A stretch of 64,000 nucleotides of DNA from Porphyromonadaceae bacterium (GTDB lineage: Bacteria > Bacteroidota > Bacteroidia > Bacteroidales > Dysgonomonadaceae): NCBI GenBank assembly GCA_021372865.1, contig JAJFTO010000004.1:62001-126000 (forward strand), written 5' to 3'. Shown here in pieces: positions 1 to 64,000 of this stretch. The notes beneath the pieces are model-generated. The model was given only the letters and a program-made list of their open reading frames with translations. It was not told the DNA's origin and did no database searches. The number at the start of each line of letters is the position of its first letter. Positions within the stretch are counted from its first letter, which is position 1. A program made the position numbers and the translations under genes.

Positions 1-1
1 C

Positions 2-970
2 GCAACGATTCGAGGCGTGGGTAAGACCGCCATTAATAATTACGGCATGCAGGTGATTGGCATCCAAAACGGTTTTTCCGGATTGTTGTATAAAGATGTG
101 GTAGAACTTTCAGATCCCTCTTTGTCCGGGATATTGAATCTGGGGGGAACAATCCTGGGAACGGCACGTGAAAAAGTATTCAGGAAGATGATCACATCAC
201 CTGATGAGAAAGACCGTGAACAGATAAAAGCAGCATACCATGAATTGGAACTGGACTGTCTTGTGTGTATCGGCGGGAACGGTACACAACGTACCACATG
301 TATGCTCTCTGAGTTGGAACTGAATGTGATAGGCGTACCCAAAACCATTGATAACGACGTATATGGTACGGACATCACTTTTGGATTTGATACTGCCGTG
401 AATATTGCCACAGAAGCCATCGACAGGCTTCATTCCACGGCCAGTTCACACCGACGTGTAATGGTGATTGAACTGATGGGGCATCATGCGGGATGGATTA
501 CACTCTATGCAGGAATGGCCGGTGGCGCAGACATTATTCTTTTACCCGAGCTGGGTTATAATATGAAGATTGTGATCGATAAAATTCAGCGAAGGATGGA
601 AATGGGTAAGTCTTATTCTATCGTGGCTGTGGCGGAAGGTGTGGAAGTGCCTACACGAGAACGTCCGGCTGCCTACTTTGCCCGTGAAATTGAAGCACAG
701 ACAGGTTTTGAGACACGAGAAACAGTCCTTGGGTACATTCAGCGCGGGGGCTCACCTTCTCCATACGACCGAATTCTGGGAACCCTGCTGGGCGGGCATG
801 CCGCCGAACTGATCCACGAAGGGAAATTTGGCAGAATGGTGGCCCGGCTGGACAATAAGATTTCAGACGTACCCTTGTCGGAAGTAGCCGGAAAATTGCG
901 TCTTGTGAAGCCGGAATCTGACCTTGTAGTACAGGGAAAACGAATGGGAATATCATTTGGTGTGGTGTAA
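2..970 (+). CDS. pfkA: 6-phosphofructokinase, 5' end outside the window
   Basis: Glycolytic enzyme that phosphorylates fructose 6-phosphate to fructose 1,6-bisphosphate in the cytoplasm. The reading frame is already open at base 2 and begins with ATIRGVGKT, which matches the region just after the N-terminal GG-[DN]-xPG nucleotide loop, so about 15-20 residues are missing at the left edge. The substrate-site block PKTIDND contains the catalytic Asp (the E. coli Asp127 equivalent). The phosphoryl-donor loop reads GGNGTQ: the position equal to E. coli Asp103 is Asn, position 104 is Gly (as in ATP enzymes) and position 124 is Lys (as in PPi-type and some ATP-type enzymes). This combination is, as far as I know, common in Bacteroidota PFKs. 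The family call is firm; ATP as donor is inferred from Gly104. It ends at a shared terminator facing rnc. Confidence 0.95.
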   Translation, partial: ATIRGVGKTAINNYGMQVIGIQNGFSGLLYKDVVELSDPSLSGILNLGGTILGTAREKVFRKMITSPDEKDREQIKAAYHELELDCLVCIGGNGTQRTTCMLSELELNVIGVPKTIDNDVYGTDITFGFDTAVNIATEAIDRLHSTASSHRRVMVIELMGHHAGWITLYAGMAGGADIILLPELGYNMKIVIDKIQRRMEMGKSYSIVAVAEGVEVPTRERPAAYFAREIEAQTGFETRETVLGYIQRGGSPSPYDRILGTLLGGHAAELIHEGKFGRMVARLDNKISDVPLSEVAGKLRLVKPESDLVVQGKRMGISFGVV

Positions 971-978
971 TAAATAAA

Positions 979-1002
979 AAGAGGCATTTCAAGGTGCCTC
1001 TT
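979..1002. terminator. Bidirectional terminator between pfkA and rnc
   Basis: An 8-bp perfect stem (AAGAGGCA / TGCCTCTT) with an 8-base loop, followed by a T-rich tract (to 1019) on the plus strand and an A-rich tract on the other side. It sits between two convergent genes and could stop transcription from both. Confidence 0.8.
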
Positions 1003-1025
1003 CTTCTGTGTCTTTTTTTGTACGG

Positions 1026-1874
1026 TCAGAGTTTATCAGCGGAATGTTCGTCTTCTAAATCGGAGAGTGAAGTTTTTTCCACACGATTGTCGGAGTTTGA
1101 ATCACCGGTATTGGCTGTTCGGGCAATCACTTCCTGTAATTCGTTACTTTCCCTCAGTTTCCTGATAGCCACCTTCGCAGCCATCTGGTGTGATTCTTTC
1201 TTGGAATAACCTTTCCCTGCCCCTATTTCCACTCCGCCCACTTTTACGCAGGAACTGAAGACAGGATTATTTTGTGCATCGTACGACGAATCGGTGACCT
1301 CGAAAAATACATCTACTTTATTTTTTTGACCCCATTCTATGAGACGCGATTTGAAATCGACCTCACTCTTGAGCACGTTCTCTATGTTCAAATGTTGTTT
1401 GATGAGTGTCTCATATACGAACTTCTTGGCTACACGGTAACCCTGGTCGAGATAGATCGCACCAATCAATGCTTCCAGTGCATCGCCGTAAATATTGGTG
1501 TTGTGTGCCAGGTTGCGCGTCGATGAGATGATGAGTTTGTCGAGTCCCAGCTCCACTGCCAACTTATTAAGAGTTTCCCTTTGTACAATACGTGAGCGCG
1601 TACTGGTGAGAAATCCTTCTTTCTTGTGTTCAAACTTTTTGTAAAGAATGTCGGCAACGATGGCGTCGAGAATGGCATCACCCAGAAACTCAAGACGTTC
1701 ATTATTCACCCATTTCCCTTTCTTTGAACGGATTGAGGACGAACGATGCGTCATGGCTTCCCTGTAGAGATCTATCAAGTCAGGATAGAAACCCAGTACA
1801 TTGTAAAACGAAAGATAAGGCTCCTTGCCTTTATGCGGAAGAGCCTTGATCCTTTTTACGAATCTTCTTAACAC
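1026..1874 (-). CDS. rnc: Ribonuclease III
   Basis: Double-stranded-RNA endonuclease that matures rRNA precursors and turns over structured mRNA. The RNase III signature NERLEFLGDAILD lies at residues 58-70 and carries the acidic metal ligands. A double-stranded RNA-binding domain follows at about residues 170-242 (KESHQMAAKVAIRKL near its end). At 282 aa the protein is longer than E. coli Rnc (226 aa), because of an N-terminal extension of about 25 residues and an acidic, Ser-rich C-terminal tail of about 35 residues without clear domain content. The start codon lies 1 base after the fabF stop, so rnc is the third gene of an acpP-fabF-rnc operon; this grouping is usual in Bacteroidota. Confidence 0.96.
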   Translation of the reverse strand: MLRRFVKRIKALPHKGKEPYLSFYNVLGFYPDLIDLYREAMTHRSSSIRSKKGKWVNNERLEFLGDAILDAIVADILYKKFEHKKEGFLTSTRSRIVQRETLNKLAVELGLDKLIISSTRNLAHNTNIYGDALEALIGAIYLDQGYRVAKKFVYETLIKQHLNIENVLKSEVDFKSRLIEWGQKNKVDVFFEVTDSSYDAQNNPVFSSCVKVGGVEIGAGKGYSKKESHQMAAKVAIRKLRESNELQEVIARTANTGDSNSDNRVEKTSLSDLEDEHSADKL

Positions 1875-1875
1875 A

Positions 1876-3138
1876 CTACTTGTTGTATTGCTTGAGAATT
1901 ACACTTGCGTTGTGTCCCCCAAAGCCAAAAGTGTTAGATAACGCAGCTCTTATCTCCCTTTTTTGAGCTTTGTTGAATGTAAAGTTCAGGTTGTAGTCAA
2001 TCTCGGGATCCATGTCCCCATCTTCATGGTTAATGGTCGGGGGGACAATCTGATCTCTGATTGCCAGGATGCAGAACATAGCCTCCAGCGCACCGGCACC
2101 TCCCAAAAGATGGCCGGTCATAGATTTGGTAGAACTGATGTTCAGTTTGTAACTGTGATCACCGAATACATCAAGGATGGCTCTGACTTCCGAGAGATCT
2201 CCCACAGGTGTGGAGGTGCCATGCACGTTGATATAGTCAATATCTTCCGGCGTCATTGCGGCATCTTCCAGCGCGTTACGCATCACCAGCTTTGCACCCA
2301 ATCCCTCCGGATGTGAAGCCGTGATATGATATGCGTCTGCCGACATACCTCCGCCCACCACTTCGGCGTAGATGTACGCACCGCGTGCCACGGCGTGTTC
2401 AAGCTCCTCAAGGATAAGGGCTGTCCCCCCCTCACCAATCACAAAGCCATCGCGACTGGCGCTGAATGGGCGTGATGCGGTTTGTGGCGTATCATTGCGC
2501 GTAGATAAGGCATGCATGGCATTAAACCCACCTACTGCCGAGGGACTGATGGTCGCTTCGGCACCACCGGTGACGATTGCATTCGCTTTGCCTAGTCGAA
2601 TAAGATTAAACGCATCTGTGATGGCGTTTGTAGATGAAGCACAAGCAGAAACAGTAGCATAATTGGGACCTCTCAGTCCATAAATCATAGAGATATGCCC
2701 TGCAGCAATATCCGCTATCATTTTCGGAATGAAAAAGGGATTGAACCGCGGTCCTTTCTCCTTGTTAAGATAATAATCACCTACTTCGTCTTCAAATGTT
2801 CTTATTCCCCCGATTCCTGCAGAAAATATTACACCTATTCGATCTCTGTTTTCGTTTTCCAGATCGAGTCCCGAATTTTCCATCGCTTCTTTTGCTGCAT
2901 AAATGGCCAATTGGGCATAGCGGTCGTACTTTCTTGATTCCTTGCGCTCAAACAGATCGCTTGGGTCGAAATCTTTTACTTCACAGGCAAACTGTGTTTT
3001 AAAAAGCGATGCATCGAAATGAGTAATAGGCCCGGCTCCACTCTTACCTGCAAGGGCATTTTCCCACGTGGTTCGCACGTCGTTCCCGAGCGGGGTGATT
3101 GTACCCAGGCCTGTTACTACTACTCTTTTTAATTCCAT
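1876..3138 (-). CDS. fabF: Beta-ketoacyl-ACP synthase II
   Basis: Condensing enzyme of type II fatty acid synthesis; it joins malonyl-ACP to a growing acyl-ACP chain. The Cys-His-His catalytic set is visible: Cys166 in SACASST, His306 in VHGTSTPVGD and His343 in KSMTGHLLGG, with the conserved Lys338 just before. Length (420 aa) is normal for the KAS I/II family, and the N-terminal RVVVTGLGTITPLG is typical of FabF. It lies 11 bases downstream of acpP, its protein substrate carrier, and directly upstream of rnc, so the three are almost certainly co-transcribed. FabB is the main alternative, but the sequence and the acpP-fabF order favour FabF. Confidence 0.97.
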   Translation of the reverse strand: MELKRVVVTGLGTITPLGNDVRTTWENALAGKSGAGPITHFDASLFKTQFACEVKDFDPSDLFERKESRKYDRYAQLAIYAAKEAMENSGLDLENENRDRIGVIFSAGIGGIRTFEDEVGDYYLNKEKGPRFNPFFIPKMIADIAAGHISMIYGLRGPNYATVSACASSTNAITDAFNLIRLGKANAIVTGGAEATISPSAVGGFNAMHALSTRNDTPQTASRPFSASRDGFVIGEGGTALILEELEHAVARGAYIYAEVVGGGMSADAYHITASHPEGLGAKLVMRNALEDAAMTPEDIDYINVHGTSTPVGDLSEVRAILDVFGDHSYKLNISSTKSMTGHLLGGAGALEAMFCILAIRDQIVPPTINHEDGDMDPEIDYNLNFTFNKAQKREIRAALSNTFGFGGHNASVILKQYNK

Positions 3139-3149
3139 GAAAAAATGGA

Positions 3150-3386
3150 TTATTTCGCGTGTTGTTCTACATACGAAACAGCGTCTCCAACAGTAGAGAT
3201 CTTTTCTGCTTGATCATCGGGAATAGAGATATTGAATTCTTTTTCGAATTCCATAATCAGTTCCACTGTATCAAGAGAGTCTGCTCCCAGATCATTGGTA
3301 AAACTTGCTGTTTCAGTAACTTCTGATTCTTCAACACCTAATTTGTCGACAATGATCGATTTTACTCTTTGTGCTACTTCAGACAT
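3150..3386 (-). CDS. acpP: Acyl carrier protein
   Basis: Small acidic carrier (78 aa) that holds fatty acyl intermediates on a 4'-phosphopantetheine arm. The attachment site is Ser37 in [15 protein letters not shown], the canonical DSL motif at the start of helix II. The length is that of a free-standing type II ACP. First gene of the acpP-fabF-rnc operon, transcribed leftward and divergently from purN. Confidence 0.98.
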
Positions 3387-3438
3387 AACTTTCGATATTA
3401 ATTAATAAATAAAAATTTTATTCTTAAATTTGCGATTG

Positions 3439-3471
3439 CAAAGTAACGCAATTTTTCTCTAATTGTGCAAA
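3439..3471 (-). promoter_or_regulatory. Candidate promoter of acpP-fabF-rnc
   Basis: On the minus strand a TTTG (-33-like, plus-strand CAAA at 3468-3471) is followed after 21 bases by TTACTTTG (plus-strand 3439-3446), one mismatch from the Bacteroidota -7 consensus TAnnTTTG. It lies about 50 bases upstream of the acpP start codon. Pattern match by eye only. Confidence 0.4.
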
Positions 3472-3542
3472 CTTTTGCTTACTAAAATCAAAAAAAGTGC
3501 ACAAACTACGTTTTTTTGTGCATAAAAAGACCCCGTTTTTTC

Positions 3543-4118
3543 ATGACAAGAATTGCCATCATCGCATCAGGCAGCGGCAGCAATGCCGAAAATATCGCCA
3601 AATATTTCAAAGGGCATGCCGAAGTGCATATTTCACTTATTCTTTCCAATAATTCAGATGCTTATGTGCATGAACGGGCGGCGAAATTGGGTATTCCTTC
3701 ATTTACTTTCACAAAAGCCGAGTTCGACGAGGGTAAGGAAATACTGGAAGTCCTTCGTGAATATGAGATCGATTTTATTGTACTGGCTGGTTTTCTTTTA
3801 AAAATTTCCCAGCCTCTTCTCGAAGCATATGCAGAACGGATTGTAAATATTCACCCCGCTTTACTCCCCAAATACGGAGGAAAAGGGATGTATGGCGACA
3901 GGGTACATCAGGCGGTGATTGATGCAAGTGAAACCGAATCGGGTATCACCATTCATTATGTAAACGAGCATTACGATGAGGGAAACATCATTTTTCAGGC
4001 AATCTGCAAAGTGGAGCCCGACGACAATTGCGAAACGCTCGCAGCCAGGGTACATGCCCTGGAGTACGCACATTTTCCCCGGGTAATTGAAGCGGTTATA
4101 AAGAACAGCATACACTAA
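3543..4118 (+). CDS. purN: Phosphoribosylglycinamide formyltransferase
   Basis: Purine biosynthesis: transfers a formyl group from 10-formyltetrahydrofolate to GAR. The GAR-phosphate-binding loop GSGSN is at residues 10-14. The formyltransferase active-site residues are all present: Asn102 and His104 in VNIHPALLPKYGG and Asp145 in HYDEGNII. I chose the ATG at 3543 because it gives the standard start MTRIAIIASGSGSN and 191 aa; an upstream in-frame TTG at 3516 would add nine residues without family support. It is a single gene, divergent from acpP. Confidence 0.96.
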   Translation: MTRIAIIASGSGSNAENIAKYFKGHAEVHISLILSNNSDAYVHERAAKLGIPSFTFTKAEFDEGKEILEVLREYEIDFIVLAGFLLKISQPLLEAYAERIVNIHPALLPKYGGKGMYGDRVHQAVIDASETESGITIHYVNEHYDEGNIIFQAICKVEPDDNCETLAARVHALEYAHFPRVIEAVIKNSIH

Positions 4119-4208
4119 ATAAGTCCTCTTTCCAGGAGAACAGCTCTACCATGGAGAAGGGCGAAGGTAAAAAATAGAACGGGATCGCAGAGGTTGTAAA
4201 ATTAATTG

Positions 4209-4216
4209 TATCTTTG
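4209..4216 (+). promoter_or_regulatory. -7 element of the tRNA-Leu promoter
   Basis: TATCTTTG matches TAnnTTTG exactly and ends 11 bases before the first base of the tRNA, a spacing expected for a promoter that starts just upstream of the mature tRNA. No clear -33 TTTG is seen at the right distance. Confidence 0.5.
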
Positions 4217-4227
4217 TTGTCCAATCT

Positions 4228-4309
4228 GCGGTTGTGGCGTAATTGGTAGCCGCGCCAGACTTAGGATCTGGTGACGAAAGTCGTGGGGGTTCGAGTCCCT
4301 TCAGCCGCA
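4228..4309 (+). tRNA. tRNA-Leu (anticodon UAG)
   Basis: An 82-base cloverleaf. The acceptor stem GCGGTTG pairs with CAGCCGC (one G-T pair). The anticodon stem CCAGA/TCTGG encloses the loop CTTAGGA with anticodon TAG, reading CUN Leu codons. A long class II variable arm (around TGACGAAAGTCG) and the TTCGAGTCC T-loop region are present, as expected for leucine tRNA. The CCA end is not encoded. A terminator follows 7 bases later. Confidence 0.96.
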
Positions 4310-4316
4310 CAACATG

Positions 4317-4348
4317 CTCCTTCAAAAGAAATTTTGAGGGAGTTTTTT
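4317..4348 (+). terminator. Rho-independent terminator after tRNA-Leu
   Basis: An 11-bp stem (CTCCTTCAAAA against TTTTGAGGGAG, one G-T pair) with a GAAA loop, directly followed by six T residues. A strong classical terminator closing a single-tRNA unit. Confidence 0.9.
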
Positions 4349-4436
4349 CGTTTTCGGGTCTTTCATTACTTCTGCTGTCAAGCGCTTTTTTCGTTTAATT
4401 TGAAAAAAATAAAGCAAAAGATTTTTCACGAAATGA

Positions 4437-4874
4437 AAAAATCGATGCATTGCCCAGGGAAAAGCCAAGCCGATGATTGTGGCGATGCCCAACGGACACA
4501 CACAGAATGCTGCCGCTCCAGGGGAGTCGAGCCGTAATTACGTTCCTCCCATGGGAGGTGGCCCCCGCAAGGCAGAAGCCAGTATGGAGGATAGTTTCGG
4601 CGATATCAAGAAGTTTGTGGAAAGCAACTACCCGAATTCAGTCAATGCTGTGGTCGAGTTTGTGAAAAAGCTACAGGTTCAGCAGAAAAACGGGTTCAAA
4701 CTCTACTGGATTGCCTGCGGAGATACCGACTTTCTCTATCAAAGCGTGAAGGATGGTATGAAGAAAATGGATGAGATCGGGTTCAACTATAGCTATCGCG
4801 AAAGCAGCGAGGGGCATATCTGGAAGAACTGGCGGATTTATCTCTCTGAATTTGCGCCCATGCTGTTTAAGTGA
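4437..4874 (+). pseudogene. Remnant of a secreted esterase (alpha/beta hydrolase, ferulic-acid-esterase-like)
   Basis: The open frame reads QGKAKPMIVAMPNGHTQNA and, at its end, KLYWIACGDTDFLYQ...GHIWKNWRIYLSEFAPMLFK; both are characteristic of the putative-esterase (EstD/ferulic acid esterase) family. Two parts are missing. The N-terminal half (signal peptide and any CBM or first strands) is absent, since an in-frame TGA stands just before the homology begins. The middle section that should contain the GxSxGG nucleophile elbow is also gone: the frame passes from FGDIKKFVESNY straight to PNSVNAVVEFVKKLQ. Without the catalytic Ser no esterase activity is expected. An ATG at 4473 would give a 133-aa product, so some gene callers will list it as a protein. 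No promoter is apparent. Confidence 0.7.
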
Positions 4875-4901
4875 CAGAAAACCAAAAAAAAAATTAGAGA
4901 A

Positions 4902-4933
4902 TTTGGAAAATCGAATTATTGTTCGTATTTTTG
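4902..4933 (+). promoter_or_regulatory. arsR promoter (-33 TTTG, -7 TATTTTTG)
   Basis: TTTG at 4902-4905, a 20-base gap, then TATTTTTG at 4926-4933. Both elements match the Bacteroidota housekeeping promoter consensus exactly at normal spacing. Transcription should start near 4940, giving a leader of only about 10 bases before the arsR ATG at 4950. Confidence 0.8.
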
Positions 4934-4948
4934 CGAACAATAATTCGA
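4911..4948. promoter_or_regulatory. Probable ArsR operator: perfect 15-bp inverted repeat around the -7 element
   Basis: Half-sites 4911-4925 and 4934-4948 are perfect reverse complements (cores TTGTTCG and CGAACAA). The 8-base spacer is exactly the -7 box TATTTTTG. Binding of the ArsR dimer here would block RNA polymerase; release on As(III) would derepress the whole operon. The repeat is seen directly; ArsR binding is inferred. Confidence 0.75.
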
Positions 4949-4949
4949 T

Positions 4950-5279
4950 ATGGAAACAACAAAACATATGTTACACGTGGCAGAGCAGGAGATGTTGGCC
5001 CGAATGGCAAAAGCTCTGGGACACCCTACCCGGATTGAGATTCTGCTGTTTCTCGCTTCCCAGAACAGCTGTTTTTTTGGCGACATTCATGACGAACTTC
5101 CCATAGCAAAATCCACGGTTTCGCAGCATCTGAAGGAGTTGAAAGATGCCGGCTTGATTCAGGGTGAGATTGAAGCGCCCAAAGTCAGATATTGTATCCA
5201 CAAGGAAAACTGGGAAGTAGCCCGGAAGCTTTTCTCTGATCTCTTCGGTTTATTAGAAGGGAAGGAGATGAATTGCTGA
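4950..5279 (+). CDS. arsR: ArsR-family metalloregulatory repressor
   Basis: Winged-helix repressor (109 aa) expected to bind the inverted repeat just upstream and to release it on binding arsenite or antimonite. The recognition helix region is about residues 50-70 ([19 protein letters not shown]), typical of ArsR/SmtB. The classical E. coli-type sensor motif ELCVCDL in the DNA-binding helix is not present: that region reads [12 protein letters not shown] with a single Cys41. The other cysteines are Cys82 (RYCIHKE) and Cys109 (the last residue), so the metal site is probably of a different geometry. First gene of the ars operon; 102 bases separate it from arsD. Confidence 0.93.
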
Positions 5280-5305
5280 GTAGGCATATATTTTTTGCCC
5301 CCAAT

Positions 5306-5330
5306 GTTCGTCGTTCGGCGAACGAAGAAC
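5306..5330. repeat. Imperfect inverted repeat between arsR and arsD
   Basis: Arms 5306-5317 and 5319-5330 pair at 11 of 12 positions around a single central base. The arms contain GTTCG/CGAAC, the same core as the arsR operator. It could be a secondary ArsR or ArsD binding site or an RNA hairpin in the arsR-arsD intergenic leader. No T-run follows, so a plain terminator is unlikely. Confidence 0.55.
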
Positions 5331-5381
5331 TTCTGATCGCGAATTTCTGAAAATATGAACAACCAACCAAATGAATAAAGA

Positions 5382-5708
5382 ATGAAGACAATCGAAATTT
5401 TTGATCCGGCCCTGTGTTGTCCTACGGGATTGTGCGGCCCAAATATTAACCCGGAATTAATGCGGATGGCCACAGTGACGGATACTTTGAAAAGAAAAGG
5501 AATAAATATCTCGCGTCATAATTTAAAGGATGAGCCGGGAGCTTTTGTATCAAATAGGGTGGTAAACCAATGTCTGCAGGAACAGGGCGCTGAAGCCTTG
5601 CCGATCACACTGCTCGATGGCGAAATTATCCTGTCAAAGAATTATCCTTCCAACAAGCAGTTGAGCGAATGGACAGGAATTCCACTCGACTTCGTGCCTG
5701 TCAGGTAA
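5382..5708 (+). CDS. arsD: ArsD, arsenic metallochaperone
   Basis: Thioredoxin-fold chaperone that carries As(III)/Sb(III) to the ArsA ATPase and can act as a weak second repressor. The three cysteines known to be essential in E. coli ArsD are at identical positions here: Cys12, Cys13 and Cys18 in ALCCPTGLCGP. The 108-aa protein lacks the distal CC pairs found at the end of the 120-aa plasmid R773 ArsD; these are dispensable for the chaperone function. It lies directly upstream of arsA, its partner. Confidence 0.95.
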   Translation: MKTIEIFDPALCCPTGLCGPNINPELMRMATVTDTLKRKGINISRHNLKDEPGAFVSNRVVNQCLQEQGAEALPITLLDGEIILSKNYPSNKQLSEWTGIPLDFVPVR

Positions 5709-5726
5709 TGCACAAAATGAAGAAAG

Positions 5727-7436
5727 ATGAAAATATTTAATTTATCAGAAGCGGCATTCACCAAATATCTCTTTTTTACCGGCAAAGGAGGGGTGGGAAA
5801 AACATCGGTTGCCTGCGCCACCGCAATAGGTTTGGCAGATCGGGGAAAAAAAATCCTGCTGATCAGTACCGACCCAGCTTCCAACCTGCAGGATGTGTTC
5901 GCACAAACACTGAACGGACAAGGTACATCCGTCGCTCAGGTGCCCGGGTTGACGGTTGTAAACCTCGATCCGGAACAGGAAGCGGCTGCTTATCGGAAAA
6001 GTGTCATTTCTCCGTTTATAGGAAAACTTCCCGATAGTGTGCTACAAAATATGGAAGAGCAGCTTTCCGGTTCCTGTACCGTGGAAATTGCTGCGTTCAA
6101 TGCATTCTCGGACTTTCTTACCGATGCCTCGAAAAGAGCGGGATATGATCATATCATCTTCGACACGGCACCTACAGGACATACGTTGCGCATGCTGCAG
6201 TTGCCATCGGCATGGAGTACCTTTATCAGTGAAAGCACCCATGGCGCATCGTGTCTGGGACAATTGTCGGGACTGGAAGAGCGGAAAGATATCTATAAAG
6301 GAGCGGTTGAAACTTTGACAGACAGGAACAGCACCCGGCTTATATTGGTCAGTCGTCCGGAAACATCCGCCTTGAATGAAGCCGCCCGTTCATCGCATGA
6401 GTTACAACTGCTGGGCATTCATAATCAGATCCTGATTATAAATGGTGTTTTGCAGCAATGGCAAAATGAGGACAAGGTGTCGGCTGAAATTCACGAAAAA
6501 CAACAAGAGGCTTTACAAAACATACCGGATCAAATAGCTGGTTACCCTACTTTCATCGTTCCTTTGCGTTCCTATAATTTATCTGATATTAAAAATATCC
6601 GCAGGCTATTGTATGAGGATGAGGTGGATTTGAGAAAAAATTATGAACCAATCAGAAGAGCAAAAGATTTGGAGAATTTAACGGATGATCTCTTTGCATC
6701 CGGCAAACGGGTCGTATTCACGATGGGAAAGGGAGGAGTAGGCAAAACCACTCTGGCTACAGAAATTGCACTTGGATTGTTATCCCGCGGTGCCAAAGTT
6801 CACCTGACAACGACCGATCCGGCAAACCACCTGAATTACGATCTTGCCATAAAGTCAGGCCTCTCAGTGAGTCGCATTGACGAGACTGTGGAATTGGAAA
6901 AATACAAGAATGAGGTGCGTAGCAAAGCCCCGGCAAACATGACCGACGAAGATAAAGCATACATAGAAGAGGACCTGCGTTCTCCGTGTACCCAGGAGAT
7001 AGCTGTATTCAAGGCTTTTGCCGAAATTGTTGACAAAGCTGGAGATGAAATTGTGGTGATCGATACGGCACCGACAGGGCACACACTGCTTCTTTTGGAT
7101 TCCACACAAAGCTATCACAGGGAAGTGGAGCGGACACAGGGTATCCCCGACTCGGTCAGCAGGCTTTTGCCCCGACTGAGAAATCGGGACGAAACAGAGG
7201 TGGTGATCGTGACCCTTCCCGAAGCAACACCTGTATGGGAAGCGGAAAGGCTGCAGGCCGACTTGCACAGGGCTGGCATGAACAACAAATGGTGGGTGGT
7301 CAATGCCTGTCTTTCGCTGGTCGACACAACAAATCCGTTCCTGCGGTCAAAGGCACAGGGCGAAATTGCGTGGATTGACAAAGTGAGGGAACTTTCGGAT
7401 GATAATACAGCGTTAATTGAATGGAAAAATTTATAA
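5727..7436 (+). CDS. arsA: ArsA, arsenite-stimulated ATPase
   Basis: Cytoplasmic ATPase that energises arsenite export with the membrane permease. It is a tandem duplication, as in R773 ArsA (583 aa): P-loop GKGGVGKTS at residues 19-27 and GKGGVGKTT at 334-342, with the DTAPTGHTLR/L signal-transduction motif in each half. The three metal-site cysteines of R773 ArsA (113, 172, 422) have clear equivalents: Cys117 (SGSCTVEIA), Cys176 (GASCLGQL) and Cys421 (RSPCTQEIA). All parts needed for metal-stimulated activity are therefore present. It is preceded by arsD (18-base gap); the partner permease here is Acr3, not ArsB. Confidence 0.97.
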   Translation: MKIFNLSEAAFTKYLFFTGKGGVGKTSVACATAIGLADRGKKILLISTDPASNLQDVFAQTLNGQGTSVAQVPGLTVVNLDPEQEAAAYRKSVISPFIGKLPDSVLQNMEEQLSGSCTVEIAAFNAFSDFLTDASKRAGYDHIIFDTAPTGHTLRMLQLPSAWSTFISESTHGASCLGQLSGLEERKDIYKGAVETLTDRNSTRLILVSRPETSALNEAARSSHELQLLGIHNQILIINGVLQQWQNEDKVSAEIHEKQQEALQNIPDQIAGYPTFIVPLRSYNLSDIKNIRRLLYEDEVDLRKNYEPIRRAKDLENLTDDLFASGKRVVFTMGKGGVGKTTLATEIALGLLSRGAKVHLTTTDPANHLNYDLAIKSGLSVSRIDETVELEKYKNEVRSKAPANMTDEDKAYIEEDLRSPCTQEIAVFKAFAEIVDKAGDEIVVIDTAPTGHTLLLLDSTQSYHREVERTQGIPDSVSRLLPRLRNRDETEVVIVTLPEATPVWEAERLQADLHRAGMNNKWWVVNACLSLVDTTNPFLRSKAQGEIAWIDKVRELSDDNTALIEWKNL

Positions 7437-7441
7437 TCAAC

Positions 7442-8239
7442 ATGATGGATAAAAGTGTTCAACTAAAAGAAGCGGTGAAGCAAAAATATGGAGAAATTGT
7501 TTTGCTAAAAAAGGACGCCTCCTGCTGTGCTTCGCCTTGTTGTTGCGCCGGAGGTAATGGCACAATGAATGAAGACTACAGCGCTGTGGACGGATACGTT
7601 GCCGATGCGGACCTGGGTCTGGGGTGCGGACTTCCTACTCAGTTTGCAAATATTAAAAAAGGAGATACCGTTTTGGACTTGGGATCAGGAGCAGGGAATG
7701 ACTGTTTTGTCGCTCGTGCTGAAGTGGGTGAATCGGGGAAAGTGATTGGCGTTGACTTTACTCCGGCAATGGTTGACAAGGCGCGTGAAAATGCCGCGAA
7801 AAGAGGATTTAAAAACGTTGAATTTCGTGAAGGTGATATTGAAAATTTACCCGTTGAAAATAACTCTGTGGATGTCGTTATCAGCAATTGTGTACTCAAT
7901 TTACTTCCCGCCAAGGATAGAATATTTCACGAAATATACCGGGTGTTAAAGCCTGAGGGCCATTTTTGTATTTCAGACATCGTGTTGCAGGGCGAACTTC
8001 CACAGGAATTGTCGCGTGCGGTAGAGATGTATGTCGGCTGTGTTGCCGGAGCCATACCTCAGGAAGAATACATCGCGGAAATATCGAAAGCAAAATTTCA
8101 GAAAATTGAAATCAACCGCAGGAAGAAGGTGGACCTCCCCGATGAACTGATTTTGGAGTATCTGGATCAGGATTCTTTGCACGCATTCAAATCGGGAGGA
8201 ACTGGAATCTTTTCAATCACTGTAAGCGCAAAAAAATAG
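7442..8239 (+). CDS. arsM: Arsenite S-adenosylmethionine methyltransferase
   Basis: Methylates As(III) stepwise to methyl- and dimethyl-arsenicals using SAM. The SAM-binding glycine loop VLDLGSGAGND begins near residue 77. The As-binding cysteines expected in ArsM are present at LGLGC, ISNCVLNL and MYVGCVAG, and there is an N-terminal Cys cluster (SCCASPCCC). The frame can start at 7421 (overlapping the arsA stop by 16 bases) or at 7442/7445. I prefer 7442, which gives MMDKSVQLKEAVKQKYGEI, the usual distance to the conserved helix. It is translationally close to arsA and to arsC (4-base gap), so clearly part of the operon. Confidence 0.94.
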   Translation: MMDKSVQLKEAVKQKYGEIVLLKKDASCCASPCCCAGGNGTMNEDYSAVDGYVADADLGLGCGLPTQFANIKKGDTVLDLGSGAGNDCFVARAEVGESGKVIGVDFTPAMVDKARENAAKRGFKNVEFREGDIENLPVENNSVDVVISNCVLNLLPAKDRIFHEIYRVLKPEGHFCISDIVLQGELPQELSRAVEMYVGCVAGAIPQEEYIAEISKAKFQKIEINRRKKVDLPDELILEYLDQDSLHAFKSGGTGIFSITVSAKK

Positions 8240-8243
8240 AGAG

Positions 8244-8669
8244 ATGAAAAAACGAATCTTGATTCTGTGTACGGGAAATAGCTGCCGTAGCCAGATGGCA
8301 CACGGATTTCTGCAGTCGTTCGATCCCGAACTGGACGTACATTCTGCCGGTACCCATGCCAGCGGGAGGTTAAATCACAAGGCGGTGGAAGTAATGAAAG
8401 AAGCGGGAATCGATATTTCACATCACACCTCCGACCCTGTGGATAAATACCTGGATGAAGAGTGGGATTATGTGATTACGGTCTGTGGTGGCGCCAACGA
8501 GAGCTGTCCTGCTTTCAATGGAAAAGTAAAACACCGGTTACACATTGGATTCGATGATCCCTCGGCTGCTACAGGAACACCTGAATTTATTCAATCGGAA
8601 TATATCCGTGTGCGTGACGAGATAAAAGAGGGGTTTCTCGATTTTTACCTGAAACATATTCGTGAATAA
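8244..8669 (+). CDS. arsC: Arsenate reductase, thioredoxin-coupled (LMW phosphatase fold)
   Basis: Reduces arsenate to arsenite, feeding the export and methylation steps. The phosphatase-type loop CTGNSCRS is at residues 9-16 with nucleophile Cys9. The redox pair Cys81 and Cys88 (VCGGANESCPAF) matches the Cys10-Cys82-Cys89 relay of the Staphylococcus pI258 enzyme. This places it in the thioredoxin-linked class, not the glutaredoxin class. Length 141 aa is normal. Confidence 0.96.
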   Translation: MKKRILILCTGNSCRSQMAHGFLQSFDPELDVHSAGTHASGRLNHKAVEVMKEAGIDISHHTSDPVDKYLDEEWDYVITVCGGANESCPAFNGKVKHRLHIGFDDPSAATGTPEFIQSEYIRVRDEIKEGFLDFYLKHIRE

Positions 8670-8739
8670 TCAACCAGATAAAAGATACAAGATGTTTCAG
8701 AAGTGGTACGATGTCACTTCCTAATTAAATACAACACTC

Positions 8740-9792
8740 ATGAGCAAAAGTAAAATGCGTTTTCTGGACAAATACCTTACTCTCTGGATATTTCTGGCAA
8801 TGGCCATTGGTGTGGCGTTGGGCCATTACATCCCCTCTTTCGGTGAACGGGTCGATTCCCTGTCGCGGGGAACCGTCAATATCCCGCTGGCTGTCGGTTT
8901 AATCCTGATGATGTACCCTCCCTTGGCAAAGGTTAATTATAGGCTGATGCCCAAAGTGTTCGCTAATGGGAAGATACTTACCCTCTCACTGGTGCTGAAC
9001 TGGATCATCGGACCCATCCTGATGTTCCTGCTGGCGATTCTCTTCCTGAAGGATTATCCCGAATATATGATGGGTGTGATCCTTATCGGATTGGCGCGTT
9101 GCATCGCCATGGTGTTGGTATGGAACGACCTGGCGGGTGGAAATAGCGAGTATGGAGCCGGCCTGGTCGCACTGAACAGCATCTTTCAGGTATTCTTTTA
9201 CAGCTTTTATGCGTGGCTGTTTATTACGAAGCTGCCTCCACTGTTCGGTTTTGAAGGGGCCATCGTGGATATCTCCATCGGTACCATTGCCGAGACCGTG
9301 GCCATTTACCTGGGTATTCCCTTCCTGATGGGAATATTGAGCCGGTTGATTCTGGTAAAAGCTAAGGGAGTGGTATGGTACGAGCAGAAGTTTATCCCCG
9401 TCATTTCACCTCTCACGCTGATTGCCTTGTTGCTCACCATTGTGCTGATGTTCAGCCTGAAGGGCGACCTGATTGTACAGATTCCAATGGATGTGGTACG
9501 TATTGCCATCCCGTTGATCATCTACTTCACCCTGATGTTTTTCATCAGCTTTTTTGTTGGTAAGGCAATGAATATGCCCTATGACAAGAATGCTTCCATC
9601 TCGTTTACTGCATCGGGGAATAATTTTGAACTGGCCATTGCCGTGGCCATTGGTGTTTTCGGCTTATACAGCGGACAGGCATTTGCAGGTGTGGTAGGCC
9701 CTCTGGTGGAGGTCCCGGTACTCATTTTGCTGGTGAATGTGGCGAAACAACTCAAAAGAAAATATTATCCTGCACACACAATAGTGAAGTGA
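8740..9792 (+). CDS. acr3: Acr3-family arsenite efflux permease
   Basis: Integral inner-membrane carrier exporting As(III). The 350-aa sequence forms about ten hydrophobic segments, the first at about residues 12-28. The Acr3 hallmark [18 protein letters not shown] is present with the functionally required Cys121 in the fourth segment. The family is Acr3 (BASS superfamily), unrelated to the 12-segment ArsB; some databases still call it arsB. Last gene of the ars operon, 70 bases after arsC. With ArsA and ArsD upstream it probably works as an ATP-driven pump. Confidence 0.95.
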
Positions 9793-9874
9793 TTCACTTT
9801 GAAGAGGTATCGCAAACATTCTGACAGAAATATTTGTTTAACTAAATATGTAATTGCAGTATAAACTATATATT

Positions 9875-10309
9875 ATGATCCGCAAAGAAATTATTATTGA
9901 CCAGTCCGTTGAGAGAGTGTGGGAGGCACTTACCCAACCCGAAGAAATGAAAAACTGGTATTTCAATATCCCAAATTTCGAACCCAAAAAAGGAGAAATA
10001 TTCGATTTTATCGTTTCTTTTACCGACGAAGACGGAGAACACAATTTTCGTCACCTGTTTAAAATCATGAAAGTGATTCCGACTGAAAAGTTGCAGCATA
10101 CCTGGGAGCATCCCGGGCACAGCAAGGGAATCTCCATGCTTACCTGGGAGCTTTTTCCCCATGAAGGGTCCACCACCGTAGTGCTTTCGCACGAAGGGGT
10201 TGAGGCCTTTCTCGACGAAGGTAGCAGGTATTTTACAGAAGCAAGCTATCATGCAGGATGGACTGATATTCTACAAGGATTAAAAGAATATCTGGAAAAT
10301 GAGATATAG
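9875..10309 (+). CDS. SRPBCC (AHSA1-like) domain protein
   Basis: A 144-aa single-domain protein of the START/Bet v1 superfamily, resembling the C-terminal half of Hsp90 co-chaperone Aha1 (IDQSVERVWEALTQPEEMKNWY at the start, WTDILQGLKEYLENEI at the end). Members bind small hydrophobic ligands or have unknown roles; no specific function can be assigned. I chose the ATG at 9875 over an in-frame TTG at 9854 because the domain starts right there (MIRKEIIID). It is followed without a gap by a damaged yjdI-like frame. Confidence 0.85.
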   Translation: MIRKEIIIDQSVERVWEALTQPEEMKNWYFNIPNFEPKKGEIFDFIVSFTDEDGEHNFRHLFKIMKVIPTEKLQHTWEHPGHSKGISMLTWELFPHEGSTTVVLSHEGVEAFLDEGSRYFTEASYHAGWTDILQGLKEYLENEI

Positions 10310-10495
10310 CAATCTGCTGTATGGAAGCCGGATGTCTGCATTCATTCGGGAATTTGTGTAAAGACACTGCCCAAAGTGTATAAACCCAACGAACGGCCAT
10401 GGATTCAAATGGAGAATGCCACAAGTCAGGAAATGATTGACCAGGTAGCCAAATGTCCCTCTGGAGCATTGAGCATAAAAAAAGAAGACAAATGA
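10299..10495 (+). pseudogene. yjdI: YjdI-like [4Fe-4S] mono-cluster protein with a disrupted 5' end
   Basis: From 10310 the frame reads VWKPDVCIHSGICV...PNERPWI...KCPSGALSIK and stops at 10495. This is the YjdI family core, with all the cluster cysteines (CIHSGIC and KCPSGAL). No start codon exists in this frame: the codon before 10310 is the TAG that ends the SRPBCC gene. An ATG at 10299 begins MRYSN, like the family's usual N-terminus (K-Y-S-N-G), but in another frame. Comparing with the remembered family pattern, roughly ten bases seem to be missing between YSN and VWKPD. Either a small deletion has broken the gene or initiation is non-canonical. The downstream GNAT gene overlaps its stop (ATGA), as expected for an intact yjdI-yjdJ pair. 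Confidence 0.6.
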
Positions 10496-10776
10496 CGAGG
10501 ATTGAACAGAAAGACAATGGCAAGAAAGGCCGTTTTATCATTTACGAAGATGATCTTCGTGCCGGAGAGATGACTTATGTGTGGATCGATGATGCCAAAA
10601 TAATTATCGATCATACCGAAGTCGATGAGGCCCATGGAGGAAAAGGGTACGGCAAACAGCTGGTGATGGCAGGTGTTGAATTTGCACGGAAGCAGGAACT
10701 GAAGATTATTCCGCTCTGTCCCTTTGCAAAAAAAATGTTTGACAAAGATGCCGGACTTCAGGATGTAAGATTCTAA
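10492..10776 (+). CDS. yjdJ: GNAT-type small acetyltransferase (YjdJ-like)
   Basis: A 94-aa compact N-acetyltransferase-fold protein. The acetyl-CoA loop region reads EAHGGKGYGKQLV, followed by EFARKQELKIIPLCPFAKKMFDK, typical of the YjdJ/Gtn10-like short GNATs. The ATG at 10492 overlaps the TGA of the yjdI-like frame (ATGA), as in translationally coupled pairs; an upstream in-frame start at 10453 would only extend into that gene. In E. coli yjdI and yjdJ are also adjacent. The substrate is unknown. Confidence 0.88.
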   Translation: MTRIEQKDNGKKGRFIIYEDDLRAGEMTYVWIDDAKIIIDHTEVDEAHGGKGYGKQLVMAGVEFARKQELKIIPLCPFAKKMFDKDAGLQDVRF

Positions 10777-10803
10777 ACCTATTTAATCATCAATTCATAT
10801 CCT

Positions 10804-12690
10804 ATGGGAAAAACAATCATCACACTCCTTAAGGAGTCTGTGGCAAAATATGGAGAATTGCCCTATCTCTATGAGTCACGTCTGGGGGCGGAATATACTG
10901 CGCTCACTTATGGCGAAGTACAGGAGCTTGCCATCCGTTTTGGAGCAGGACTGATGGCGCTGGGTCTCAAGGTAGGGGAGCGGGTATCGCTTATCTCGGA
11001 AGGAAAAAACAACTGGGTACTGGGTGAACTGGGCGTGCTTCATGCAGGAGCGGTCTGTGTGCCGCTGTCGGTGAAACTGGAGACAGAGCAGGATATCACC
11101 TTCCGTATCAATCACTCCGATTCAGTGATGGTGCTGGCTTCCGATCAGCAGATCGCGAAACTGCGTCCTATGAAGGAGAAGCTCTTCACAGTGAAACGGT
11201 ATATCCTGCTTGATCCGGTGGAGCTGGCGGGTAAGGATGAGATTTATTTCGATGCAGTACTGGCATTGGGTGACGCACTGTTGGCGACAGACAGGAAACA
11301 GGTGGAGGAGCGGATGGCGGCTGTGGAGCCCGACAGCCTGGCCAATATCTCCTACACCTCCGGTACGACGGCCAACCCCAAGGGGATCATGCTTTCACAC
11401 GACAACTACGTATGCAATGCAGAGCAGGCGGTGGACCACCTCAACGGCATCCCCTCATACTTCCGTACCCTGTTGATCCTACCGTGGGACCACTCCTTCG
11501 GACACACAGCCGGCATCTACTCCTTCATGAAATGCGGTGCTGCCATTGCCTCGGTGGCAGCCGGTAAGAGCGCCATGGAGATATTGCGCAACGTGCCGAA
11601 GAGTATCAAGGCTATCAACCCGCATCTGTTGATGAGCGTGCCGGCGCTTGCTGCAAACTTCAGAAAAAATATCGAGTCAGGAATCGAGAAGCAGGGTAAG
11701 ACAGCCTGGCGCCTTTTCCGTCAGGGACTGAAGGTGGCCTATGCCTACAACGGCGAAGGCCATAACCGGGGAAAAGGGAAAAGGGCACTTCTCAAACCAC
11801 TGGTGACCTTCTACGACAAGCTGGTCTTCTCGAAAATACGGCGGAACTTTGCCAGTAACCTGCAGTACTTCATCGGCGGTGGTGCGCTGCTCGACATTGA
11901 GTTGCAGCGTTTCTTCTATGCCATCGGTATCCCGATGTATCAGGGTTACGGCCTTTCGGAGGCCTCTCCCATCATCTCGGCCAACTGTGCGGCCGCACAC
12001 AAGCTGGGCTCCTCGGGAAAGACCATGCCGCGCATGGATATTCGCATAGGCGACGAAGCGATGAACCCGTTACCGGTGGGTGAGAAGGGAGAGATCCTGA
12101 TCAGGGGAGGCAATGTGATGAAGGGTTACTGGAAGAACCCGGAAGCGACTGCTGAGACCATCGTCGACGGGTGGCTCCGTACCGGCGATATGGGCTACCT
12201 TGATTCGGACGGTTATCTTTACGTGTTGGGACGTACCAAGTCGCTGCTGATCAGCAACGACGGCGAGAAATTTTCACCCGAAGGAATTGAGGAGTCTATC
12301 ACTGCCAAGTCGGAGTACATCGACCAGTGTGTCCTGCACAACAACCAGAGTCCCTACACCACGGCACTGCTTACGGTGAACCGGGATGCGCTGAAGAGGC
12401 GCACCACAGACCCATCCGAGGCTACACAGATTATTGCTGGAGAAATATCTGCCTATATGAAAGGTGGAAAACATGACGGACTCTTTCCTTACCGCTGGAT
12501 CCCGACAGCCTTTGCAATTATTGAGGATCCCTTTAGCGAGAAGAACGGGATGGTCAACTCCACCATGAAGATTGTGAAGCACAAGGTGTATGAGAAATAT
12601 GCCGATCGGATTGCGGAGTTGCATACAGCCGAAGGGAAGAAACCTGATTCGGCAGACAACCTGGAGATATTGTCACGCTTGCTGATATGA
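10804..12690 (+). CDS. Long-chain acyl-CoA synthetase (AMP-binding)
   Basis: Activates fatty acids by adenylation and transfer to CoA. The AMP-binding signature YTSGTTANPKG is at residues 184-194, GYGLSEASP is the second core motif, and WLRTGDMGYLDSDGYLYVLGRTKSLL is the hinge and A8 region. The 628-aa length fits FACL-type enzymes with the internal insert seen in bacterial FadD15-like proteins. No signal peptide or membrane segment. The exact chain-length preference cannot be read from sequence. It follows the GNAT gene by 27 bases; a shared transcript is possible. Confidence 0.92.
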   Translation: MGKTIITLLKESVAKYGELPYLYESRLGAEYTALTYGEVQELAIRFGAGLMALGLKVGERVSLISEGKNNWVLGELGVLHAGAVCVPLSVKLETEQDITFRINHSDSVMVLASDQQIAKLRPMKEKLFTVKRYILLDPVELAGKDEIYFDAVLALGDALLATDRKQVEERMAAVEPDSLANISYTSGTTANPKGIMLSHDNYVCNAEQAVDHLNGIPSYFRTLLILPWDHSFGHTAGIYSFMKCGAAIASVAAGKSAMEILRNVPKSIKAINPHLLMSVPALAANFRKNIESGIEKQGKTAWRLFRQGLKVAYAYNGEGHNRGKGKRALLKPLVTFYDKLVFSKIRRNFASNLQYFIGGGALLDIELQRFFYAIGIPMYQGYGLSEASPIISANCAAAHKLGSSGKTMPRMDIRIGDEAMNPLPVGEKGEILIRGGNVMKGYWKNPEATAETIVDGWLRTGDMGYLDSDGYLYVLGRTKSLLISNDGEKFSPEGIEESITAKSEYIDQCVLHNNQSPYTTALLTVNRDALKRRTTDPSEATQIIAGEISAYMKGGKHDGLFPYRWIPTAFAIIEDPFSEKNGMVNSTMKIVKHKVYEKYADRIAELHTAEGKKPDSADNLEILSRLLI

Positions 12691-12707
12691 GAGAGGAAAT
12701 TTAATTT

Positions 12708-12872
12708 TTATTTTGAGACAACTTCTTCTTTTTTTAGTTTGGGTAGATCGCACATATTGCAACCACCGCAATGGGAATTGTTACTGCGGGAGAAAAAATG
12801 CCGGACCCACCGCAGGAGAACGATTCCTGTGACAATACCGATGAGGATGACGATGAAAAGTTGTATATCCAT
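12708..12872 (-). CDS. FeoB-associated Cys-rich membrane protein
   Basis: A 54-aa protein starting MDIQLFIVILIGIVTGIVLL: one N-terminal transmembrane helix (about residues 4-21), then a basic stretch and the cysteine cluster HCGGCNMC at residues 34-41. This is the architecture of the FeoB-associated Cys-rich family, thought to take the place of FeoC in Bacteroidota and Firmicutes. It starts 47 bases after the feoAB stop codon on the same strand, so it is the second gene of the iron operon. The short ATG start is preferred over longer upstream extensions that run into feoAB. Confidence 0.88.
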   Translation of the reverse strand: MDIQLFIVILIGIVTGIVLLRWVRHFFSRSNNSHCGGCNMCDLPKLKKEEVVSK

Positions 12873-12919
12873 AATCTTATAACAAAAAATATCTGTATAA
12901 GTTTGACAGGTAGTGAATC

Positions 12920-15427
12920 CTAAACAAGCAGGTTTCCAACCTGATGTACCACAAAGGCAATGAGCCATGCCAGCCCGGTGGAGTAGAAGACGCTGAACAA
13001 GGCCCATTTCCAGGAATGCGACTCCTCTTTGATGGCTGCAATGGTAGCGATGCAAGGGAAGTAGATCAGGACGAAGAGCAGGAAGCCGATGATCACGAGC
13101 GGGGTGAAGACGGGAGATCCGTCGGGATAAACTTCGGCTTGCAGTCTGGTCTGCAACGACTGCTGGTCTTCACTGTTACCCGTATAAAGTACACCCATGG
13201 TGCTGATTACAATCTCTTTCGCTGCCATCCCTGAGAGTAGGCTCACCGATATTTTCCAGTCGAAGCCCAGCGGACGCATCACGGGTACCATGAACTTGCC
13301 GATTTTACCGATATAGGAGTTTTCCTGATGCGCAGTATTTCTTGCATGGGCGATATCGGCCAGCTGGATATCCCGTTCGCTTTTGCTGATTGTATTTTGG
13401 GAGAACTTCGATTCAACATGTGCTGACTCTATCTCAAATGCAGCATCTTTCTTCCTGTCTTGCGGGAAATAACCCAGGAACCAGATCACGATGGAGGCAA
13501 CCAGGATGGGTCCACCCATCTTTTGAAGATACTGCTGCGACCGCTCCCACATATGTGTGACGATTGCTTTCAGCGTAGGCATCCTGTAGGGAGGCAGTTC
13601 CATTACGAAAGGAGTTCCCTCCTCCCGAAAAAGTGTCCTGCGGAATAGTCGCGCTGTGAGGGCGGCAATCAGGATGCCGAAAGCATACAATCCCAGCAGG
13701 ACGAGACTCGCCCGGGCAGGAAAAAAAGCGCCGACAAAGAGGATGTAAACCGGGAGACGGGCGCTACAGGACATGAACGGGACAATGAGCATGGTGATCA
13801 TGCGACTGCTGCGGCTTTCAATGGTGCGGGTTGCCATCACGGCAGGTACATTGCAACCAAAACCCATGATGAGCGGAATGAATGATTTCCCATGAAGCCC
13901 GATCTTATGCATCAGCTTATCCATGATGAAGGCGGCACGGGCCATATAACCGGAGTCCTCCATAAAGGCAATAAACAGGTAGAGGATCACGATGTTGGGA
14001 AGGAACACAATTACGCCACCCACACCACCGACGATACCATCCACGATGAGTGCTTTCAGGGGACCCTCTGCCATATTCTCACGGATCAGATTACCGAGTG
14101 CAGCCACCAGCCAATCGATCCATTCCATCGGATAGTTACCCAGACGAAAGGTGGCTTCAAACATAATCCAGAGAAAGAGAAAGAAGAGCGGAAATCCAAG
14201 ATATTTGTTTGTGACGATGGAGTCGAGTAGTTTTGTTTTTTCGGCAAAATGAATTTTCTCGGTGAGTGTCTCTTTCAGCCCGCCGGCAATGAATCCGTAA
14301 CGGGCGTTGGTGAATGCCGACTCGGGATCTTCACGCAATAGTTTCTCTATGTAAGTGCGTTCCTTGTCTCTGCGCGCGAAAATCTGTTCATGGCCGGCGA
14401 GCACGCGTATGCGATCTTCTACCTCCTTATCGCCTTCCAGCAATTTCACGCATACATATCGCAGGGGCATCTTCCAATTTTTAACCTCACTCTGCGCCAG
14501 CTCCCGTTCGATAATCGAGATGGACTTTTCCAGTACTCTGCCATAAGGAATTTGCACCGGTGTCCGTTCATTGGTACTGTAAACCTGGATTACTTCTTCG
14601 AGAAGCTGGGGTATGCCTTCGCCTCTTTTACCCACCGTAGGTACGATGGGCGTGTTGATGAGTGCGGAGAATTTCTTATGATCAAACTTGCGTCCACTCT
14701 CCTGCAGTTCGTCATACATGTTCAGGGCAATCACCATCGGAACCTGCAGATCCAGCAATTCGGTTGTGAGGTAAAGGTTCCGTTCCAGCGTTGATGCCGA
14801 TACCACATTCACAATCACGTCGGGTTTTTCCTCCAGCATATACTTTCGGGCGTACAACTCCTCGGGAGTATAGGCGGAAAGCGAATAGGTGCCGGGCAGG
14901 TCGACCAGCGTGAAGGTGTATCCATTGTGTTTCAGCGTGCCTTCCTTGGCATTTACAGTCACACCGCTGTAGTTTCCCACCCGCTCGTGTCCTCCCGATG
15001 CCAGGTTGAAAATGGATGTTTTCCCTGAGTTGGGGTTTCCCAGCAAGGCTACTTTGATATTTTTTTCGGATATGTGGTGCTGATCTCCAAGATTCTGTCT
15101 CCGCCGCACTCCTCCGTTCCCTTTGTCGGTATTAGCTGACAAAGGGGTGTCATCAGCCGCCAATAGGTCATCGGTATATAAGCCGTTTTTCCTTGTCTCC
15201 TCCTCAAGCATGGCAATCTCAACCATCACCGCTTCACTTCGACGCAATGATACCTCATACTCCATGATTTCATATTTGATGGGATCTTTTAGCGGTGCGT
15301 TCAGCACCGACTTCACCTCCTCACCACGAACAAATCCCATTTCCAGGATGCGCTTTCTGAAAGCGCCGCTACCATTGACCTTTATGATGTATGCTTTTTG
15401 TCCTGTTTGTAGTTCTGACAGTCGCAT
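12920..15427 (-). CDS. feoB: FeoA-FeoB fusion, ferrous iron transporter
   Basis: Inner-membrane GTP-dependent Fe(II) importer. Residues 1 to about 73 form a FeoA SH3-like domain (LSELQTGQKAYIIKV...). A linker of about 45 residues follows, then the FeoB G-domain with G1 GNPNSGKTS (130-138), NYSGVT as switch I, DLPGTYSL as G3 and NMYDE at the G4 position. The C-terminal 450 residues carry the Gate motifs around GFGCNVPAVMATRTIE and SCSARLPVYILFVGAF with about eight membrane helices. FeoA-FeoB fusion is the usual form in Bacteroidales. The G4 Asp is kept (NMYD for NxxD). Length 835 aa is complete. Confidence 0.97.
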   Translation of the reverse strand: MRLSELQTGQKAYIIKVNGSGAFRKRILEMGFVRGEEVKSVLNAPLKDPIKYEIMEYEVSLRRSEAVMVEIAMLEEETRKNGLYTDDLLAADDTPLSANTDKGNGGVRRRQNLGDQHHISEKNIKVALLGNPNSGKTSIFNLASGGHERVGNYSGVTVNAKEGTLKHNGYTFTLVDLPGTYSLSAYTPEELYARKYMLEEKPDVIVNVVSASTLERNLYLTTELLDLQVPMVIALNMYDELQESGRKFDHKKFSALINTPIVPTVGKRGEGIPQLLEEVIQVYSTNERTPVQIPYGRVLEKSISIIERELAQSEVKNWKMPLRYVCVKLLEGDKEVEDRIRVLAGHEQIFARRDKERTYIEKLLREDPESAFTNARYGFIAGGLKETLTEKIHFAEKTKLLDSIVTNKYLGFPLFFLFLWIMFEATFRLGNYPMEWIDWLVAALGNLIRENMAEGPLKALIVDGIVGGVGGVIVFLPNIVILYLFIAFMEDSGYMARAAFIMDKLMHKIGLHGKSFIPLIMGFGCNVPAVMATRTIESRSSRMITMLIVPFMSCSARLPVYILFVGAFFPARASLVLLGLYAFGILIAALTARLFRRTLFREEGTPFVMELPPYRMPTLKAIVTHMWERSQQYLQKMGGPILVASIVIWFLGYFPQDRKKDAAFEIESAHVESKFSQNTISKSERDIQLADIAHARNTAHQENSYIGKIGKFMVPVMRPLGFDWKISVSLLSGMAAKEIVISTMGVLYTGNSEDQQSLQTRLQAEVYPDGSPVFTPLVIIGFLLFVLIYFPCIATIAAIKEESHSWKWALFSVFYSTGLAWLIAFVVHQVGNLLV

Positions 15428-15450
15428 GATTAAACTCTCTGATTCGCCTG

Positions 15451-15458
15451 CAAAGATA
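15451..15458 (-). promoter_or_regulatory. -7 element upstream of feoAB
   Basis: Minus-strand TATCTTTG (plus CAAAGATA), an exact TAnnTTTG match, 23 bases upstream of the feoAB start codon. No clear -33 element and no recognisable Fur box by eye. Confidence 0.45.
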
Positions 15459-15626
15459 TGATTTTTCTCTGTATTATTTAAATTAATTATAAATAATACA
15501 TCGTTTCGTGCTGTTTTTTGTATATTTGAAAAGTATATGGTGTCGCAAGTATAAAAACAATTTGATATGAAACGAGCGTAATAATCATTATCACATTAGA
15601 ACATGATTAAAGCGAGTTCCATGTGA

Positions 15627-15634
15627 TACCTTTG
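15627..15634 (+). promoter_or_regulatory. -7 element upstream of fumC
   Basis: TACCTTTG matches TAnnTTTG and lies 21 bases before the ATG at 15656. A -33 TTTG is not found at normal distance. Confidence 0.4.
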
Positions 15635-15655
15635 AAAATAAATAATTTTAATCAT

Positions 15656-17056
15656 ATGAAATACAGAATTGAAAAAGATACTTTGGGAGAGGTGAAAGTA
15701 CCCGCCGACAAGTTGTGGGGTGCGCAGACAGAACGGTCGCGCAACAATTTTAAAATCGGACCCCCTGCCTCCATGCCGATAGAGATCATCCATGGCTTTG
15801 CATACCTGAAAAAAGGTGCAGCTTATGCGAATCATAAGCTGGGAGTCCTCTCCCGTGAAAAAAGAGATATGATCGCACGGGTGTGCGACGAGATTCTGGA
15901 AGGGAAACATGATGATCAGTTTCCGCTGGTGATCTGGCAGACCGGTTCGGGAACACAGAGCAACATGAACCTGAACGAAGTGATTGCCAACCGGGCTCAT
16001 CAGCTTGCCGGAAAGGTGATCGGAGAAGGAGAGAGGACCCTGCATCCCAATGATGATGCGAACAGGTCACAGTCTTCCAATGATACTTTTCCCACCGCCA
16101 TGTATATTGCCTGTTATAAAAAAGTGGTCGAAGTTACCTTGCCGGGATTAAGACAGTTGCAGCGTTCGCTGGCCGCCAAATCAGAAGAAATGGTCCATGT
16201 GGTAAAGATTGGCCGCACCCATCTGATGGATGCGACGCCGCTTACATTGGGACAGGAATTCAGCGGCTACGTGGCTCAGCTTGATCATGGTATAAAAGCG
16301 ATTGAAAATACATTGCCTCATCTCTCGGAGCTGGCCCTCGGTGGTACTGCTGTAGGCACGGGACTGAATGCTCCCAGGGATTATGATGTGATGGTGGCAA
16401 AATATATTTCCGAATTTACCGGCCTTCCTTTCGTCACCGCCGGAAACAAATTTGAAGCACTGGCTGCCCACGATGCCCTCGTGGAGACGCATGGCGCACT
16501 GAAACAGGTGGCCGTGTCACTCAATAAGATTGCTAATGATATCCGCCTGCTGGCATCAGGCCCCAGAAGTGGTATTGGAGAGATCATCATTCCAGCCAAC
16601 GAACCGGGATCGTCCATTATGCCCGGAAAAGTAAATCCCACCCAGGCGGAGGCACTCACCATGGTATGTGCCCAGGTGATGGGGAACGACGTGTCGATCG
16701 CTGTAGGGGGTATGCAGGGCCATTTCGAGTTGAATGTATTTAAGCCAATGATGGCAGCCAATTTTCTGCAAAGCGCACAGCTCTTGGGTGATGCGGCACG
16801 GTCGTTCGATATACATTGTGTTTCCGGTATCGAACCCAACAGACCCCGTATCAAAGAACTGCTGGATAACTCGCTGATGCTGGTGACAGCACTCAATACA
16901 AAGATCGGTTATTACAAGGCAGCTGAGATCGCACATGCGGCCCACAAAAACGGTACCACCCTCAGGGAAGAAGCGGTGCGGTTGGGATACGTGACGCCGG
17001 AGGAGTTTGATGAATGGGTGAAACCGGAAGAGATGACAGGTTCCATGGATCATTGA
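15656..17056 (+). CDS. fumC: Fumarate hydratase class II
   Basis: Iron-independent fumarase interconverting fumarate and malate. The superfamily signature [13 protein letters not shown] lies near residue 318 and is followed by [15 protein letters not shown], which fits FumC better than aspartate ammonia-lyase. [10 protein letters not shown] and [20 protein letters not shown] are the two other active-site blocks. I start at the ATG at 15656 ([16 protein letters not shown], 466 aa); an upstream GTG at 15623 would lie within the promoter. It lies upstream of a class I fumarase, separated by a terminator. Confidence 0.95.
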
Positions 17057-17101
17057 CAATCATGGGGATAACCAGCCGCTACTTCTTACGGCGTGAATAT
17101 G

Positions 17102-17130
17102 AACGGCACCGTTTTTCGATGCCGTTTTTT
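17102..17130 (+). terminator. Terminator after fumC
   Basis: Stem AACGGCA/TGCCGTT (7 bp) with an 11-base loop, followed by T residues. It separates the two fumarase genes into different transcription units. Confidence 0.75.
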
Positions 17131-17135
17131 ATTTG

Positions 17136-17143
17136 TATATTTG
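17136..17143 (+). promoter_or_regulatory. -7 element upstream of class I fumarase
   Basis: TATATTTG (TAnnTTTG) with a TTTC at 17114-17117 as a near-match -33 element (18-base gap). It lies just after the fumC terminator and about 54 bases before the next ATG. Confidence 0.5.
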
Positions 17144-17196
17144 TCACTAAATTAACAAACCGGATCATCATCCAAACGATTATAACCAATTTTCTT

Positions 17197-18834
17197 ATGG
17201 CAAATAAACCATTCAGGTATCAGTCACCTTTTCCCATGTCGAAGGACCGGACTGACTATTATCTGCTCACCAGAGAGCATGTTTCTGTATCAGAATTTGA
17301 AGGAAAAGAGATCCTCAAAGTATCCAAAGAAGGATTGACATTAATGGCTCAAACCGCCTTTCGTGATGTGGAATTCCTGCTTCGCCCCGAACACCAGGAG
17401 CAGGTAGCCAAAATCCTCAGCGACCCCGAAGCAAGCGAAAACGACAAATTCGTGGCACTTACCTTTCTGCGCAACGCCGAGATTTCGGCCAAAGGGATTC
17501 TTCCTTTCTGCCAGGATACAGGTACGGCCATCATCATGGGCAAAAAAGGACAGCAGGTGTGGACCGAAGGAAACGATGAGGAGGCGCTTTCGGAAGGAGT
17601 CTATAACACGTATGTCAACGAGAACCTGCGATACTCTCAAAATGCTCCCCTCAACATGTATGACGAGGTAAATACCGGTACCAACCTGCCGGCACAGATC
17701 GACCTTTATGCGGTACAGGGCAGTGAGTACAACTTCCTCTGTATTGCCAAGGGGGGCGGTTCTGCCAACAAGACCTATCTTTATCAGGAGACCAAAGCGT
17801 TACTGACACCGGGTAAGCTGGAGAACTTCCTGATTGAGAAAATGAAATCGCTCGGGACTGCTGCCTGTCCACCCTACCACCTGGCATTTGTAATCGGGGG
17901 AACTTCGGCTGAGGTCAACCTGAAGACGGTGAAGCTGGCTTCCGCCAAATATTATGACAACCTGCCTACCGAAGGAAATGAACTGGGTCAGGCATTCCGC
18001 GACATTGAGCTGGAAGAACGACTAAAGAAAGCTTCCGAAGAGCTGGGCCTGGGTGCGCAGTTTGGTGGGAAATATTTTGCACACGACGTACGGGTGATCC
18101 GTCTACCTCGACATGGTGCTTCCTGCCCGGTGGGGATGGGCGTATCCTGCTCGGCAGACCGCAACATCAAAGCGAAGATCAACCGCGACGGGATATGGAT
18201 CGAAAAAATGGAAGACAACCCGGCACGGCTTATTCCGGAGGAATATCGTCAGGCAGGTGAAGGAGGTGGCGTAAAAATCGACCTGAACAGACCCATGAAC
18301 GAAATACTGGCAGAACTCTCCAAGTATCCGGTATCTACCCGTCTTTCGCTGAACGGTACCATCATCGTGGGACGTGATATCGCCCACGCGAAATTGAAAG
18401 AACGGATTGATCGGGGTGAAGGACTGCCGCAGTATATCAAGGATCATCCCATCTATTATGCCGGGCCGGCAAAGACACCGGCAGGGTATGCCTCCGGATC
18501 AATGGGGCCCACCACTGCGGGACGCATGGACTCCTACGTGGATCTGTTCCAGTCGCATGGCGGAAGCATGATCATGCTGGCCAAAGGGAACCGCAGTCAG
18601 CAGGTAACCGATGCCTGCAAGAAGCACGGCGGCTTCTACCTGGGTAGCATCGGCGGGCCGGCTGCGATCCTTGCACAGGAGAGCATCAAACGTCTGGAGT
18701 GTCTGGAGTATCCCGAACTGGGTATGGAAGCTATCTGGAAGATCGAAGTGGAGAATTTTCCGGCTTTTATTCTGGTGGATGACAAGGGAAACGACTTCTT
18801 CAAGGTGGTGACACAACCCAATTGTGCAAGATGA
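17197..18834 (+). CDS. Fumarate hydratase class I (iron-sulfur)
   Basis: [4Fe-4S]-dependent fumarase, unrelated in fold to FumC. The N-terminal catalytic part holds FCQDTGTAI and [16 protein letters not shown], and [24 protein letters not shown] carries the third cluster cysteine, all as in E. coli FumA/FumB. The length of 545 aa matches the single-chain type. I start at the ATG at 17197 (MANKPFRYQ); the longer frame beginning at 17014 would overlap fumC and its terminator. Its TGA overlaps the ATG of the following GH2 gene by ATGA, so the two are probably translationally coupled. Confidence 0.95.
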
Positions 18835-21380
18835 AAAAATCGATATTGATATGCATAACCCTCATTACCAGCCTTTCTCTTTCATGGGGACAGGGTAGGA
18901 CACAGGTGACACTGGAGGAAGGGTGGAAGTTCACGAGGAACGATGATCCGCACGGGTCTGAAGTCGGTTTCGACGACAGCAACTGGCAATCGGTGCGGGT
19001 ACCGCACGACTGGGCCATCTACGGCCCTTTCGACAAGCAGAACGACATTCACCGGATGGCCATCGTGCAGGACGGGCAGACTACTGCCATTGAGCACTAT
19101 GGCCGTACCGGCGGTCTCCCATTTACCGGGGTGGGATGGTATCGGAACAATTTCTCAATACCTGATTTTACGGATGATAAACGTGTAACCATACAATTCG
19201 ACGGAGCCATGAGCAATGCCCGCGTATATATCAACGGGAAGGAAGCCGGCTACTGGCCCAATGGTTACAATACGTTTTATTTTGATATTACGGAGCTGCT
19301 CAACGCCAACGGACTGGACAATACGCTGGCGGTACGTCTGGAAAATTTCAATGAGCAGTCGCGCTGGTACCCCGGTGCAGGGTTATATCGCAATGTACAT
19401 CTGATCACAACCCATCAGACCCATATTCCCGTATGGGGGACCCATGTCACAACTCCGGAGGTAAATGATAAATTTGCCCGGGTGAAGGTACAGACCAAAC
19501 TACAGCAGGACGAAATACCTTCCGATGATGTTTTTTTTAAACTGAAGACCTCGATCCTCGATCCCTCAGGAAAGGTGGTGGCTGTGTCGGAAGGTGAGTT
19601 CACGAAATATGACAAGGACGGGATAGAGCAGACACTCATTGTTGAAAAACCGCTGTTGTGGGATGTCAGACAACCCAATCTTTACAAAGTGAACTCGGTA
19701 CTCAGCAGAATTAAGAGAACCATCAGTAAAGAAGCGAACAAAACTACTACAACCGAGTCGGCCCGGTCTGTGGATGAGTACACCACCCCTTTTGGTATCC
19801 GGACAATTAAAGTGGTGGCGAACGAAGGTTTTTACCTGAATGGACGAAAGATTAAGTTTCAGGGTGCCTGCATGCACCACGACCTGGGACCGCTGGGGAC
19901 CGCCGTGAACGAGGCTGCCATCCGTCGCCAGATCCGCATCCTGCAGGACATGGGTGTGAATGCCATCCGCACTTCACACAACATGCCGGCACCGGAGTAT
20001 GTGCGCATTGCCGATGAGATGGGGATGATGCTGATGGTGGAGACCTTCGACGAGTGGGCAATTCCCAAGGTGAAGAACGGGTACAACCGGTATTTCAAGG
20101 AATGGGCGGAGAAGGATGTCACAAACGTGATACATCATTACCGCAACAATCCCAGCGTGGTGATGTGGTGTATAGGCAACGAGGTGGAAGAACAGAGCAA
20201 CCCGCAGGGTGCGAAGGTAGCCCGTTATCTCCAGGATATCTGTCACCGGGAAGATCCCACCCGTCCTGTGACAAACGGCATGGATAGGGTGGATCAGGTC
20301 TTCTCCAATTACATGGCTGCCATCATGGATGTACCCGGTTTCAATTACCGTTCTTTCCGCTATCAGGAGGCGTATGAAAAATTGCCTCAGCAAATTATTC
20401 TGGGCAGTGAAACCACGTCTGCTTTGAGTTCACGCGGGGTATATAAGTTTCCGGTACAGAGAAAAGCGATGGCCAAGTACGAGGACCACCAGGCTTCCTC
20501 CTATGACCTGGAGCATGCCAGCTGGTCGAATTTACCGGAAGATGATTTTATCCAGCACGACGATTTGCCCTACACAATGGGTGAATTTATATGGACGGGC
20601 TTCGACTATCTGGGTGAGCCCACACCCTACTACAGCAACTGGCCCAGCCACAGCTCACTTTTTGGTGCAGTGGATCTGGCAGGTATACCCAAAGATCGTT
20701 TTTACCTCTATCGCAGCCAATGGAACAAGGAGCGGGAGACACTTCACATCCTACCTCACTGGAACTGGAAAGGACGTGAAGGTGAGGTAACTCCCATTTT
20801 TGTCTACACCAGTTACCCCTCTGCAGAATTGTTTATAAATGGCAAAAGCCAAGGCAAACGAACCAAAGATCTTTCGGTTCCTCTTGAAGGGAGCTACACC
20901 AAAGAAGCGCAGCAGTCGCTGGAACGGCAGAAGCGATACCGTTTGATGTGGATGGATACGAAATATGAACCGGGTACAGTGAAAGTGGTGGCCTATGATG
21001 AGAAAGGTAATGTGGCTGCTGAGAAGGAGATCCGTACCGCTGGCAAACCCCATCGCCTGTTGCTGGAAGCCGACAGGAAAGTGATCAATGCCGACGGAAA
21101 GGACCTTTCGTTTATCACAGTATCGGTGGTTGACAAAAACGGCAACCCCTGTCTAACTGTGGGCGACCTGGTTACTTTTAAAGTAAAGGGAGCTGGTACA
21201 TATCGTGCAGGTGTCAATGGCGATCCCGCCAGTCTCGACTTGTTTCACCTGCCACAAATGCATCTTTTTAACGGGAAGCTGGTCGCCATCGTAGAGTCCA
21301 CAGAGGAGCCGGGCAACATCACCCTGGAGGCATCTGCCGGAGGATTGCAAAAAGCTTCTGTCATTATTCAGTCAAAGTAG
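18831..21380 (+). CDS. Secreted glycoside hydrolase family 2 (beta-galactosidase-like)
   Basis: An 849-aa exported enzyme with an N-terminal signal peptide ([20 protein letters not shown]). The GH2 layout is clear: sugar-binding jelly-roll (about 25-190), Ig-like domain (about 195-335) and TIM barrel (about 340-640) with acid/base Glu in [13 protein letters not shown] and nucleophile Glu in [20 protein letters not shown]-terminal Ig-like domains follow (DUF4982 type, then one beginning [13 protein letters not shown]). Substrate specificity is uncertain: beta-galactosidase and beta-glucuronidase members share this layout. It lacks a SusC/D partner next door and oddly overlaps the class I fumarase gene. 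Confidence 0.88.
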
Positions 21381-21405
21381 TTCTGTATCAAATAAAATAA
21401 CTTGC

Positions 21406-21432
21406 ACGCTCCATCGAAAGGTGGAGCGTTTT
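21406..21432 (+). terminator. Terminator after the GH2 gene
   Basis: Perfect 8-bp stem ACGCTCCA/TGGAGCGT, 8-base loop, then a short TTTT. It closes the fumarase-GH2 unit. Confidence 0.75.
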
Positions 21433-21435
21433 GCG

Positions 21436-21443
21436 TAACTTTG
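21436..21443 (+). promoter_or_regulatory. -7 element upstream of rlmD
   Basis: TAACTTTG matches TAnnTTTG, 19 bases before the rlmD ATG and directly after the preceding terminator. Confidence 0.45.
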
Positions 21444-21462
21444 TATTTCAAATAACAGATTG

Positions 21463-22872
21463 ATGGCAAGAAAAAGAAAAGAGCTTCCCCTGCTGGAGTC
21501 GGTACCTATCACCGACGTGGCTGCTGAAGGCAAAGCAATTGCAAAGGTGGATGGTATGGCGGTATTTGTACCCTATGCTGTGCCAGGTGATGTGGTGGAC
21601 CTGCAGCTTACTCGCAAAAAGAACAGTTATGCAGAGGGGAGAGTGGTGCGCTTTGAGAAATATTCCGAAACCAGAATAACGCCTTTTTGCAGCCATTTCG
21701 GGGTGTGCGGGGGATGCAAATGGCAGCAGCTGCCTTACAGTGAACAACTGAAGTACAAACAGAAACAGGTGCAGGATAATCTGGAGCGTATCGGCAAGAT
21801 CGATCTGCCTGAAATAACTCCCATCCTGGGGGCACCCAAAGATATATTTTACCGGAACAAGCTGGAGTTTACCTTCTCCAACAAGCGCTGGCTCACGGAG
21901 GAAGAGATTAACTCCGACAGAGAGTTTACCCGGATGAACGCGCTCGGTTTCCATATCCCGGGAATGTTCGACAAGGTGCTGGATATCGACAAGTGCTGGC
22001 TAATGGACGACCTGGCCAATCAAATAAGAAACAGCATCCGCAACTTCTGCCTTGAGCAGGGATATTCTTTTTTCGATCTTCGCAATCAGCAGGGACTGAT
22101 GCGCACGCTGATGATCCGCAACAGTTCTATTGGCGAATGGATGGTGGTGGTTGTCTTTTATGAAGAGGATGCAGAAAAAAGAGAGAAGCTGATGAATTTT
22201 ATAAGTGGACGGTTTCCACAAATTGATTCGCTGCTCTACATCGTAAACCAAAAAGCAAATGACACAATCACCGATCAGGAGGTGATAACCTGGAGTGGAC
22301 GTGATCATATATTTGAAGAGATGGAAGGCCTGAAGTTTCGTATAGGCCCCAAGTCGTTCTACCAGACCAACAGCGAACAGGCGTATCACCTTTACGAGGT
22401 GGCACGCAGCTTTGCTCAACTCAAGGGCGACGAGTTGGTGTATGATCTCTATACTGGTACCGGTACCATTGCCAACTTCGTGGCACGTCACGCGAAGGAA
22501 GTGATTGGCATTGAGTATGTGGAGGAAGCAATTGCCGATGCGAAAATCAATTCAGCGATCAACCACATCGAAAATATCCGTTTTTATGCAGGTGACATGA
22601 AAGATGTACTTACTGAGGAGTTTATCGCAGCGCATGGTCATCCCGATGTAATCATCACCGACCCGCCACGTGCAGGGATGCACGAAGATGTGGTCAACGC
22701 CATATTGCTTGCCGAACCGCAAAGAATTGTCTATGTGAGTTGCAACCCTGCCACCCAGGCACGTGACCTGAACCTGCTGGATAGCAAATACCGCGTTACC
22801 CGCGTACAACCCGTGGACATGTTTCCGCACACCCATCATGTGGAGAATGTGGTGCTTTTGGAGAAAAAATGA
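21463..22872 (+). CDS. rlmD: 23S rRNA (uracil-5-)-methyltransferase, RlmD/RumA family
   Basis: SAM-dependent enzyme that forms 5-methyluridine in 23S rRNA. An N-terminal TRAM domain spans about residues 1-62 (KAIAKVDGMAVFVPYAVPGD). The [4Fe-4S] cysteines follow in CSHFGVCGGCKWQQ, then the methyltransferase fold with YDLYTGTGTIANFVARH as the SAM loop. The catalytic Cys is in YVSCNPATQARDLNLL and the general-base Glu in HHVENVVLLEK at the very end. Length 469 aa is typical. I use the ATG at 21463, not the TTG one codon earlier. RlmD and RlmCD-type dual enzymes cannot be separated here. Confidence 0.93.
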   Translation: MARKRKELPLLESVPITDVAAEGKAIAKVDGMAVFVPYAVPGDVVDLQLTRKKNSYAEGRVVRFEKYSETRITPFCSHFGVCGGCKWQQLPYSEQLKYKQKQVQDNLERIGKIDLPEITPILGAPKDIFYRNKLEFTFSNKRWLTEEEINSDREFTRMNALGFHIPGMFDKVLDIDKCWLMDDLANQIRNSIRNFCLEQGYSFFDLRNQQGLMRTLMIRNSSIGEWMVVVVFYEEDAEKREKLMNFISGRFPQIDSLLYIVNQKANDTITDQEVITWSGRDHIFEEMEGLKFRIGPKSFYQTNSEQAYHLYEVARSFAQLKGDELVYDLYTGTGTIANFVARHAKEVIGIEYVEEAIADAKINSAINHIENIRFYAGDMKDVLTEEFIAAHGHPDVIITDPPRAGMHEDVVNAILLAEPQRIVYVSCNPATQARDLNLLDSKYRVTRVQPVDMFPHTHHVENVVLLEKK

Positions 22873-22968
22873 GTTATAGGTTTCTGGTTATAAGTATTTT
22901 TTGTATAATATAAAGGATTAAATCATCTTCCAAAAAATATTGTATAACTTGCGACATTAAAAGTGTTT

Positions 22969-24657
22969 ATGAATATTCACAAAGCAATCTCTTTCCTGAT
23001 CTTGATAGTTGTTTCTGCTGTTTACGGCGGAAATATTTTGGCCACTGATACGCAGCAGGATCAGGTGCTCAGGAGATTGTACGGGATGATGGAGAGTAAG
23101 CAAACATTTATGTCGAAAAAAGAAGACCGGATATCAGCAATAAAAATGATGCTCGCCACACCCAACATAAGCAATCTACAGCAATATGAGATAAACCTGC
23201 AGTTGTATAACGAATACAAAACATACATCTCCGATTCGGCCATATATTATGCAAAACAGAATATAGCGCTTGCCGGAAGTTTGGATGATCGTTACAGGAT
23301 GAATGAATCGAAACTTAGCCTCACCTCTTTGTATATCATATCAGGATTGTATATTGAATCGCTGGATATTTTAAATCAAATTGACCGGAGCGAGCTCACT
23401 GACAATCTGTTAATATATTATTATGACAGCTATAAACAGCTTTACAGGAACTATTCCTTCAATAATCCCAATACTTCTGTCTATACTGAAAAGAGCAGCC
23501 TCTACCGCGATTCATTGCTGAATGTCCTGAATAAAGGGTCCAACCATTATCAGATTGTTTTTGCAGAAAAACTGTTCGATGAGAATCGATTGGCCGAATC
23601 AAAGCAAATTTTAGAGTCTCTTGTTAATCAGTCGAAAGAGGAAGATCATGAGAAGGCTGTTCTGACCTATGCCCTGGCAAACATATACCGGAAAGAGGGA
23701 AATGTTAATAAGCAAATAACCTATTATGCTATATCGGCAATTTGTGACATAAGGAATGCTATTATGGAGAATGCTTCAATGCAGGCATTGGCAGTTACGT
23801 TATTTGAAATCGGCAACATAGAAGAAGCCTACGATTGCATCAAATCGTCTATGGAAGATGCCATGTTTTGTAATGCACGGTTGAGGACGTATGAAATTTC
23901 ACAAATACTTCCCATCATTGACTCGGCCTATCAGGAAAGGGTCCGCAATCAGAAATCGGAGCTTCAGCTCTTCCTCATCCTGGTAAGCCTGTTGTCGCTG
24001 TTCCTCATTATTGCCGTCATATATGTCTATCGACAAATGAAGAAGATTGCAAGGATCCGGAAGGAGCTTTATCAAACCAATCTGAAACTGAACGAACTGA
24101 ATGAAGATCTGCAACACACCGTTGATCAGTTGAATGATACGAATAAAAAGTTATCAGATGTAAATAATGAACTCTCTGAGTCGAACGAGATTAAAGAGAC
24201 CTATATTGGTCATTTCCTGGATCTCTGTTCAACCTATATCGATAAACTCGAGAAATACCGGAACACACTCAATAAAAAAGCGGTAGAACGAAAGCTAGAA
24301 GAGCTTTTCAGGATGTTGAAATCGCATGAGATGATTGATCAGGAGTTAAAGGAACTTTACAGTTTGTTCGATAACATTTTTCTTAATCTGTATCCGAATT
24401 TTGTAGAGGAATTTAATTCTCTTCTGGTCGAAGAAGAGCGATTCAATTTAAAACCAGATGAGTTACTGAATACCGAATTGCGTATATTTGCACTGATCAG
24501 GTTGGGGATAACCGACAGTTCACGCATAGCCAATTTTTTACGTTATTCCGCAAATACGATCTACAATTACAGGACAAGAGTACGAAATAAAGCTGCCGTC
24601 CCTCGTGATAAGTTCGAAAGTTATGTGATGAAAATTGGGGTTATACAAAAGATTTAA
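22969..24657 (+). CDS. SusR-like membrane transcriptional regulator (DUF6377 type)
   Basis: A 562-aa regulator with a signal/anchor segment at the N-terminus, a periplasmic alpha-helical repeat region (TPR-like, about 30-315) and one transmembrane helix at about 320-342 (LQLFLILVSLLSLFLIIAVIYVY). A long coiled coil follows (NLKLNELNEDL...NKKLSDVNNELSE), then a C-terminal helix-turn-helix (LNTELRIFALIRLGITDSSRIANFLRYSANTIYNYRTRVRNK). This layout fits the SusR class of PUL activators, in which a periplasmic oligosaccharide sensor controls a cytoplasmic DNA-binding domain. It stands immediately upstream of the alpha-glucan PUL on the same strand and is very likely its activator. The GTG at 22963 is an alternative start. 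Confidence 0.85.
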   Translation: MNIHKAISFLILIVVSAVYGGNILATDTQQDQVLRRLYGMMESKQTFMSKKEDRISAIKMMLATPNISNLQQYEINLQLYNEYKTYISDSAIYYAKQNIALAGSLDDRYRMNESKLSLTSLYIISGLYIESLDILNQIDRSELTDNLLIYYYDSYKQLYRNYSFNNPNTSVYTEKSSLYRDSLLNVLNKGSNHYQIVFAEKLFDENRLAESKQILESLVNQSKEEDHEKAVLTYALANIYRKEGNVNKQITYYAISAICDIRNAIMENASMQALAVTLFEIGNIEEAYDCIKSSMEDAMFCNARLRTYEISQILPIIDSAYQERVRNQKSELQLFLILVSLLSLFLIIAVIYVYRQMKKIARIRKELYQTNLKLNELNEDLQHTVDQLNDTNKKLSDVNNELSESNEIKETYIGHFLDLCSTYIDKLEKYRNTLNKKAVERKLEELFRMLKSHEMIDQELKELYSLFDNIFLNLYPNFVEEFNSLLVEEERFNLKPDELLNTELRIFALIRLGITDSSRIANFLRYSANTIYNYRTRVRNKAAVPRDKFESYVMKIGVIQKI

Positions 24658-24778
24658 ATATATTCCATCTACTTTTTTTGTCGATGTTTGAACAGACATT
24701 AAGCTGATTGATAATCAATTGCCTTTTTTAGCATCTATATGTTAACTATTCTGATTTTTTCCCCATTATTTCATCTTT

Positions 24779-24786
24779 TACATTTG
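24779..24786 (+). promoter_or_regulatory. -7 element of the dextran PUL (susC) promoter
   Basis: TACATTTG matches TAnnTTTG, with TTTT 19 bases upstream in the -33 position (one mismatch). It lies 57 bases before the SusC start codon. The 186-base gap after the regulator gene otherwise holds only AT-rich sequence, where the activator presumably binds. Confidence 0.55.
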
Positions 24787-24843
24787 CTAAGATAAACGTA
24801 GGGGGAATACTTTCGGATTTTTTTATTTTATAAATTTATTAAC

Positions 24844-27800
24844 ATGAGGGAAAAACAGAAATTTTTCAAAGAGCCATTTGCGTACAGATTGGTTTTATTT
24901 GTATTGTGTGTAGTCTTTACAGCGAATCTGTCGGCTCAGAATCAAAAAACTATTTCCGGGAATATCACTGATGAGAATGGTGTTTCTGTGATCGGTGCTT
25001 CCGTTTTTGTAAAAGGGACTACGACCGGTACCGTAAGTGATATCGATGGTAATTTCTCTTTGGCGGTGTCCGAATCATCAGTAATTACCATATCTTATAT
25101 AGGATATCACCCGCAGGAGATCGCGGTTGCAGGGAAAACACAACTCGCAATCGTGCTGAAGGAGGACAACCAACTGTTGGACGAGTTGGTTGTAATCGGA
25201 TATGGTGTGATGAAAAAAAGAGATCTCACAGGCGCTGTATCATCGGTTTCGGGGGAGACGATGAAGGACAAGCCGGTAGCCAGTATCGGGGAAGCGCTTC
25301 AGGGACGGGCTGCAGGTGTGCAGGTCATCTCCTCCGGTAAACCGGGCGACAATGTCTCCTTCCGCATCAGGGGAGTCAGTACCATCAACAACAGTGAACC
25401 GCTTCTGGTTATAGACGGAGTACCCACCGACCTGGGAATCAATTCACTGAATATGGAAGATGTGGAAACCGTGGATGTGCTCAAAGATGCCTCTGCCACT
25501 GCCATTTATGGGTCGAGGGGGGCAAACGGCGTCATATTGGTTACCACGAAGAAGGGCAAATCGGGTGACGGATCTATCTCATTCAGTGCAAACTGGGGAA
25601 TACAAACTGCTACCGGCATGCCACAGATGTTGAATGCCACACAGTTTGCCTCGTTACATAACGAGATGATTGCCAATTATAATCAGTTCGCCTCCTCCCC
25701 GCTGACACAGCGCCCCGACTTTGCTGATCCAACGGTCTGGGGTGAAGGTACCGACTGGCTTGATGAACTCTTCCGTTCGGCGTGGATGAGAAACTATACG
25801 GTTTCCTATTCCGGAGGTAGCGATAAGGGAAATTATTATGTGTCGGGAGGAGTATTCGATCAGGACGGTGTTGTGTCTAATACATCATACCGACGATACA
25901 CGGTGCAGTTCAATAGCGAATCGAAGGTGCGTTCATGGATAAAATTCGGGAACAATATAACCCTGAGTCACGATATCAAGAAACAGGGTTCTTATGATAT
26001 TCGCGGTACGATGGCCTCGCTGCCTACGCAGCCTGTTTACAGCGAAGATGGTTCTTACTCCGGTCCCGGAGAACCGGCTTATCAGTACGGGGATATACGC
26101 AATCCTATTGGAACAGCAACACTTAGCCGAAACAGAACCAACGGATACAACGTGCTTGGAAATATCTTCGCTGAGATAAAACCGGCAGATAAACTTACTT
26201 TTAAGTCACTGGGTGGCATCGACTTCAAGTTTTGGGATCAGAACAGCTTTAGTCCCAAATATGACTGGAAGCCTATCCCACAGCCGCAGTCATCACTGTA
26301 TGAAGAGTCGAATAAAAGTCTTACCTATCTGTGGGACAATACGCTTACTTACCTCGATACCTTCGCAGATAAACACAACGTCAATGTGATGATTGGTTCC
26401 AGCGCCCAGAATAACGTGTATAACCGCATGAACGCAAGTGTGCAGGGATTCCTGAGTGATAATAACAGCCAGTTAAATAACGGGCTTACCGACCCCACTG
26501 TCGGGGGTACCAAAAATGATTGGGCTATCCTTTCGTTTATGGGGCGAGCCAATTACAATTACGACAACAAATATCTTTTCACCGCAACAATCCGTCGCGA
26601 CGGCTCCTCCCGATTTTCCAAAGAAAACAGGTGGGGTACTTTTCCCTCGTTCTCCGCAGCTTGGCGCTTGTCGGAAGAACCTTTCTTCCACGCAAACGAA
26701 TGGGTCGACGATGTGAAAGTCCGTTTGGGATACGGTGAAACGGGAAACCAGGGAGGTATAGACAACTACGCCTATTTTACCCGGTTGAAAACGGGGCAGT
26801 ATGTGTTCAACGGCACACCGGTTTCTACGCTTTATCCGCTGGTGATGCCCAATCAGGATGTACAATGGGAGACGGTAAGGCAGTTTAATGCCGGGGTGGA
26901 TCTCTCTTTATTGAATCAACGGATTAATCTGACGCTTGATGCTTACCTGAAAAATACGAGCGACATGCTGGTACCCATGTCTGTACCCATCACTACAGGT
27001 TATTCGGATATTTACGTGCCCAGTGTAAATGCCGGAGAGATAAGGAACAAAGGGCTTGAACTGACTGTCTCCTCCAGAAACCTCGCTGGCCAGTTTGAGT
27101 GGGACACCGATTTCAATGTTTCTTACAATAAGAATGAAGTAATCAAAATGAATGATGGTATTTCCCTGTTTACCGGTGGGGATATCAATATGACCAAGGT
27201 GCAGGTGAGTGCCGAAGGACGGCCTGTTAACGCGTTCTATGGTTATGTAACCAACGGCATCTTCCAGAATCAGGAGGAGGTGGACCGGTATGCTACGCAG
27301 GTAACCGGCGGAACAGCACCTGGCGATATCAAGTTTCGTGATCTTGACAACAACGGAGTCATCAATGCCGATGACCGTACCTTTATCGGTAATCCATTCC
27401 CTGAATGGACGTTCTCCATGAACAACAGCTTTGCTTACGGAAATTTCGACCTGCAGGTCTTTTTCCAGGGTGTGGCCGGAAACGACATTTACAATGCCAA
27501 CAGAATATGGCAGGAAAGTATGTCAGTCCCGCAGAACCAGACGACAAAAGTGTTGGACCGCTGGACAGGAGAAGGAACAAGTAATAGTATCCCGCGTGCT
27601 GTCTACAGCGACCCCAATCAGAATGTACGCCATTCCAACCGGTTTATTGAGGATGGATCATACCTTCGTTTGAAAAATCTCACGTGGGGATATACGCTAC
27701 CGAAATCAGTATCACAGAAGGCACAACTAAGTATGGCACGACTTTATCTCTCTTGCCAGAACCTCTTTACATTGACCGGTTATTCGGGTTTTGATCCTGA

Positions 27801-27879
27801 AGTAGGGGCAGGAGGTGTCGATCTCGGCACCTATCCGGTAACACGTACAATCAGTTTAGGCCTAAATATTCAATTTTAA
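24844..27879 (+). CDS. SusC-like TonB-dependent outer membrane transporter (dextran PUL)
   Basis: Outer-membrane barrel that imports oligosaccharides with its SusD lid. Signal peptide about residues 1-31, then a carboxypeptidase-regulatory-like Ig domain (ISGNITDENGVSVIGASVFVKG, about 35-110), the TonB-box region LLDELVVIGYGVMKKRDLTGAVSSV and the plug (AGVQVISSGKPGDNVSFRIRGVSTINNSEPLLVIDGVP). A 22-strand-type barrel follows, ending in the aromatic C-terminus SLGLNIQF. The complete 1011-aa length is normal for SusC. It is followed at 11 bases by susD, so the pair is co-expressed. Confidence 0.96.
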   Translation: MREKQKFFKEPFAYRLVLFVLCVVFTANLSAQNQKTISGNITDENGVSVIGASVFVKGTTTGTVSDIDGNFSLAVSESSVITISYIGYHPQEIAVAGKTQLAIVLKEDNQLLDELVVIGYGVMKKRDLTGAVSSVSGETMKDKPVASIGEALQGRAAGVQVISSGKPGDNVSFRIRGVSTINNSEPLLVIDGVPTDLGINSLNMEDVETVDVLKDASATAIYGSRGANGVILVTTKKGKSGDGSISFSANWGIQTATGMPQMLNATQFASLHNEMIANYNQFASSPLTQRPDFADPTVWGEGTDWLDELFRSAWMRNYTVSYSGGSDKGNYYVSGGVFDQDGVVSNTSYRRYTVQFNSESKVRSWIKFGNNITLSHDIKKQGSYDIRGTMASLPTQPVYSEDGSYSGPGEPAYQYGDIRNPIGTATLSRNRTNGYNVLGNIFAEIKPADKLTFKSLGGIDFKFWDQNSFSPKYDWKPIPQPQSSLYEESNKSLTYLWDNTLTYLDTFADKHNVNVMIGSSAQNNVYNRMNASVQGFLSDNNSQLNNGLTDPTVGGTKNDWAILSFMGRANYNYDNKYLFTATIRRDGSSRFSKENRWGTFPSFSAAWRLSEEPFFHANEWVDDVKVRLGYGETGNQGGIDNYAYFTRLKTGQYVFNGTPVSTLYPLVMPNQDVQWETVRQFNAGVDLSLLNQRINLTLDAYLKNTSDMLVPMSVPITTGYSDIYVPSVNAGEIRNKGLELTVSSRNLAGQFEWDTDFNVSYNKNEVIKMNDGISLFTGGDINMTKVQVSAEGRPVNAFYGYVTNGIFQNQEEVDRYATQVTGGTAPGDIKFRDLDNNGVINADDRTFIGNPFPEWTFSMNNSFAYGNFDLQVFFQGVAGNDIYNANRIWQESMSVPQNQTTKVLDRWTGEGTSNSIPRAVYSDPNQNVRHSNRFIEDGSYLRLKNLTWGYTLPKSVSQKAQLSMARLYLSCQNLFTLTGYSGFDPEVGAGGVDLGTYPVTRTISLGLNIQF

Positions 27880-27890
27880 TCGATGACAAT

Positions 27891-29381
27891 ATGAGAAAAA
27901 TAGCATATATAATTGGACTTTTATCGGTATTGACACTCTTTGGATCCTGCTCCGATTTTTTGGATAAAGTTCCGTATGAAGACCCCAGTGCCGAGGCACT
28001 TACAGACGAAGCGTCGGCTATTGCCCTGGTAAATGGGGCTTATCAGCCGCTACAGCGTCCCAAATTATACAACATGAGAATCTGGACGCTCGATATCATT
28101 GCAGGAAACAGCGAAGTGGGTGCTGGTGGAGGCACCGACGGGATAGAGACTGTTACCTTGGCAAATTTTGTAGCTACAGCCGACAATGCAGCTGCACTGG
28201 ACATATGGCGAGGTCCCAATCCCGGGATACTATACTGCAATACGGTATTGGAAAATGTGCCGAAGATGGATATCGACGAATCGTTGAAAAACCGTTCTAT
28301 CGGAGAAGCGAAGTTTCTTCGTGCCCACTATTATTTCATTCTGGTGCAGCTTTTCGGAGATGTCCCGATGACGGTCTCTACACCGAAACCTGGAGACAAC
28401 CTGCTGCCCGAACGTACCGACAAGATGACCATCTACAACGAGGTGATAATTCCTGACTTGAAGGATGCAATTGAATTGTTGCCGGTCAGGGAAACATATT
28501 CGGGAAGCGACATCGGGCGTGCTTCAAAGGGTGCGGCTGCCGGCATGCTGGCAAAGGTTTACCTGACATTGGGAATGTATGCAGAATCACTACAGATGAG
28601 TGAATTGGTAGAGAGCCTCGGTTATACCCTGAATCCCGATTACAGCGATAGCTTCGGGGGTGAAGAACGGCATAAGAACACAGCAGAGTCGCTATTTGAG
28701 GTGCAATATTACGGACTGACCAAGGCTGGTTTCTGGAGTGATGAAAACCAGGCCAACTGGCTAAGCACTTACATGGGGCCGCGTAATACAGGATGGGTTG
28801 GCGGTGCTTATGGCTGGAACCAACCGACACAGGAGTTCGTGGATCAATATGAGAATGGAGATTTGCGTAAAGACAAAACCATCCTGTATGAGGGAGGTCC
28901 CGATTTCGACGGCAAATCATACAAGGCAAATATGTCGAACACGGGTTACAATGTTCGTAAGTTCCTCGTGCCGCTGTCCGTTTCTCCCGATTATAATACC
29001 AACTCTGCAAACATTGTGGTATTGCGTTTTGCCGATGTGTTGTTGATGAAAGCTGAAGCGCTGAATGAGCTGGGGAGAACAACAGAAGCAGAAGAGCCAT
29101 TGTACCAGGTGCGTAAAAGAGCAGGCCTGACGAATCGGGGAGATGTGGAAAATCTCACAACCGAACAGATGAGAGAGAAAATCAGAAATGAACGTCGCAT
29201 TGAACTGGCCTTCGAAGGACATCGCTGGTTCGATATCATCAGGTGGGATAACGGACAGTATGCATTAGACTTCCTGCACTCCATCGGTAAAATCAACGCG
29301 ACGCAGAAACACCTGTTGTTTCCTATCCCGCAAAAGGAGAGAGATGCCAATCCTAATCTCACACAAAATCAAGGATATTAA
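27891..29381 (+). CDS. SusD-like surface lipoprotein
   Basis: Outer-leaflet lipoprotein that caps the SusC barrel and binds the glycan. A lipobox ends at Cys20 (LTLFGSC), followed by SDFLDKVPYEDP, the usual SusD/RagB start. The C-terminal block RNERRIELAFEGHRWFDIIRW is the SusD family hallmark, and the protein ends in NQGY. Length 496 aa is typical. It forms a unit with the upstream SusC and the downstream SusE/F-like protein. Confidence 0.95.
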   Translation: MRKIAYIIGLLSVLTLFGSCSDFLDKVPYEDPSAEALTDEASAIALVNGAYQPLQRPKLYNMRIWTLDIIAGNSEVGAGGGTDGIETVTLANFVATADNAAALDIWRGPNPGILYCNTVLENVPKMDIDESLKNRSIGEAKFLRAHYYFILVQLFGDVPMTVSTPKPGDNLLPERTDKMTIYNEVIIPDLKDAIELLPVRETYSGSDIGRASKGAAAGMLAKVYLTLGMYAESLQMSELVESLGYTLNPDYSDSFGGEERHKNTAESLFEVQYYGLTKAGFWSDENQANWLSTYMGPRNTGWVGGAYGWNQPTQEFVDQYENGDLRKDKTILYEGGPDFDGKSYKANMSNTGYNVRKFLVPLSVSPDYNTNSANIVVLRFADVLLMKAEALNELGRTTEAEEPLYQVRKRAGLTNRGDVENLTTEQMREKIRNERRIELAFEGHRWFDIIRWDNGQYALDFLHSIGKINATQKHLLFPIPQKERDANPNLTQNQGY

Positions 29382-29401
29382 TATCAAAAAGAGAAACTGT
29401 T

Positions 29402-30844
29402 ATGAAGATATACAGATTACTATTTTTACTGTCGTTGGGGGTTACACTGTTTGTAGGGTGTGCCGACGATAATTACATGGAACTGGACAAGGGAAGTGGT
29501 CCGCTGGAAATAACTGCTTCATCGGCTGAAATCGACCTGGATGCTGCAAATCCAACTTCTGAAGCCCTGAAATTGTCATGGACAACCGGTTCCAACCAGG
29601 GTACCAATGCCGGAATCAGCTATACCTTTCAGATGGATTTGCAGGGTAACAATTTTGCCGGGGGCGTATCAATTGATTTGGGAAGGGGTGTATACGAAAA
29701 AATCTACAAGAACGAAGCGCTGAACGAGATATTGCTAAATGATTTTGGTGTTGAAGTAAATAAGGAGGTGGTACTGGAGGCCCGTGTTATTGCTACGATC
29801 GCTGCAGAGGGTGTCGAGCCTGAGATTTCAAACCTGCTACGCCTCTCGGTCAAAACACACAAACCGATTACAAAAACATTGTACATGCTGGGTGATGCAA
29901 CACCCAACGGATGGAATGCCGACGATGCCACCGAAATGCGCCCCGTCAGCAATGTTCCCAAAGGGTTTACCTGGACCGGATCGCTTTCGCCAGGAAAATT
30001 CAAATTTATCGCCACGCCGGGAGAGTTTGCTCCCTCTTACAACAAGGGAGAGAGCGATACGAAACTCTATCTGCGCGAAAGTTTTGATGATCCCTACGAC
30101 GAACAGTTCGAAATAACTGAAGGAGGAACCTATACGGTAAAAGTGAATTTGATTACGATGACAATCAGTATTGTAAGAGGTGAAGGACCGGAATATAGCG
30201 AATTGTGGTTTGTAGGCAATCCCACCGGATGGAGTTTTCAGCCGATGACCGTGAATCCTGTGGATCCGTTTATCTTCCATTACAATGGTGACCTTTCAGC
30301 CGGGGGTGAATTCAAAATAGGAACTGCCGCTGGAAACTGGGACGCACCCTTTTTCCGTCCCACTGTTGATAAGACAGCAGAAGGCATAGGCCTCGATGTG
30401 GACAAATGGGCGGGTGATCCTGATTATAAATGGAACATTACTGGCGGCTTATATAAAATCAAACTGGATACACGGGACATGAAGATAGATATCGTTCCAT
30501 TTGTGCCATTTGAAATGATTTACCTCGTAGGCGATGCTTCACCCAACGGGTGGGATATTGGCAATGCCACTCCCATGACGGCCACAGCCGATCCCTACAA
30601 GTTCACATGGAGTGGATCACTTAAGGGCGGAGAGCTGAAGTTTACATGCGACAAGCAATCCGATTGGAATGGTGCCTGGTTTTTGGCGAGCGAAGCGGAT
30701 AAATCACCTACGGGGCAGACAGAACAGATACTGTTTAATTATCCTGGTGCTGGTGTAGACTACAAGTGGAGGATTTCGGAATCCGGCACTTATAAAATCG
30801 AACTCGATCAGTTAAAAGAAACCATCACCATTCAAAAACAATAA
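29402..30844 (+). CDS. SusE/SusF-like surface glycan-binding lipoprotein with three repeats
   Basis: Lipoprotein (lipobox VTLFVGC at Cys20) with an N-terminal SusE domain (about 30-155), then three tandem SusF-like carbohydrate-binding repeats. Each begins with the same motif: LYMLGDATPNGWN (about 160), LWFVGNPTGWS (about 272) and IYLVGDASPNGWD (about 377). Repeats two and three end in similar strands (KIKLDTRDMKIDIVP, KIELDQLKETITIQK). In starch systems these repeats bind alpha-glucan helices; here dextran is the likelier ligand given the GH66 gene that follows. Length 480 aa. Confidence 0.9.
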   Translation: MKIYRLLFLLSLGVTLFVGCADDNYMELDKGSGPLEITASSAEIDLDAANPTSEALKLSWTTGSNQGTNAGISYTFQMDLQGNNFAGGVSIDLGRGVYEKIYKNEALNEILLNDFGVEVNKEVVLEARVIATIAAEGVEPEISNLLRLSVKTHKPITKTLYMLGDATPNGWNADDATEMRPVSNVPKGFTWTGSLSPGKFKFIATPGEFAPSYNKGESDTKLYLRESFDDPYDEQFEITEGGTYTVKVNLITMTISIVRGEGPEYSELWFVGNPTGWSFQPMTVNPVDPFIFHYNGDLSAGGEFKIGTAAGNWDAPFFRPTVDKTAEGIGLDVDKWAGDPDYKWNITGGLYKIKLDTRDMKIDIVPFVPFEMIYLVGDASPNGWDIGNATPMTATADPYKFTWSGSLKGGELKFTCDKQSDWNGAWFLASEADKSPTGQTEQILFNYPGAGVDYKWRISESGTYKIELDQLKETITIQKQ

Positions 30845-30856
30845 ACAAACAAGGAT

Positions 30857-30890
30857 GATTTGCCGCACCGGATGAGCGGTGCGGCAAATC
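30857..30890 (+). repeat. Strong 14-bp hairpin inside the dextran PUL transcript
   Basis: Arms 30857-30870 and 30877-30890 are perfect reverse complements with a GATGAG loop. It lies between the SusE/F-like and GH66 genes, 12 bases after the former and 13 bases before the latter. No T-run follows, so full termination is unlikely. It may stabilise the upstream susCDE mRNA or weaken read-through to the enzymes. Confidence 0.75.
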
Positions 30891-30903
30891 TCCGATTCAA
30901 ATT

Positions 30904-32658
30904 ATGATCAAAAAAATCACCTTTCTGTTTTTACTCTGTTTGCTGACATTGATTTCATGCAAAGATGATTATGATACCAAAAATAATCCGATAACTTATG
31001 GAGATACCTATCTGTCGGTTGACATCACTACCGATAAGTCGGTATACAAACCCGGGGAGACTGTCCGTTTTACTTTGAAAGAAAAACCTTCCGGTAACCC
31101 AAAAGTGCGTTATTCGCACCTTGGAAAAGTAATAAAGGAGGAAGAGCTGCAGGGGACAAGCTGGTCATGGATTGCACCAGCAGAAGACTTCAAAGGGTAC
31201 ATGGTTGATATTTACGAAGATGATGGAAAAGAAGAAAGAATTTATAACACCATTGCTGTGGATGTTTCTTCCGACTGGACAAAGTTTCCCCGTTACGGCT
31301 TTCTCTCTTCGTATGGTGATCTGTCGAAGACGCAGATTGGGAAAAATATTGAGTTTTTAAACCGTTACCACATAAACGGGGTGCAATTTTATGACTGGAT
31401 GCACGACCACCACCGCCCGCTGGCAGGAACCGTAGATAATCCGCTGTCCCAGTGGTCCGATCTCATTGGTCGTACCAACTATCTCTCTACAGTGAAAAGT
31501 TATATTGATGCCGCACACGGGAGAGGAATGAAAACGATGTTTTACAATCTCGCTTTCGGCGCATTGAGCAATGCGGCGGCGGATGGTGTAAAGGAGGAGT
31601 GGTATATTTTCAAGGATGCCAACCGCTCCGTTAAAGACAGTCACCACCTTGATTCCCCCTTTCGCAGTAGTATTTACCTCACAAATCCGGCAAACAATGC
31701 GTGGCAGAACTATCTCATAGCACGTCATAACGATGTATACCGGGTATTCGATTTCGACGGTTATCATATTGATCAGCTGGGTAACCGGGGAGCAGTATAC
31801 GATTATGACGGCAACCTGCTTAACTTGGAGGAGACTTATGCGCCTTTTATAACTGCCATGAAGCAGTCCCGTCCCGACAAAAGGTTGGTGATGAATGCGG
31901 TTAGCCAGTTTGGGCAAAGTTATATATCCCAAAACGAGGTCGATTTTCTCTATACCGAAGTGTGGGATGAAAGCAAAACTTTTGGAGAGCTGGCAAATGT
32001 GATCCTTGAAAACAATGCCTATTCGGATAACAAGAAGCAGACCGTGCTGGCTGCTTATGTTAACTATGCAAAATCCAGCAGCTCTGGTTATGTAAACGCA
32101 CCGGGTGTGTTGTTGACCAACGCGGTGATATTCTCGTTCGGAGGAGCTCACCTTGAACTGGGTGAACACTACCTGGCAAACGAATACTTCCCCAATTCGA
32201 ACCTGCAGATGAAGAAAGAGTTGAAGGAGGCTTTGGTTTGTTACTACGATTTTCTTGTGGCTTATCAGAATCTTTTACGTGACGGAGGAGCACTTGCTTC
32301 GTTCAGTGTGCAGTCGGCCAACAACCGGGCCAGGTTTGAAAACTGGCCTGCATCACAGGGAGCCGTAGCCGTTACCGGCAAAAGATTTACAGACAAGGAA
32401 GTGATCCATCTGTTTAATTTCTCTGATGCAAACTCCATGGAGTGGAGAGATACCAATGGAACCCAAAAAGAGCCTCTGGCCATCATCGGTGCTGAAATAA
32501 AAGTGACAGTGAACCGCCCTGTGAAAAAAATCTGGTTTGCTTCGCCCGATATAAATGGAGGAGCAGCCAGAACGCTCGACTTCACACAGGCAGGGAATGA
32601 AGTCAGGTTCACACTTCCGTCGTTGAAGTATTGGGACATGATTGTCATCGAGTATTAA
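30904..32658 (+). CDS. GH66 endo-dextranase
   Basis: Endo-acting enzyme cleaving alpha-1,6-glucosidic bonds in dextran. Lipobox at LTLISC indicates a surface or periplasmic lipoprotein. An N-terminal Ig-like domain (VDITTDKSVYKPGETVRFTL) precedes the barrel with the GH66 signatures RYHINGVQFYDWMHDHHRPL. The candidate nucleophile is Asp290 in FDGYHIDQLG and the acid/base Glu352 in FLYTEVWDE, at the positions expected from streptococcal dextranases. The C-terminal beta domain ends in YWDMIVIEY. Length 584 aa fits GH66 without the cyclisation insert of CITases. This gene defines the PUL target as dextran-like glucan. Confidence 0.9.
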   Translation: MIKKITFLFLLCLLTLISCKDDYDTKNNPITYGDTYLSVDITTDKSVYKPGETVRFTLKEKPSGNPKVRYSHLGKVIKEEELQGTSWSWIAPAEDFKGYMVDIYEDDGKEERIYNTIAVDVSSDWTKFPRYGFLSSYGDLSKTQIGKNIEFLNRYHINGVQFYDWMHDHHRPLAGTVDNPLSQWSDLIGRTNYLSTVKSYIDAAHGRGMKTMFYNLAFGALSNAAADGVKEEWYIFKDANRSVKDSHHLDSPFRSSIYLTNPANNAWQNYLIARHNDVYRVFDFDGYHIDQLGNRGAVYDYDGNLLNLEETYAPFITAMKQSRPDKRLVMNAVSQFGQSYISQNEVDFLYTEVWDESKTFGELANVILENNAYSDNKKQTVLAAYVNYAKSSSSGYVNAPGVLLTNAVIFSFGGAHLELGEHYLANEYFPNSNLQMKKELKEALVCYYDFLVAYQNLLRDGGALASFSVQSANNRARFENWPASQGAVAVTGKRFTDKEVIHLFNFSDANSMEWRDTNGTQKEPLAIIGAEIKVTVNRPVKKIWFASPDINGGAARTLDFTQAGNEVRFTLPSLKYWDMIVIEY

Positions 32659-32679
32659 CTATCACGTAAAAGAAATTTG

Positions 32680-35178
32680 ATGAAGTACCTACAATTTATA
32701 TTACTGCTAACTCTCTTCACTCCTTTTGTCATCTATGCACAACAAGGTGGTAGATCGAAGGAGGTTACCTCATATACAAAAGAAGGGAATAGGGTTGTGT
32801 TTAACACGGAAGATGGATCGAGGCTGTCACTGGACTTTCTCAGCAACTCCGTCGTGAAAATATGGTTCGATCCCCATGGCACATTTGTTCGCAAAAATAA
32901 ATCGTTTGCAGTAATCAACGAGGACCTCGAAAATATGGGGAAGATAGCGGTGAACGACGAACCATCATCCTACGAGATATACACTTCCAGGCTCCGAATC
33001 AGGATGAACAAGAGCCCGATGCAACTACAGATTTTTGATAAGTGGCAAAAACTGTTGTTCAGCGATTATAAGGAGATCGGTCACGTGTCTGACTCCACGG
33101 CGAAGAAAGCTTACAAGGTATTGCGAGACGACGAACAGTTTTTCGGTTTGGGAGAAAAGGCCGGGCCTCTCAATCGACGCGGACGGGAGTACAAGATGTG
33201 GAACAGCGACCGCCCCTGCTACAGTGTAAACGAGGATCCGCTATATAAAAGTATACCCTTCTTTATGAGTAGTTACCAATATGGGATTTTCCTTGATAAT
33301 ACTTATAAAACAGAATTCAAATTTGGTACAGAGTCCAATGAATATTATTCGTTTGAGGCACCAGACGGAGCATTTGTCTATTACTTTATTTTCGGGAAAG
33401 ATTATAAGGATATCCTGAGTCAGTATATCTCCCTGACAGGGAAACCTATTATGCCGCCTAAGTGGGCGTTTGGCTTCTCGCAAAGTCGTGGCCTTTACAC
33501 GAAAGAAGCACAGGCCTTGGAGGTGGCTGCCGAATTCCGTAAGCGTCAAATCCCATGCGATATTATCTATCAGGATATCGGTTGGACACAATATTTGCAG
33601 AATTTTGAATGGAGAGAGGGAAATTACAACAATCCAAGACAAATGCTCTCTACTTTAAATGAGCAAGGTTTTAAAGTGATTCTTTCACAGGATCCGGTGA
33701 TTTCGCAACCCAACGGAAAACAGTGGGCAGAAGCCGACAGTCTCGGTTATTTCGTAAAGGATTCCCGAACAGGGAAAGCGTATGATATGCCCTGGCCATG
33801 GGGAGGCAACTGTGGGGTGGTGGATTTTACCATTCCCGGGGTGGCCGACTGGTGGGGGAAATATCAGCAGAAACCATTAAATGATGGAGCTGCCGGATTC
33901 TGGACAGATATGGGCGAGCCGGCATGGAGCAATGAAGAGGATATTGACCGGCTTCATATGCAGCACCATATCGGTATGCACGATGAGATTCACAATGTGT
34001 ACGGACTGACCTGGGACAAGGTGGTAAAAGAGCAGTTTGAAAAGAGGAATCCTGGCAAACGAGTATTCCAGATGACGCGTGCAGCTTATGCCGGACTCCA
34101 GCGCTATACGTTTGGTTGGAGTGGCGATAGCGGCAATGGCAATGATCTCCTCGAAGGGTGGGGACAACTACAGAACCAGGTGGCGATTGGCATTTCTGCC
34201 GGATTGGGAGGTATTCCGTTCTGGACAACAGATATTTCCGGTTATTGTGGTGATATTACCGATTACCCGGCGATGGCAGAACTCTACACCCGGTGGATGC
34301 AGTTTGGCATTTTTAATCCATTGAGCCGTGCTCATCACGAAGGTGATAATGCGGTAGAACCTTGGATGTTTGGAGAAACAGCTGAGAAAAACAGCAAAGC
34401 TGCCATCGAGTTGAAATATCAGCTCTTTCCTTACCTGTACACTTATGCCCGGAAGGCGCATGATACAGGATTGCCTATTATGAGGGGGCTGTTTATGGAA
34501 TATCCCTACGACGAAGTGGCTCTGAAGGTCGAAGATCAGTTTATGTTTGGCGGGGAACTGCTTGTTGCGCCGGTACTGAAAAAGGGAGAAAGGGTGAAGC
34601 GTCTCTATCTGCCCGAAGGGGAGTGGATCGACTTTAACGATAAGAAGACCGTTTATTTAGGCGGCCAGCAGATTGCTTATCGCGCTCCCTTAAACGTGAT
34701 TCCGATCTTTGTGAAGAAAGGTTCCATCATCCCGATGATGCCGGTGATGCAATATATACACGAAAAGAAAGACTACCCGTTGTTTATTCATATTTTTCCC
34801 GACTATGAAGATGAAACGGCGGAATTTGAACTCTATGAAGACGAGGGAGAGAACCTCGATTATCACGATAACATCGCCTCAAGAACGCAGTTTACCTGTA
34901 CCACGCTGTCCGACGGATACCGTACGGAAATTGTACCGTCGGATAATGGATTCAAACAATCGGACAAAAGGAACATGATCCTGGCTTATCATCTCGATAA
35001 AATGCCTGTTTCGGTCACCGTGAATGGTAAAACAGCCAAAAAAACGGATGAAGCTTCTATTTACCGCACAGCGGAGAACGATGTTTCATCTATAGCATGG
35101 TGGTGGAGCGAGGAGTCGAATGAGTGTCGAGTGAAAATACCCGATCATAGAAAAAAGATAACCATATTAATTAATTAA
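32680..35178 (+). CDS. GH31 alpha-glucosidase
   Basis: Exo-enzyme releasing glucose from alpha-glucan oligosaccharides. Signal peptide at residues 1-21 (ends VIYAQQG). N-terminal beta-sandwich with FFGLGEKAGPLNRRG, then the barrel with the GH31 nucleophile Asp410 in GFWTDMGEPAW, the substrate-site block TRAAYAGLQRYTFGWSGDSGN and the PFWTTDISGY motif; proximal and distal beta domains follow. The length of 832 aa is typical. I use the ATG at 32680, one codon after a TTG. In this PUL an alpha-1,6-acting glucosidase (isomalto-oligosaccharides) is the expected role, inferred from the GH66 neighbour. Confidence 0.92.
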   Translation: MKYLQFILLLTLFTPFVIYAQQGGRSKEVTSYTKEGNRVVFNTEDGSRLSLDFLSNSVVKIWFDPHGTFVRKNKSFAVINEDLENMGKIAVNDEPSSYEIYTSRLRIRMNKSPMQLQIFDKWQKLLFSDYKEIGHVSDSTAKKAYKVLRDDEQFFGLGEKAGPLNRRGREYKMWNSDRPCYSVNEDPLYKSIPFFMSSYQYGIFLDNTYKTEFKFGTESNEYYSFEAPDGAFVYYFIFGKDYKDILSQYISLTGKPIMPPKWAFGFSQSRGLYTKEAQALEVAAEFRKRQIPCDIIYQDIGWTQYLQNFEWREGNYNNPRQMLSTLNEQGFKVILSQDPVISQPNGKQWAEADSLGYFVKDSRTGKAYDMPWPWGGNCGVVDFTIPGVADWWGKYQQKPLNDGAAGFWTDMGEPAWSNEEDIDRLHMQHHIGMHDEIHNVYGLTWDKVVKEQFEKRNPGKRVFQMTRAAYAGLQRYTFGWSGDSGNGNDLLEGWGQLQNQVAIGISAGLGGIPFWTTDISGYCGDITDYPAMAELYTRWMQFGIFNPLSRAHHEGDNAVEPWMFGETAEKNSKAAIELKYQLFPYLYTYARKAHDTGLPIMRGLFMEYPYDEVALKVEDQFMFGGELLVAPVLKKGERVKRLYLPEGEWIDFNDKKTVYLGGQQIAYRAPLNVIPIFVKKGSIIPMMPVMQYIHEKKDYPLFIHIFPDYEDETAEFELYEDEGENLDYHDNIASRTQFTCTTLSDGYRTEIVPSDNGFKQSDKRNMILAYHLDKMPVSVTVNGKTAKKTDEASIYRTAENDVSSIAWWWSEESNECRVKIPDHRKKITILIN

Positions 35179-35241
35179 AAAAGCATATAAAAGAATCCAT
35201 TGTAACCAAGACTTATGAATAAGGAACTTATAGACAAATGA

Positions 35242-37476
<2,235 letters not shown>

Positions 37477-37483
37477 AGAACAA

Positions 37484-37508
37484 AAAACGGGGCAATAAGC
37501 CCCGTTTT
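37484..37508. terminator. Bidirectional terminator after the dextran PUL
   Basis: Perfect 10-bp stem AAAACGGGGC/GCCCCGTTTT with loop AATAA. A and T runs on both sides make it work in either direction between the convergent GH97 and TraB/GumN-like genes. Confidence 0.9.
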
Positions 37509-37511
37509 CTA

Positions 37512-38414
37512 TTATTTTACAGCTTCCACACGATAACCCAGTTTTCTCAGTCCTTCAATTAAGCCCTCTTCTCCTGGAAGGTGAAGGCATCCCACGGCAA
37601 TAAATGAAGATTTTTCCTTCATGATTGCGGGTAGTTTCTCCAGCCATTTCTCATTGCGGTCTTTGTTCAGTGCATTTTTTTCCTCTACGCTGGAGGGACA
37701 GGGATCGTCGGGCAACTCTTTTACAGAGAGTGTATACAGGGCATCAATATCCTGTGCATGATAAGCTACCTGCAGCTCGTCCATCTGCTCTTTCAGTAGT
37801 TCGGGATGTTTTACCATGCAGATCAATAATTCTGCCTGTCTTTCCAATGTTTGTGCATTGAGCAACAGATGAATCTGATCTTCGGTGGTTTCCAGTCCGA
37901 TCACCGGGCGTGCACGCTTCAAAGCCTCCTCCTGGAAATACTGATCGAGTCCCTTCCCGGAAGAAAGGGAGGGGTAGTACTGTTGGTAGAGGGTTACAGA
38001 TATCAGATTTGAGAGGAGTGACGGTTTGAGGGTACCCAGTTGATCCAAACCGACACCCATCAGCCGAGTCAAGATGCTGTCGAGCAATGCCACCTCTTCC
38101 TGTGATAAAAGTGAATCATAGGTGACACCGGCTGGCATGGTGGATTCACCCATAATTTTCATCTGCATCTGAGCCATATCGCTCATGTCCAACTCTCCCA
38201 CCATCTGAGTTGTGCTTTCAAACGCATCCTTTACTCCCGAAACGGAATCGAGAAAGGAAACAGTTACCAGATGATGTGTGCCGTAGAGATAGGAAGGCTG
38301 CTCAAGCCCATTACCGGATACTTCCCACAATAAAGAGCCGGTGCCTCGTGACGAGGCACCAATGCAGGAAAGCAACAGTGTGAATGTTGCAAGTAAAAAT
38401 ATATATTTTTTCAC
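37512..38414 (-). CDS. TraB/GumN family lipoprotein
   Basis: A 300-aa exported protein with a lipobox (TLLLSC at Cys17). It starts its domain with LLWEVSGNGLEQPSYLYGTHHLV and ends with KSSFIAVGCLHLPGEEGLIEGLRKLGYRVEAV; both blocks are the paired GxxH-type motifs of the TraB/GumN (TIKI/erythromycin-esterase-like) superfamily. These motifs resemble metalloprotease sites, but the bacterial function is unknown. It is transcribed leftward, 37 bases after ferritin. Confidence 0.85.
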   Translation of the reverse strand: MKKYIFLLATFTLLLSCIGASSRGTGSLLWEVSGNGLEQPSYLYGTHHLVTVSFLDSVSGVKDAFESTTQMVGELDMSDMAQMQMKIMGESTMPAGVTYDSLLSQEEVALLDSILTRLMGVGLDQLGTLKPSLLSNLISVTLYQQYYPSLSSGKGLDQYFQEEALKRARPVIGLETTEDQIHLLLNAQTLERQAELLICMVKHPELLKEQMDELQVAYHAQDIDALYTLSVKELPDDPCPSSVEEKNALNKDRNEKWLEKLPAIMKEKSSFIAVGCLHLPGEEGLIEGLRKLGYRVEAVK

Positions 38415-38451
38415 AAAATTTTTTTCACTGAAATATTAAAAAATCTCTCAT

Positions 38452-38970
38452 TTAAGGATTTACGGAAGTGTCGAGAGGCGTGTATTTCCTCTGTGCCAGT
38501 TCCTTGTCCATAGTGTAGATTCCAAATCCGTTGCCGCCAATCAGTTTCAGGCTGTCAATCATTGCCTGGGCTGTTTCCTCCTCTTCCACCTGTTCATTTA
38601 CAAACCACTGCAACATGTTTTCGGTAGCATAGTCGTTCTCTTTGCGTGCAAGCGAAACCAAATTGTTGATGAGCGAGGTAACAATTCTCTCATGTTTCAG
38701 CGTGTCTTGAAAAGCATTCAACAGTGACTCCCAGGAGGTATCTACCTTTTCAATCGGTGTTAACTCCACTTTATTCCCTTTTGAAATAAGATAATTCATG
38801 AACTTGATTGCATGATCCTGTTCTTCCTGAAACTGTACCTTAAACCAGTTGGCAAAACCCGGAAGGCCAGTGTGTGAAAAATGTGCTGACATTGACAAAT
38901 AGAGATAGGCCGACCAAAACTCGGCATTAATCTGCTTATTAATAGCAGTTTCCAATTCTTTGCTAACCAT
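38452..38970 (-). CDS. ftnA: Ferritin
   Basis: Iron storage and detoxification protein (172 aa) forming a 24-mer cage. The ferroxidase-centre ligands are visible: Glu17 in INAEFWSAYLYLSMSAHF, Glu50 and His53 in QFQEEQDHAIKF, Glu94-region in helix C and the EE pair in NEQVEEEETAQ. This is the FtnA type of non-haem bacterial ferritin. It lies upstream of the TraB/GumN-like gene on the same strand; no iron-responsive site is recognisable in its leader. Confidence 0.95.
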   Translation of the reverse strand: MVSKELETAINKQINAEFWSAYLYLSMSAHFSHTGLPGFANWFKVQFQEEQDHAIKFMNYLISKGNKVELTPIEKVDTSWESLLNAFQDTLKHERIVTSLINNLVSLARKENDYATENMLQWFVNEQVEEEETAQAMIDSLKLIGGNGFGIYTMDKELAQRKYTPLDTSVNP

Positions 38971-39108
38971 ATTTTTTTATTTTTTATTCGTTAAATGTTT
39001 CCAATAATGTTAAAACGTTCTCAACTCAAAAATGTTTAACTAAAAAGGTCGGAACTTGTTGCTTTTATCAAAAAAAAAGAGTTGTTCCTGACTATTTAAA
39101 TTAATTGC

Positions 39109-39116
39109 TATCTTTG
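39109..39116 (+). promoter_or_regulatory. -7 element upstream of serine palmitoyltransferase
   Basis: TATCTTTG, an exact TAnnTTTG match, 71 bases before the ATG. No TTTG at the -33 position. Confidence 0.45.
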
Positions 39117-39187
39117 CATTTGGTCTTTTGAAAAATTGATTCTTCTTGCTCTGTTTTTTGAAGAAGTTTAATTTTAATTTCCTTTAG

Positions 39188-40378
39188 ATGAATTTTTTAG
39201 AAGAAAAAATGATGAAATATGATGCTCCTCAGCGTGCAAAAGCTGCCGGCATCTATCCCTACTTTCGGGCTATTGAAAGCGATCAGGACACCGAAGTAAC
39301 TATTAACGGGAAGAAAGTTTTGATGTTCGGTTCAAATGCATACCTTGGACTGACCAATCATCCGAAAGTAAAAGAAGCTGCCGTGGCTGCTACCAAAAAG
39401 TATGGTACCGGAATGGCTGGCTCCCGGTTTTTGAATGGCACCCTTGACATCCACCTGGAGCTGGAAAGAAAACTGGCCAACTTTATGAATAAAGACGAGG
39501 CTGTTGTATTCTCTACGGGGTTCAGTGTAAATGAAGGTGTCCTGGGTTGCCTCACAGGTAGGGATGAGTATATCATTTGGGATGAGAGAGACCATGCATC
39601 TATTATTGAAGGAATCCGGACATCATTCTCCACAAAATATAAGTTTCGGCACAATGACATGGATTCTCTGGAGAAACAGCTCAAGCGTTGTGATTCAAGA
39701 AAAGTGAAACTGATTATTGTGGATGGAGTTTTTAGTATGGAAGGCGATCTGGCCAATCTGCCCGAGATCGTAAAGCTGGCACGCAAGTACAACGCCAATA
39801 TCATGGTCGATGAAGCGCACGGCCTGGGCGTGCTGGGTAAAAAATACAGCGGCAGGGGAGTTTGTGATCATTTCGGCCTGCTCGACGATGTGGATCTGGT
39901 GATGGGTACTTTTAGCAAGTCGCTTGCTTCTATCGGTGGATTTGTCGCCGGTTCCTACCCGGTGATCAACTTTTTGCGTCACAATGCAAGAACCAATATT
40001 TTCAGTGCCAGCATCACTCCTGCTGCCACAGCTGCCGCTTCAGCGGCACTCGATATACTCAAATCAGAGCCGGAACGCGTAAAACGGTTGTGGGAACTCA
40101 CCGAATATGCCATCAATCAGTTCCGGGAAAGAGGGTTTGAGTTGGGCCCCACTTCTACGCCTATCCTGCCGCTCTATGTAAGGGACAATGATAAAACCTT
40201 TCTAATTACCAAAATGCTTTTCGAAGAGGGTATCTTCGTCAATCCGGTTGTGCCTCCTGCCGTTTCATCCAGCGATACGCTGATTCGTTATTCGCTGATG
40301 GCTACGCACACCATTGAGCAGATCGATCACTCTATTGAACGTATTACGGCAGTCTTTAAGAAGGCAGGTGTTCTGTAA
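39188..40378 (+). CDS. spt: Serine palmitoyltransferase (PLP-dependent, alpha-oxoamine synthase family)
   Basis: Condenses L-serine with an acyl-CoA to 3-ketosphinganine, the first step of sphingolipid synthesis, a Bacteroidota speciality. The PLP Lys is Lys244 in GTFSKSLASIGG; His136 (RDHASI) stacks on the cofactor, and Asp208 and His211 (VDEAHGLGVLG) bind it. The N-terminal IYPYFRAIESDQDTEV and FGSNAYLGLTNHPKV are close to the known Bacteroides SPT sequence, which separates it from KBL and BioF. Length 396 aa, no membrane segment. Confidence 0.9.
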   Translation: MNFLEEKMMKYDAPQRAKAAGIYPYFRAIESDQDTEVTINGKKVLMFGSNAYLGLTNHPKVKEAAVAATKKYGTGMAGSRFLNGTLDIHLELERKLANFMNKDEAVVFSTGFSVNEGVLGCLTGRDEYIIWDERDHASIIEGIRTSFSTKYKFRHNDMDSLEKQLKRCDSRKVKLIIVDGVFSMEGDLANLPEIVKLARKYNANIMVDEAHGLGVLGKKYSGRGVCDHFGLLDDVDLVMGTFSKSLASIGGFVAGSYPVINFLRHNARTNIFSASITPAATAAASAALDILKSEPERVKRLWELTEYAINQFRERGFELGPTSTPILPLYVRDNDKTFLITKMLFEEGIFVNPVVPPAVSSSDTLIRYSLMATHTIEQIDHSIERITAVFKKAGVL

Positions 40379-40504
40379 CGGATATACGCACCCCATATCT
40401 CAGATCTGGAAAAGTTCAGTATGCGGAAACAGGGAAAATATTGAATTCTGCTCATTTGGCTTAACGAAATAGTGTCAGGCTTTACAACAGTTTTATTTTT
40501 TTCT

Positions 40505-40512
40505 TAGATTTG
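40505..40512 (+). promoter_or_regulatory. Promoter of the DUF389 gene
   Basis: TAGATTTG matches TAnnTTTG; TTTA at 40481-40484 stands at the -33 position with a 20-base gap (one mismatch). The ATG follows 16 bases later. Confidence 0.55.
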
Positions 40513-40528
40513 CGTAATAGTGACTCTT

Positions 40529-41872
40529 ATGGAGAAGAAAAGTGAGAAACTGATGCGCTGGTTCGATCTACGCAGCGAAATGGAAGGTTACGATGCCATT
40601 CACGAGAACATCGAACAGGGAATTGTTTTCAAGGGCACAAACCTTTGGATCTTGGTTTTTGCCATAGTAGTGGCTTCTGTGGGGCTCAATATGAACTCCA
40701 CGGCGGTGATTATAGGTGCCATGCTTATCTCCCCGCTGATGGGACCTATTAATGGCATGGGATATAGTCTGGCTACTTACGATTTTCAATTGTTGCGCCG
40801 TTCGCTTAAAAATTTCTCTTTCGCTGTTGGGATCAGCCTCATTACCTCTGCCTTTTACTTCCTTCTCTCTCCAATTAACGAAGCCCACTCTGAACTGCTT
40901 GCCCGTACCAGTCCTACCATATACGACGTGATCATTGCTCTTTTTGGAGGGCTGGCTGGTATTGTGGCTATGAGTAGCCGTTTAAAGGGAAATGTGATTC
41001 CCGGTGTGGCTATCGCCACCGCGCTGATGCCGCCCATCTGCACGGCAGGTTACGGACTGGCAACGTTACAGTTTAACTTCTTCTTTGGAGCGCTTTATCT
41101 TTTCACCATAAACACTGTTTTTATTGCTTTTGCCGCACTTATTGTCTGCCAGCTGTTGAGGTTTCCTATCCGGTCTATCGTTGATCCTGCCCGAAAAAAG
41201 CATGTAAACCGGGTTATCTCGATAGTCATTCTTCTTACACTTGTACCCAGCATCATTTTTGGTGTGAACCTGGTGAAGAACGAGGAGTTTACTCGAAATG
41301 CCGAAAGCTTTATCAGTGAGGTAACATTGTTGGGAGGTAATTATCTTCAGGATAAACAGATTAATCCCTCCGGTCGATCAATAGGGCTGCTCTACGCTGG
41401 TTATGGTCTGGGTGATACTACGATCACGGAGGTATGGGAAAAAGCACTGAATTACGGTCTCGATACATCCCGGATAGTGATTCGTCAGGGATTTGATGTA
41501 AATCTGATACAGGAGAATGTAAAAAAGTACCAAACGGAATCGGAACGTCTCAGCAGTCAGCTGGCAGCTACTACCTTTGCCCTGAAGCAGGCCGTGGGGA
41601 GAGGTGACAGCATTCGCAACATCCCACTGTTTGGGGAGAAGATCCTGGGTGAAATTAAACCTCTCTATCCGCAAATACGTTCCTGCTCTTATTCGGAAAC
41701 GTATCTTTTTACTCTGACCAATGACACTACACGCCGTTCGGAGATGATTCCAGTCGTGATCTTCACCGTTCCCCGCAACAGTCTGCGCACCCCGGACAGA
41801 AGCAAAATTGAAGAGTGGTTGAAAAACCGACTTGGCAACCCTCGTGCGAAGATGGTGATCGATGAGTCCTGA
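40529..41872 (+). CDS. DUF389 (TIGR00341-type) membrane protein
   Basis: A 447-aa protein with a short cytoplasmic N-terminus, five to six hydrophobic segments at about residues 40-270 and a soluble C-terminal domain of about 175 residues. The DUF389 hallmarks NSTAVIIGAMLISPLMGPI and GIVAMSSRLKGNVIPGVAIATALMPPICTAGYGLA are both present. The family's function is not established. The ATG at 40529 is preferred over a GTG three codons earlier. Confidence 0.88.
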   Translation: MEKKSEKLMRWFDLRSEMEGYDAIHENIEQGIVFKGTNLWILVFAIVVASVGLNMNSTAVIIGAMLISPLMGPINGMGYSLATYDFQLLRRSLKNFSFAVGISLITSAFYFLLSPINEAHSELLARTSPTIYDVIIALFGGLAGIVAMSSRLKGNVIPGVAIATALMPPICTAGYGLATLQFNFFFGALYLFTINTVFIAFAALIVCQLLRFPIRSIVDPARKKHVNRVISIVILLTLVPSIIFGVNLVKNEEFTRNAESFISEVTLLGGNYLQDKQINPSGRSIGLLYAGYGLGDTTITEVWEKALNYGLDTSRIVIRQGFDVNLIQENVKKYQTESERLSSQLAATTFALKQAVGRGDSIRNIPLFGEKILGEIKPLYPQIRSCSYSETYLFTLTNDTTRRSEMIPVVIFTVPRNSLRTPDRSKIEEWLKNRLGNPRAKMVIDES

Positions 41873-42098
41873 TGCCCGCGAGAGACAGATACGGAATTAT
41901 GCGAAATTCTTTCCCGGGAAAAGTGACTACTGATTGTAAATTTTAATACAGGGTAAACTATTCCGTCCTTTTTGCTGTTATAGTTTAAAATCATTACTTT
42001 ATTGCGGCATGTTTTTGTAAAAAGGCCGGAGCTGTTTCTTTACAGGACACCCGTTACCGGACGTTTACATAAAGCCTTCACCTGAAAATTAACATCAT

Positions 42099-43118
42099 AT
42101 GAACAACCTGGAAACATCCTACATGGGTATTAGGCTCGGCAGTCCGGTCATTCTCGGTGCCTGTGATCTCTCTTCCGACCTCGACATGCTGAAAAAAGCA
42201 GAAGAACAGGGCGCAGGTGCTGTAGTGTATAAAACCCTCTTCGAGGAGCAGATACAGATGGAGAATCTGTATCACGACGAGAAAGTGAGTCAGTACGACG
42301 ATATTCATGCGGAGATGATTACCCTCCACCCCGACATTGACCGTTCAGAGATTGAATATTATCTGGTAAAACTACGTCAGATAAAAGAAAGTCTTTCTAT
42401 TCCGGTTATTGCCAGCCTCAACTGCGTGAACGAGTCGAGTTGGATACGGTACGCCGGAATGATCGAAGAGGCCGGAGTGGATGGCATTGAGCTGAACCTG
42501 TATCAGATTCCGGTAAATTTTGATATTGATGCAACCAGTATTGAACAACAACAGGCTGGTATTGTAGCTGCCGTCAAACAACAACTTTCAATTCCGGTAA
42601 GTGTGAAACTGAGTTCAGACTATACCAATATCCTGCATTTTGCTACACGGCTTGATGAGAAGGGCATTGACGGTATGGTGCTTTTCAACGCATTCTTCCA
42701 GCCCGACGTGGATATCTGGCATGAAAATCACAGGAGAGCATTCAACCTGAGCCACAAAGGTGAATATAAAAAGTCGCTCCGCTATGCCGGAATGCTCTAC
42801 GGACGTGTCAAAGCCGATGTATGTAGCAGTCGCGGTATTTATGACGGTGACGATGTGATCAAGGTGCTTCTGTCCGGTGCTTCATGCGTGCAGGTTGTGA
42901 GCGCAGTATACCGGCACGGATTGGAACGGATAGGTGAGATAAACCGGAGCATCACCGACTGGATGCAACGCAAAGGATATGATCAGATTGATCAGTTCAG
43001 GGGTAAGCTTTCCGACAGTTCACTAAACAAAAATAATACCCTGCTTATTTACAGGAGAGCACAGTATATTGACATGCTGATGCACTCCGACAAACTGCTT
43101 GAGGATCTGGAGTGGTAA
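42099..43118 (+). CDS. Dihydroorotate dehydrogenase-like FMN protein
   Basis: A 339-aa TIM-barrel protein related to class 1 dihydroorotate dehydrogenases (start LETSYMGIRLGSPVILGACDLSSD; IPVIASLNCVNESSW; ELNLYQIPVNF; IPVSVKLSSDYTNI; LLSGASCVQVVSAVYRHG as FMN-phosphate loop). The catalytic base region of true PyrD (NLSCPN) is replaced by LNLYQIP, so the physiological substrate is probably not dihydroorotate. Similar proteins are common in Bacteroidota and Chlorobi and are usually annotated 'DHOD-like'. It marks the last gene before the AT-rich region. Confidence 0.85.
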   Translation: MNNLETSYMGIRLGSPVILGACDLSSDLDMLKKAEEQGAGAVVYKTLFEEQIQMENLYHDEKVSQYDDIHAEMITLHPDIDRSEIEYYLVKLRQIKESLSIPVIASLNCVNESSWIRYAGMIEEAGVDGIELNLYQIPVNFDIDATSIEQQQAGIVAAVKQQLSIPVSVKLSSDYTNILHFATRLDEKGIDGMVLFNAFFQPDVDIWHENHRRAFNLSHKGEYKKSLRYAGMLYGRVKADVCSSRGIYDGDDVIKVLLSGASCVQVVSAVYRHGLERIGEINRSITDWMQRKGYDQIDQFRGKLSDSSLNKNNTLLIYRRAQYIDMLMHSDKLLEDLEW

Positions 43119-43158
43119 ATACTCTAGGGGCTGAAATCAATGACACCTACAAGAAAGA

Positions 43159-44943
43159 TCAATAATTTACACTTTCTAAATCCAATAATTTAGTATTGAC
43201 TTTGCCTTTCATAATCACGTATTTACCGGGTTGAATGTGAAAATCAGTGAGATTTTTCTTCCTGTAAGCGTACAACTTATATTTATTTCCCTTATTTCGT
43301 TCAATAATGGAATAATTACCCTCGTCCCAATTTGTAAGTAAAATGCTCATTTTATTTTTTGTTGTATGGTCAAGTTCCGTGATAACTCCCTCCTGCCGAC
43401 CATCCCATTGATTCTTGCTATGCTTTACATTTGGGAGTATGGTTAGATGAAGTATTCCATCAATTTCTTTTAGAAAATAAAGTCCAGTCCCATTGTATTT
43501 TACCAACGATGAATTACCAAGCCCAATAACTTCTTTTACATTCTCGCTTACATTTAGTGGATTCCATTTCGTTATGTCACCTGAATAATAAAGCCTGTTC
43601 AAGTCTGAATAAATGGCCACGTTCCTTTCTTTTGAGATGGCGTAATAATCCGTAACCTGCTCATTCGGGGAATCCATCTCATAATTGGTGTAGAGCCTTG
43701 TCGATTTGAAAATTTCATTTGCGATGATGAAACTAGCAGCTTTACCCGGAGTGGAGGTTACACTTAGTACATGCGATCCGGATGAGTATGGACCATATAC
43801 ACTAAGCGAATAGGTCCACATTTGCGCTGCTTGTACTCCGAGCGCTCGAAAATATTGAGCCTGTATTGGATATAAATACCTGCTCTGATTAAAAAAAGTC
43901 TCGAATTCATAGACAACCTTCGCTTTGTTCTTAAAAGCATCCGATAAAGCCCAGCCATAGCCAGTCACGTCGTTATAATAGGTTTTGAACCACTCGGAGA
44001 AGTCCGTTTCTGTCAAATCTTTCGGATTGCGCCCATAATTTTCACCTACCAAGTCTTGTCCAGGATAATTACACATCGCCACGACTTCAACATGAGAGCT
44101 TGCAACAGCACGGAAAACATCTTCGTGTTCGCGCATATAGCGGTGCCAGTTTAGATTCCAGACAATTGGGTGTCTTGCTCCCGAGTCACGAATCAATTTA
44201 TGCATCGTGTTGATGTAGTTACGCACAAGTTCCTCACGATATTCTAGATACGTTCGTTGATCTTCTTTTTTCCCTTTACCTTCTGCCCAAGATAAAAAGT
44301 CCTTGAAATAACCTGTATTTTTAATCTCATCGTAGGAATATACACTTGGTTCGTTCATGATCTCCCACATTGCAATATGCTTCGTCTCTTTATAGGTCAC
44401 ATTAAGATACGGGTTACTACGGTTTAGTAATTGCGTAATATAATTCTTCGTTTTTTCTACAACCTTCTTGTTGTGAATCCACTCTTCCCTATTTAACCCT
44501 ACCCACATTGAGTTTGAGACATGTGCACTGCCCATGTGATTAATGAAAGCGAGTGTGACATAAATACCTCTTTCTGAGGCTTCTGCAATCATGTAGTCGA
44601 GTATATCGAGATAGATCGTTTCTACAATATTTCCCTCATGATCTACAAAATCTGCCGGTGTAAGGTGGCATCGTATTGAGTTGACGTGCATCAGTTCTAA
44701 TTCCGTAAAACTTTCATCCGTCACTTTTTTCAATTCATTACTTGATAGTTGTACTCCAATTTTTTGCAGACGCTTATATTCCCAACTTAGATTCGGTTGG
44801 AAGTTGACTCCAAAAATTGCCATTTCTTTTCCGTCTGGCATATAAAGCTTCCCGTTTTTTGTATACGTATAATCTTGAGAAACGACTGGCTGTATACAAA
44901 GAAAAAAGACGAACAGAGAAAAGATAAATTTAAAATTGTTCAT
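43159..44943 (-). CDS. Secreted clan GH-A glycosidase (GH5-like), 594 aa
   Basis: Exported protein with a signal peptide (residues 1-22, ends PVVSQ). A TIM barrel holds the acid/base Glu198 in MWEIMNEPSV and the candidate nucleophile Glu346 in KVVYEFETF. About 180 C-terminal residues look like beta-rich accessory modules (LYTNYEMDSPNEQ to the end). The start NGKLYMPDGKEMAIFGVNFQPNLSW is typical of cellulase-fold enzymes. I cannot name the GH family or subfamily; GH5 or a related clan-A family is likely. Last gene of the leftward six-gene operon. Confidence 0.75.
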   Translation of the reverse strand: MNNFKFIFSLFVFFLCIQPVVSQDYTYTKNGKLYMPDGKEMAIFGVNFQPNLSWEYKRLQKIGVQLSSNELKKVTDESFTELELMHVNSIRCHLTPADFVDHEGNIVETIYLDILDYMIAEASERGIYVTLAFINHMGSAHVSNSMWVGLNREEWIHNKKVVEKTKNYITQLLNRSNPYLNVTYKETKHIAMWEIMNEPSVYSYDEIKNTGYFKDFLSWAEGKGKKEDQRTYLEYREELVRNYINTMHKLIRDSGARHPIVWNLNWHRYMREHEDVFRAVASSHVEVVAMCNYPGQDLVGENYGRNPKDLTETDFSEWFKTYYNDVTGYGWALSDAFKNKAKVVYEFETFFNQSRYLYPIQAQYFRALGVQAAQMWTYSLSVYGPYSSGSHVLSVTSTPGKAASFIIANEIFKSTRLYTNYEMDSPNEQVTDYYAISKERNVAIYSDLNRLYYSGDITKWNPLNVSENVKEVIGLGNSSLVKYNGTGLYFLKEIDGILHLTILPNVKHSKNQWDGRQEGVITELDHTTKNKMSILLTNWDEGNYSIIERNKGNKYKLYAYRKKNLTDFHIQPGKYVIMKGKVNTKLLDLESVNY

Positions 44944-44992
44944 TGGGAATATGAAATAAACGTGAACGAATTATTTGACGTAAGAACCTGTA

Positions 44993-49520
<4,528 letters not shown>

Positions 49521-49533
49521 CTGAATGTTTTGA

Positions 49534-51558
49534 TTAGTCCCATATAATAACGAGCGTGTCTTCGCTGTCGATATGGATTGTCTTGTCGTTTAGCTTACTT
49601 TTTTTATTTGAATACAAAATGCGAGCGTTCTTGTAGGCCGAAAGACCGGTCAACCTGATTGTTACATTCTCCTTGTTCTTGTTGATAATAACAGAGATTA
49701 CCTTATTCCCAGACTTCAGGTTTTTCATCAGCACACCTTCCTGAAACGATTCGAATCCAATTCTATCAGATGTGTTGAAGTATGGATCCAAGAATTCAAG
49801 GAGAGGGCGATAATCATTTGCCTTTCTCGCACCCAATCCTATTAAAGAAGGCACCCATACCACTTTACCCTTTCCGAAGTTATTTATAATTCCAACCATT
49901 TCACCTGCCTTGTCACCGATGTTTTTCCCTTTTTCCACATCGATTATCCCTTTTAGCGCATGCGTAGAAAGTGTGTTGTCTTCCGTTATTTTCAAATCAA
50001 ATAGATCTTTCTCAAAAATGAATTCCGAAACACTTCCTCCAAAAAGGTCCGCTAACGGAAAGCTGTTCACCATCTTCGACATGGCTTTTTCATCGTAGAA
50101 AGCGGTAAGACCATCGACGATCAATGTACCTCCGTTTCGTACAAAATTCCGAAAATGATCATAATAAGACTCAGGTATACTTATTTGATGAGCCAGTATG
50201 ACGGTCTGTCCCGAATAATCTTTCTCCGAGAAGGAGAATTCATTGAATTCCTTGAACGTTGGCTGCAAACCTATCTGAGATAACGCTTCAAAATAGCTGA
50301 TGCCCGACTTCATTACAGCTCCGGGTTCCCGGATTTCGTATTTGTTATTTTTAATATCAGGAGCCATCATTTGCTCAACCCAAATCGATTCTCTATTATA
50401 AAGGATATGGATGTTGCTATGGATCGGTTTGGCCACACGGAATAATTTCTCGTTTTCGTTGATTAGATGAGCAATTTTCCCTGTCTCGATCAGCCTCTCT
50501 GTTGGCCTATTCTGAAAGTCAATCATCGCCCATTCACCGGCTTCCGTACCGGACATTCTTGGATTTAAACACCAGAAAATCGCCCCTTTGCTCCCGGTAC
50601 CGACAACAATCCACAGCCACTGGGCAATCTCTTCTTTGGTGGGACAAAACGGTTCGTAACCGCTGTAAATATTGTTGCCACCTTGAAGTTCTGTCATCAG
50701 CCACGGAATATTTCCTGCACCCGATAGAATAATTTCACTGTTCGCCGACATTGCCAATGCATATTTATTCCGCGTGAAATATCCGAAATGCCAACTGGCA
50801 TGAGCCGAACCGCCCAAGCTAGTCAAGAACCTGCTCCAAGCCGGAAAATCATATTGCGCAACGTTGTCAAAGATCTGATGCGTATTCACATGAACAGGAT
50901 TCCGGGCGTCGTATTTTTTAATCTCGCTCGTCAGCCAATTTAGATACCATGTATTGTAATAAAGTATAAACTCTTGCTTATCGAAAGAAAGATAGGGAGT
51001 ATCCTTTAGTGGATGTATTGTTGCAATCTGTTGACTGTTTTTCCATTCAGCAAAGATCTCTTTTCCAAGAGGATTTTGTACACTACCCCCTCCCGGTTCA
51101 TTAATCGGGACCCAACCGTACAACGACTTGAATTTTTTGAAGTGCGTCACTACAACTTTTATGTATTCAGCGACCCGTTCGAGGTGTTCCCTGTCGCTAG
51201 GATACTTGAAGCCTCCCACATCGGTAAAATCCGTTGCAGGAAAAAGATTCGCGTAAATCTTCACATTGTATTTTTCTCCGTACTGGAACGCTTTGTCGAA
51301 CAGTGAAAAATCCCAATTTCCGTTCTCGTCTTTCATATAGTTTTCGAACATCCTTATACGAGTCAGGTTCATATTGTTGTCGCTAAGCGTTTTGAACCAA
51401 CTCTCCACATTCTTGTCAGATTGTCCGGGCTCAATGAAGATTTCAGCACCAAACATCAAGGCATCCTCTTCACTCATCTGGGCACTTACAACCGATGAGG
51501 CCAACAGGAACAGTACACACAGGATTATTCTACTACTATTTTCAAAAAATATTCTCAT
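49534..51558 (-). CDS. Secreted GH42-like glycosidase (clan GH-A with trimerisation-type domain)
   Basis: A 674-aa exported enzyme (signal peptide MRIFFENSSRIILCVLFLLA, ends VVSAQ). Barrel with acid/base Glu154 in WVPINEPGGG and nucleophile Glu290 in PWLMTELQGG. Then an alpha/beta, glutamine-amidotransferase-like domain (about 440-590: FRNFVRNGGTLIVDGLTAFYDE) like the trimerisation domain of GH42, and a small C-terminal beta domain. GH42, GH164 (beta-mannosidase) and GH165 share this architecture, so the substrate sugar is open. The start at 51558 is chosen for the signal peptide; the longer open frame to 51696 has no support. Confidence 0.75.
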   Translation of the reverse strand: MRIFFENSSRIILCVLFLLASSVVSAQMSEEDALMFGAEIFIEPGQSDKNVESWFKTLSDNNMNLTRIRMFENYMKDENGNWDFSLFDKAFQYGEKYNVKIYANLFPATDFTDVGGFKYPSDREHLERVAEYIKVVVTHFKKFKSLYGWVPINEPGGGSVQNPLGKEIFAEWKNSQQIATIHPLKDTPYLSFDKQEFILYYNTWYLNWLTSEIKKYDARNPVHVNTHQIFDNVAQYDFPAWSRFLTSLGGSAHASWHFGYFTRNKYALAMSANSEIILSGAGNIPWLMTELQGGNNIYSGYEPFCPTKEEIAQWLWIVVGTGSKGAIFWCLNPRMSGTEAGEWAMIDFQNRPTERLIETGKIAHLINENEKLFRVAKPIHSNIHILYNRESIWVEQMMAPDIKNNKYEIREPGAVMKSGISYFEALSQIGLQPTFKEFNEFSFSEKDYSGQTVILAHQISIPESYYDHFRNFVRNGGTLIVDGLTAFYDEKAMSKMVNSFPLADLFGGSVSEFIFEKDLFDLKITEDNTLSTHALKGIIDVEKGKNIGDKAGEMVGIINNFGKGKVVWVPSLIGLGARKANDYRPLLEFLDPYFNTSDRIGFESFQEGVLMKNLKSGNKVISVIINKNKENVTIRLTGLSAYKNARILYSNKKSKLNDKTIHIDSEDTLVIIWD

Positions 51559-51656
51559 GTTTGTTTTATTGTGAATCGATATATGTAAAATTTTGACAAT
51601 CATCATGGTAAATCGGGAAAGTGTTTTTTTACATTTTATTTCCAACAGAAGAGCAA

Positions 51657-52910
51657 TTAAATCAACTTTATATAATACGCTACAATGTCTTTCCATTTGT
51701 AGTATGGAGCCATGTTGGTTTTAACGGGTATATGTACTTCACGTTCGTTATGTAATATTTTCACGATAATTTCACCTTCACTATTTTTATAAAAGATCCA
51801 TTGAATGTTCGCACCCATCGGAGCTACCTTATAATCGTTCCACACTTCATAAACTTTTTGAGGATCCGGTTCCGTGATGCTGGCCTCTTTTATGCCCAAC
51901 AAGGCTGCAAATGGAATAATACCTTCTGCGTGGGCAAAGCGTAAGTTCGCTGAAATATCCTTCTTTTCAATTGCAGCTTGCGAAGTTTCAATGAAGTTTT
52001 TCAACATCGGCTTTGCTATTGTGATGGCTATGTTGTTATTTATTCCGGAAGGTCCTTTACGCAGATATTGATTGAGGTTTTGAATTTGCCACAGCGCGAA
52101 AATTTCATCTTCTGTAAAAACATCATAGAGAGAGATATTGATACCCGAAGCTTCCAAGATAATAACAGCTGACCAAAAGTTTGTCATGAAGTTTTTCTTG
52201 TCACCCAACCGCGCGGGAACGCTTGACTTGAAAAGTGATGAGATGAAACGATCCGTAGAAAGTATTTTATCCGTAAAGCTATCGCGAATATCTCTCCATG
52301 GACCCTCTTCGTAATAATCCCGGTATTCTTTGCTGTAAAAGTTTAGATAATAATTGTTATAATCGCTTGATTCCATGTCAATTGAAATAGATGGATTCAT
52401 CTCTTTCATTTCCAGGCAAAAATAACTCATGCTTAAGATGCAACGAGGGACTAAAGTGGATTTTGCATCTATCACACACTTTTCATCATTGAATATTTCC
52501 GGATAATTATTAAACATTCGTTTGGCAATTCCTTTCTGTTCTTCTGCTCCTATCGATGATAAGTCACCATATCGCTTATACATGTAACCATTGATCTCGT
52601 CAATTTTTTGTTTTACCTCTTTCCCTTTTTCCGTTAGCAAATTATCATTGTCAGCATCTTTAAAAATTGAAGCCAAGTCAGGAAAAAGAGTTTCAGAGGT
52701 ATGAACTCGAGAGCCATGCCTGCCTACATGGTTTACATAAAAGGGAACATATCCCGTTGGAGGTGATGTATACTCCTGATGCTGGAATTTGTATGCCATG
52801 GATGTGCCGGCGCTATTTGAAATAGTTTTTACAACATCGTCACGTTTACTTTGTGAGATGACCTGTAATGGAATAATACCTAACAGTAAATAAATGATTA
52901 TCTTCTTCAT
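51657..52910 (-). CDS. Secreted histidine phosphatase, MINPP/phytase-like
   Basis: A 417-aa exported enzyme (signal peptide 1-20, ends QVISQ) of the branch 2 histidine phosphatase superfamily. The phospho-accepting motif is RHGSR at residues 64-68. The distal proton-donor motif is HAE at 327-329 instead of the HD of common acid phosphatases; HAE is the mark of multiple inositol polyphosphate phosphatases, which degrade phytate. It lies inside an operon otherwise made of glycosidases, so its natural substrate may be a phosphate group carried by, or co-occurring with, the target glycan. The start at 52910 (MKKIIIYLLL) is chosen over the longer open frame. Confidence 0.82.
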   Translation of the reverse strand: MKKIIIYLLLGIIPLQVISQSKRDDVVKTISNSAGTSMAYKFQHQEYTSPPTGYVPFYVNHVGRHGSRVHTSETLFPDLASIFKDADNDNLLTEKGKEVKQKIDEINGYMYKRYGDLSSIGAEEQKGIAKRMFNNYPEIFNDEKCVIDAKSTLVPRCILSMSYFCLEMKEMNPSISIDMESSDYNNYYLNFYSKEYRDYYEEGPWRDIRDSFTDKILSTDRFISSLFKSSVPARLGDKKNFMTNFWSAVIILEASGINISLYDVFTEDEIFALWQIQNLNQYLRKGPSGINNNIAITIAKPMLKNFIETSQAAIEKKDISANLRFAHAEGIIPFAALLGIKEASITEPDPQKVYEVWNDYKVAPMGANIQWIFYKNSEGEIIVKILHNEREVHIPVKTNMAPYYKWKDIVAYYIKLI

Positions 52911-53015
52911 TGTTCTTTTACTTTGATGATTCACTGTTACACTTGCGTATTGAAATGGTTTTATAAAATCGATCATAATTTTCAATTTTTCTCAATCGGT
53001 TCGATTAGTGAATTA

Positions 53016-54404
53016 TTAATATGTGAAAACTTTCATTTCGTAACGCTTCAATTCAACAATTTTTTGTGAATTTTCAACACCTTCTATCTTCACTTTCACA
53101 TGCTTTGGAGTACTCTGTTTATTGATCAGCATAATGTGTTTTGTTGAAGTCAATGATTCTACAAATTCGTTGGAACTGATACTTTTTACAATTACTGTCC
53201 CTGTCGGAAAGTAGTTCTTGAAATTCTTGAATACCTCAAGGGTTGGGAGTGGCTTTGCTCCATTATTGGAATCAATATGCGTATACATTCCCTCTGGAGC
53301 AATTTGTTCGGGATCCGTTCTTTCCTTTCCTTCGTCCTCCGGTTGCCATTTATCCACAAACTCAGCCCCTCCTAATAAATGCCACCGAAACATCGATGCC
53401 AGTCCTGCAGCTTCAAGATCTTCTGGAAAATGTCCTTTCAAACATTGGTTGTCCACTACCCATACCGGGACATTTGGAAATTTTGCCGATAAAAGCTCGC
53501 GACATTGACGATGAATTACTTCATTAAATTGTGTATAGCGTAAAATTGAGTCCATGTGATATGGAGACATATCATTGTTTTCCTTCAAATTCCGATCTAT
53601 TGCAAAGAAATCAAGTTTTCTGGCTTTGTTTATAAATACTTTCAATGCTTCTTTGTCTGTTGAGCTCATTTCTCCGGACCATAAAGCCATGTTTTTTCCT
53701 TTTGGGGATGACTCAACATGCACAAAAGGTCCTCCCACCTTTATTTTAGGATCTACATTTTTTATCGAGTCGTACGCAATATTATACAAATCGGCATAGT
53801 CTTCAAGTAGCCATCGTCCCAACTCTTTAGACCAATACCCCCTAGTCTCACTCCAGACATTTACGGCAAATATATCGATTCCTTTCTTTTTGTAATGCCG
53901 TATTATATCAGCAGACATGTGACCAAACTCTTCGTACATATCAACTCTTGGAGCGGCATCGACACCTTTCGAAGCGTCATCCCGTCTCATCCATTCCGGA
54001 CAACGACAAAGAGTAAGTACTATTTTTCTCCCCAGACGGTAATACAATTCAACCCTAGAATCCAAGTACTTAAAGTTGTATACATTCTTTGAAGGATTTG
54101 TGTTTCCGGCTCCCCAGTCCATTGTAAATTGAGCCAAACAATCGGTATATTGTTCAAGATAACTTTCTGCGCGTGCAACCGCCTCTGTATATTGAGGATT
54201 TGAAAAGGAACGGTGCGTAAGTGTTGTACTCAACAGCAACTTGCTTGTCATTATTTGTTCTCCAGGATACACAATTACTTCAACATCTTTTCCCAAAGAG
54301 TCTTGATTATCGTCGATGCTATCCTCACTTGCGCTACAGCTCATTGTTAAAAAAAGAGCTAAAGACAAAATCATCATTGAAATAAGTATACTATCGTATT
54401 TCAT
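53016..54404 (-). CDS. Lipoprotein with GH39-like TIM-barrel fold, unusual catalytic positions
   Basis: A 462-aa lipoprotein (lipobox LFLTMSC). The barrel sequence (QFTMDWGAGNTNPS..., VLTLCRCPEWMRRDD, IFAVNVWSETRGYW, KVGGPFV) resembles GH39-like members of clan GH-A. The place where GH39 has the acid/base NEP motif reads VWSETRG (a Glu is present, but not Asn-Glu-Pro). The strand expected to carry the nucleophile reads VPVWVVDNQCLKG, with Asp but no Glu. It may be a diverged enzyme family or a non-catalytic binding protein. First gene of the leftward operon. The start at 54404 is preferred over an upstream TTG at 54416. Confidence 0.65.
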   Translation of the reverse strand: MKYDSILISMMILSLALFLTMSCSASEDSIDDNQDSLGKDVEVIVYPGEQIMTSKLLLSTTLTHRSFSNPQYTEAVARAESYLEQYTDCLAQFTMDWGAGNTNPSKNVYNFKYLDSRVELYYRLGRKIVLTLCRCPEWMRRDDASKGVDAAPRVDMYEEFGHMSADIIRHYKKKGIDIFAVNVWSETRGYWSKELGRWLLEDYADLYNIAYDSIKNVDPKIKVGGPFVHVESSPKGKNMALWSGEMSSTDKEALKVFINKARKLDFFAIDRNLKENNDMSPYHMDSILRYTQFNEVIHRQCRELLSAKFPNVPVWVVDNQCLKGHFPEDLEAAGLASMFRWHLLGGAEFVDKWQPEDEGKERTDPEQIAPEGMYTHIDSNNGAKPLPTLEVFKNFKNYFPTGTVIVKSISSNEFVESLTSTKHIMLINKQSTPKHVKVKIEGVENSQKIVELKRYEMKVFTY

Positions 54405-54427
54405 TATTTTGCACAATTATTGTTGTA

Positions 54428-54435
54428 CAAAAATA
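54428..54435 (-). promoter_or_regulatory. -7 element of the six-gene glycosidase operon
   Basis: Minus-strand TATTTTTG (plus CAAAAATA), an exact match to TAnnTTTG, 23 bases upstream of the first start codon at 54404. No clear -33 TTTG. Presumably controlled by the neighbouring hybrid regulator. Confidence 0.5.
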
Positions 54436-54580
54436 CATTCCAGTAATTTGACAATTTAAGAGGATATCATCATTTTTTGTAATAATTTAATCAATAATTA
54501 TATATATGTGTCTTGCATTTCTTTTGATTCTTGAGAAATTTAAACTTTCGGTGATACTCGTGTTTTGTCATGTTTTTTGG

Positions 54581-54605
54581 CTTTTGAAAATGGATTTTTC
54601 AAAAG
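54581..54605. repeat. AT-rich 10-bp inverted repeat between the regulator and the glycosidase operon
   Basis: CTTTTGAAAA and TTTTCAAAAG around a 5-base loop, perfect. No T-run follows on either strand. It could be a weak terminator for the regulator gene or a binding site upstream of the operon promoter. The rest of the 258-base gap (54405-54662) shows nothing else clear apart from the -7 box. Confidence 0.45.
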
Positions 54606-54662
54606 TGAGAAATAAACTATTTTGAGAAAACTTGTTTTAGCAAAAAATAAAAAAAGCATAAA

Positions 54663-57600
54663 TCACTTTTCTTTCTCTTCAATATACTCTGTAGGAGCAA
54701 CTCCATAGTATTCACGAAAACATTTTGTAAAATATGAGTGAGAGTTAAACCCTACTTTATACATTATTTCCGAAACCCTTAAATCACTCTGTAGCAAATA
54801 TTGTCTGGCTCTTTTTAATCGCACTCTACGAATGAACTCATTGATTGTTTCTCCTGTTAGAGCTTTTATTTTTCTATATATTTGCTGATAAGAATAATTG
54901 GTCTTTTCACATAATTCTTTGGTCCCAAAATCAGGATCTTCCATATTTTTTTCAATAATATCCATTAAAGAGTTAATGAACTGATCATTTTCCGACTCAA
55001 TCATAATTTCTGCAGGCTCGGTTAAAATTTTCTGCCTGAAAGTTTGCTGCATTCGTTCTCTGAGTTCGATCATTTTGTCGATGCGAACTCGTAGTGTTTT
55101 GATACTAAATGGTTTGTATATATAGCTGTCGGCACCTCTGTTATACCCTTCGCTGCGACTCATTTCATCGTTTTTTGCAGTAAGCAATATGACGGGAATG
55201 TGCGAAGTAATGATATTTTCCTTTATACGGCTACAAACTTCAAATCCATCCATTCCAGGCATCATGATGTCGGATATGACTAAATCGGGAAGGTTTTCAT
55301 TGACCAATTGTAACCCTTTCTCCCCATTATTTGCGGTAATAACTTCGTAATGATCCTCAAGATTAATTTTTAAAAATTCAATCATGTCGTCATTATCTTC
55401 AATGACAAGGACTTTGTTTTTTAAAAAATGATCGGAAGAATCCATTTCAGCATCAAAGAAATTTTCAGTTTTTTCATTTTGAGCATGAGCAGGTAACAGA
55501 TCGGTTGGAATTGTAAATTCAAACTCTGAACCCTTGCCCAACTGACTAACAAGGGATATCTCGCCACCATGTAACTGGACAAACTCTTTTGTTAGATATA
55601 AACCTATTCCGGTTCCATACGTGTTATCGAATCCTTTAACGGGTGCTTGATAGAAGTTGTCAAAAATTTGCTTTTTATCTTCTTCATTCACTCCAATACC
55701 TGAATCGCGGACAGATACGACGAGATATCTTTCTTTTTCATTTATTGAGACTTGGATATGGCCATTGTTGGGCGTATATTTTATTGCATTTGAGATAAGG
55801 TTGTATAGTATTTTTTCTATTTTGTCAGAGTCAAAGAATATATATTTGGTTTCTACATGACTATCGAAAATATAGGTCATGTTTCTACGGCTTGCGTAAT
55901 CACCAAATCCATCAAAAATTCTTCGGATGAATGAAATGAATTCACCATGTTTCAATATTAGGGTCATTTTTTCGTTTTCTACTTTGCGTACATCCATTAT
56001 CTGATTTATCAGTCTTAATAATCTTTCAGCATTTTGCTTCATAATATCAAGTTGGATACGCTGCTTGTCACTATTTAGACTCTCTTTTAAGCTTTCGATG
56101 GGTCCTAGTATGAGGGACAATGGAGTTTTAAGTTCGTGAGAAATGTTTGTGAAAAAACTCATTTTTATCCGCCCCAATTCCTCTACTCTCCCTCTTTCAA
56201 TTTTTTCCATTCTTAACTCGTTTCTTAGGGCTAATCTATTTATTGTTAATTTGTAAGTGTAGTAAAGAATGATGGATATTACAAATAATAATACTGAATA
56301 GGCCCACCATGTTTTCCACCATGGTGTTTTTATTAAAATATGTATACTAGCTACCTGATCATTCCATATTCCATCTGAATTAATGCCTTTTACCCAAAAA
56401 GTATAGTTGCCGGGTGGTAAATTCGAATAATAAACATAATTTTCTCCGGATTCTCCCACTATCATTTTCTCATCATAACCCTCTAACATGTACGCATATT
56501 TGTTGTTGGCTGAAGTTGAAAAATTCAACATAGCGAATGATAGCTTAAAAGAATTCTCTTCATGATTCAATACAATTTTTTTTGCTGAAGATAAAGATTG
56601 TCTAAATTTTTTTTGAATATCACGCGGGTTGTTTTTATTTAAGCTCTTCCCCCAAAGTTCAAGATTCGTAAGAACAACAGGAGCTTTATCCATATTTAAT
56701 ACAATTTCGCCAGGTTGAAAATAGATAACGCCTCCATTTCCTCCCAAAAGAATTGTTTCGTTCTCCATGTTGAAAAAGCTGTTGAATTCAAGTCCCATGA
56801 GGCCCACATCATCGTACAAGTCCACAATAATTTTTAGATTTTTGTCGTGGTCGAACATGATGAGCTTGTTATCTTCGCCTATCCAGAGCCTTCCTTGCAT
56901 GTCAGAAGTAAGCGTGCGAATGGAACCGGATAGGTCAGAATCGTCGTTAAATCGGGTAAACGATTCTGTTTGATCATCAAACAAACACAATCCCATATCT
57001 GTTCCAATCCAGATTTTCCCATTTATATCTGTACGAATGGAGTATATTCTGTTGCTGTTAATGCTGTTAACATTGTTATCGTCAAACTTATACTGTGTAA
57101 ATTTGTCTTTGGCTTTATCGTAACGAAATAACCCTTCGTTGATAGTTCCAATCCAGATACATCCTTTTTCATCAATATCAAAATAGGTAACATCATAATT
57201 TACGGAGGTTATTATTTTGTCAATCATTGCCGTTTTGTATTTGAAAGAGACTGGCATGTTATCTGTGGTTATCTGAGGTGAAATAAAACATATACCGCTA
57301 CTAATATTGGCCACAATGTCTCCATCTTTATCTTCTTTTAGATCGTAAATATACTTTAGTGGAATTCCATTTACATCTTTATCCAGCGAACGAAAACGGT
57401 CACTCCCGGGATCATAATAATTAACGCCATCATTCGTACCTATCCAGATGATACCTCTGCTATCCTGAAGAATCCTTTTTACAATGGGATGCGATATTCC
57501 ATCGTCCTTACCTTTGTATTTTCTTATTAGGTTTTTGTTCTTGTCATACCGTAAGATACCTTCGTTATACGTTAACCAGGATTCTGAGTTTGAGGTAACA

Positions 57601-58721
57601 AGGATATCGTTTACGCCAATCAGCTTTGTTTGGTTATTCTCGCTTGAAATGACATTCAAGAAGTTGATTGGTTTTCTTCTTTTATCAAGTATTGCAATGC
57701 CATTACTGGTGCCTAACCAGATGTTTCCGAGTTTATCTTCGTGTATGCACCAGACTGTTTCATTAGGGAGAGAGGTCTTGTCTAAGATATTGCTGTTGTG
57801 TTTTTCGAATTCTCCTGTTTTTATATTAAACAGCGATATTCCGTTTGCTGTAGCTAGAATCAAATGAGAATCATCAAATCTATTTATTGACTTTACATCA
57901 TTGTCTGATATTTCTGAATATTCCGTTCTGTAGGACTCCAGCATCCTACCACTTTCCTCATCGATAATGGTCAATCCTTGAGAGGTGGCAATATATAGCC
58001 TATCTGGCTCTTTATCTGATATATAAATATCAGATACCAATGTGTTTATGGGGTCGTGGGGCAATCCGCGTCGTACTTCAAATCGTTCAAAACTATTATC
58101 ACGTATATTCATGCGATAAAGTCCATCAAACGTTGCTATCCAAAGAAACCCATTTTTTGATTCATGCATTCCTCTTATTTCATTCGCCATTCGTTGATTT
58201 TGATCAGCAACAAACGTAAAATAACTCATGCTGTTACTTCTTTGATCTATTTTAATCAAACCCTCTAGCGTGCCAACCCAGATGATGCCATTCCTATCTT
58301 CATAAAGCGATCTGATTCGTAAATTATCCAAGAGGTGATTTGTATCGTTTGATACGTTGCAGGAGGTAAACGTGTTTTCAAGAGGATTGTATATTGAAAT
58401 TCCTTTTTCTGTTCCAATCCATAAGTCTCCAGATTTTGTTAGAAGAATGCAATTTACCCAAGATGCACTCAAGCTTGTGGAGTCTCCCGGAATATGCTTA
58501 TATACCTTAAACTCATATCCGTCGTATCGGTTAAGGCCTTCTGCCGTACCAATCCAGATAAAACCTGTCGTATCTTGCTGAATGCTTAAGACCATTTTGT
58601 TGGATAAGCCCATACCGGTTGAGATGTTTTTAAAATGCAAATTATCCCTGTTTTGCGGCAAGGCAAGTTGAGATGAAAGCAAATAAAACAGGAGGAGCAG
58701 ATTGAATCGGTTGGAATTCAT
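54663..58721 (-). CDS. Hybrid two-component system sensor/regulator (HTCS)
   Basis: A 1352-aa one-protein signalling system that senses a PUL oligosaccharide in the periplasm and activates transcription in the cytoplasm. A signal peptide is followed by a periplasmic part of 14-15 Reg_prop propeller repeats (such as GFIWIGTAEGLNRYDGYEF, GDLWIGTEKGISIYN, GIIWVGTLEGL) and a Y_Y_Y domain (about 720-790). A transmembrane helix lies at about 806-824. Next come HisKA with phospho-acceptor His862 (NISHELKTPLSL), an ATPase domain with N-box NLISNAIKYTP and GTGIGLYLTKEF, a receiver with phospho-acceptor Asp1151 (LVISDIMMPGMDG) and a C-terminal AraC-type HTH (about 1250-1350). All catalytic residues are present. 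It stands between, and probably controls, the leftward glycosidase operon and the rightward SusC pair. Confidence 0.97.
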   Translation of the reverse strand: MNSNRFNLLLLFYLLSSQLALPQNRDNLHFKNISTGMGLSNKMVLSIQQDTTGFIWIGTAEGLNRYDGYEFKVYKHIPGDSTSLSASWVNCILLTKSGDLWIGTEKGISIYNPLENTFTSCNVSNDTNHLLDNLRIRSLYEDRNGIIWVGTLEGLIKIDQRSNSMSYFTFVADQNQRMANEIRGMHESKNGFLWIATFDGLYRMNIRDNSFERFEVRRGLPHDPINTLVSDIYISDKEPDRLYIATSQGLTIIDEESGRMLESYRTEYSEISDNDVKSINRFDDSHLILATANGISLFNIKTGEFEKHNSNILDKTSLPNETVWCIHEDKLGNIWLGTSNGIAILDKRRKPINFLNVISSENNQTKLIGVNDILVTSNSESWLTYNEGILRYDKNKNLIRKYKGKDDGISHPIVKRILQDSRGIIWIGTNDGVNYYDPGSDRFRSLDKDVNGIPLKYIYDLKEDKDGDIVANISSGICFISPQITTDNMPVSFKYKTAMIDKIITSVNYDVTYFDIDEKGCIWIGTINEGLFRYDKAKDKFTQYKFDDNNVNSINSNRIYSIRTDINGKIWIGTDMGLCLFDDQTESFTRFNDDSDLSGSIRTLTSDMQGRLWIGEDNKLIMFDHDKNLKIIVDLYDDVGLMGLEFNSFFNMENETILLGGNGGVIYFQPGEIVLNMDKAPVVLTNLELWGKSLNKNNPRDIQKKFRQSLSSAKKIVLNHEENSFKLSFAMLNFSTSANNKYAYMLEGYDEKMIVGESGENYVYYSNLPPGNYTFWVKGINSDGIWNDQVASIHILIKTPWWKTWWAYSVLLFVISIILYYTYKLTINRLALRNELRMEKIERGRVEELGRIKMSFFTNISHELKTPLSLILGPIESLKESLNSDKQRIQLDIMKQNAERLLRLINQIMDVRKVENEKMTLILKHGEFISFIRRIFDGFGDYASRRNMTYIFDSHVETKYIFFDSDKIEKILYNLISNAIKYTPNNGHIQVSINEKERYLVVSVRDSGIGVNEEDKKQIFDNFYQAPVKGFDNTYGTGIGLYLTKEFVQLHGGEISLVSQLGKGSEFEFTIPTDLLPAHAQNEKTENFFDAEMDSSDHFLKNKVLVIEDNDDMIEFLKINLEDHYEVITANNGEKGLQLVNENLPDLVISDIMMPGMDGFEVCSRIKENIITSHIPVILLTAKNDEMSRSEGYNRGADSYIYKPFSIKTLRVRIDKMIELRERMQQTFRQKILTEPAEIMIESENDQFINSLMDIIEKNMEDPDFGTKELCEKTNYSYQQIYRKIKALTGETINEFIRRVRLKRARQYLLQSDLRVSEIMYKVGFNSHSYFTKCFREYYGVAPTEYIEEKEK

Positions 58722-58785
58722 GATAGACTATTTTTTATGAGATGATATCACAAGCAAAAAATTATTTCTACCTGATTATTTAATA

Positions 58786-58793
58786 CAAAAGTA
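58786..58793 (-). promoter_or_regulatory. -7 element of the HTCS gene
   Basis: Minus-strand TACTTTTG (plus CAAAAGTA), an exact TAnnTTTG match about 65 bases upstream of the HTCS start. No -33 element is apparent. It lies in a 305-base AT-rich divergent intergenic region (58722-59026) that shows no ORF and no clear inverted repeat. Confidence 0.45.
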
Positions 58794-58973
58794 CTTTTTT
58801 TGATTGCCCTATGCTATCGTTATTTTGTTAATTAATATGACATTTTTATTCTTTTCCTGGAATAAACTGTAGAGGTACTGATTTTTATCTCTTATTATTA
58901 CGTTAAAATTTGGAGTGATTAAAAAATCACAGTTTTTGATGTATTTCTAATATCTTTATTTTTTTTTCGGTTT

Positions 58974-58981
58974 TACTTTTG
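58974..58981 (+). promoter_or_regulatory. -7 element of the tandem SusC genes
   Basis: TACTTTTG, an exact TAnnTTTG match about 46 bases before the ATG at 59027. It is the divergent counterpart of the HTCS promoter and carries the same 8-base sequence. Confidence 0.5.
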
Positions 58982-59026
58982 TACCGTATCGTTTTATAAA
59001 AAATTCTTAAATTGAATATCAACAAA

Positions 59027-61867
59027 ATGAGTATGAAAAAAACAAGTAGCTATCTTATTATTAAAACAAAAAGAACAATAAAAAAGATAGTATTAGTAAT
59101 TGCAGTTCTTGCATGTTTGAACTCACTGCATGGACAAGATGCTGGAGGAAGTAATTTTGTTGTTCTCACTCGGAATAATAATTTTTCTTTACTGCCTGAC
59201 AGTGCGAGCCCTGTTATTTCACCCTCTGACAGAGAGAGTCAGGTCGTTTCAACGATCGAAGAATTAGTGACAGGTCGTGTTTCAGGGATACGGACGGTAA
59301 AATCTGACGGTTCTCCTGGAGCATCCTATAGTATGCAATTAAGAGGAGTACGAAGTTTTAGAGGTGATAATGAACCGATCTATATACTTGATGGAATAGT
59401 ACTTAACTCAGTTTGGAATGATGCATCCAACACCTTTTGGAATGATCCTGAAGATTATCAGGCAGCACACAACATTTTATCACGTATTAATCCGAATGAT
59501 ATTGCAAAAATTGAAATTTTGAAAAATGCCGATGCTACTGCAATCTATGGAAATATGGGGGCAAATGGTGTGATTCTTATAACGACAAAGAGTGGAAGCG
59601 TAAATGGTTTTCATGCAAATGTGCAAACCAATTTAGGCATCGCTACTTTTAGCCGGAAAATAGATATGCTCAGCGGAAATGATTATTTGGCGTATCAGAA
59701 CATCGTAAATCCCGGGAATGCGTTGCCCTTTCAAACTGGGGCTCCGGTTGATTGGCAAAGGGATGCCACTCGAACAGCTGTTATGCAGAATTACTATCTG
59801 GATATTGGAGGTGGTAACGATAAAATGAGATACTATATATCCATGGGATATGCAGGAAACGAAGGAATCGTGAAGGGTAGTGACATTACCCAAGCTTCTA
59901 TTCGTGTTAATCTGGACCGACTCATTGGGGGAAATTCAGTATTTGGGACAAGAATGTTATTCGGATATACGGAGAATAATATGATACAGGCTACTGCTCC
60001 TTATGGGAGTTATAGCTTGACAAAATTGATGACCAAAGCGATACCATTTGAATCTTCGGCCGATAATAATTCTATTGTGAATGAAAATCCAAGAAATTGG
60101 ATCGATGGATACGACGACAACAGTGTGCAATATTTTGCAACACCGCAAGTATATTTTACAACGAATATATTTAAATGGTTGCAATTTAAATCTGTTGCAG
60201 GAATCGATTATCGTACAAAAGAGCGTTTGCGTTGGATTGGCAATGAAATAACCAGAGGAAGAAGTGTGGAAGGAAGGGCTGGAAGGAGCAATATAAATGC
60301 TTTCACATACAATGTTGATTCGCGCTTAAACATTCGTTTTATTTCGAATAAACATTCTTTTACCGGATTAGGTGGCGTTTCTGTAAACGGAGATTTTTTA
60401 TCGAATAAAATGAACGAGGGTACAAAGTTTTTTAACCAGGATCTTCGGGGCGTAGGTATTCAGTTAGCAGAGAACATATTTCCGTATAGAAATTTGGATT
60501 GGAATAACAACTATCTATCCGGATATGTGAGCGGCACATACACATTTGACCAAAAATACACATTGAGCGCAACACTCAGAAAAGATAAAACAAGCAATTT
60601 TGATGAAAGCTGGAATGATTTAGACTATTATCCCTCTGTGGGTCTCTCATGGAATGTCATGAACGAAGACTTTTTATCGGGGCAGCAGATTGTTTCCACA
60701 CTCAATGTACGAGGTAGCTGGGGCCGTTCGGGCAAGCAGACTATACTACCCCTGGATTTATCGCGTGCATATATTACCGGTGTGAGCCCGGAATTAGAGG
60801 TAGAGAATGGAATGACAAATTATTATGACATGCGTTGGAACAATATAAATACACAGCAAAATATTGGTATTGATTTAGGATTCTCAGGCGATAAAATTAC
60901 CGCTACAATCGATTTATATAATTCTGATTCAGATGATCGGTTGCAATACTATTATCACAAAAGATTAGGTGCATATGAATCGGTATACACAAACGAAGCT
61001 TCTGTGAATAACAAAGGGATTGAAATTTTATTGAATGCGGTTCTGCTGAAGAACAGTGAAATAGAATGGAATGGGGGAGCCAGTTTTGCGTATAACCGAA
61101 ACGAGATAACGAACACAGGTGCCGATGGAGATGTGTTTGGCAGTAAAATAGGAGAATTAAATGAAAATCCTCTGGTTGTAAATATAAATAGGAAGGGGGA
61201 GCAAGTCGGTGCTTTTTGGGGGTATAAAACGCAAGGCATCGTAGAAAACCAACATCTCTTATTTGTTCCGCCTTTTTATAATGTCAGATTACAGCAGGGT
61301 GATTTAAAATTTATTGATACGAATGGTGATGGAAATACAACGGAGGAAGACTACACAATCATTGGAAACCCGATACCTGAGTATGTATTTGGATTTAATA
61401 CCGATGTGCGTTATAAAAATTTTACGGTTCAACTGATATTTGAAGGTGCAGCAAAATATGATATTGCTAATTTAAATCTCTTGGATAATTTGTATGTTTC
61501 AGGAAACGTGTGGAATATACGTGAAAACACGTTTAAGGATGCTTATTCGGGATCTAATACGAATGGAAAATCTCCACGTTTCAACGCGGTAGGAGTTAAA
61601 GAATTCACTTCGCGCGTTATTGAAGATGGTAGCTATGTACGACTTTCTGATTTCATTGTTGGGTATAATTTACAACTTCCAATGATAAAATGGATAAACT
61701 CTGTGGACTTGACATTTGCTGCGAGGAATTTATTTCTGATAACCAAGTATTCGGGTTATGACCCAAATGTGAATAGTTATAGCTACAATCTTTCTTCTAT
61801 TGGTATCGATAACGCTGCTTATCCAAGTGCCCGATCTTTCCTGTTAGGAGTGAAAGTAAAATTCTAA
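59027..61867 (+). CDS. SusC-like outer membrane receptor lacking the N-terminal extension
   Basis: A 946-aa SusC/RagA-family barrel protein. After a signal segment (about residues 10-36, ends LNSLHGQ) there is no carboxypeptidase-regulatory-like Ig domain and no EVVVVGYG-type TonB-box stretch. About 40 nondescript residues lead straight into the plug (VTGRVSGIRTVKSDGSPGA, QLRGVRSFRGDNEPIYILDGIVLNS, IEILKNADATAIYGNMGANGVILITTK). The barrel is complete and ends SFLLGVKVKF. The start at 59027 (MSMKK) or 59033 is chosen; the TTG at 59012 is unlikely. A second, full-length SusC gene follows at 14 bases with no SusD between, which is unusual. The two may form a paired receptor or serve alternative ligands. 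Confidence 0.9.
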   Translation: MSMKKTSSYLIIKTKRTIKKIVLVIAVLACLNSLHGQDAGGSNFVVLTRNNNFSLLPDSASPVISPSDRESQVVSTIEELVTGRVSGIRTVKSDGSPGASYSMQLRGVRSFRGDNEPIYILDGIVLNSVWNDASNTFWNDPEDYQAAHNILSRINPNDIAKIEILKNADATAIYGNMGANGVILITTKSGSVNGFHANVQTNLGIATFSRKIDMLSGNDYLAYQNIVNPGNALPFQTGAPVDWQRDATRTAVMQNYYLDIGGGNDKMRYYISMGYAGNEGIVKGSDITQASIRVNLDRLIGGNSVFGTRMLFGYTENNMIQATAPYGSYSLTKLMTKAIPFESSADNNSIVNENPRNWIDGYDDNSVQYFATPQVYFTTNIFKWLQFKSVAGIDYRTKERLRWIGNEITRGRSVEGRAGRSNINAFTYNVDSRLNIRFISNKHSFTGLGGVSVNGDFLSNKMNEGTKFFNQDLRGVGIQLAENIFPYRNLDWNNNYLSGYVSGTYTFDQKYTLSATLRKDKTSNFDESWNDLDYYPSVGLSWNVMNEDFLSGQQIVSTLNVRGSWGRSGKQTILPLDLSRAYITGVSPELEVENGMTNYYDMRWNNINTQQNIGIDLGFSGDKITATIDLYNSDSDDRLQYYYHKRLGAYESVYTNEASVNNKGIEILLNAVLLKNSEIEWNGGASFAYNRNEITNTGADGDVFGSKIGELNENPLVVNINRKGEQVGAFWGYKTQGIVENQHLLFVPPFYNVRLQQGDLKFIDTNGDGNTTEEDYTIIGNPIPEYVFGFNTDVRYKNFTVQLIFEGAAKYDIANLNLLDNLYVSGNVWNIRENTFKDAYSGSNTNGKSPRFNAVGVKEFTSRVIEDGSYVRLSDFIVGYNLQLPMIKWINSVDLTFAARNLFLITKYSGYDPNVNSYSYNLSSIGIDNAAYPSARSFLLGVKVKF

Positions 61868-61881
61868 TCTAGAAAAATAGT

Positions 61882-64000
61882 ATGAACAACATGAGAAATT
61901 ATATATATAAAATTGTACTTAGTGCATTCTGTGTATCTCTGTTAAGTATAATGAACGTCGTTGCACAGACAACTGTTTCCGGAAAAGTTACAGATACCAG
62001 TAATTTACCGCTGGTTGGGGCAACAGTTACAGTAACAGGCACGACTATTGGAACAGTGGTCGATCTTGATGGCAATTATACGATTACGATTCCAGCCGGA
62101 GCAGAGAAAGAATTACAATTTAGTTTCATTGGATATACATCCGTTACCAAAAAGGTTACTGGCAGCAGGCTGGATGTGGTGCTGCAAGATGATAATGTTT
62201 TGCTGGAAGATGTTGTGGTTGTAGGATACGGCACAATGCGCAAGAGTGATATTACGGGTTCAGTTGCCAGTGTTAAGTTGAGTGACACGGAAGTTAATCA
62301 GGTGGCTACTTTTGATAAGCTTCTCCAGGGAAAAGCGGCAGGCGTGCAAGTTGTTACGGGAAACTCCGCTCCGGGTGGGGCTGTAAGTGTGCAGATTAGG
62401 GGTACTACCTCATTTAATAGTAGCGGAGAACCGTTGTATGTAGTGGATGGTATTATATTGAATTCTGTTTCTCAGGACGTTAGAAACCCAATCGGAAGTT
62501 CAGGTCAAGAAGCGCAAAATGCACTTACCTCGATCAATCCACAAGATATTGCAAGCATTGAGATCTTAAAAGATGCATCTGCAACCGCTATTTATGGATC
62601 GTTAGGTGCAAACGGTGTTATTCTTATTACGACAAAAAATGGAGATTCAGACAAACCCAGAATAGAGTGGACAACGAGTCTTGAATTGGCCAATGCGAGT
62701 AAAAAGATTCCTGTTCTTGATTTTAATGGATTTTTGGAATATGCAGATGCAATTGGGTATACTATTGAGGATAGAGATTTCTTGCAAGCGATCGACTGGC
62801 AGGATTATACCATGCGCACAAGTATAAGCAACACGAACAGGTTGACAATAAGTGGGCGTGGGGAAAAGTCCCGGTATTACATTGCAGGAGGGTATCTTAC
62901 CAACCAGGGTATCTTAAAAAATACGGATGTACAACAAGGAGACGTACGCATGAATTTTGATGCGGATGTTGCAAAATTTCTGAAAGTAGGGACCAAATTT
63001 ACCTTTACAAAAAGAGTCAATAACATGACTCAGGGAACGGAGCCGGGAGGTACACAAAATGCAACCAGGGCAACAAACATGATGCGGCAAATGCTTGGTT
63101 CCAAGCCTTATTTATTGACAGACTTAGCTGAATCGTATGACGATGAAGCAATAAGGGGGACCGATATTTGGTTGCAAAATTATGATGACATAAGTAAAGA
63201 GAATCGTATCAATACGGTTGCATATGCGGATGTCACATTTACCAAAGGAATGAGCTTCAAAACAACAGCAGGTATCGATTTTAGAGACAAATCTCGTACC
63301 AGGTGGTATGGACAATATATTGATAATGCACGCAACGGTAGAGCGGGAATTGCAGAACTGAATGCACTCCGTTGGAATATTGACAATACATTGAATTTTG
63401 ATCGTGATTTTGCAAAATACCATCGTATCAACGTTATGGTTGGTATGTCATTAAGTAGCAATTTAAACCAAAATATCACCGTAGAGGCCAACGACTTTCC
63501 CGATCATGAATTCAGGGCGGGAGGCATTAAAACAGCGCGCAGTATTTCTCCAGGTTATAGCGAAGATAAAAGTGCGTTGGTTTCCTATTACACGCGTGGA
63601 ATCTACAGTTTAAAAGATCGTTACATATTGACTGCTACATACCGGGCTGATGGAAGTAGCAAGTTTAGTCCTGGAAATAAATATAGCTTCTTCCCTTCGT
63701 TTGCCTTTGCTTGGAGAATGAACGATGAGCCTTTTCTGAAAGAAGTATCATTTCTTACAAATTTAAAACTAAGGCTGGGTTGGGGACAGGTAGGAAATCA
63801 AGCGTTATCTCCGTATCAAACATTGACAACCTATAGCAGCATTAAAATGGCTGATCCTAACTCTAACTATGATTTATCAGATAATGGTAGTTTTTTAATT
63901 GGAGTTAAACCGGCTATTCTTGCAAACAAACAATTGCGTTGGGAAACATCGGAACAGACGAATGTCGGTCTTGATGTTGGATTATTCAAAAACAGGATAA
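61882..64000 (+). CDS. SusC-like TonB-dependent transporter, 3' end outside the window
   Basis: The frame runs from the ATG at 61882 to the right edge without a stop (706 codons visible). The signal peptide ends near MNVVAQTT. A carboxypeptidase-regulatory-like domain (VSGKVTDTSNLPLVGATVTVTG), the TonB-box region LLEDVVVVGYGTMRKSDITGSVASV and the plug (AGVQVVTGNSAPGGAVSVQIRG, EPLYVVDGIILNS) are all canonical. Roughly the last 300 residues of the barrel are expected beyond the edge. Its plug resembles that of the preceding short receptor (ILNS after the DGI motif; IYG-LGANGVILITTK), suggesting an old duplication. A SusD partner is expected just outside the window. Confidence 0.95.
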   Translation, partial: MNNMRNYIYKIVLSAFCVSLLSIMNVVAQTTVSGKVTDTSNLPLVGATVTVTGTTIGTVVDLDGNYTITIPAGAEKELQFSFIGYTSVTKKVTGSRLDVVLQDDNVLLEDVVVVGYGTMRKSDITGSVASVKLSDTEVNQVATFDKLLQGKAAGVQVVTGNSAPGGAVSVQIRGTTSFNSSGEPLYVVDGIILNSVSQDVRNPIGSSGQEAQNALTSINPQDIASIEILKDASATAIYGSLGANGVILITTKNGDSDKPRIEWTTSLELANASKKIPVLDFNGFLEYADAIGYTIEDRDFLQAIDWQDYTMRTSISNTNRLTISGRGEKSRYYIAGGYLTNQGILKNTDVQQGDVRMNFDADVAKFLKVGTKFTFTKRVNNMTQGTEPGGTQNATRATNMMRQMLGSKPYLLTDLAESYDDEAIRGTDIWLQNYDDISKENRINTVAYADVTFTKGMSFKTTAGIDFRDKSRTRWYGQYIDNARNGRAGIAELNALRWNIDNTLNFDRDFAKYHRINVMVGMSLSSNLNQNITVEANDFPDHEFRAGGIKTARSISPGYSEDKSALVSYYTRGIYSLKDRYILTATYRADGSSKFSPGNKYSFFPSFAFAWRMNDEPFLKEVSFLTNLKLRLGWGQVGNQALSPYQTLTTYSSIKMADPNSNYDLSDNGSFLIGVKPAILANKQLRWETSEQTNVGLDVGLFKNRI

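Follow-up and report, generated by a model that had tools for sequence, protein, structure and literature searches.

The stretch of DNA analysed here (the window, 64,000 nucleotides, bases 62001–126000 of contig C13 in a draft genome of 2.72 Mb that is 86% complete) carries most of a cluster of 13 genes over 28.4 kb, in which glycosidases of beta-mannan type and a SusC/SusD pair lie together with phosphatases of three unrelated superfamilies. We tentatively regard the cluster, at somewhat short of an even chance, as an HTCS-regulated PUL for a beta-mannan-type glycan that bears beta-galactosyl units and phosphate esters. The original prediction, a beta-galactose- or beta-mannose-containing glycan carrying or accompanying phosphate, is strengthened by a GH164 enzyme, two GH5 mannanase-like enzymes, a LacZ and two further phosphatases that lie beyond the window.

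Extent and layout of the cluster

Six leftward genes, an HTCS gene and divergent tandem SusC genes had been predicted from 43159 to 64000, and all were found there on the expected strands. The boundary did not hold, as the cluster extends some 7.6 kb beyond position 64000, where the window stops, to about 71573, taking in the remainder of SusC2, SusD, a BACON/GLUG lipoprotein, an alkaline phosphatase and a metallophosphoesterase (Table 1). Glycoside hydrolases thus share the locus with a dedicated regulator, as in a PUL, and SusC2 (TIGR04056, 825 bits) forms a SusC/SusD pair with the adjacent SusD. SusC1 has no SusD directly after it and is without the N-terminal carboxypeptidase-like domain present in SusC2.

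Table 1. Genes of the cluster in window coordinates; those beyond 64000 were read on locus L009 (window position = L009 position + 60999).
Gene	Position	Strand	Evidence
g1, secreted GH5-like enzyme	43159..44943	-	phmmer 8gf3 E 1.8e-9; two-sequence profile 8gf3 E 3.4e-16
g2, GH2 LacZ-type beta-galactosidase	44993..48100	-	NCBIfam NF052611 Bga2A; GH2 Pfam domains
g3, GH5-type lipoprotein, ManDH5-related	48105..49520	-	profile against 9gmj E 5e-51
g4, GH164 beta-mannosidase, secreted	49534..51561	-	phmmer 6t5o E 2.9e-199
g5, MINPP-like histidine phosphatase (branch 2)	51657..52910	-	phmmer 4fdt E 3e-75; PF00328
g6, GH39-like lipoprotein	53016..54401	-	PF01229 E 1.8e-6; profile matches GH39 xylosidases and PslG
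g7, HTCS regulator	54663..58721	-	Pfam: Reg_prop/Y_Y_Y sensor, kinase, receiver, AraC-type HTH
g8, SusC1, SusC-like TonB-dependent transporter	59036..61867	+	TIGR04056 487 bits; Plug and barrel only
g9, SusC2, second SusC-like transporter	61882..65028 (window part ends 64000)	+	
SusD	65043–66734	+	PF07980/PF14322
BACON/GLUG lipoprotein	66813–69173	+	
Alkaline phosphatase	69234–70379	+	PF00245
Metallophosphoesterase	70548–71573	+	PF00149

Intergenic gaps within each arm are 4–168 bp, apart from 261 bp beside the HTCS gene; from HTCS through g6, g5, g4, g3 and g2 to g1 they measure 261, 105, 95, 13, 4 and 49 bp. Such short gaps are only suggestive of co-induction by a glycan. We infer both co-transcription and control by the HTCS; the best local alignments between the stretches preceding g6 and SusC1, made to find a shared HTCS-type motif, did not surpass shuffled sequence (P 0.91 and 0.59), and promoter and terminator scans returned matches at chance level only. 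Mis-assembly of the locus is unlikely, because the order of all 13 genes is conserved, with 99–100% protein identity, in the assembly of Proteiniphilum sp. UBA4977.

Glycosidases of beta-mannan type

The gene that the original prediction called GH42-like proved to be a different enzyme. Its Pfam matches to GH42 are weak, and phmmer instead aligned g4 full length (residues 28–674) with Bs164 (PDB 6t5o), the motifs INEP and MTELQGG falling on the catalytic residues Glu160 and Glu297 of Bs164 (PMC7105311) with both glutamates kept. Judged by this similarity and these residues, g4 is a GH164 beta-mannosidase. For g3 the Pfam GH5 match was modest; a nine-sequence profile found PDB 9gmj, by its title ManDH5, a GH5 beta-mannanase of Dictyoglomus, a relationship for which the title of 9gpa also serves as evidence, and E192 and E298 are invariant across nine homologues. 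Similarity to characterised mannanases and the two catalytic glutamates together mark g3 as a putative GH5 beta-mannanase. A fold search with the predicted model, of moderate quality (mean pLDDT 60.5), likewise placed beta-mannanases nearest, which supports the sequence-based result but does not carry it. The product of g1 matched no Pfam or NCBIfam family; it too is closest to GH5 beta-mannanases, with an NE acid/base and a candidate strand-7 Glu, its similarity being weaker than that of g3. The LacZ-type enzyme g2 scored 1060 bits against the Bga2A model, above the equivalog cut-off of 999.

Read by eye, four proteins bear lipoprotein-type signals (g3, g6, SusD and the BACON/GLUG protein); the enzymes other than the lipoproteins g3 and g6 have ordinary signal peptides. 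The signal of g6, which we read as LTMSC, was missed by a simple pattern search. With a Pfam match barely above cut-off, g6 is a remote relative of GH39 and departs from that family, which has a catalytic Glu nucleophile and an NE acid/base, at both sites: alignment with two homologues showed Asp in place of Glu at the nucleophile position (VVDNQ versus WSED/WAEW) and SE in place of NE at the acid/base (WSE versus WNE). The protein may bind rather than cut, as a former enzyme turned surface binding protein. Its structure prediction had a mean pLDDT of 48 and was left out of the fold search.

Phosphatases and the location of the phosphate

Three of the 13 genes encode phosphatases. Both diagnostic motifs of histidine phosphatase branch 2 are intact in g5 (RHGSR at 64, for RHGxR, and HAE at 327), which shares them and its subfamily with the Bacteroides thetaiotaomicron MINPP (PDB 4fdt) and, unlike that protein, is encoded within a putative PUL operon. 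The metallophosphoesterase has DTQ at the place where DxH is usual. The assembly holds 13 genes of these superfamilies (an alkaline phosphatase on contig C1 is interrupted by a stop), so that 0.14 would be expected in a span of 28.4 kb where 3 were observed, giving a Poisson P of about 4e-4, calculated after the cluster had been seen. More than one phosphatase within 15 kb was found at one of the 14 SusD neighbourhoods of the genome, solely the present one.

We tentatively place the phosphate on the glycan itself. It is rather unlikely that the locus is instead a beta-mannan PUL with an unphosphorylated glycan that collects its phosphorus from a second compound, an ester such as the phytate of seed material. 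A separate ester would suit g5, which is closest to the phytase-type MINPP of Bacteroides and is the sole PF00328 match in an own-genome scan of the assembly; it counts against our reading that the known substrates of MINPPs are inositol phosphates rather than sugar phosphates. It would also suit the purple acid phosphatase-like proteins of a related Flavisolibacter locus and the occurrence of the core enzymes elsewhere without phosphatases (see below). Against this, two unrelated ligands would be required under one HTCS and one SusD, and the sulfatases beside related SusCD pairs would be left unexplained.

Less probable still is an ordinary plant galactomannan or glucomannan PUL with incidental phosphatases: PULs with GH164, GH5 and GH2 have been proposed to target dietary beta-mannan (PMC7105311), but phosphatases of three folds are improbable by chance, and plain galactomannan is disfavoured because Pfam found no alpha-galactosidase among the 13 genes. 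In Flavobacterium, PusCD loci pair SusCD-like proteins with genes for a PhoA-type phosphatase or a phosphodiesterase and respond to phosphate depletion (PMC8115612). That the cluster is such a phosphate utilisation system (PUS), serving phosphorus supply with accessory glycosidases, is the most doubtful reading. SusCD beside a PhoA-type phosphatase and a phosphoesterase is PUS anatomy, but the Flavobacterium loci are without CAZymes and here an HTCS accompanies glycosidase-family genes (GH164, GH2, two GH5-type and GH39-like g6), which apart from g6 show canonical catalytic residues or pass family cut-offs.

For the phosphorylated, beta-galactosyl-bearing glycan that we prefer, the sequences would suggest the following localisation, order of steps, ligand and regulation. 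Capture would fall to lipoproteins at the surface, namely SusD, the BACON/GLUG protein and, as a likely binder, g6, with g3 cleaving the glycan at the cell surface and SusC/SusD importing the charged pieces. The MINPP-like, alkaline and metallo-type phosphatases would then strip phosphate in the periplasm, probably post-import; there g1 would cut further, LacZ would take off beta-galactose, GH164 would take mannose from the ends and the HTCS would sense a product.

Relatives of the enzyme core and of the transporter pair

PULs with GH164, GH5 and GH2 genes and SusC/SusD have been described in Capnocytophaga and Alistipes (Armstrong and Davies, PMC7105311), and these components are common to the window locus. 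The Capnocytophaga loci that we examined also carry an HTCS; g3 is 55–57% and GH2 57–58% identical to theirs, and GH164 73% (C. catalasegens) or 45% (G1198). In contrast, the window locus has three phosphatases, the GH39-like lipoprotein and a different SusCD, whereas the Capnocytophaga and Alistipes PULs have GH16 genes, a SusCD from another clade and, as far as we saw, no phosphatases. The original view that the enzyme set matches no PUL that can be named has accordingly to be narrowed. GH164 PULs and PUS each hold one half of the locus and neither holds both; it is the combination for which we found no description. A search of the open-licence literature for PULs with phosphatases or for phosphorylated glycans returned nothing beyond PUS, and no PUL built around phosphate removal was found described there.

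Homologues of g3 are rare. Among 393 genomes of the order g3 occurs in three others, and among 395 across the phylum in no further one; it is also present in 4 of 20 Capnocytophaga, one Porphyromonadaceae MAG and one Flavisolibacter MAG. In Capnocytophaga and two other Bacteroidota genomes (G157 and G264) the g3/GH164/GH2 core sits with a SusCD of another clade, accompanied by GH16 in Capnocytophaga and G157. Those stretches of these core loci that were read, in which the Pfam scan covered part of the unnamed ORFs, showed no phosphatase, so phosphate would seem unneeded for the core substrate. The phosphatase split, 2 of 2 loci against 0 of 6, gave a Fisher P of 0.036, on a small set of relatives with some short contigs, in which four related Capnocytophaga are counted and the loci are not phylogenetically independent. 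Among the GH2, g3 and GH164 genes of G264 (L063), positions 13002–14210 and 15769–17058 encode proteins of 402 and 429 aa with no Pfam match.

The Flavisolibacter locus combines g3, GH164, GH39-like and GH2 genes with SusC and SusD proteins 45% and 38% identical to those of the window. Of its three phosphoesterases, two resemble purple acid phosphatases and one is a metallophosphatase-propeller fusion; metal-site motifs are present in them, and none was matched by a window phosphatase in tblastn or blastp. Purple acid phosphatases include phytases in other organisms. A GH164 tree places the window sequence beside Capnocytophaga catalasegens and the Porphyromonadaceae MAG and apart from Flavisolibacter, which suggests that the two loci were put together separately. 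The SusD tree joins the window to Flavisolibacter, G324 and four sulfatase-rich loci at moderate support (88/78), a clade nested within a larger one of nine that has strong support.

The four closest other relatives of the SusCD pair adjoin sulfatases, sulfate being an anionic ester as phosphate is, which favours our reading. In G704, G667, G790 and G623, of the Flavisolibacter order (L102–L109), relatives of the pair lie with several sulfatase-like genes, named from a Pfam scan of one protein and, for the rest, from a CxPSR-type motif read by eye; a GH3-like gene stands beside three of the four. At the more distant relatives in G102 and G451 neither sulfatases nor phosphatases were recognised, which weakens the proposal of a SusCD clade strictly reserved for anionic glycans. 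The locus looks like a mosaic of a beta-mannan-type core and a transporter whose nearest kin mostly accompany ester-bearing glycans.

Well-known PULs exist for sulfated glycans. A bolder form of our reading, in which the PUL is dedicated to a phosphorylated beta-mannan-type glycan, phosphatases of three folds act as sulfatases do in sulfated-glycan PULs, and such loci were assembled separately in Dysgonomonadaceae and Chitinophagaceae, is somewhat unlikely. If true, it would hint at a pool of phosphorylated beta-mannose glycans that has gone unrecognised, and provide a tractable enzyme set to identify them. The locus also places GH164 in a concrete multi-enzyme context.

A shorter second GH164 copy with an internal TGA, apparently decaying, is present in the related genomes G053 and G058/UBA4977 (L043, L045 and L036). 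On locus L014, inside a PUL, positions 6463–8337 encode a PQQ-type beta-propeller fused to a metallophosphatase.
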